Source: a virus. From it: DNA of 28,112 nt. The notes under the pieces were generated by a model. That model saw nothing but the letters and a program-made list of their open reading frames with translations, was not told the DNA's origin and did not search any database. The stretch is from IMG/VR virus record IMGVR_UViG_3300044634_000357, positions 1-28,112 of that record; one strand, 5' to 3'. Both the position numbers and the translations under genes were made by a program. Positions 1 through 28,112 of the stretch are shown here, one piece after another; the first letter of the stretch is position 1, and each line of letters begins with the position of its first letter.

Positions 1-90
1 AGAACTAGAGGCTTGTCGAGTGACGCTAAAGCAGGCAGAGTCAGTTATATCCAGGTTACGAACACACATCGCTCAAGGTGTGGAACTTTA

Positions 91-879
91 GTGCTGCATT
101 GTGTGCAGTTCTCGACTGGTATTGGGTCTGCCGAGGTTGCTTTTAGAGTCCAGGACTTGGCCGCCATTGACGACAGGCTGGTGCTATTAACAGCAGACAC
201 GATGGTTGAGGACGAAGATAACTGGCGTTTCGCTCACGAAGTTGTGGCAAAACTTTCACCACGTTGGGAGTGGATTGTTATACGTGATGGGCGTACCCCA
301 ATGCAGGTGGGCCGCGACCAACGGTGTGTACCAAACGACAGAATGGCCGTATGTTCTAAGATACTGAAACGCCAGGCACTAGACAAGTGGATCAAGCACA
401 ACTGCAAACCTGATGATTCGATCATTTATTTAGGATTCGACTGGACAGAACCGCACCGGCACGAGAGAGCAGCCCCATTGTGGGAGCCTTACACCATTGA
501 TTCACCCTTGATGCGAGAACCGTACATTGAGAAGTCTGCTCTAATACAAAAGTATCGAGACTCCGGCATTGAACCGCCACGTTTGTATTCAGTTGGCTTC
601 AGTCACGCTAACTGTGGCGGGGCGTGTGTGCGCGGTGGGCAAGCGGCATGGAAGATGTTGCTTGACTGGAACAGGGGACGTTTCCTTGAATGGGAGAACG
701 AGGAAGAAGCAACTAGGGAGTATTTGAAAAAGGATGTTGCCATGTTGAAGGAAACCAAACAGGGCAAAACAACACCATTGACTTTACGCAGGTTTAGAGA
801 ACGTCTGGAGGATCAACCAACCATGTTTGACAAAGAAGATTGGGGTACTTGCGGTTGCTTCATGGATGAAAATTCATGA
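91..879 (+). CDS. PP-loop (PAPS-reductase-like) phage enzyme
   Basis: Belongs to the adenine-nucleotide alpha-hydrolase/PAPS-reductase-like fold often seen in phages. A degenerate PP-loop, FSTGIGS, lies at residues 7-13 of this start, where canonical members have SGGxDS. A cysteine/glycine motif, CGGACVRGGQ (about residues 175-184), and a C-terminal CGC complete the picture; such cysteines may hold metal or carry sulfur. The ECGxH signature of true sulfonucleotide reductases is absent, so assimilatory PAPS reduction is unlikely. ATP-dependent sulfur transfer or adenylation of a nucleic acid is an inference. The reading frame is open to the left edge, with a TTG at 13. I prefer GTG 91 because it sits just before the PP-loop strand, as is usual in the family, and has a weak AAGGTG upstream. 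The stop overlaps the next start (ATGA). Confidence 0.7.
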   Translation: MLHCVQFSTGIGSAEVAFRVQDLAAIDDRLVLLTADTMVEDEDNWRFAHEVVAKLSPRWEWIVIRDGRTPMQVGRDQRCVPNDRMAVCSKILKRQALDKWIKHNCKPDDSIIYLGFDWTEPHRHERAAPLWEPYTIDSPLMREPYIEKSALIQKYRDSGIEPPRLYSVGFSHANCGGACVRGGQAAWKMLLDWNRGRFLEWENEEEATREYLKKDVAMLKETKQGKTTPLTLRRFRERLEDQPTMFDKEDWGTCGCFMDENS

Positions 880-1085
880 CTACATTTCCCGCTGTGGCAA
901 TCCTAGAGAAGTTGGGCGCGAGCGAATCGCACTCATCTGTTGCCGAAAAACTAGGGACAGAACGCACGACCGTTTACCATTGGCGTTGGTACAACACACA
1001 GTTATCGCCGTGGGCTGCCGACAAGTATGCGGTCAAACTCGGCTTCCATCCATCTGAAATCTGGGAAGATTGGTTTACAGCATGA
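876..1085 (+). CDS. small helix-turn-helix protein
   Basis: A 69-residue protein whose central part, SVAEKLGTERTTVYHW, reads as a helix-turn-helix: a first helix with alanine, a glycine turn, then a recognition helix ending in VYHW. The tail (SPWAADKYAVKLGFHPSEIWEDWF) matches a pattern I recall from small DNA-binding proteins of actinobacterial phages. It overlaps both flanking PP-loop genes by ATGA junctions, so the three are almost certainly translated together. It may regulate transcription or guide the neighbouring enzymes to DNA; the second option is speculation. It has no other domain. Confidence 0.75.
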   Translation: MTTFPAVAILEKLGASESHSSVAEKLGTERTTVYHWRWYNTQLSPWAADKYAVKLGFHPSEIWEDWFTA

Positions 1086-1915
1086 GCAAGCCGTTACGCA
1101 TATTGTCTTTGGGGGCTGGAGTCCAGTCAACAACTCTGCTTTACATGATGATTCATGGCGAGATTGAGAGACCTGATCACGTCATCTTCTCGGACACGGG
1201 TTGGGAGCCAATTCCTGTTTATGAGCATCTCGCCAAATTAGAACTGCTAATGATTCAGCACGATATTCCTTTCCATAAAGTGTCGGCTGGCGATATCAGG
1301 GAGGACGTTCTAAAGATCGATGGATCGCGTGTGGCCTTGCTGCCCACCTACATGAAGAACCCTGATAACACCAAAGGCATGATGCAACGTCAATGCACAG
1401 CGGAATACAAAATCAATCCTGCCATGCGTAAACACCGAGAACTGGTCGGTTTGAAGCCAAAACAACGCAGCAAAGAGCATCTAGGAACGACTATTTTCGG
1501 TATTAGTTACGACGAAATTCAACGCATGAAAGACCCACCGTTTAGTTGGCTGAGGAATGAATACCCGTTGATTGACATGAAGATCACTCGACAGATGTGC
1601 CTGGACTGGTGCGCCGAACATGGCTATGAACTTCCGCCAAGATCAGCTTGTATTGGATGCCCATTCAAATCAGACCATGAGTGGCGGCTCTTGCGCGACA
1701 CAATGCCTGATGCCTGGGAAGACGCGGTTAAGTTTGATCACCAGTATCGTGACGCTGTGAAGACAAGAGGGAAGTTGCAAAGTGTCCCGTTCTTACACAA
1801 ATCTTTAGTGCCTTTAGATGAAGTTGACCTGAGAACTCAAAAAGAAAAAGGGCAATTTGCTTTGTTTGGCGATGACCATTTTGACCAAGAGTGCGAAGGG
1901 ATGTGCGGTATATGA
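1082..1915 (+). CDS. second PP-loop (PAPS-reductase-like) enzyme
   Basis: A 277-residue protein with a variant PP-loop, LGAGVQSTTLL (about residues 10-20), followed by FSDTGWEP, the usual second strand of PAPS-reductase-like proteins. Further on are RQCTAEYKI (cysteine about residue 105) and CIGCPFKSDHEWR (about residues 190-202). The CxxC suggests bound zinc or a sulfur-carrying site. Phage proteins of this type are commonly labelled phosphoadenosine phosphosulfate reductase, but the catalytic ECGxH tail of that enzyme is missing, so the reaction is open. An in-frame start at 1070 exists. I chose ATG 1082 because it forms an ATGA overlap with the HTH gene and leaves the normal short lead into the PP-loop. 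Its own stop overlaps the next start at 1912. Confidence 0.75.
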   Translation: MSKPLRILSLGAGVQSTTLLYMMIHGEIERPDHVIFSDTGWEPIPVYEHLAKLELLMIQHDIPFHKVSAGDIREDVLKIDGSRVALLPTYMKNPDNTKGMMQRQCTAEYKINPAMRKHRELVGLKPKQRSKEHLGTTIFGISYDEIQRMKDPPFSWLRNEYPLIDMKITRQMCLDWCAEHGYELPPRSACIGCPFKSDHEWRLLRDTMPDAWEDAVKFDHQYRDAVKTRGKLQSVPFLHKSLVPLDEVDLRTQKEKGQFALFGDDHFDQECEGMCGI

Positions 1916-2256
1916 CACCAGCACTAATCGAGTTAATGATTGACCGTCTGTGCGGTATGTACCCAACAACGAACATCGCCCGTAACACGGTAAAGAACGC
2001 TTGGGTCAAAGACGAACTCATGCTGGACGCGACCGAAGAAGATGCCAAAGCAGTACTCAAAATCGCTGAATCATTAGGTCACTACCCCACCCAATACGAA
2101 GTGAAATCAATGTTCATGCGTGTGATGGGTGTGCGTCATGCTGAGGTGGGTTGCGACAAATGTGACAGCACCGGCTTTGTTTACACCGATCCCGATTTCG
2201 ACAACGACTCAACCAAAACCCGTTACGTCAAGTCCTGTGACTGTAGGACGTTCTAA
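1912..2256 (+). CDS. zinc-binding phage protein, unknown function
   Basis: A 114-residue protein in two parts. The first 70 residues are helical and contain a YP..(N)....W pattern followed by a short proline-bearing segment. This faintly recalls phage helicase-loader proteins (G39P type) but is too weak to name. The last 40 residues hold CDKCDSTGFVY and a terminal CDC, a C-x2-C...C-x-C zinc-binding arrangement like those of DnaJ or primase-associated knuckles. ATG 1912 is preferred over GTG 1891 because it makes an ATGA overlap with the preceding stop. The stop at 2254-2256 overlaps the next start (TAATG). A role in replication or transcription is inference. Confidence 0.7.
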   Translation: MTPALIELMIDRLCGMYPTTNIARNTVKNAWVKDELMLDATEEDAKAVLKIAESLGHYPTQYEVKSMFMRVMGVRHAEVGCDKCDSTGFVYTDPDFDNDSTKTRYVKSCDCRTF

Positions 2257-2378
2257 TGAAGGGCGAACACTGGTCATGCCCAAGTTGTCAACAGCGCATG
2301 ATAACCCATGTGCAGATTAAAGAACCACCGAAGTGCAATAACAAACACAAACAAGTAGAAATGGTGAGGGTGAAATGA
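2256..2378 (+). CDS. 40-residue zinc-ribbon protein
   Basis: A very short gene found by reading between its neighbours. It starts at the ATG sharing its A with the upstream TAA (TAATG) and ends in a TGA overlapping the next ATG (ATGA), so it fits the operon without a spare base. The protein has WSCPSC near the start and a CNNKH later, giving C-x2-C-x15-C-x3-H, a plausible single zinc ribbon. Its middle part, RMITHVQIKEPPKC, resembles a short protein family common in actinobacterial phages (recalled, not searched). Function unknown; nucleic-acid or protein binding is likely. Confidence 0.7.
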   Translation: MKGEHWSCPSCQQRMITHVQIKEPPKCNNKHKQVEMVRVK

Positions 2379-2611
2379 CATTCGACGAATGGATCAAGTT
2401 CGGTTACGACATGGGGTATTGCAGTCCACCAGTCTGTTCAACCCATGACGGTGTTCCTAGCACCGCTCTTGAAGATGAAATGTGGGAACAAGGGGATGAC
2501 CCATGCCTGCACGTCGTTCGGCTTTACAACGGCATCGAAGAAAAGAAAAGCGTCGAAGATAATTTCAGTCCCACTGTCTGGAGGGCTGAAGAACTTGGTT
2601 GGATTAAATAA
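2375..2611 (+). CDS. conserved phage protein of unknown function
   Basis: A 78-residue acidic protein beginning MTFDEWIKFGYDMGYCSPPVC. It contains CSTHDGVP, EDEMWEQGDDPCLHVVRLY and ends with SPTVWRAEELGW. This order of motifs recalls a hypothetical protein family widespread in actinobacterial phages. Three cysteines and several histidines might bind a metal, but no named domain is visible. It is the last gene of the rightward group. Its stop is followed within a few bases by a strong inverted repeat, consistent with the end of the transcript. The ATGA start overlap with the zinc-ribbon gene fixes the start. Confidence 0.75.
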   Translation: MTFDEWIKFGYDMGYCSPPVCSTHDGVPSTALEDEMWEQGDDPCLHVVRLYNGIEEKKSVEDNFSPTVWRAEELGWIK

Positions 2612-2613
2612 GA

Positions 2614-2653
2614 GGAACCGCCTCCCTTCGGGGTAGAAAAGGGACGCGGTTCC
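2614..2653. terminator. nested hairpin, likely bidirectional terminator
   Basis: GGAACCGC at 2614-2621 pairs perfectly with GCGGTTCC at 2646-2653. Inside the loop sits CCC-TTCG-GGG (2624-2633), a stable tetraloop hairpin. The structure begins three bases after the last rightward stop and lies between convergent operons. There is no clean T run on either side, so it may work as a processing or pausing element rather than a textbook intrinsic terminator. Confidence 0.5.
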
Positions 2654-2659
2654 AATGGC

Positions 2660-2706
2660 GGCAACACGGTCACGGGTAGGTACCCCGCAAGCGTTTAGTT
2701 GTTGCC
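2660..2706. terminator. second inverted repeat at the convergent junction
   Basis: GGCAACA at 2660-2666 pairs with TGTTGCC at 2700-2706, and GGGT/ACCC (2674-2677 and 2682-2685) pair inside. It lies just downstream of the stop of the last leftward gene (TAA at 2717-2719), so it could end the leftward transcript. No poly-T tract follows on the minus strand. Confidence 0.4.
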
Positions 2707-2716
2707 TTACCTCTGT

Positions 2717-2977
2717 TTAGGCTATCTGCCTGACACTCACCCCAACAAATCCGTTTCCAATAATGGCTGCGTTTGCGCTTTCGATATTGGGAAAGAGATA
2801 CCAGAACCTCTGTGCTTCCGTGAATGTCTGCCCTTGCCAGCGATAATACCCCGCCCACACACGCCCATCACGCTCGCGCACCAGAACCCACCGACTATTA
2901 GACGGTTGAGGGTGACGTTCCAATGCCGCCACCCTGACGCGCTTCACTGTATTACGGACTAACCTTTTCCACCTCAC
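2717..2977 (-). CDS. hypothetical protein, last gene of leftward operon
   Basis: An 86-residue basic protein that I do not recognise. It starts KRLVRNTVKRVRVAALERHP and continues with WVLVRERDGRVWAGYYRWQG, a beta-rich pattern of alternating charged and aromatic residues, then FTEAQRFWYLFPNIESANAA, an amphipathic stretch. The GTG start at 2977 overlaps the TGA of the upstream gene (GTGA), typical of translational coupling. That coupling is the main reason to treat it as real, since the opposite strand also carries an open frame of similar length. Confidence 0.6.
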   Translation of the reverse strand: MRWKRLVRNTVKRVRVAALERHPQPSNSRWVLVRERDGRVWAGYYRWQGQTFTEAQRFWYLFPNIESANAAIIGNGFVGVSVRQIA

Positions 2978-3330
2978 ACAAGACCCACAACGGCCTTCAT
3001 GCCCTCAATGGTAATCATGCAGACTTGCTGCTCTACACCCGCGCTAGAGATGCGTGTCTCCCCTGTTGGCATGATGTAACCAGCCTGGCGAAGTTCCCCG
3101 CACCGCTTCCAATAGCAACACTTCGGAAGGAGAGCGAGGCCGCTTGCGGTTCCTGCTTCTTCATCGGTGAGGTCATGAGTTCGGAAGTATTCGACCAAAA
3201 GCTTGGCGCGTTGTGACCCTCCTCGAACCGTCATCGACTGCGCTCCTGCCTTTGACGTTGCCTTATCGTTACGGCGTACACCTAGCCAGCCGTTCGCGTG
3301 ACCGATTGCCGCCCATTCATCGTATGTCAT
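2974..3330 (-). CDS. winged-helix/HTH DNA-binding protein
   Basis: A 118-residue protein. The first 25 residues (MTYDEWAAIGHANGWLGVRR) resemble the opening of the conserved phage protein at 2375. The rest reads as a winged helix: RAKLLVEYFRTHDLTDEEAGTA as helices 1-2, YWKRCGELRQAGYI as the recognition helix, then PTGETR...QQVCMITIEGMKAV as the wing. The phrase 'LR.AG.I.PTGETR' is typical of phage wHTH proteins. A start at 3345 is possible, but ATG 3330 gives an ATGA overlap with the upstream gene and removes an atypical N-terminus. It is a candidate regulator of this operon or of the control region at 5.3-6.3 kb; no target can be proved here. Confidence 0.75.
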   Translation of the reverse strand: MTYDEWAAIGHANGWLGVRRNDKATSKAGAQSMTVRGGSQRAKLLVEYFRTHDLTDEEAGTASGLALLPKCCYWKRCGELRQAGYIMPTGETRISSAGVEQQVCMITIEGMKAVVGLV

Positions 3331-3521
3331 CCTAAATCCTCCCAATATCCTGAGACTTCGTCCATTACCGATGTTGCCGTGGTCAAATGTGCCTCTGTCC
3401 CACCGTTGACCTCTGTTCCTTCGTTGTCGTTCACCGCTTCCTCGGCTTGCTCTGCCGTGTCTGCTTCGACCTCAACTATTCGATAGTTTGTCCACTCCTG
3501 GACTACGCGATAAATAGCCAT
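3327..3521 (-). CDS. small acidic hypothetical protein
   Basis: A 64-residue acidic protein, MAIYRVVQEWTNYRIVEVEADTAEQAEEAV..., with a short beta strand pair followed by an Ala/Glu-rich helix (DTAEQAEEAV). This layout is seen in many tiny phage proteins of unknown function. A good ribosome-binding site, AAAGGGGGA, lies five to six bases before the ATG. Its stop overlaps the start of the winged-helix gene. The gap to the upstream gene is 10 bases. No function can be assigned. Confidence 0.7.
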   Translation of the reverse strand: MAIYRVVQEWTNYRIVEVEADTAEQAEEAVNDNEGTEVNGGTEAHLTTATSVMDEVSGYWEDLG

Positions 3522-3531
3522 GTTTCCCCCT

Positions 3532-3783
3532 TTAGTATGTTTCCCAATAGTCTGCGGCGGTAGGTAGAACTACCTCTTGGTCATGTGTCTCGAAGTTCCA
3601 TCGATACCATGTCACACGCTGACCACATGGACACTCGACAGGCGAGAACGCATCACACGCCCCACTCCAACCGCTGTAACCAGGATGCCCCTTCGCGCAC
3701 TCATCCGAGCAGAAATAGAACGCCCCGATTACCTCGATGTTCCCCGCCGTGTCTGTTTCGTACACTTCGACCCTGTGAGTCAT
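3532..3783 (-). CDS. small cysteine-rich, probably zinc-binding protein
   Basis: An 83-residue protein. After a beta-rich start (MTHRVEVYETDTAGNIEVIGAFYF) it has CSDEC, then a glycine/tryptophan loop, then a second cysteine cluster (C-x8-CPCG). These pairs look like a treble-clef or zinc-ribbon module. The FCSDEC phrase is common in small zinc knuckles. It has a strong ribosome-binding site, GGGAGGTG, upstream of its ATG, stronger than its coupled neighbours, which fits re-initiation after a 101-base gap. Function unknown; nucleic-acid or protein binding is inferred from the fold only. Confidence 0.7.
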   Translation of the reverse strand: MTHRVEVYETDTAGNIEVIGAFYFCSDECAKGHPGYSGWSGACDAFSPVECPCGQRVTWYRWNFETHDQEVVLPTAADYWETY

Positions 3784-3811
3784 TATTAAACACCTCCCGA
3801 TGTTGTTTCTG

Positions 3812-3830
3812 TTTAGCCACTGTGACTAAA
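3812..3830. promoter_or_regulatory. 19-bp dyad, possible operator
   Basis: TTTAGCCACTGTGACTAAA is symmetrical about its central T with one mismatched pair. It lies in the leftward leader just upstream of the gene at 3532-3783. The half site GTGACTAAA recurs at 5820-5828 in the main noncoding region. It could be an operator or an RNA hairpin. Confidence 0.3.
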
Positions 3831-3841
3831 TCGCGCCCGCC

Positions 3842-3871
3842 GTAGTCGTGAACTACGCGCCCCCTACGGGG
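3842..3871 (-). other. two short hairpins in intergenic leader
   Basis: GTAGT/ACTAC (3842-3846 with 3852-3856) and CCCC/GGGG around TAC (3861-3871) form two consecutive small stems. They fall in the 101-base gap between the membrane-protein gene and the cysteine-rich gene, downstream of the former's stop. They may stabilise or process the polycistronic RNA. There is no T run, so a terminator is unlikely. Confidence 0.35.
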
Positions 3872-3884
3872 AACGGGCTACCTA

Positions 3885-4061
3885 CTACCAACCGCGGCGG
3901 GTAATTTGCTCCCTCCGGCGTTGGACTATCTCACGGGTGCGGGCTGCGCGTTCCGCGGGTGTTGGCCGACGGTCAAGCCAAGCCTGGAGAATATACGCCC
4001 CCCACAGAGGAAAGCACAAGAGCAACGCCCCTGCACCAATCGCTAGAAACTCGCCTATCAT
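3885..4061 (-). CDS. 58-residue single-span membrane protein
   Basis: A short gene found by reading the frame that overlaps the stop of its upstream neighbour (ATGA at 4058-4061). Residues 4-26 (EFLAIGAGALLLCFPLWGAYILQ) form one clear hydrophobic membrane span with small residues and no charge after the first. The remaining 32 residues are strongly basic (DRRPT...RAARTREIVQRRREQITRRGW). By the positive-inside rule the basic tail would stay in the cytoplasm. Size and layout recall small phage membrane proteins such as holin-like, superinfection-exclusion or inner-membrane anchor proteins, but no lysin lies nearby and none can be chosen. The coupled start and the absence of internal stops support it. 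Confidence 0.6.
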   Translation of the reverse strand: MIGEFLAIGAGALLLCFPLWGAYILQAWLDRRPTPAERAARTREIVQRRREQITRRGW

Positions 4062-4336
4062 TTGCCGCCACCTTCAGGAAGTGAAACCTGACTACGTAGG
4101 AACTCTGCGCCAACCTTGGTAAATTCTTCGCTGTTTGAAGTGAAGAACCCGCGGAAATTGCACTCACCGCAGCCCACCAGGACGGCAGCCCGCAGCAAAG
4201 CAAGCGAAAGGGAGGGGTAAATTTCCTCCCACTCGTTCGCGACATAATCGCCGCAAATAAGGCCGAAGCCCTCCCCCGTGTCGTAAATTGTGACCCTGAC
4301 ACTCTCGGCGTAGTCGAAACTAATTTCGTGTCTCAT
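4058..4336 (-). CDS. hypothetical protein of leftward operon
   Basis: A 92-residue protein, MRHEISFDYAESVRVTIYDTGEGFGLICGDYV..., that I do not recognise. The first half looks like a small beta sheet. The second has a hydrophobic helix with cysteines (LSLALLRAAVLVGCGECNFRGFF), which could be buried or could bind metal. Two adjacent starts are possible, GTG 4339 and ATG 4336. The upstream AAGGGGGG is better spaced from the ATG, and the TGATG junction with the upstream stop supports coupling. The stop overlaps the small membrane-protein gene. Confidence 0.65.
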   Translation of the reverse strand: MRHEISFDYAESVRVTIYDTGEGFGLICGDYVANEWEEIYPSLSLALLRAAVLVGCGECNFRGFFTSNSEEFTKVGAEFLRSQVSLPEGGGK

Positions 4337-4869
4337 CACTTGCCCCCCTTCTGTTGTCTAACTATGTCCATCAATGACACAACCTTGACCGAGTGGGCGG
4401 GGCGTTCGTAGTCCCAACCCTCGGAAATCATGTCGACCAATTTATCCATTACCCGCGCCGACAATTCACACGCAAAGGAGGTTTTCCACCCCTCAAACTC
4501 ACACGCCTGGTATTGGTAGCATTTGACCGCACCCATAGCGCGTGTAACGCTTGCGTCGTCAATCGTGACCCGCTGCCATGTGTAGCCCTCGGAGTAGTAA
4601 CCGCACATTTCCACCCCGTCGGAGTAACGCGCCGTGAGGCTCTTGACATTGGCATCAATCAATTCACGCCCTAAAGCGTCGGCGGTTTCGTAGGTAGAGC
4701 GGGTGACGTTGTAACCCCCGCGGCCTTCTGTTTCCTCCAAAAGCTCGCTATCCATTGGTAAATTGCTATATGTGTAGACATACGGGGAACGGCCGCCAGG
4801 ACTGCCCCAATCGATCAACACGGAGACCATTAGGTCTATCGTGTCCTTGTTTACTTGGTATGCACTCAC
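4336..4869 (-). CDS. hypothetical protein, largest of leftward operon
   Basis: A 177-residue protein. The opening, MSAYQVNKDTIDLMVSVL, resembles a family of unknown function found in actinobacterial phages and their hosts, where a short helix precedes a region rich in Y, N and R. Later segments include DALGRELIDANVKSLTARYSDG and YQYQACEFEGW, the latter perhaps a packed aromatic core; three cysteines are scattered. No catalytic motif is visible. The start is GTG with AGAGGGT seven bases upstream. A 124-base structured gap separates it from the upstream gene, so its translation is probably independent. Confidence 0.7.
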   Translation of the reverse strand: MSAYQVNKDTIDLMVSVLIDWGSPGGRSPYVYTYSNLPMDSELLEETEGRGGYNVTRSTYETADALGRELIDANVKSLTARYSDGVEMCGYYSEGYTWQRVTIDDASVTRAMGAVKCYQYQACEFEGWKTSFACELSARVMDKLVDMISEGWDYERPAHSVKVVSLMDIVRQQKGGK

Positions 4870-4892
4870 TTTTACCCTCTTTCATGTTTGAA

Positions 4893-4933
4893 CAGGTACA
4901 CCGCTGCACCTGTGAAGGTGAGACTATCTCACC
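4893..4933 (-). other. two hairpins before the 177-residue gene
   Basis: CAGGT (4893-4897) pairs with ACCTG (4908-4912), and GGTGAGA (4917-4923) pairs perfectly with TCTCACC (4927-4933) around a three-base loop. Read leftward, both lie 24 to 64 bases upstream of the GTG start at 4869. They do not cover its ribosome-binding site. A stability or regulatory role is inference. Confidence 0.4.
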
Positions 4934-4939
4934 ACTCGC

Positions 4940-4988
4940 GCCCGTGTCAACCTATGACGGTTGCACCCCCGAACGGGGCAACACGGGC
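4940..4988 (-). other. three-way-junction RNA-like structure
   Basis: An outer stem GCCCGTGT/ACACGGGC (4940-4947 with 4981-4988) encloses two hairpins, CAACC/GGTTG (4948-4952 with 4959-4963) and CCCC/GGGG (about 4967-4970 with 4975-4978). It lies directly after the stop of the 93-residue gene in the leftward transcript. It could be a processing, termination or regulatory element. It lacks a T run and the features of a tRNA. Confidence 0.4.
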
Positions 4989-4993
4989 AACCG

Positions 4994-5275
4994 CTAACTC
5001 TGCGGGACTAACGTCGTAAATTTCGTGCTGTTGGTTTTCTTGTCAAACTTGACCGCCGAAATAAAACGGAGACCGCATGAAGCCTCGTACCATTCGTGGA
5101 GTTTGTCGGCCATCTCGGAAGGCGTACCGCTGAAGGTTTCCCATCCGTTCTCGGTGAAGTAGTCGGCCTCGTGTTTGTCCGTGGCTATGTATATCTTGTG
5201 GCACTCGTCAAACCCGATGAGTTTCGCCTTCTCGGTGTACTTGTAGACCTTTTGCCATGCGTCCATTGTGTCCAT
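4994..5275 (-). CDS. hypothetical protein, first gene of leftward operon
   Basis: A 93-residue protein, MDTMDAWQKVYKYTEKAKLIGFDECHKIYIATDKHEADYF..., with alternating helix and strand segments. The phrase 'IGFDECHKIYIATDKHEADYFTENGWE' suggests a small alpha/beta fold. No catalytic motif stands out and I do not recognise the family. It is the promoter-proximal gene of the leftward operon, with AAAGGGGT five to six bases before the ATG at 5275 and a stem-loop in its leader. Its position suggests early expression, so host-takeover or regulatory functions are possible but unproved. Confidence 0.7.
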   Translation of the reverse strand: MDTMDAWQKVYKYTEKAKLIGFDECHKIYIATDKHEADYFTENGWETFSGTPSEMADKLHEWYEASCGLRFISAVKFDKKTNSTKFTTLVPQS

Positions 5276-5297
5276 GTTTTACCCCTTTATGTGTAAG

Positions 5298-5313
5298 CCC
5301 GCACCGCTGCGGG
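5298..5313 (-). promoter_or_regulatory. leader stem-loop of leftward operon
   Basis: CCCGCA (5298-5303) pairs with TGCGGG (5308-5313) around a four-base loop. It lies between the leftward promoter and the first ribosome-binding site, near the expected 5' end of the transcript. It may protect the mRNA end; no T run follows, so attenuation is less likely. Confidence 0.45.
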
Positions 5314-5329
5314 ACTGATTGACACACTC

Positions 5330-5358
5330 AATATATAGACACAGCAGCACAATGTCAA
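5330..5358 (-). promoter_or_regulatory. strong sigma70-type promoter, leftward
   Basis: On the minus strand TTGACA (5358-5353) is followed after exactly 17 bases by TATATT (5335-5330). This is a consensus -35, an optimal spacer and a near-consensus -10. Transcription would begin near 5323 and read the eight leftward genes. A perfect -35 suggests recognition by unmodified host RNA polymerase, as expected for early genes. Confidence 0.75.
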
Positions 5359-5448
5359 GCCACACGGCGAGAATATATCAGCCACAACTAGAACAGATAC
5401 ACCCCGCCTGGAGTGTCACGAAACGAGATAGGCGGCACTCATGCATTG

Positions 5449-5478
5449 TTACTCATTGGTAACTTACCCGTCGGTAAC
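5449..5478. repeat. 15-bp imperfect tandem repeat with internal dyads
   Basis: Two abutting units, TTACTCATTGGTAAC (5449-5463) and TTACCCGTCGGTAAC (5464-5478), share the ends TTAC and GGTAAC. Each is itself a TTAC...GTAA inverted repeat. Such paired dyads about 90 bp upstream of the leftward promoter look like a repressor operator or origin iterons. Confidence 0.45.
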
Positions 5479-5500
5479 AAGCTCAACACAGGGGGTAGTG

Positions 5501-5545
5501 GGTCAACTACTCTCAGTAGTCGTCACTCTCCGTAGTTAACTGACC
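5501..5545. repeat. imperfect inverted repeat with inner hairpin
   Basis: GGTCAACTAC (5501-5510) is the complement of GTAGTT plus GACC (5532-5537 and 5542-5545) with a four-base insertion. Inside, ACTAC/GTAGT (5506-5510 with 5516-5520) gives an alternative hairpin. It lies in the gene-free control region. Confidence 0.4.
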
Positions 5546-6070
5546 ACAAACTCCAGGACGAACGGGTGTTCGGTCAAATCGCGGGGTGGGGGTGTGCCGA
5601 GGCGCGTGGGGGTATAGATATATATAATGCTGTCTCCCGATATGTGGTTTTGTGACCACTCTGGGTGGTGGGGTGTGTGGCTCTGGAGGTAGTTCGGGGA
5701 AAATCTCACCCGTGTTTTTTTGACCGCGGTGGGTGGTCGATGCTGCTCCACCTTGGGAGGAGGGTTTGACCTTTGGGGTGGTTGGGGATATTCACATACG
5801 TGTGTGTATGTCTCTACCAGTGACTAAAGAATGTTTGTTGCTCCCCCCACGGTTCGCTCTTAGAGAGCAGGTCGCCGTAGCTAGTTTCTTTTAGCCGACA
5901 CCTTGCAACGATTTGTTTACCCCTGCGAGGATCGCGTGTGCGGCTCTTTTGACATATAGGGGTCGATCCCCGTTTCCGGTCACGTTTCGCGTTCCCACCC
6001 TGCTGTCACTGTTTTGTGGGGTCTAGCGCATGGTTGCCTGGTGTCTCCCGACATTCAGGGCTTGATGAAG
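5546..6070. other. gene-free control region, repeat and hairpin rich
   Basis: I find no convincing gene here on either strand. The stretch is rich in G runs, with an AT-rich island (TATATATAAT around 5619-5628). There are three alternating complementary blocks GTGGT/ACCAC/GTGGT (5644-5669), consecutive hairpins GCTCT/AGAGC (5856-5868) and GCTA/TAGC nested with GTCG/CGAC (5871-5899), and GGGG/CCCC around 5958-5971. It lies between divergent transcription units and next to the terminase gene, where phages often keep operators, an origin, or the packaging (cos/pac) site. Which of these applies cannot be read from sequence alone. Confidence 0.45.
5766..5811 (+). promoter_or_regulatory. possible rightward promoter with palindrome
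   Basis: TTGACC (5766-5771), a 17-base spacer, then TATTCA (5789-5794) give a moderate sigma70-type match. A perfect palindrome, ACATAC-GTGTGT-GTATGT (5794-5811), starts at the last base of the -10 and covers the expected start site, as an operator would. No gene follows for 500 bases, so a long leader to the terminase gene would be needed. Confidence 0.35.
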
Positions 6071-6226
6071 TTAGTTTGAGTGTAGCACACCTTTTTGTTT
6101 TTTGGTGGCCCAACGTTCTGCTTGTTTTTGTGCGTTGCGGAGGAGTGCTTCGTCTGAGAGTGGGCGGGCTGGTTTTAGTTCTTTGCGGCGCATGATGCGT
6201 CCTGATGTTCCTAATTGTTTGCCCAT
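6071..6226 (-). CDS. possible 51-residue basic protein
   Basis: A short minus-strand frame encoding MGKQLGTSGRIMRRKELKPARPLSDEALLRNAQKQAER... and ending KKQKGVLHSN. The composition (helical, lysine/arginine-rich, no rare residues) is protein-like. The opposite-strand frame is cysteine- and serine-rich and less convincing. There is no good ribosome-binding site before the ATG and no recognised family. It would be a lone leftward gene between the control region and the terminase. Treat as tentative. Confidence 0.35.
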   Translation of the reverse strand: MGKQLGTSGRIMRRKELKPARPLSDEALLRNAQKQAERWATKKQKGVLHSN

Positions 6227-6338
6227 GTTTCTGAGTGTATCAAGTGTTGGTGGGTGTGAGGAGGACCGGAGCCATCCAGTTCATTTAAGTGCTGTTGCTC
6301 TACGGCACACCCACCAACGGTGGTAGATTATCAGAACA
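6227..6338. other. short leader before terminase
   Basis: No gene is seen. A small hairpin, CCACC-AAC-GGTGG (6311-6323), ends 15 bases before the terminase ATG. No clear Shine-Dalgarno sequence precedes that ATG, and I find no promoter with good -10 and -35 boxes. Confidence 0.35.
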
Positions 6339-8318
6339 ATGACAGCGGGGCGTAGCGGGCGACGACAAGTTCCACCACAGGATGTGGCACGTTTCTGGCA
6401 GGCCCGTGCGTCGGGTATGTCGATTAAGGATGCAGCGAAGATTGCTGGTGTTCATTACAACACTGCCCAAAAGTGGGATGCGAAGAAGAAGATCGCTAAA
6501 GCTGAGATAGAGGTTGGGAAGTTGGAGCAGGGGACTGCCCGTAAGAAGGTGGGTGGTGTTCAGGCTGATGCTTGGGCGAAGGTGATGGATGTTTCTGATC
6601 TTCCACCTGTTATCCCGTATGACCGTTTGAGTGAGGAAGCACAACGCGGGCTTGTGGACTTTGACTATTTCAGGCGCAGATATTTGGGTCGTATCCCTAG
6701 CCCGTGGCAGGTGGATGCCGCATACAAGATCGAAGACTATTTGTTGTCTAACGATAAACAGTTTGTGGTGTTGAACTGTCCTCCAGGTGCAGGTAAGTCC
6801 ACGTTGTTTCACGATATTGCTGTGTGGCAGATTGTGAAGAACCGCAAGATTCGTGTGATGATCGGCTCCGTTTCACAGTCTCTAGCCAAGATGTATTCGC
6901 GTCGTATCCGTGAAACCCTTGAACGACAGTTCCCGTTGGACCCTGACCCTGTGCTGATTGACAAAGGTTTGGCGATTAAAGCGGAAGCGTGTTTGGCTAT
7001 TGATTACGGTAGGTTTAAGCCTTCAACTTCAGGGTCGTTGTGGCGAGCTGAAGAATTCATTGTTGAACAGGAGGACATGGGTGGGTTGGATAACAAGGAA
7101 CCAACTGTTTCTGCTTACGGTATTGAGTCTGAATTCATTGGTCATCGTGCCGATCTATGTTTGTTTGATGACGTTGCGTCACCGGAGAACGCTAAAGAGT
7201 CTGCGGCAAGAGACAAACTCATTGAGAGATGGGATTCAATGGCTGAAGCACGAGTCGATCCAGGTGGTTTGCTCGCCGTCGTCGGACAACGACTTGGACC
7301 GTTGGACCTCTACGCTCATTGTCTCAGCAAAGTCACCTACGAAGATTTCGAGGATGATTATGACGGATCAGATACAACGGACATTTCACAGGACACGGAA
7401 CCGTTAAAGAAACAAAAATATCATCACCTGATTTACAAGGCTTATTATGAGGATTTGGATACAGGGCTTGCGTCTAAACGGAACTCGTCCCCTGCATGGC
7501 CTAACGGACCACTCCTAGACCCCCATCGTTTGTCGTGGAAAGACCTTTCATACGTTAAACATTCCAACCCATCCAAGTTTGCGGTGGTATATCAGCAGGA
7601 AGATCAAGCTGAAGGTAACTATCTGATTGAACGTGTGTGGGCTACAGGCGGGATCGGCCCTGACGGGGTGCTATACCCAGGCTGTGTGGACAATGAACGT
7701 CGCCCAGGTCACGTCCCCCACAACTTGCAACCCCCGCTGATCTCGATTGCCAGCGTTGACCCGTCCCCAACAATGTTTTGGGCTATCCAATGGTGGATAT
7801 ATCAGCCTGAAACAAACCTGCGGTTCCTGATTGACGTGGAACGAGTCAAACTTACAGCCGAACAGCTCCTCGGCTTTGACACCACAAGCCGTGAATACTC
7901 AGGGATCATGGAAGATTGGCAGAACAGGGCTATGGACATGGGCTACCCCATCTCACATTGGGTAGTTGAGGTCAACGCAGCCCAACGATTCTTGTTGGCA
8001 CACGACTTTGTACGCAAATGGCAGTCCCGACACAACGTAAACGTGATCGCGCACACCACTAGCCGTAACAAGATTGACGAAAATCTTGGTGTGGAAGCGT
8101 TGCTTCCACAGTTGTTTCGTTCCGGTGCGATCCGTACCCCATCTATGCGGGAAAACTGGAAAACACTTGCCTTCATCGAGGAACATTCGTCGTGGACTAG
8201 GGATAAGAAGAACGGTACTGACCTTGTGATGGCGTGTTGGATGGCGATGTTGCATTTACCGAACTTGTCACCGATTAGTCGGCCACAAAAGAAATGGCGA
8301 CCATCTTGGTTGGTGTGA
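6339..8318 (+). CDS. terL: terminase large subunit with N-terminal HTH
   Basis: A 659-residue DNA-packaging motor. Residues 15-50 (VARFWQARASGMSIKDAAKIAGVHYNTAQKW) form a helix-turn-helix of the kind usually found in the small subunit. The ATPase follows: Walker A CPPGAGKST (about residues 147-155), Walker B ADLCLFDDV (about residues 270-278) and a GQR coupling segment a little later. The C-terminal half is the RNase-H-like nuclease: SIASVDPSPT (about residues 468-477, first acidic residue), HWVVEVN (second) and a late DLVMACW. No separate small-subunit gene is visible nearby, so the HTH may recognise the packaging site in its place; some actinobacterial phage terminases are built this way. 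It heads the rightward virion block. Confidence 0.93.
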   Translation: MTAGRSGRRQVPPQDVARFWQARASGMSIKDAAKIAGVHYNTAQKWDAKKKIAKAEIEVGKLEQGTARKKVGGVQADAWAKVMDVSDLPPVIPYDRLSEEAQRGLVDFDYFRRRYLGRIPSPWQVDAAYKIEDYLLSNDKQFVVLNCPPGAGKSTLFHDIAVWQIVKNRKIRVMIGSVSQSLAKMYSRRIRETLERQFPLDPDPVLIDKGLAIKAEACLAIDYGRFKPSTSGSLWRAEEFIVEQEDMGGLDNKEPTVSAYGIESEFIGHRADLCLFDDVASPENAKESAARDKLIERWDSMAEARVDPGGLLAVVGQRLGPLDLYAHCLSKVTYEDFEDDYDGSDTTDISQDTEPLKKQKYHHLIYKAYYEDLDTGLASKRNSSPAWPNGPLLDPHRLSWKDLSYVKHSNPSKFAVVYQQEDQAEGNYLIERVWATGGIGPDGVLYPGCVDNERRPGHVPHNLQPPLISIASVDPSPTMFWAIQWWIYQPETNLRFLIDVERVKLTAEQLLGFDTTSREYSGIMEDWQNRAMDMGYPISHWVVEVNAAQRFLLAHDFVRKWQSRHNVNVIAHTTSRNKIDENLGVEALLPQLFRSGAIRTPSMRENWKTLAFIEEHSSWTRDKKNGTDLVMACWMAMLHLPNLSPISRPQKKWRPSWLV

Positions 8319-8351
8319 TACCTTTATAGGACTTACGCGAACAGAGGTTTT

Positions 8352-8732
8352 ATGGCTACAGCAAAAAAGAAAACATCTTCAGCAAGGCAACCAAGCCCTT
8401 CTGCACCAAAACCAAAGGTCAAAGAAAGCGCACGTGTGCGTGAAATGGCTACCAAGTCGGGTTCTTCCGCTATGCGTAAAAGCCAAGCGGAGTACGACAA
8501 GATTTCAAGCATGGTTGACAAATCAGTACAACGCCGTAAATCACAGTCTGGTGATTTGGGTGGACCAAACCCAGGTCAACTAAAAGGATTTGATTATGGA
8601 AGTCCAATGTTTCAGAAAAGTCGCACCGATCAACGCAAAACAGATCAAGCAAAACGCAAAGCAGCAAGCATGGGTAAGACTGCTGCGTCAAAAGCAAGCA
8701 ACGCTAAGAAGGTTGCAAAAGGTAAGAAGTAG
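8352..8732 (+). CDS. lysine-rich, histone-like protein of unknown role
   Basis: A 126-residue, very basic protein: I count 23 lysines and 9 arginines against 9 acidic residues. Both ends are low-complexity Lys/Ala/Ser (MATAKKKTSSARQPS... and ...SNAKKVAKGKK), like histone H1 tails. The middle has one more ordered piece, SQAEYDKISSMVDKSVQRR, and a glycine/proline turn. It probably binds nucleic acid and is largely disordered. Its place between terminase and portal suggests a virion or packaging role; neutralising packaged DNA is speculation. AGAGG lies seven bases before the ATG. The stop is five bases from the portal start. Confidence 0.7.
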   Translation: MATAKKKTSSARQPSPSAPKPKVKESARVREMATKSGSSAMRKSQAEYDKISSMVDKSVQRRKSQSGDLGGPNPGQLKGFDYGSPMFQKSRTDQRKTDQAKRKAASMGKTAASKASNAKKVAKGKK

Positions 8733-8737
8733 GTTCA

Positions 8738-10501
8738 GTGCTTTCCACTGAAGAAATCGTAAAACTCTACGAACAACGCCGTAGAAATCAGGGTCCTGTT
8801 CAAGAGCAGATGCGTCGTGTACGCGATCTTGCCAACGGCGACGTAATTGTTCCATTGAATGAACTGGACAAGAACGCTAAATCTTCGGTAGCAAACCTGT
8901 TGGTACAGGGCTTGGATCAGATGTCTATGCGTGTGACATCAACAATGCCGTCACCATATTTCCCGCCAATCAAAGAAGGCTCGGAACGCTCTAAGTCGTC
9001 TGCCCGTATGCGGAAACGTGCGATGTTGTCCATTTGGGACCACAACCGTATGCAGATGAAGATGCGTCGTCGCGCACGACACCTACTTGGATACTCACAA
9101 TCCGCTGTTGTCATCAAACCTGACTTCAAAACTTTGATGCCTGTGTGGTCTGTACGCAACCCGCTAGACACTTTTGCTGCACCTGTAGATGATCCTGATG
9201 ATCCGCTACCACAGGACTGCATTTTCACGTATCGTGCTAGCGCAAGTTACCTACTACAGAACTATGGCGAACTTGTGTTGGGCAAACTGCGTTTAGGCAA
9301 AATTGCTGCCGACACCAAATACACGATGCTCGAATATGTTTCCCCAGAGTGCATCCAACTCATCGTGCTTGGCGCAGAGGACTCACCGAACCTAACCCCA
9401 GGTGAACGTGCAGGCATTGAAGCGATGATGCTTGAATACATCCCGAACCGTACAGGTATGCCATTAGCAATCGTTGCTAACCGTATTACCCTCGACAAGC
9501 CACGTGGACAGTTTGATGGTGTGATGGGAATGTATTACACCCGCGCACGACTACAAGCCTTAACCGAGATCGCTATTGAGCGCGGCATCTTCCCTGAAGA
9601 ATATCTGATCGCTCGACCAGGCGAAAACCCTGAAATTTTGCAGATCGCTGATGGTAAAGCCGGACAACTTGGTGTTGTTAAGGGTGGCGACATTCAACAG
9701 TTGCAACTTAACCCAGGTTACAAAACTGATACTGCTCTTGATCGTTTGGAACGACAGGAACGTTTAGAGGGTGCGATCCCTGCCGAGTTCGGTGGAGAGT
9801 CAGCATCCAACATTCGTACTGGTCGCCGTGGAGAATCCGTGTTGTCGGCAACCGTTGACTTCCGTGTGCAAGAAGCACAAGCAACGTTTGAACAATCCAT
9901 CCTTGAAGAAGATAAAATTGCTATCGCTATCGAGAAAGCGTATTGGGGCAACCAACAAAAGTCTTTCTTCTTTGGACGCAAATCATCTGTCGGAGAAGAA
10001 ACCTACACGCCAAACAAACTTTGGCAAACAGACTTCCACTATGTTGCATACTCGGCGGCAGGTTCCGATGTGAACTCGCTAATAGTTGGCCTCGGTCAAC
10101 GACTCGGAACAGGACTTATGTCCAAAGAATCCGCTCGCGAAGCCGACCCACTGATTAGCGACCCTGATTTAGAACATGACCGCATTATCGCTGAAGGAGT
10201 TGAAAGTGCTTTACTTACGAGTATTCAACAACAGGCTTCGGACCCTAATGGTCCGTATCAGCCAGAAGATTTGGCATATCTAACAAAGCTGGTTGTCGAG
10301 CAAGACGTACCGTTGTTTGATGCTGTGCGTCGCACCGATCAACGCGCCAAGGATCGTCAAGCAGCGACAGCCCCACAAGGCGCACCTGAAACAATGCCAG
10401 GACTGGCGATGCCAGGTATGGGTGGAGAAATGATGGGTGGTCCACCACCACAAGCAGGTCCACCACCAATGGATCAACTACTCGCACAACTAGGAGGGTA
10501 A
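8738..10501 (+). CDS. portal protein
   Basis: A 587-residue protein in the expected position after the terminase. The N-terminus (STEEIVKLYEQRRRNQGPVQEQMRRVRDLANGD) and the stretch SVRNPLDTFAAPVDDPDDPLPQD...YRASASYLLQNYG fit actinobacterial phage portals, where a 'P..tFP..D..d' segment is typical. Helical segments around residues 325-400 (QLNPGYKTDTALDRLERQER...) would form the channel stem. The last 50 residues are low-complexity Pro/Gly/Met (PGLAMPGMGGEMMGGPPPQ), an unusual tail probably exposed inside the capsid or mobile. GTG start at 8738 with AGTAGG upstream. The dodecameric portal seats the terminase and later joins the tail. Confidence 0.85.
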   Translation: MLSTEEIVKLYEQRRRNQGPVQEQMRRVRDLANGDVIVPLNELDKNAKSSVANLLVQGLDQMSMRVTSTMPSPYFPPIKEGSERSKSSARMRKRAMLSIWDHNRMQMKMRRRARHLLGYSQSAVVIKPDFKTLMPVWSVRNPLDTFAAPVDDPDDPLPQDCIFTYRASASYLLQNYGELVLGKLRLGKIAADTKYTMLEYVSPECIQLIVLGAEDSPNLTPGERAGIEAMMLEYIPNRTGMPLAIVANRITLDKPRGQFDGVMGMYYTRARLQALTEIAIERGIFPEEYLIARPGENPEILQIADGKAGQLGVVKGGDIQQLQLNPGYKTDTALDRLERQERLEGAIPAEFGGESASNIRTGRRGESVLSATVDFRVQEAQATFEQSILEEDKIAIAIEKAYWGNQQKSFFFGRKSSVGEETYTPNKLWQTDFHYVAYSAAGSDVNSLIVGLGQRLGTGLMSKESAREADPLISDPDLEHDRIIAEGVESALLTSIQQQASDPNGPYQPEDLAYLTKLVVEQDVPLFDAVRRTDQRAKDRQAATAPQGAPETMPGLAMPGMGGEMMGGPPPQAGPPPMDQLLAQLGG

Positions 10502-10867
10502 GTGAGCGACATTCAAGCAGGAACAAACCGTGTAGCGATCCAAGCTGCAACGGGTCAAACCTACGGTAAAGCAACAGAGCAACGCAACGCTCAACGCGCT
10601 GTACCTATGGGAACACCACCAACGGAAGCACCACAAGTACAACGCCCTGTGCCTGGCACTTTGGGTTCGTTGACTCGACCAACGGAACGACCAATGGAAC
10701 CTATTACTGCTGGCGCACCATTTGGTGCAGGTCCAGGTCCAGTCGGTGCAGGTATCCCACAACCTACGGGTGATAGTGCGTTAGAGGAACTGAAAGCGAT
10801 CTATCAGGCGTATCCGAATGATGATCTTGCAGATTTGATTGATTCTTACAGCCGTGATGGTTTGTAA
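10502..10867 (+). CDS. proline-rich, mostly disordered protein
   Basis: A 121-residue protein with an extended Pro/Gly/Thr-rich stretch (residues 35-90: GTPPTEAPQVQRPVPG..., GAPFGAGPGPVGAG) and one predicted helix at the end (ALEELKAIYQAYPNDDLADLIDSY). GTG start directly after the portal stop, with GGAGGG just upstream; the stop overlaps the next ATG (TAATG). The disordered body plus C-terminal helix suggests an adaptor that docks on another virion protein, but no family is recognised. Its composition continues that of the portal tail. Confidence 0.65.
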   Translation: MSDIQAGTNRVAIQAATGQTYGKATEQRNAQRAVPMGTPPTEAPQVQRPVPGTLGSLTRPTERPMEPITAGAPFGAGPGPVGAGIPQPTGDSALEELKAIYQAYPNDDLADLIDSYSRDGL

Positions 10868-13800
10868 TGACACAAGGCTGGTTTGATGCTCTAAGTGAGC
10901 AAAAGTTTTTTGACCAATATCAGGCTAACGAAGCAGCCAATACCCGATACAAGGCTGGTGCTACACCTGAGATTTCTGCGCGTGTAGGACAGATTTATAG
11001 TCAGTCACCTTGGATGACCCCAGGACAGGTGTTGGCTTTGGCTAAAGGTAATGCTTCGCCACAGGCTGTTGAGTTGGCTTCACAAGCACAAGCGAAACGT
11101 GTGCCTGCGTTACTAAACCCGAACAAATCTGACGATAAGGGTTTCTTTGAGCGAAACATTTTTGACAAGGTTAAAGAAACTACACGTTGGTCTTTCGCAG
11201 CATTAGACACCGTTAAGGATTTGTCACAGAACGTGGCATCACAAGTGTTTAACCCGAATGACCCTGCTGGTTTTGATGGCTGGTTCCAGTCAACTTCTTT
11301 GGGAACAATGCTGTCTGATTCTGAGCAAGCCGGTGAAGGTTACTTTCTCGGTGGAAAAGCAGCCGAGAAGCAGGCTGAACGTGCGCGTCGAGTTCGTGGA
11401 ACTATCAACGGTTCAGCATGGACGATCGGGCGTGGTGCAGCAAGTTTGGTGTTTACTCCAGGTTCAAAGGGATATAACATTGCATCAGGTTTGCTAGATG
11501 CTGTTGTGGCTGTTGGTTCTGACCCAACATTTTTGGGCGGTAAAGTTTATGCAGGGTCTAAAGGTTTTAGTTCTTTAGCGGAACTGAAGTCTGCTCAGGC
11601 GGCGATTCAGGGCGTTCGTTCGGCAGAGGAATTGTCTGCGGTACAGAAACTTCTTAAAGCAACTGCCCGCGCTGATGCTGGTTTGACTGATGCCGAATCT
11701 TTGGTTGTAGACAGCTCCAAGTTCCTAAAGTTTTGGCAGACTGATGCTCGCGCTCGACGACTTGTATCCAATCTTGGTGATCCAGCGAACAACGATGCGT
11801 TCAGTATTTTCCGTGACACGTTTAACGGGAAAATAGATATACCTACCGCACAAAAATTGGCTGCCGCTAAAAGTGAAAACGAAGTATTAAGCATTATCGC
11901 TGATGTAACAAACCGTTTAGACGACGCTAATCCGAACTTGTTGCCAACAGACATTCGTGCTTTGCCTGGTGCAAGACGCGGTGCATACATTAAGCAACGC
12001 TCACCTCTTTACAACTCGTTTAGGCATAACAGGTTATTTACCACGATGCCAGAACAGGTCGTTGTCGCTGGAACAGACGCAGATAACGCTAAGGCGGTGT
12101 TGAACTATGGTCGATTGTTGGACACTATTGGCACAGGAAAAGTTGGCGTTGCGTTCAGCCAAACCACTGAAGGTCGAACCCTGCTGAACAAGATCATGGA
12201 TGCTTACGCTAGTGGTGCAGCCGCAAGCATTAAACAAGTTGATGAAGTTTTTGATGAGACTGTAAAGGTTCTGTTGAGGCGAGAAGGTGCTTCCGAAGAA
12301 CAAATAACCAATTTGTTTGCAAAAGTAAAGCAAGCTGGTGACGACACCCGCGCATATTTTGTTGACGCTGCTGGACGACCTGAAGATGGTGGATTTTTAC
12401 AAGCGATGCTCCCAACAGGTCAAGTTGATATGACTGGTCTTGAAGACCTCAGCCCTGAACAAATAAGCAAACTTAGACTTAATTCACCTGGGTCAGTTCT
12501 TGAACTAATGGACAGAACAAAAATCCTGCCTGATGTACGTGAAATTCGCCGTATTTCGGGCAACAGGATGATGAAACGTGCTTTGACCCGCAAGAGCGGA
12601 GAACAACGCGCTGCTATTGCTTATTCAGAGTATTTGCAGAACAAGATTTGGAAACCTCTGACGCTGGCTACTGGTGGTTACATCATGCGTAACATGGTTG
12701 ACGCACAGGTTCGTATTGCCACTATCGGTAAAGAAGGTTTCTTCAACCACCCGATCCGTTATATGCAGTGGGTTATGGCTCGTAAAGCCCCTGAGACTAT
12801 TACTGGCAGAAACTTTGACGAAATTATTAAGTCTGCGGTTGATGACCTTTCCGCGGGTGACAACACCGACCGATTCGTTGAGGTGATGACAGACGGTTTG
12901 AAGCGCAACCTAGAGGACCCGTTAGCAGTCCATGCCCATGCAATCAAGAACGGCGCATACGAGTTGGTTACAAAACAAGCAAATCGTGACCGTTGGTTTA
13001 CTGGATTGGGTGAAGAATTCAGACAACTATCCCAAGAAGGAGTAACGAACGCTTGGGCTAAAGGTATCCCAATCAATGAAATCATTGACTATCTGCGTAA
13101 TACCCCAAAGGGTTTAGACGCATTACGTCAGTTTGAAGCGTATCTGAAAACGGGTATGCAATATGTTGATGAAAATGGTTTTGCTCGGATTGTGAAAGTA
13201 AAAGAAGTTGACGACAATGTGCTGAAAGCTTGGATTGAAAAACTGGCTGGTAGCCGTGTTGAACTAAAAACTGGTGGCGACCCTGACCTCAAACTTGCTA
13301 TCGGTCATCGCCGTGTTCCGTTCGGGCCAACACAGTCCATTGACTCAAACAGTATTGCTTTAACCGACATTGTTGATGGACCTAGAGAACTTGGTCGTGG
13401 AACTGTGTTCCGCGCAGGTGTAGACGCTGATGGAAACGATATTTTCTATCTTGTTACTGACGCAAAAAATATTACCGGAACAAAATCTTCGGTTATCCCT
13501 GAGTTTGATGAGCCAGACCAACTTAGTCTTACAATCCGCCGTGTATCCAACAACGACATCATTGACACCCCTGAGGGTCGAGCAGAGTTCGCAGAGTTTG
13601 TGAAGTCCCGTAATGCTGCTTTAGAGGCTGATGGTTCTTTGCGTCAGTTGCCTAAAACAGTAAAGATTGCTCAACGTGGTATCGGTGTTCCTGATTCGGG
13701 TGCAGCGGCTAAAGCGTTGGATCGTTTCACAGACTGGTTCTTTGTTGGTGTATACGGCAAAGCATCACAGACTTTTGAAAAGTCGCCTGTGTTCAGACAG

Positions 13801-15504
13801 TTCTACTATGAGCAGGTTTCAAAGAACGTTGATTTGCTGTCCAAAGATGAGGCAGTAAAACTGTTGAAGTACATTGAGGACTCTGCCACGCGCAACGGGA
13901 TGTCTCCAGAGAACTATGTGGGTGGTAAAAAGACTCTTGCCCGTATCAATAAACTTGCTGAAACCGCATCAGGTGAAGGCACGATTAAGGAACTGGATGA
14001 CTTCGCGCAACTGGTGGCTTTGAACAGCACTAAAGAAGCCCTCTATAACGCTTCAAGCCGTAACAACCTTGAAGATATTATGCGTATCTTGATCCCGTTC
14101 GGTGTTGCATACCGTGAAGTCACAGGAACATACCTGCGTCTGCTTGCTGAGGACCCGACCCGTATCCGTAAAGCACAACTTATTTATTCAGGTGCAGAAA
14201 ACTTTGACCCCGACAATGACGGGCAAGGGTTCTTCTATAAAGACCCGACAACTGGTGAGAACGTGTTTAACTTCCCATTCTCAGGGGAACTGACCAAACT
14301 GCTGACAGGTGTTGAAGCCCCGCTACAGGGCGGTGTGAAGCGTCTGTCGCTAGGTTTGCAGGTAATCCCGTCACTTGGTCCAGTAGGGCAGATCGCAGCG
14401 TCAGAGCTGATCCCTGACTCACCGAAGTTTGACGATGTTGTTGGCATTTTGTTGCCGTATGGTCGAGGCTCATTCAACGCGATGCCTTCATGGGCAGGCA
14501 AGATTAAGTCTGCTTTGCGTGACGACCCATCAAAGTTGGAGTCCATTTACGCCAACACCTATGTGGACACTTTGCGGGCATTGTCGGCTTCGGGTGACTA
14601 TGACCTAGATGATGAGCAGTCCAAAGCAAACCTGATGGCTGACGCTAAATCCAAAGCAAAGGTGTTGACAGCGTTGCGTGGCTTTGCACAGTTCGTCGGA
14701 CCTACCGCCCCATCTCTTGAATATGTGGTGAAAACAAAATCTGGTGACGTGTATGCGTCTGCGATGGTTCAAGAGTTCTACCGTTTGCAGAACAACAACT
14801 ATGACACGGCTGTATCTGAGTTCATCAAACTGTTCGGTGATGACGCTGTGCTGTATTTGTCGTCTAAGAGTAAGTCTGTGGCTGGTGGTTTGGAAGCGTC
14901 TGAACAGTTCGGTGATTGGGAACGTGATAACGAAAATCTGTTGGAACAGTTCCCTAGCGTTGCAGGGTTCTTGGCTCCAGGTGGTGACGATTTCTCGTTT
15001 GAGGTTTGGGATCGCCAACTTCGCAAGGGTCGCCGTGAACGACTATCCGATGTGGACATTATCAAGCAGGCTCAATACCGTATGGGTTCAGCGATCTACC
15101 GTTCATACCGGACACAGGTTGGGGCATACCCGACAGCAGAGCAACGTGCGTGGCTAGGGAACATTCGCAAGGAAATTAACAAGCGTTATGCAGGTTTCCC
15201 TGTAACACCTGTGTTTACTGTTGGCGAGTTTGAGTCAAAGATGTCTGAACTGCGAACCATGATTCAGTTGCCACAGTTGGAAAACAACGGGGTTGCTAAA
15301 TCTATTGCAACCTATTTGGATTATCGAGACAAGGCAGTTCAACAGTATGTTTCGGCTGGTGGTGCAGAGGGCGGTTTTGATACTGCGAAGAAAGCGGAAC
15401 CTCTCCGTGACTACCTTGTTAGTATTGGTCAAGCACTAATCCAACAGAACCCTGATTTCGCAAGAATTTGGGATCGCGAACTATCATCTGAGGTAGACAA
15501 ATGA
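10867..15504 (+). CDS. very large (1545-residue) virion-associated protein
   Basis: The largest gene in the window, with no stop over 4.6 kb and codon use like its neighbours. It starts at the ATG overlapping the previous stop. Parts are glycine/alanine-rich and weakly hydrophobic, for example GSAWTIGRGAASLVF and SGLLDAVVAVGSDPTFLGG near residues 180-220. A mixed region around 590-640 (WKPLTLATGGYIMRNMVDAQ) and another near 1070-1180 (DIMRILIPFGVAYREVTGTY..., then LQVIPSLGPVGQIAASELIPD) look amphipathic. I do not recognise a catalytic domain. Size, position after the portal and amphipathic segments fit an internal virion or DNA-ejection protein of a podovirus-like particle, or a large polyvalent virion protein. 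A tape measure is less likely because it precedes the capsid gene and lacks long coiled coils. The functional call is inference. Confidence 0.8.
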   Translation: MTQGWFDALSEQKFFDQYQANEAANTRYKAGATPEISARVGQIYSQSPWMTPGQVLALAKGNASPQAVELASQAQAKRVPALLNPNKSDDKGFFERNIFDKVKETTRWSFAALDTVKDLSQNVASQVFNPNDPAGFDGWFQSTSLGTMLSDSEQAGEGYFLGGKAAEKQAERARRVRGTINGSAWTIGRGAASLVFTPGSKGYNIASGLLDAVVAVGSDPTFLGGKVYAGSKGFSSLAELKSAQAAIQGVRSAEELSAVQKLLKATARADAGLTDAESLVVDSSKFLKFWQTDARARRLVSNLGDPANNDAFSIFRDTFNGKIDIPTAQKLAAAKSENEVLSIIADVTNRLDDANPNLLPTDIRALPGARRGAYIKQRSPLYNSFRHNRLFTTMPEQVVVAGTDADNAKAVLNYGRLLDTIGTGKVGVAFSQTTEGRTLLNKIMDAYASGAAASIKQVDEVFDETVKVLLRREGASEEQITNLFAKVKQAGDDTRAYFVDAAGRPEDGGFLQAMLPTGQVDMTGLEDLSPEQISKLRLNSPGSVLELMDRTKILPDVREIRRISGNRMMKRALTRKSGEQRAAIAYSEYLQNKIWKPLTLATGGYIMRNMVDAQVRIATIGKEGFFNHPIRYMQWVMARKAPETITGRNFDEIIKSAVDDLSAGDNTDRFVEVMTDGLKRNLEDPLAVHAHAIKNGAYELVTKQANRDRWFTGLGEEFRQLSQEGVTNAWAKGIPINEIIDYLRNTPKGLDALRQFEAYLKTGMQYVDENGFARIVKVKEVDDNVLKAWIEKLAGSRVELKTGGDPDLKLAIGHRRVPFGPTQSIDSNSIALTDIVDGPRELGRGTVFRAGVDADGNDIFYLVTDAKNITGTKSSVIPEFDEPDQLSLTIRRVSNNDIIDTPEGRAEFAEFVKSRNAALEADGSLRQLPKTVKIAQRGIGVPDSGAAAKALDRFTDWFFVGVYGKASQTFEKSPVFRQFYYEQVSKNVDLLSKDEAVKLLKYIEDSATRNGMSPENYVGGKKTLARINKLAETASGEGTIKELDDFAQLVALNSTKEALYNASSRNNLEDIMRILIPFGVAYREVTGTYLRLLAEDPTRIRKAQLIYSGAENFDPDNDGQGFFYKDPTTGENVFNFPFSGELTKLLTGVEAPLQGGVKRLSLGLQVIPSLGPVGQIAASELIPDSPKFDDVVGILLPYGRGSFNAMPSWAGKIKSALRDDPSKLESIYANTYVDTLRALSASGDYDLDDEQSKANLMADAKSKAKVLTALRGFAQFVGPTAPSLEYVVKTKSGDVYASAMVQEFYRLQNNNYDTAVSEFIKLFGDDAVLYLSSKSKSVAGGLEASEQFGDWERDNENLLEQFPSVAGFLAPGGDDFSFEVWDRQLRKGRRERLSDVDIIKQAQYRMGSAIYRSYRTQVGAYPTAEQRAWLGNIRKEINKRYAGFPVTPVFTVGEFESKMSELRTMIQLPQLENNGVAKSIATYLDYRDKAVQQYVSAGGAEGGFDTAKKAEPLRDYLVSIGQALIQQNPDFARIWDRELSSEVDK

Positions 15505-16280
15505 GTAACGACCCGATACAGGACCAGATCAATGCTGGTGCTATGCCTGGTGTTGCGGGTAGTGCTGTCGGCCCTAGAGAGATTTCCGCACCCCCATCGG
15601 ATCAGTTTCAGGCATATCAGCAGGCTGAACCTGGTGCGTTCCAATATGTTCAAGAGGGTGGCATGGGGACACGTACAAGGACTGGTGGTGGGTCGCCTGT
15701 CCAGTCGGGTGCGATGTCCAAGTTGCTGTATTACGGGAACAACCTTGTAAACGAGCGTGGTCAGATTGAACGCAAACCGTATGATGCCCCTAAAGAAGCG
15801 TATGCAGAGTTAGCGAAACTGGCTACCGCAGATCGTATTGCTTTGCAAACAGAGTTGTATCAACGCAGGTTTTATCGTGGTAAGAGCAAACCTTCGACAA
15901 CAGGTTTTGATCCTGCTGATGTGGATGCGATGAAAGAGTTGTTGAATACCAGTAACGAGTACGGGTATAACTGGAAAACTTCGTTGAACTTTGTTCGTCA
16001 GGAGTTCCCTGCTTCGGGTTCGGGTTCGCGTGGGCCATCTAAGAAGGAGATTCGTAAGTCTTTGGATGAGCGAGCTGTTGAGGCTTTGGGTCGTAAGTTT
16101 ACGGACGTTGAGGTTGAATCGTTGATTGCTCAGGTTCAACAGAAATCTGCGGCTGGTGAGTCTGGTGGTTTGTCGATGATTAGCGAGGATGTGGTTTCTG
16201 GTGCTGCGACTGGTGAGCAGCAGGCTTACAGGTTTGCTCAGGTTGCCGATTTGTTTAACGATATGTTAAGGACTGCGTAA
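15501..16280 (+). CDS. virion-block protein of unknown function
   Basis: A 259-residue protein with a disordered, Gly/Pro/Gln-rich N-terminal 75 residues and an alpha-helical remainder (PKEAYAELAKLATADRIALQTELYQRRFYRG, then KKEIRKSLDERAVEALGRKFTDVEVESLIAQVQQKSA). The helical segment 'LG R.FTD.EV..LIA.VQ' recalls proteins that sit beside internal virion proteins in actinobacterial and aquatic phages. ATGA overlap with the 1545-residue gene and TAATG overlap with the next bind it into one translation unit. It may be part of the same internal complex; no enzyme motif is visible. Confidence 0.7.
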   Translation: MSNDPIQDQINAGAMPGVAGSAVGPREISAPPSDQFQAYQQAEPGAFQYVQEGGMGTRTRTGGGSPVQSGAMSKLLYYGNNLVNERGQIERKPYDAPKEAYAELAKLATADRIALQTELYQRRFYRGKSKPSTTGFDPADVDAMKELLNTSNEYGYNWKTSLNFVRQEFPASGSGSRGPSKKEIRKSLDERAVEALGRKFTDVEVESLIAQVQQKSAAGESGGLSMISEDVVSGAATGEQQAYRFAQVADLFNDMLRTA

Positions 16281-17740
16281 TGGCTGAAACTGATTACTCT
16301 AAATTAGATTTGATTGCTTTGGATAAGGTCATTTCTGACCTGACAGAGCAACGAAACGAAATCAACAAGAACATCAGTCGTGGTTATGCTTTTCAGTACA
16401 TTAAGGGAAGTCGCCAAAGGGTAGAGATACCACAGTTTTCCCCTCAGTATGAATCTTTTATTAGCCAAACAAAACAGTTGGATCAACAGATTCAAACTGC
16501 CACGACTTTTGCGAGGAACGCAGCAAGGGCGTACACCCCAATCGCAGGTCCTTCTAACAAAACTACTAAGAAAGAACAATCGTTAGCGACCAAATATGCC
16601 AATGCGAAAGTAATCGCTGTCCCTCCTGCGCCTTCACCTAGCCCTGCCAAGCCTGGGACAGTTCAAGATGTCATAACGTCGGCAACTGGAAAGAGTGCTA
16701 CCACTACTGCTTCTACGGCAACTGCTGGAACTCAAACCAATGTCCCTGCAACAACGACACCCAAAGTCACGACAACCCCTACCGGCACAACTGTCACAGC
16801 AAAAGGCAAAGCCAAGACCCCTGCCGTAACTCAACAGAACTGGGTTGACGCTCTACAAAAGTTCTTCCCGTCATACTCTGATGACTGGTTGGCTGCTAAC
16901 GCTGAAACATATTTCGGTAAAGACCTGATTGATTTGATGATTAAGGTTTCCGACCCTAAAGGTGTTTATGACCTCACCACATCGGCAGGGTTGGAGCGAA
17001 TCCAGCAGGAAATCCGTGGAACGAACTACTGGCAGACCACGATTTCTGCAACCAAAAACTTTGACCAACTCATTGACGCAGACAAACAGAACTTAATCAC
17101 ACAGACAAAGTCCCGTATCGCCAACACCTATGGCGACATTGGCTTGACTGAAGATGCTTTGAACCAGGTTGCAGCCACCGTCGCCCGTACTGGTCTTACT
17201 GGTTTGGGTGAGAAGCAGGCTGTTTACAACGTGGTGTTTAAGGCTGGTTCGCCACAGGCGCAGACTGGTCGAGCGTTAAGTGGCGTTGACGCTGACCGCA
17301 TCAAGCAACTTGGCAAGGCATACAACTTCAATGTTTCTGACAGCCAAATCCAATCCATCCTTACCGGCACACCTGAAGCATCTACTGGTCAAGTGCTGAC
17401 CGAGGAAGGTTTGCGTCAACGTTTGCAGAAGTATGTGAAGGGTGCGATGCCACAGATCGCAGATCAGATTGATGCTGGTTTGACGTTGGAAGATATTGGT
17501 GGAAACTATCGTCGTTATGCGGCACAGTTGTTGGAGCGTTCTGAGGATGAGATTGATATGTTCTCTGGTCCATATTTGAAGGCGTTTGGTACGAAAGAAT
17601 CGGGTCAGTTGTCTTTGTCTGATTGGATTTCTACGGTTAAGTCTGATCCGACTTTTGGTTGGCAGTATACGAAAACGGCTAATCAGCAGGCTACGGATAT
17701 TGGTTTGACTTTGGCTAGAGCATTTGGAAAGGTTGGCTGA
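16280..17740 (+). CDS. virion-block protein with coiled coil and Thr-rich linker
   Basis: A 486-residue protein in three parts. Residues 1-100 are a charged helical region (ALDKVISDLTEQRNEINKNI, then FISQTKQLDQQIQTATTFARNAARAY), probably a coiled coil. Residues 115-185 are a low-complexity Thr/Ala/Pro/Lys linker (SATGKSATTTASTATAG and similar). Residues 190-486 are a folded helical region (WVDALQKFFPSYSDDWLAANAETYFG...). The final part (LRQRLQKYVKGAMPQIADQIDAGLTLEDIGGNYRRYAAQLLE) has a pattern I recall from internal or neck-region proteins of aquatic phages. No catalytic residues stand out. Start and stop overlap the neighbours. Confidence 0.7.
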   Translation: MAETDYSKLDLIALDKVISDLTEQRNEINKNISRGYAFQYIKGSRQRVEIPQFSPQYESFISQTKQLDQQIQTATTFARNAARAYTPIAGPSNKTTKKEQSLATKYANAKVIAVPPAPSPSPAKPGTVQDVITSATGKSATTTASTATAGTQTNVPATTTPKVTTTPTGTTVTAKGKAKTPAVTQQNWVDALQKFFPSYSDDWLAANAETYFGKDLIDLMIKVSDPKGVYDLTTSAGLERIQQEIRGTNYWQTTISATKNFDQLIDADKQNLITQTKSRIANTYGDIGLTEDALNQVAATVARTGLTGLGEKQAVYNVVFKAGSPQAQTGRALSGVDADRIKQLGKAYNFNVSDSQIQSILTGTPEASTGQVLTEEGLRQRLQKYVKGAMPQIADQIDAGLTLEDIGGNYRRYAAQLLERSEDEIDMFSGPYLKAFGTKESGQLSLSDWISTVKSDPTFGWQYTKTANQQATDIGLTLARAFGKVG

Positions 17741-18774
17741 TGAGTGACATTTTTGGTATTCAGGAGCGCATCGCAAACCTGCCACAAACCCCAGGTGCAA
17801 GCCCTGTTGGTGGTGGTTCTGTAGTTACTCCTACCGAGCCGACGGAAACCGAAGTTGACCCTATTGCATTTCAAATGGAACAGGACCGTGAGTTTGCTCA
17901 ACAACAAATTGCTTTGCAAACAACGCAACGTAGGCAGGATGCCCGTTCGACGATGGCTGCGGTTCTTGCGACCTACGGTTTAGGTGATTTGGCTGACTTT
18001 GTTTATACCGAAATCATCGCTAAAGAAACCGTCAACATCAACAATCCTGATGCCGTGATCTTTGCTATCCGTGAACAGCCCGCATATCAGAAACGGTTTG
18101 CCGGTAACGCTGCACGTCTAAAGAAGGGCTTGTCTGAACTTGATCCAGCTTCATATATCGGTTTAGAAAACCAGTTCCGTCAAACCTTGCAATCCAACGG
18201 TTTGCCAGCAAACTTCTATGACCAGACAGATGACTTCAAAGCCTTTATCGAGGGTGACGTTTCCCCATCAGAACTAAACGAGCGTGTTCAGCAGGGTTAT
18301 CGTGCTGTCGCTGACGCTGACCCAGCGGTTAAAGAGCAGATGAAAAACCTGTACGGGGTGTCCGAAGGGCAGTTAGCTGCATACTTCCTTGACCCGCAAC
18401 GCACAGCCCCACTACTCACCCGCCAGGCACAGGCCGCCAATATCGCAGCCCGTGGCTTAGAGCAGGGTGGTATTCAGTTGACTGGTCAGTTCGCTGAGGA
18501 CCTGGCTCGACGAGGTATTACTGAACAGCAGGCTCGCGCAGGCTTCGCTGAAGTCGGCGGGTTAGGCGAACTAAAACAGACTTTCGCGGGTGAAACAGCA
18601 CTATCGGGTGAACAGTTGGCTGGTGCGGCGTTCGGGATTGATGTCGCCGCGCAACAAGAGTTGGAGCGTAAACGTCGTTTGCGTACAGGTGAGTTCGCTG
18701 GTGGCGGATCATTTGCTCGGACAACTGGTGAAACATCAGGCTCCATTTCTACTTCGGTAGGTAAAGCGCAATAG
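17740..18774 (+). CDS. virion-block protein of unknown function
   Basis: A 344-residue, mostly helical protein. After a disordered Pro/Thr start come QDARSTMAAVLATYGLGDLADFVYTEII, AIREQPAYQKRFAGNAARLKKGLSELDP and SYIGLENQFRQTLQSNGLPANFYDQTDDFKAFI. This succession (a helical plug, a 'RF.GN..R...GL' phrase, 'LE..FR..L...GLP..FYD') recurs in phage virion proteins, from memory. A long Ala/Gln-rich stretch follows (QAQAANIAARGLEQGGIQLT). The tail is Gly/Ser/Thr-rich. It ends the coupled run that began at 10502; a promoter follows directly. The function is unknown and a role in the internal complex is inference. Confidence 0.7.
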   Translation: MSDIFGIQERIANLPQTPGASPVGGGSVVTPTEPTETEVDPIAFQMEQDREFAQQQIALQTTQRRQDARSTMAAVLATYGLGDLADFVYTEIIAKETVNINNPDAVIFAIREQPAYQKRFAGNAARLKKGLSELDPASYIGLENQFRQTLQSNGLPANFYDQTDDFKAFIEGDVSPSELNERVQQGYRAVADADPAVKEQMKNLYGVSEGQLAAYFLDPQRTAPLLTRQAQAANIAARGLEQGGIQLTGQFAEDLARRGITEQQARAGFAEVGGLGELKQTFAGETALSGEQLAGAAFGIDVAAQQELERKRRLRTGEFAGGGSFARTTGETSGSISTSVGKAQ

Positions 18775-18779
18775 CATAC

Positions 18780-18810
18780 TTGACACTGTCAGGTGAAGTG
18801 TGTGTATACT
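18780..18810 (+). promoter_or_regulatory. promoter of the scaffold-capsid genes
   Basis: TTGACA (18780-18785) and TATACT (18805-18810) are strong boxes but 19 bases apart, two more than optimal. The -35 is embedded in TGACA-C-TGTCA (18781-18791), a short perfect dyad that could be an operator. It lies in the 150-base gap after the 344-residue gene and would boost expression of the scaffold and capsid. Confidence 0.55.
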
Positions 18811-18814
18811 AGGA

Positions 18815-18924
18815 CTGTTCGGTAACGGACACCATTGGAAAGCCCCCGATTTCAATGTGCAAAAGGGGTGAGACTTGCAGCCATTCGGGAACCTCCAGCC
18901 GAATGTGGGCAGAAGGAGTGGGTC
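18815..18924 (+). promoter_or_regulatory. structured 5' leader of scaffold-capsid mRNA
   Basis: Three stems follow the promoter. GTTCG/CGGAC lies near 18817-18830. CATTG-AAA/TTT-CAATG (18833-18841 with 18850-18857, one bulged G) has a CCCCC loop (18843-18847) that can pair with GGGG at 18865-18868, giving a possible pseudoknot. CATTCGG/CCGAATG (18882-18888 with 18899-18905) ends six bases before the AGAAGGAG ribosome-binding site (18912-18918). The leader may control capsid translation or mRNA stability. Confidence 0.45.
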
Positions 18925-19380
18925 ATGTCAGATGCAAACTACGAGTTTGAGGATGATGCAGTTCAAGACCAGCAGCAATCGAAGGACCCTGTGCGAGCGC
19001 ACTTGCGGAAACTTGAAGCCGAAAATAAGGCTTTACGTGAGCAGGCAGCGGAAGCAGAGGCAGCCCGACGAGAACTTAACTTCGTGAAAGCGGGCGTAGA
19101 CCCCAACGATCCGAAGTACAAGTATTTCGTTAAAGGCTACGACGGTGATCTATCACCGGAGGCGATTCGACAAGCAGCAGAAGAAGCAAGTCTCATACCA
19201 AGTCAGAACAAGGAAGTGGTTGCTGAACAGCAATCATGGAATCGTGTGGCTCAGGCAGCGAAAGCTGGACAGACGAGCGAACCTCCTGTTGATTACGCTC
19301 AACGTATTGCTAATGCAAAATCCACGGACGAAGTGATGCAACTACTGGCCCAGGCGCGAGCCGAAGCAGAACAGTACTAA
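18925..19380 (+). CDS. scaffolding-like protein
   Basis: A 151-residue acidic protein immediately before the major capsid gene. Residues 20-55 (DPVRAHLRKLEAENKALREQAAEAEAARREL) form a clear coiled coil. The rest is helical and charged, ending AQRIANAKSTDEVMQLLAQARAEAEQY. Small size, acidic start (YEFEDDAVQDQQQ), coiled coil and position are the usual signs of a tailed-phage capsid assembly scaffold. No protease motif is seen. A longer frame begins at 18835, but ATG 18925 has the good site AGAAGGAG and removes a non-protein-like leader that overlaps the RNA hairpins. There are 52 bases to the capsid start. Confidence 0.75.
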   Translation: MSDANYEFEDDAVQDQQQSKDPVRAHLRKLEAENKALREQAAEAEAARRELNFVKAGVDPNDPKYKYFVKGYDGDLSPEAIRQAAEEASLIPSQNKEVVAEQQSWNRVAQAAKAGQTSEPPVDYAQRIANAKSTDEVMQLLAQARAEAEQY

Positions 19381-19384
19381 TCAC

Positions 19385-19420
19385 TCCCCTTAGGATTCAC
19401 ATTCTTTGGGGCTACCCCTA
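19385..19420 (+). other. mutually exclusive stems before capsid gene
   Basis: CCCC (19385-19388), GGGG (19408-19411) and CCCC (19415-19418) can pair in two ways. TTAGG/CCTAA (19389-19393 with 19416-19420) offers a third pairing. The region sits between scaffold and capsid genes, so it may tune the ratio of the two products by slowing or protecting the mRNA. Confidence 0.3.
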
Positions 19421-19432
19421 AAGGAAATTATC

Positions 19433-20401
19433 ATGGCAATCACTCTTACGAGTAACCTGTCGACTGACCAGGCAGCATACGACCGTATTGCGTATTTCGC
19501 TTTGCGTTCGGAAATGTTGTTCGATCAGGCGGCAGACGTTCAAGCAACCAACCAGTCAATGCCTGGTTCCTCGGTGATCTTCACGATCTTCAGCGAACTT
19601 GCAGCAGCGACTTCAACCCTTGCAGAATCAACTGATCTCACCCCTGAAACTATGGGTGACAGTCAGGTGACTGTTTCTCTTGCAGAGTACGGCAACACCG
19701 TGAACACAACTGCTCGACTTCGTGGAACTTCGTTCTTGGATGTTGATGCAGCAGCAGCGAACCTTATCGGTTACAACGCTGGTGACTCATTGGATCAAGT
19801 TGTTCGTGAAGTTCTTGCTGGTGGAACCAACGTTGCATACGGTGGCGGTGGATCATCTGATCCTTCAAGCCGTGTAACGGTTGCAGCAGAAGACATCATT
19901 GAAGCCAACGACATCCGTAAGCAGACTGCTGCTCTACGTGCTGCAAACGTTGCAACCTTCAACGGTTACTACATGGGTTACATCCATCCTGACGTGTCAT
20001 ACGACTTGCGTCGTGAAACCGGCAACGCATCATGGAACGCACCTCACGTAGCGGTTGACACAGCAAACATCTACAACGGTGAGATCGGAACCTTTGAATC
20101 AGTACGATTCATTGAAACCCCTCGCGCCAAGGTGTTCACCAACGCATCAAACGGAACCAGCACAACTGGAACGATTGACGTGTATTGCACACACATCATG
20201 GGTCGTCAGGCGTTGGCTAAGGCTTACAGCCAGATTGACGGAAATGGTGTTGTACCGAAGATCGTTCGCGGTCCAGTGGTTGACTCGTTGATGCGTTTCA
20301 ATCCAATCGGTTGGTATTGGCTCGGCGGCTATGGCCGTTTCCGCGAAGCTTCGTTGCGTCGCATTGAGTCGTCATCCAGCATTGGTGCAAACGCAGCCTA
20401 A
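19433..20401 (+). CDS. major capsid protein, N4-gp56 family
   Basis: A 322-residue protein in the canonical place after the scaffold. The N-terminal run YDRIAYFALRSEMLFDQAADVQATNQSMPGSSVIF..., LAESTDLTPETM, then SLAEYGNTVNTTARLRG and IGYNAGDSLDQVVREVL matches the N4-gp56 (HK97-fold) major capsid family as I know it. Later parts (DIIEANDIRKQTAALRAANV, GYYMGYIHPDVSYDLR, MGRQALAKAYSQ) are family-like. The length is near the lower end for the family. A frame start at 19406 exists, but ATG 19433 has AAAGGAAAT at the right distance. The shell of the virion is built from it. Confidence 0.88.
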   Translation: MAITLTSNLSTDQAAYDRIAYFALRSEMLFDQAADVQATNQSMPGSSVIFTIFSELAAATSTLAESTDLTPETMGDSQVTVSLAEYGNTVNTTARLRGTSFLDVDAAAANLIGYNAGDSLDQVVREVLAGGTNVAYGGGGSSDPSSRVTVAAEDIIEANDIRKQTAALRAANVATFNGYYMGYIHPDVSYDLRRETGNASWNAPHVAVDTANIYNGEIGTFESVRFIETPRAKVFTNASNGTSTTGTIDVYCTHIMGRQALAKAYSQIDGNGVVPKIVRGPVVDSLMRFNPIGWYWLGGYGRFREASLRRIESSSSIGANAA

Positions 20402-20423
20402 TTAGTTAGGTTCGTTTAACCCT

Positions 20424-20471
20424 CCACATTTGTGGGGTGGTCGAGTCCCCTCGCTCGGCTGCCCCACTTTT
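20424..20471 (+). terminator. terminator after capsid gene
   Basis: GTGGGG (20432-20437) pairs with CCCCAC (20462-20467), with a smaller CGAG/CTCG stem inside, and is followed by TTTT (20468-20471) and a T-rich stretch. An alternative hairpin, CCAC/GTGG (20424-20427 with 20432-20435), competes for the same bases. This would end or reduce capsid transcription before the fibre genes. Confidence 0.55.
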
Positions 20472-20492
20472 GTATTTGGTAGTATCTGTTTC

Positions 20493-20819
20493 ATGCCAAC
20501 GTTTGTTCCTCCAACAGAAAATGCTGTTGTTTATGGTGATGCGTTGAAGCGTGGGATTGAGTGGCGTTTGTGGCGTTTTTATGCTCCGACGTTGCGTGGG
20601 AAGAACGTGTACCGGTTGCTTGATGGTTCTTTTGTTGAGGTTCAGCCGAGTGATATGTCTACGGTGAGTCGAGTGTTTTTTGGTGGTCACAGTAATTATG
20701 TGTCTGATGTTGAGGCTGATGCGCTGGTTGCTGCTGGTTATAGTGTGTCGTCTGGTGTGTTTGAGGTTGGTTCGTCTTATTCAAGTACCTTAGGGTCTGA
20801 TGCTGTTTTGGGAGTGTAA
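20493..20819 (+). CDS. conserved phage protein after capsid
   Basis: A 108-residue protein, MPTFVPPTENAVVYG..., with GKNVYRLLDGSFVEVQPSDM, FFGGHSNYVSDVEADALVAAGY and a Ser/Gly/Val tail. The 'NVY...DG....Q.......GGH.Y.V...EA..L.AAGY' order recalls a small structural protein common in actinobacterial phages. Function unknown; a fibre or connector attachment is possible from position. The frame is open upstream to 20430, but ATG 20493 lies beyond the terminator and starts a normal N-terminus. No Shine-Dalgarno sequence is seen. The stop overlaps the fibre start (TAATG). Confidence 0.7.
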   Translation: MPTFVPPTENAVVYGDALKRGIEWRLWRFYAPTLRGKNVYRLLDGSFVEVQPSDMSTVSRVFFGGHSNYVSDVEADALVAAGYSVSSGVFEVGSSYSSTLGSDAVLGV

Positions 20820-23461
20820 TGCCACAGTTTAAGAAGTTCACGGCGGAAACTGTTGAAGTTTCTGAGATGAATGATTATCTTGCGTCGCAGGTTGTTGGTA
20901 CGTTTGATTCGGATTCAGCTCGTAATACTTATTTTGGTTCGGCTGGTGCGTTTACTTTGGTTGAGGGCATGGTCACGTATTTGAAGGATACGGGCGAGTT
21001 CCAGGTGTATAAGTCAACAGGGTGGACCACGATTGGTGCTACTGGTTCTACGGGTGCTACGGGGGCTACAGGCGCGTCTGGTGCGACTGGCGCTACAGGT
21101 GCGACGGGTCCGACTGGTGCGGCTGCTTCTATTTCTTTGGGTTCGGTTACGACTGGTTTGCCTGGGTCTGATGTTGCTGTTACGAATAGTGGTTCTTCGT
21201 CTGCGGCTGTTTTCAATTTTGCTATTCCTCGCGGGTTGACTGGTCCTGCTGGTACGGCTGGTTCTAATGGGGCTACTGGTGCTACTGGTGCGACTGGTGC
21301 TGAGGGTCCGCGTGGTGATGCTGCGACGATAAATGTTGGGACGGTTACTACTGGTTTGCCTGGTAGTTCGGTTTCTGTTACGAATGTTGGTAATACGACG
21401 GATGCGGTTTTTAATTTTGCTATTCCTCAGGGTGCTACGGGGGCGACTGGTGCTACGGGGGCGACAGGGGCTACGGGTGCTACTGGTCCTTCGGGTTCGG
21501 GTTCGGGTGATGCGTTGGTTGGTTCGACGAACACGTTTACTACTAACCAGATTATTTCTGGTTCTACTACGGCAGCGTTGTTGCGTATTACGCAGACTGG
21601 TACGGGTAATGCGTTGGTGGTTGAGGATTCGGCTAACCCTGACTCGACACCGTTTGTTATTGATGCGAACGGAAACCAGTTGCTTGGTACAACTGCGTTG
21701 CGAAGTGTAGGTGGCAGTTTCCAGACCTCCATAGCAGGACAGATTTTTAATGAGCAAAGTGATACAACTGGTTTAACGGCTTACACCTCTGTTCTGAACA
21801 GGAACGATTCAAATGCTCACCGTTTTGTTTTGGGTAGAACTAGAGGGTCTGTTGCTGGTGCTGTAACCACACTTACAAATAATGATGGTATTGCTCAGTT
21901 GATGTTTGCTGGTGCTGATGGCACAACTGTTGACCCTGTTGCAGCACAGATTATAGTAAACGTTGATGGCACTGTTTCTACTGGTGTTGTTCCGGGTCGT
22001 ATTACTTTTCAAACCGCTTCGTCTGCTGGAACTTTGACGGAGCGTATGCGTATTGATTCCGCTGGTCAGGTCGGTATCGGTTCATTAACTGCTGCTGGTT
22101 ACGGAATTCTTGCTGGCAAAAATATTACTGGTGCAGTTGCCAGTTATGGAATGGTTATTCAGGGTGCGATTCAATCTGATGTAACATCACAGTCAGCAAC
22201 ATTTGTTTCTGGAGTAAATACTGCTGCTGCATCATTTACTCTTGCAACACTTTTGCATTTTTCTGCTTCAGGTGTTTCAACTGCTGGTGCTGGTTCAACA
22301 ATCACCAACCAAGTAGGTTTTAGAGCAACAAGTTCCATGACAGGTGGAACCAATAACTGGGGCTTCCATGGCGCAATTCCTTCTGGAACAGGTCGTTTCA
22401 ATTTATATATGAATGGTACCGCAGACAACTATTTGGCTGGTCGACTTGGTGTTGGAGCATTAAATACAAGCGGTGCTATGGCGCAAATCACAAACACCAC
22501 AGCAGCAGATGCAATTTTGGTTGCCAAAGGTGCAGCAGGACAAAGCGGAGATTATTTCCAACTAAAAAATTCCGCTGGAGTATTAAATGTTTTTTCTGTT
22601 AACGCAAACGGAAATACAAACATTCAGGGAAACCTTGAAATTGGAGTAAACAAAACTGTAGATGGTGACGTTTATGTTGATTTGATAGGTGATACAACAT
22701 ATACAGATTATGGTTTGCGTATCCTCAGGGCTTCTGGAGCAAATGGAAATAGTGCTATTTATCATCGTGGAACTGGTGGTGTTTACCTAGTTGCACAAGA
22801 CGCTGGTGTAGTTGCGTTCAACACAAACAACACCGAGCGTATGCGTATTGACTCCGCTGGTGCGGTTGGTATCGGTGGCGTTCCAGTCGCAGGACGAGGT
22901 TTAGTAATCTCCAAAACACACACTGGTTCAACTACCAGCATCGGCGTATTAGCAAGCGGAATAGTCCAATCGGACGTTACTCTTGATGCTATTTATTATC
23001 GTGCTGTTGCCTCAACCGCAGCCGCAGCATTTACGGTTACAGCCTTGACACTGTTTGATGCTGTGGGTGTCACTACACCTGGCGCTGGTTCAACAATTAG
23101 TACACAAACTGGTTTCCGTGTCACATCAAACATGACTGGCGCAACCAACAACTACGGTTTCCTTAGCGATATTGCTGCCGCAACTGGTCGCTGGAACTTT
23201 TTTGCCAATGGTACAGCGGCGAACTATATGGCAGGTCGTTTGGGTGTCGGAGCAACCTTAACCACGGGTGCGATGGTACAAATTGTTAATACAACAGCAG
23301 CAGATGACGCGCTCCTAATCAAAGGCGCAGCATCCCAAACTGGGTATCTAACAGAATGGCAAAACAGTGCTAGCACCCTGCTAGCGTATGTAGCCGCAGA
23401 CGGAAGTTCTTCATTCTATGAAGGCGACCAAAACATATTGGCAGCAAACATATTCTCATAA
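20819..23461 (+). CDS. collagen-repeat tail fibre protein
   Basis: An 880-residue fibre. Residues 1-75 form an attachment domain (KKFTAETVEVSEMNDYLASQVVGT..., YLKDTGEFQVYKSTGWTTIG). Three blocks of Gly-X-Y collagen-like repeats (mostly GAT) follow, separated by two copies of a 43-residue module around 'VTTGLPGS...VTN.G......FNFAIP.G'. A serine/glycine hinge (GSGSG) precedes an adhesin-like region with two copies of a long module beginning TERMRIDSAG (DNA at 22040 and 22835). Collagen repeats trimerise fibres and tips bind host receptors. There is no peptidase or chaperone domain. Codon endings shift from T-rich to A/C-rich inside the gene, suggesting mosaic origin. Confidence 0.85.
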   Translation: MPQFKKFTAETVEVSEMNDYLASQVVGTFDSDSARNTYFGSAGAFTLVEGMVTYLKDTGEFQVYKSTGWTTIGATGSTGATGATGASGATGATGATGPTGAAASISLGSVTTGLPGSDVAVTNSGSSSAAVFNFAIPRGLTGPAGTAGSNGATGATGATGAEGPRGDAATINVGTVTTGLPGSSVSVTNVGNTTDAVFNFAIPQGATGATGATGATGATGATGPSGSGSGDALVGSTNTFTTNQIISGSTTAALLRITQTGTGNALVVEDSANPDSTPFVIDANGNQLLGTTALRSVGGSFQTSIAGQIFNEQSDTTGLTAYTSVLNRNDSNAHRFVLGRTRGSVAGAVTTLTNNDGIAQLMFAGADGTTVDPVAAQIIVNVDGTVSTGVVPGRITFQTASSAGTLTERMRIDSAGQVGIGSLTAAGYGILAGKNITGAVASYGMVIQGAIQSDVTSQSATFVSGVNTAAASFTLATLLHFSASGVSTAGAGSTITNQVGFRATSSMTGGTNNWGFHGAIPSGTGRFNLYMNGTADNYLAGRLGVGALNTSGAMAQITNTTAADAILVAKGAAGQSGDYFQLKNSAGVLNVFSVNANGNTNIQGNLEIGVNKTVDGDVYVDLIGDTTYTDYGLRILRASGANGNSAIYHRGTGGVYLVAQDAGVVAFNTNNTERMRIDSAGAVGIGGVPVAGRGLVISKTHTGSTTSIGVLASGIVQSDVTLDAIYYRAVASTAAAAFTVTALTLFDAVGVTTPGAGSTISTQTGFRVTSNMTGATNNYGFLSDIAAATGRWNFFANGTAANYMAGRLGVGATLTTGAMVQIVNTTAADDALLIKGAASQTGYLTEWQNSASTLLAYVAADGSSSFYEGDQNILAANIFS
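21030..21510 (+). repeat. collagen Gly-X-Y repeat blocks with paired module
   Basis: Repeated nine-base GGT-GCT-ACT-like units encode GAT triplets in three blocks (about 21033-21120, 21237-21318 and 21429-21502). Between them lie two copies of the 43-residue LPGS module. DNA-level similarity makes this a likely site of recombination and length change. Confidence 0.8.
22040..23410 (+). repeat. tandem duplication of fibre adhesin module
   Basis: Two in-frame copies about 795 bases apart share an almost identical opening (GAGCGTATGCGTATTGA...) and later matching segments: SDVT, AGSTI..Q.GFR.TS.MTG.TNN.GF, ATGRWN/GTGRFN, GRLGVGA, NTTAAD. The two copies have diverged in sequence and the spacer between them is unique. 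Confidence 0.75.
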
Positions 23462-23471
23462 GGAGAAAACA

Positions 23472-23696
23472 ATGGCAATCGACTACACATCACTACTCAC
23501 CTCAGAGCAGAAACAGAACATCCTCAACCAAAGGATTTCACAGTTCGCTGCCGAAGCATGGCAACATGAACTGAACAAGCAGACCTGCACACAGTTAGGT
23601 GACGAAGCAGGCGTAACCTCAGCAGAGAACGCACTCACCACATTGGAAGCAGCAATCAACGTTCACCAAAATGAACTTGCGCTGATTACGGAATAA
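23472..23696 (+). CDS. small helical fibre-associated protein
   Basis: A 74-residue, all-helical protein (MAIDYTSLLTSEQKQNILNQRISQFAAEAWQHELNKQT..., then SAENALTTLEAAINVHQNELALI). The 'LTSEQK..IL..RI.QFAAE..QHELN' pattern recalls short proteins next to tail fibres in cyanophages and other aquatic phages. It may be a fibre assembly or attachment factor; this is inference. A strong AAGGAGA lies six bases before the ATG, so it is translated at its own site. A longer frame starts at 23418 inside the fibre gene and is rejected. Confidence 0.7.
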   Translation: MAIDYTSLLTSEQKQNILNQRISQFAAEAWQHELNKQTCTQLGDEAGVTSAENALTTLEAAINVHQNELALITE

Positions 23697-23699
23697 CCT

Positions 23700-24062
23700 G
23701 TGGCAACATTCAGCAAAAACATTCTTAGCGGTTCAACAGACGGACGACCAATTCTGGTCGCTCAAACCGCTATCGCCACAGGAACAACAATCCATACAGG
23801 ACCAACAGCAACAACATCGTTTGCCGAAATTTGGTTGTATGCGATGAACACAAGTGCCGCGTCAAAGAAACTTACGATTGGTTGGGGTGGTGTAACAGAC
23901 CCTAACGATTTGATTGAGGTTACTATTGCAGCGGAATCTGGTCTTGTGTTGGTTGCCCCAGGTCTTATTTTGAAGGGTAATGCGACAGCGTTGATTGTTC
24001 GTGCGGCTGCTGCGGATGCTACTTCTATTAACATTCATGGGTATGTAAATAACATTGTTTGA
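23700..24062 (+). CDS. fibre-region structural protein
   Basis: A 120-residue beta-rich protein: MATFSKNILSGSTDGRPILVAQTAIATGTTIHTGP..., EIWLYAMNTSAASKKLTIGWGG, IEVTIAAESGLVLVAPGLILKGNATALIVRAAAADATSINIHGYVN. This follows the 'LSGST.GRPI.V..T...GTTIHT' pattern that I recall from small virion proteins near fibre genes in aquatic phages. A role in the tail or as a decoration protein is likely but unproved. GTG start three bases after the previous stop, without a strong ribosome-binding site. Confidence 0.7.
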   Translation: MATFSKNILSGSTDGRPILVAQTAIATGTTIHTGPTATTSFAEIWLYAMNTSAASKKLTIGWGGVTDPNDLIEVTIAAESGLVLVAPGLILKGNATALIVRAAAADATSINIHGYVNNIV

Positions 24063-24067
24063 TATTG

Positions 24068-25036
24068 ATGGTTGACAGATTTTTAAGACGACAGAAACCT
24101 TCTACCATTGTTGGTCAATGGTTCGGTAACGGTTTCGTTTCCCCAAGTTCTTCTTCGTTCGATGTTCAATCGCTGGTCATCGCTGGTGGTGGCGGAGGTG
24201 GTGGTGGTCGTGGTGCTGGTGGTGGCGCAGGTGGCTATCGGTCGTCTGTTACTGGTGAATCGTCTGGCGGTGGAGCGTCTGCTGAATTTGCACTTTCTGT
24301 TTCTACGGGAACCAACTACACGGTTACCGTTGGTGCTGGTGGGTCTGGGGCTGCTTCTGGTTCATCTGGGTCAAATGGTAGTAACTCTTTGTTTTCTACA
24401 ATCACTTCAACTGGTGGTGGTGGTGGTGCTAAAGACAGTTATGGTGGCGTTGTCAATGGTTTGGCTGGTGGTTCAGGTGGCGGTGGCGGTGGTAGTGATG
24501 GTGGAGGTTTTGGTCTAGGCGGTGCTGGTACAGCAAATCAAGGTTTTGCAGGTGGTGATGGATATAACCCTTCTGGCAGAGATAGTGCAGGTGGTGGTGG
24601 TGGAGGTGCGTCTGCTGTGGGTACAAAACCAACTGCATCTGTTGGTGGTAATGGTGGTGATGGTGTTGCTTCATCTGTTACTGGTTCATCAGTAACTCGT
24701 GCAGGTGGTGGTGGTGGAGGTATTGACAAACGAGGTTATACAGGTGCGGCTGGTACTGGTGGCGCTGGTGGTGGTGGTGGTGCTTCATCTACGGGTGCAG
24801 CAGGTACAGCAGGCACAGTAAATACAGGTGGTGGTGGTGGAGGTGGCGGTATTACTGCGAGTCCCGTAGCGGGAACTGCTGGCGCAGCAGGTGGGTCTGG
24901 CGTTGTTATTCTGAAATATGTCGACACCGCAACCATCACTATCGGTGCAGGATTAACAGGAACAACGGCTGCACCTTCAGGCGGTTTCAAGGTAACAACG
25001 ATTACTGCTGGCACAGGAAATGTGAGTTGGGCATAA
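24068..25036 (+). CDS. polyglycine receptor-binding-type protein
   Basis: A 322-residue protein. After a short N-terminal anchor (VDRFLRRQKPSTIVGQWFGNGF) come many glycine runs (up to eight in a row) separated by short Ser/Ala/Thr/Asn segments. The opening LVIAGGGGGGGGRGAGGGAGGYRSS... and the terminal GGSGVVILKY are typical of the glycine-rich domain found in phage tail tips and bacterial surface proteins. In T-even phage adhesins (gp38) similar glycine stretches form polyglycine helices that display variable receptor-binding loops; a like role here is inference. A TTG at 24059 is possible, but ATG 24068 is preferred. The stop overlaps the next ATG. Confidence 0.8.
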   Translation: MVDRFLRRQKPSTIVGQWFGNGFVSPSSSSFDVQSLVIAGGGGGGGGRGAGGGAGGYRSSVTGESSGGGASAEFALSVSTGTNYTVTVGAGGSGAASGSSGSNGSNSLFSTITSTGGGGGAKDSYGGVVNGLAGGSGGGGGGSDGGGFGLGGAGTANQGFAGGDGYNPSGRDSAGGGGGGASAVGTKPTASVGGNGGDGVASSVTGSSVTRAGGGGGGIDKRGYTGAAGTGGAGGGGGASSTGAAGTAGTVNTGGGGGGGGITASPVAGTAGAAGGSGVVILKYVDTATITIGAGLTGTTAAPSGGFKVTTITAGTGNVSWA

Positions 25037-25281
25037 TGGCACACTACGCATTTTTGGACGAAAACAACATTGTCACCGAAGTGATTGTTGGTATTGATGA
25101 AACGGAACTTATTGAAGGTTTGCTACCAGAAGAATGGTATGGCAATTTCAGGAAACAGCCTTGTGTTCGCACCTCATACAACGGCAACATTCGTGGCAAA
25201 TACGCTGGCATCGGTGACACCTATGATGCAGCAACAGATACATTTGTTGGTGCTTGGCAGGAACCAATAGTCGAAGAATAG
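25036..25281 (+). CDS. small conserved fibre-region protein
   Basis: An 81-residue protein: MAHYAFLDENNIVTEVIVGIDE..., QPCVRTSYNGNIRGKYAGIGDTYDAATDTFVGAWQEP. The 'MAH.A..DENNIVTEV' opening and 'TSYN.NIR..YAGIG.TYD...D.F' are familiar from short proteins near tail fibres in T4-like cyanophages and other aquatic phages. The exact function is unknown; a fibre-associated or tail-tip role fits the context. The start is set by a TAATG overlap with the polyglycine gene. Confidence 0.75.
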   Translation: MAHYAFLDENNIVTEVIVGIDETELIEGLLPEEWYGNFRKQPCVRTSYNGNIRGKYAGIGDTYDAATDTFVGAWQEPIVEE

Positions 25282-25290
25282 GAAACTTAA

Positions 25291-25575
25291 ATGATTAAAC
25301 ATCAAGAAACCCACCCAGGTTTAGATGTCGAGGGATGCTTCGGTTGCAAAATCGCTTACGTCGGTATCGGCGCAGATGCCATGCCATCACGCGGAGGTAA
25401 AGCTCGCGTCGCAACCATCAACGACAAAGACCGTGTGCTAGACAAAGACCTAGACGCATACAAGCGTTTACGTCAAAACGGGGTACAGCCCCGCAAAATT
25501 GACGGTTCAGCCAAAGTCGAGAAACGAGCAGAAGAAAAATGGCAAGTCGAAACGGGAATACTCCCAACTACCTAA
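25291..25575 (+). CDS. conserved 'GCFGCK' phage protein
   Basis: A 94-residue basic protein with VEGCFGCKIAYVGIG near the start (a C-x2-C pair) and a charged helical C-terminus (DKDLDAYKRLRQNGVQPRKIDGSAKVEKRAEEKWQVETG). The same order (GCFGCK, then DLDAYKRLR.DG.QP..IDGSA..E..A) is common in actinobacterial phages. Function unknown; the CxxC and a conserved IDGSA motif hint at a small metal-binding or nucleic-acid protein. AGGAA precedes the ATG. The gene overlaps the start of the glycosyltransferase by 37 bases. Confidence 0.75.
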   Translation: MIKHQETHPGLDVEGCFGCKIAYVGIGADAMPSRGGKARVATINDKDRVLDKDLDAYKRLRQNGVQPRKIDGSAKVEKRAEEKWQVETGILPTT

Positions 25576-26663
25576 ACCTTGTCGGAGTGAACCTACCTCA
25601 TGTCGGGTACGGCAAAATGGTTGCAGGTTTACGGGACGCTTTATCAACCAAAGTAGAACTATGTGACGACGCTGAACGGGTCGTGTTCGCCCTCAGACCC
25701 AACCTGATTAAAGGTTGGACTACAGGACAAAACCCTGCGCTGCTCACCATGTGGGAAACAAACTGGTTGCCACCAGAGTTCTCCGAATACCTGCACCTAT
25801 TTGACACCGTGATAGTCCCATCACTACATAATTGGGAGTTGTTCTCACAGTTCCATGACAACGTGCGTGTAATACCTTTAGGGGTAGACCGCGAAGTATG
25901 GCATCCAAAAGAACGACCTAACAACGAGAAGTTCAAAATCTTGTGCGGTGGATCAGAGTGGTATCGCAAAGGCTTAGACGTAGTACTCAAAGCGTTCCTA
26001 CAACTCAAACTCCCCGACGCTGAACTACACATCAAAATCGTTCCCCCATACCTGTCAGCACCGGACAACCTGACATACCCGAATGTGGTGGTGCATAACA
26101 AATGGATGACCGTTGAAGCCGAAGCCGATCTGGTTCGCTCTGCTGACTGTTTCATTTCGGTGTCCCGTGGTGAAGGTTTCGGACTGATGCCATTACAAGC
26201 GATCTCTGCTGGTGTACCAGTTATTTTGTCTGACGCTCACGGGCATCGAGAGTTCTCTGACCTTGCAACCCACCGTATCCCCACCCACTCTGTAGCAACA
26301 AACGAGGGAACATGGCAGAACATGGGTGATTGGGATGAACCTGAATTTGATGCGATATTGGATGCGATCCAAGATATGTATAAGAACCGTGACAGGTATC
26401 GTGAGCAAGCTGAGGTTCATGCTGGTGAGGTGTCAGCGTTTAATTGGGATACCGCAGCGAACCAACTGTTACAGGCCGTTAAACCGACTGGTGGACGGGT
26501 GTCAGGGAAATGGATTCCGTTGGAACCAACCTGTGAAATAGAGGTGAAGCGTAGGGTGCAGGCAGACATTGGTCGCCACCGTGTTGACCTAGCCCCAGGT
26601 GTCAAGCACCGTGTAGTGTTGAATGTACGTGACGTGTTAAAGGATTCAGGAGTTTTGGTGTGA
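25539..26663 (+). CDS. GT4-type glycosyltransferase
   Basis: A 374-residue GT-B enzyme. The N-terminal half has LVGVNLPHVGYGKMV and VIVPSLHNWELF; the C-terminal half has ILCGGSEWYRKGLDVVLKAF (donor phosphate-binding lysine near residue 145) and ISVSRGEGFGLMPLQAISAGVPVILSD (about residues 205-231), the E-x7-E-like nucleotide-sugar motif of family GT4. It should transfer a sugar from a nucleotide-sugar donor; the acceptor is unknown and could be a virion protein, host surface or DNA. No signal peptide, so cytoplasmic. The start lies 37 bases inside the previous gene, with AGAAG upstream. A close pattern recurs in actinobacterial phages. Confidence 0.85.
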   Translation: MASRNGNTPNYLNLVGVNLPHVGYGKMVAGLRDALSTKVELCDDAERVVFALRPNLIKGWTTGQNPALLTMWETNWLPPEFSEYLHLFDTVIVPSLHNWELFSQFHDNVRVIPLGVDREVWHPKERPNNEKFKILCGGSEWYRKGLDVVLKAFLQLKLPDAELHIKIVPPYLSAPDNLTYPNVVVHNKWMTVEAEADLVRSADCFISVSRGEGFGLMPLQAISAGVPVILSDAHGHREFSDLATHRIPTHSVATNEGTWQNMGDWDEPEFDAILDAIQDMYKNRDRYREQAEVHAGEVSAFNWDTAANQLLQAVKPTGGRVSGKWIPLEPTCEIEVKRRVQADIGRHRVDLAPGVKHRVVLNVRDVLKDSGVLV

Positions 26664-26821
26664 ACAATCTGAGCAAGCCTGTTTGGGATCGACCAAACCC
26701 TAAGAAGAAATCCAAGAAGTTGTCCCCCAAGAAGAAGGCTTCGGCTAAAGCATCAGCGAAGAAAGCTGGTCGCCCATACCCAAACCTGATTGACAACATG
26801 AAGGCAGCAAAGAAGAAGTAA
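26660..26821 (+). CDS. 53-residue lysine-rich protein
   Basis: A short gene found in the gap after the glycosyltransferase. GTG 26660 overlaps the previous stop (GTGTGA) and its TAA overlaps the next ATG (TAATG). The protein, LSKPVWDRPNPKKKSKK..., has 16 lysines in 53 residues and ends GRPYPNLIDNMKAAKKK. This pattern (Lys-rich linker, then 'AGRPYPNLIDNM') recurs in small proteins of actinobacterial phages. Unknown role; nucleic-acid binding is the obvious guess. Confidence 0.7.
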   Translation: MNNLSKPVWDRPNPKKKSKKLSPKKKASAKASAKKAGRPYPNLIDNMKAAKKK

Positions 26822-27081
26822 TGGCTAAGACCCCTGCATGGCAACGCAAGGAAGGCAAGAACCCTGCTGGTGGTTTGAACGCTAAAGGTAGTGCATCAGC
26901 CAAGAAGCAAGGCATGAACCTGAAACCACCTGTATCTGCATCACAGGCTAAGAAGTCACCGAAAGCAGCGGCTCGACGTAAATCGTTTTGTGCAAGGATG
27001 GGCGGGTCACCAGGTCCGTTGAAAGACAGCAAGGGTCGCCCTACTCGTAAGGCTTTGGCTTTACGGAAGTGGGATTGTTGA
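26821..27081 (+). CDS. small basic protein, DUF6321-like
   Basis: An 86-residue basic protein: PAWQRKEGKNPAGGLNAKGSASAKKQGMNLKPPV, then AARRKSFCARMGGSPGPLKDSKGRPTRKALALRKWDC. The 'RKEGK...GGLNAKG' and 'RRKSFCARM.G..GP..D..G.PTRKALALRKW.C' phrases match, from memory, the family DUF6321, spread through many tailed phages but uncharacterised. Two cysteines lie in the conserved half. The TAATG overlap fixes the start. The conserved Arg/Lys face suggests nucleic-acid or virion binding. Confidence 0.75.
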   Translation: MAKTPAWQRKEGKNPAGGLNAKGSASAKKQGMNLKPPVSASQAKKSPKAAARRKSFCARMGGSPGPLKDSKGRPTRKALALRKWDC

Positions 27082-27122
27082 GGCGTGGTAATCTGTCTTT
27101 CTAACTAACGAAAGGTTGTGTT

Positions 27123-27236
27123 ATGCCAAAAGTCGGAAAGATGGAGTTCCCTTACACCGCTAAGGGCAAAGCTGATGCCAAGAAGATGGCTAAGAAAATG
27201 GGCAAGCCTATGAAGAAGGCTAAGAAAAAGAAGTAA
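27123..27236 (+). CDS. 37-residue lysine-rich protein
   Basis: A very short gene encoding MPKVGKMEFPYTAKGKADAK... and ending KPMKKAKKKK, with 15 lysines in 37 residues. The 'FPYT.KGKADAKKMAKK.GKPMKK' layout is common in tiny phage proteins (recalled). AAAGG lies eight bases before the ATG; its TAA is followed directly by the next ATG. It is the third of three consecutive basic small genes. Function unknown. Confidence 0.7.
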   Translation: MPKVGKMEFPYTAKGKADAKKMAKKMGKPMKKAKKKK

Positions 27237-28112
27237 ATGTCTACCGCTGGTGCGCTCCTTGATCGGGTGTCACGCCAACTTCTTTCGGGAACCATCGAGG
27301 AACGAAACAAGTTAGCGTTATCCGTTGACTCTGATGACACGTCTTTTGTCATGTCCTATGAGTTGGCAGGGCTTCGCGCTGGCACAGTTTTTGAGGTTGA
27401 CTCAGAACTTATTTATGTTTGGGAAGCAACAAGCGGTAACAAAACGTTGATCGTTGAACGTGGCTACGGTGGCACTACAGCAGCATCACACGCAACAGGG
27501 GCAATAGTGGTGTTAAACCCACGGTTCCCTAAAGCACAAATGTTGGAAGCGTTGAACCAAGACATTGATGATATGTCCAGCCCGTTGAACGGTCTGTTCC
27601 GTGTTATCTCGGCAGATGTCAGCTATAACGGTGCTGACCGCCAAGTTAACTTAACTGGTGCAACATCAGTCATTGACCTGCTAGATGTTCGTTTGCGATA
27701 TTTGAACACAGATTATCCTGTTATCCGTCGCTCCCGACTACAACGCGACCTACCTACCTCAGATTTCACATCAGGGTATGCCATCGTGTTTGACGAAATG
27801 GTGATGTCCGGAACTTTGCGTGTGCGATACAAAGCCCCATTCAGCCGTGTGTCAAGCGTGTCAGATAGTTTGCAATCTGTAGCCAACATTCCTGTGACGA
27901 TGGAAGATATTTTGGAGATGGGTGTGATGTCCCGTATGTTGTCCACCCGTGAAATCAAACGCAACTTTATCGAATCCCAAGGTGATACTCGCCGTTCGGA
28001 TGAGGTTCCACCTGGGTCTATGCGTGACTCATTCAGTAACATTTTGCGTTTGCGTCGTGACCGTATCATCGCTGAAGCAGCGAAACTTGCGAGACAATAC
28101 CCGTTGACTATT
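27237..28112 (+). CDS. structural protein, cut by right edge
   Basis: The first 292 residues of a gene with no stop before the window ends. ATG 27237 follows directly on the preceding TAA. The sequence (MSTAGALLDRVSRQLLSGTIEERNKLA, FEVDSELIYVWEATSGNKTLIVERGYGGT, NPRFPKAQMLEALNQDIDDMSSPLNGLFRV, IKRNFIESQGDTRRSDEVPPGSMRDS) fits a conserved structural protein of actinobacterial phages, which I would place at the neck or tail by context. The 'VERGYGGT...H..G' phrase is shared by several phage tail or connector proteins. The precise role is open. Confidence 0.75.
   Translation, partial: MSTAGALLDRVSRQLLSGTIEERNKLALSVDSDDTSFVMSYELAGLRAGTVFEVDSELIYVWEATSGNKTLIVERGYGGTTAASHATGAIVVLNPRFPKAQMLEALNQDIDDMSSPLNGLFRVISADVSYNGADRQVNLTGATSVIDLLDVRLRYLNTDYPVIRRSRLQRDLPTSDFTSGYAIVFDEMVMSGTLRVRYKAPFSRVSSVSDSLQSVANIPVTMEDILEMGVMSRMLSTREIKRNFIESQGDTRRSDEVPPGSMRDSFSNILRLRRDRIIAEAAKLARQYPLTI

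Follow-up and report, generated by a model that had tools for sequence, protein, structure and literature searches.

A five-gene block between portal and scaffold genes joins uncultivated phages to Streptomyces podoviruses and probably encodes an internal ejection module

The 28,112-base virus record from IMG/VR analysed here (the window) carries a block of five genes at 10502-18774, with the portal gene on one side and the scaffold and capsid genes on the other. Sequence comparison indicates that this block is an old, invariant gene set common to the window phage, its uncultivated relatives and short-tailed Streptomyces phages of the Beephvirinae. It probably encodes an internal-virion module, dedicated to ejection and wall penetration, of a podovirus lineage that joins many uncultivated phages to the Beephvirinae. 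With slightly less than even confidence, the module can further be regarded as an ejection machine that is not related to the T7, P22 and N4 machines. It would centre on a core protein of 1500-2260 aa and an anchor for swappable wall enzymes, would serve podoviruses whose hosts are Gram-positive actinobacteria and would be abundant among uncultivated phages. Such a machine would contradict the view that systems of this kind serve Gram-negative hosts; according to a review, ejection proteins are typical of podoviruses that infect Gram-negatives, and phi29-like phages of Gram-positive hosts lack them (PMC8954989).

The five ORFs are real genes. The preliminary description of the window had placed five overlapping genes of 121, 1545, 259, 486 and 344 residues (g121, the giant, g259, g486 and g344) from portal to scaffold, and its coordinates are exact (Table 1). 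Neighbouring ORFs overlap by 1-4 bases, and g121 starts with a GTG codon one base past the portal stop (10501). Shine-Dalgarno-like sequences precede g121 (AGGAGGG), g259, g486 and g344; the giant has little such sequence and looks translationally coupled. The chance of a 1545-codon open frame is ~5e-35 at the base composition of the window, and all five genes are under purifying selection, with dN/dS of 0.077-0.36 against relatives with ~90% identical giants (0.059-0.088 for the portal gene, for comparison). Downstream, the scaffold start at ATG 18925, with AGAAGGAG, is preferred over TTG 18835 and yields the 151 aa seen in many relatives, and the capsid start is better placed at 19433, in agreement with relatives. 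The terminase large subunit is also encoded in the window (phrog_38, E 3.7e-63).

Table 1. Features of the five-gene block and its boundaries in the window
Feature	Coordinates	Strand	Matches and distribution
Portal protein, 587 aa, upstream boundary	8738..10501	+	phrog_104, E 1.5e-20
g121, small, Pro/Gly-rich	10502..10867	+	phrog_8200 (unknown function), E 5e-24; Beephvirinae homologues; 83/83 spanning loci
Giant, 1545 aa	10867..15504	+	homologous to FlowerPower gp9 and WRightOn gp10
g259, low-complexity N-terminus	15501..16280	+	77/83 spanning loci; Beephvirinae counterpart phrog_13037, 270-290 aa
g486	16280..17740	+	phrog_34303, E 4e-59; phrog_6654, E 3e-14; PHROG functions unknown
g344	17740..18774	+	phrog_8424 (unknown function), E 5e-72
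Promoter-like element	18780..18810	+	conserved between relatives
Scaffold-position gene, 151 aa	18925..19380	+	phrog_7813 (unnamed family), E 1.5e-33
Major capsid protein, 322-331 aa, downstream boundary	19433..20401	+	PF13252, E 5.5e-54; phrog_1357, E 6e-81

The block is separated from the scaffold and capsid genes by the promoter-like element TTGACA-N19-TATACT, which a stricter promoter scan (16-18 nt spacer) missed. Its spacer is an inverted repeat with compensatory changes across lineages (ACACTTG/CAAGTGT, ACACGCT/AGCGTGT and ACACACC/GGTGTGT). Judged by these sequence patterns, the element and its repeat are likely a regulated capsid promoter or operator.

Far from being a peculiarity of this phage, the block recurs in the same order across a broad group. 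Scans of IMG/VR returned 77 loci with g344, 235 with the giant (80 kept) and 45 with the Beephvirinae giant. Loci holding both portal and capsid, found through block proteins, number 96, of which 83 are distinct, and the order portal-g121-giant-g259-g486-g344-scaffold-capsid is kept in all 83 and reaches the Beephvirinae. Four members (g121, the giant, g486 and g344) are present in every one of these loci, and g259 is detected in 77. Because the loci had been found through block proteins, the search was repeated from the capsid protein without presupposing the block (246 relatives, 80 kept). In this second set all relatives whose upstream sequence exceeds 2.5 kb carry g344 except the distant locus L273, and the rest of the block is found as far as the contigs reach. 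In L273 (L273:1-11000) the same place is taken by a giant (2143 aa or longer) together with two other proteins and a scaffold gene, and the protein just before the scaffold, in the position of g344, carries a PG_binding_1 domain (E 1.6e-9). This protein has only a weak kinship with g344 (E 4.5e-4, obtained in a small set; hhalign not significant), and we therefore count it as equivalent in position alone. When g344 was searched against the proteins of phage records, the hits were 29 Streptomyces phage records and the unannotated ct2KA10; the giant alone had no match in such a search. Profile searches of genome contigs with a smaller alignment recovered two contigs only, one of 8.3 kb from an Acidimicrobiales MAG and a phage-sized one of 45 kb from a Streptomyces assembly. 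In relatives, the block genes are annotated almost only as hypothetical.

The named phages closest to this arrangement are the Beephvirinae (Streptomyces cluster BF: FlowerPower, WRightOn, Manuel and Abafar), which encode homologous proteins in the same order from portal to scaffold and capsid. In FlowerPower and WRightOn this interval holds small genes followed by proteins of 1635-1644 aa, 271-280 aa, 433-435 aa (a ‘peptidase’), 430-433 aa (a ‘glycosylase’) and 370-387 aa, a tRNA array and the scaffold-position gene. Iterated profile searches connect these proteins to g121 (E 1e-22), the giant (N part 3e-32, C part 3e-158), g486 (which matches both Beephvirinae copies, E 6e-69 and 6e-75) and g344 (E 1e-95), and g259 is joined as well. 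The two giants also align by profile-profile comparison (hhalign, 98.2%, E 3e-14, 472 columns), and the model of the giant matches a Manuel protein in Foldseek (E 1e-13). The window phage had been described as podovirus-like, and its capsid, portal, g121, giant, g486, g344 and one tail gene are indeed homologous to those of TEM-verified Streptomyces podoviruses. Abafar and Destructrice are podoviruses by TEM with tails of 16 nm (PMC11536984; PMC13097060), as are FlowerPower and others by TEM (PMC9753666). By gene content and order, the window carries a Beephvirinae-type module. The Beephvirinae differ in having additional small genes behind the portal gene, a tRNA array that occupies the gap between g344 and scaffold, and a pair of g486 paralogues that bear NlpC/P60 and SLT domains, whereas the window and its near relatives have a single g486 with neither hydrolase. 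This single copy, with no hydrolase detected, makes the block of the window a sister variant of the Beephvirinae module.

The g486 family offers the clearest view of function. In the window protein the N-terminal half is variable and of low complexity, and a C-terminal module (~residues 178-486) is conserved. In the Beephvirinae the family is duplicated, and hydrolase N-termini are fused to this same C-terminal module: NlpC/P60 in FlowerPower gp11 (residues 17-125, E 1.7e-29) and SLT, a transglycosylase, in gp12 (residues 8-95, E 3.6e-5). Inspection of the sequences reveals the expected catalytic motifs, DCSG and DHVG for NlpC/P60 and ESGGNY for SLT. In searches with the gp11 and gp12 N-termini, 25 g486-family proteins proved to carry the peptidase domain and 22 the SLT domain, counts that include some loci that are one phage twice; all belong to the Beephvirinae group, and the searches found neither domain in the group of the window. 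Among 79 diverse g486 members Pfam detected no other convincing enzyme, the one LPD7 match (E 0.001) being near chance, and the g486 of the window has no detectable enzyme. From these comparisons, the enzyme may have been lost or replaced in the lineage of the window, or have diverged too far to be seen. A fixed gene set occurs with wall-degrading enzymes in Streptomyces podoviruses and without visible ones in hundreds of uncultivated relatives. The earlier verdict that the block has no recognisable function fails for its family, as relatives carry NlpC/P60 and SLT domains.

Since two Beephvirinae homologues carry wall-cutting enzymes, the block proteins probably form a machine that takes DNA through the wall. 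The internal or ejection role that had been suggested becomes probable with the fixed position from portal to scaffold and the wall hydrolases on g486 homologues, to which the PG_binding_1 domain in L273 can be added. Counted against it are the lack of similarity to T7, P22 and N4, the absence of a predicted membrane helix and the absence of a detected hydrolase in the block of the window lineage. We infer packaging inside the head, ejection and a role for each protein as follows. The five proteins would be made at low level from the portal transcript, scaffold and capsid being expressed from their own promoter, and would come together at the inner surface of the portal, either earlier than the scaffold or along with it. 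They would then precede the DNA out of the particle by way of the portal and short tail, the giant and g344 serving as core or conduit. The C-terminal module of g486 would anchor interchangeable N-terminal domains: for the Beephvirinae these would be peptidase and transglycosylase domains with which to open the peptidoglycan, and for the window protein a region of no recognised kind. The part of linkers or assembly factors may fall to g121 and g259. The C-terminus of the window portal is of low complexity (Pro/Gly/Met-rich), and a long helical barrel is not obvious from its sequence. This is in weak agreement with the portals of core-stack phages, which have no C-terminal barrel (PMC8954989). 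A literature search on the virion proteins of the group found no published virion proteomics or cryo-EM for any block-family member; FlowerPower, Manuel and Abafar are in culture, so the ejection hypothesis is directly testable.

Wall hydrolases occur on external tail tips too, and tail-tip proteins commonly carry NlpC/P60 and SLT domains. The block could accordingly build a short tail and tip outside the portal, its hydrolases serving as tip lysins in the manner of phi29 gp13. Among the PHROGs that FlowerPower gp11 matches are minor tail and tail-lysin families, by way of its NlpC domain, and the downstream tail gene of 619-642 aa has no recognised tube B relative, both of which would suit a tail complex. 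We consider this unlikely, given that the block lies between portal and scaffold, apart from the tail genes, which come after the capsid gene (the fibre at 20819, the tail gene at 27237 and the 619-aa gene of relatives), that the block proteins of the window match no tail family and that 8 kb of genes is much for a tail of 16 nm.

The exact, fixed place between portal and scaffold would equally suit head-assembly factors, a set for portal/scaffold nucleation or head completion that is needed in assembly and not ejected, and minor head genes provide a precedent there. In SPP1, gp7 (MuF) is encoded directly after the portal and before the scaffold, and proteins of this type are portal-associated with a role at ejection; they comprise one or two genes as opposed to five, and Pfam found no MuF domain in the window proteins, the 79 g486-family members or 28 giant-family members. 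Many other phages carry such a minor head gene in this interval. An assembly set is rather improbable: assembly inside the cell does not readily account for the peptidoglycan hydrolases and the peptidoglycan-binding domain seen on family members or positional equivalents, and assembly factors are seldom as large as the giant. The block had also been described as an insertion at a point where, in most phages, the scaffold directly follows the portal. Bacillus Pagevirus (Pascal, Page), which has a related capsid protein (25% identity), is organised in this way, with portal, scaffold-position gene and capsid directly adjacent; as a general statement the claim is too strong, the block being fixed across its clade. 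Pagevirus also has a 1672-aa gene beside an NlpC-like protein, but this gene sits immediately upstream of the holin, and no homology to the giant was detected.

The proposed internal ejection module resembles T7 gp16 and K1E gp35, ejection proteins with wall hydrolases (PMC8954989), by gene set and hydrolases, and by this analogy may work alike. The T7 gp14-gp15-gp16 core/ejectosome and P22 gp7/gp16/gp20 are likewise clustered, with one very large member and, in some members, a hydrolase domain on one component (PMC8954989). Homology to known tail or ejection proteins, which would have refuted the suggested new machine, was sought and none was found: block members match no known ejection, tail or polyvalent family, and profile searches of PDB sequences with the giant, g486, g344 and g259 gave no credible match, be it to ejection proteins of T7, P22 or N4 or to others. 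Nor did fold searches with g344 and giant residues 560-1545 reveal similarity to T7 or P22, and no membrane helix is predicted in any of the five proteins by a crude method (Kyte-Doolittle 19-residue maxima <=1.32). Some membrane helices are present in T7 gp14 and gp16, and the T7 ejection set lies after the tail genes. On account of the missing similarity, the different gene place and the lack of membrane helices, the block is not a member of the T7/P22 type; its Beephvirinae relatives, unlike T7 and P22, infect a Gram-positive host. Ejectosomal podoviruses have been recognised by a tube B protein with candidate ejection genes next in line (PMC10386132). In relatives of the window phage the 619-aa tail gene has no PDB match and only an unnamed PHROG, and the ejection candidates of the block precede the tail genes.

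Structure prediction, which the preliminary description had recommended, was confident for g344 and moderate for the giant, and neither model matches a fold in the PDB. The well-conserved g344 (AF2, pLDDT 86.9) is compact and all-alpha with disordered N- and C-termini, in line with the helical bodies proposed earlier; the giant bears this out only in part, since its model of residues 560-1545 (pLDDT 74.8, pTM 0.45) is helical with a beta-rich region at ~765-935. The giant has no match of its own in Pfam, PHROG, NCBIfam or PDB. Its great size, a variable N-terminal half (1503-2264 aa in total among relatives) and the beta-rich insert would be compatible with an injected effector, a polyvalent-type protein acting in the cytoplasm in defence or host takeover and not on the envelope. 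This is very improbable: Pfam scans of 28 diverse giants detected neither an enzyme nor an LPD domain, PF18857 (LPD38) was not found in a search that was silent on controls too, and the best conserved part of the protein is its C-terminal third. Of the small members, g121 is probably largely disordered around a conserved core (YG..RPTERP.EPITAGA.FGAGP), and g259 is the least conserved of the block and has no match among PHROGs. In one sublineage (L072:1308-8102 and L065:1579-8094), giants of 2171-2264 aa with a long N-terminal extension, matched by no Pfam family, accompany a short g486 of 274-334 aa. Movement of a domain between the two proteins, whose lengths vary inversely, was considered and dropped, as direct comparison of the extra parts showed no similarity.

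Several other features of the window lie outside the block. Tandem genes at 1-879 and 1070-1915 match the PAPS reductase PHROG phrog_424 (E 1.5e-30 and 1.8e-45), a doubled auxiliary metabolic gene. The ~4 kb at 2375-6300 hold only small, mostly leftward ORFs, with the GC skew partly reversed, and one relative (L207) has small leftward genes in the corresponding place. Just past the capsid gene, a strong terminator-like hairpin at 20432-20467 (15 pairs, 9 G-C) overlaps the nominal start of the next ORF. Further on, an 880-aa protein with collagen repeats (20819-23461; PF01391, E 5.8e-9) is probably a tail fibre, and a GT4-type glycosyltransferase is encoded within the tail region at 25539-26663.
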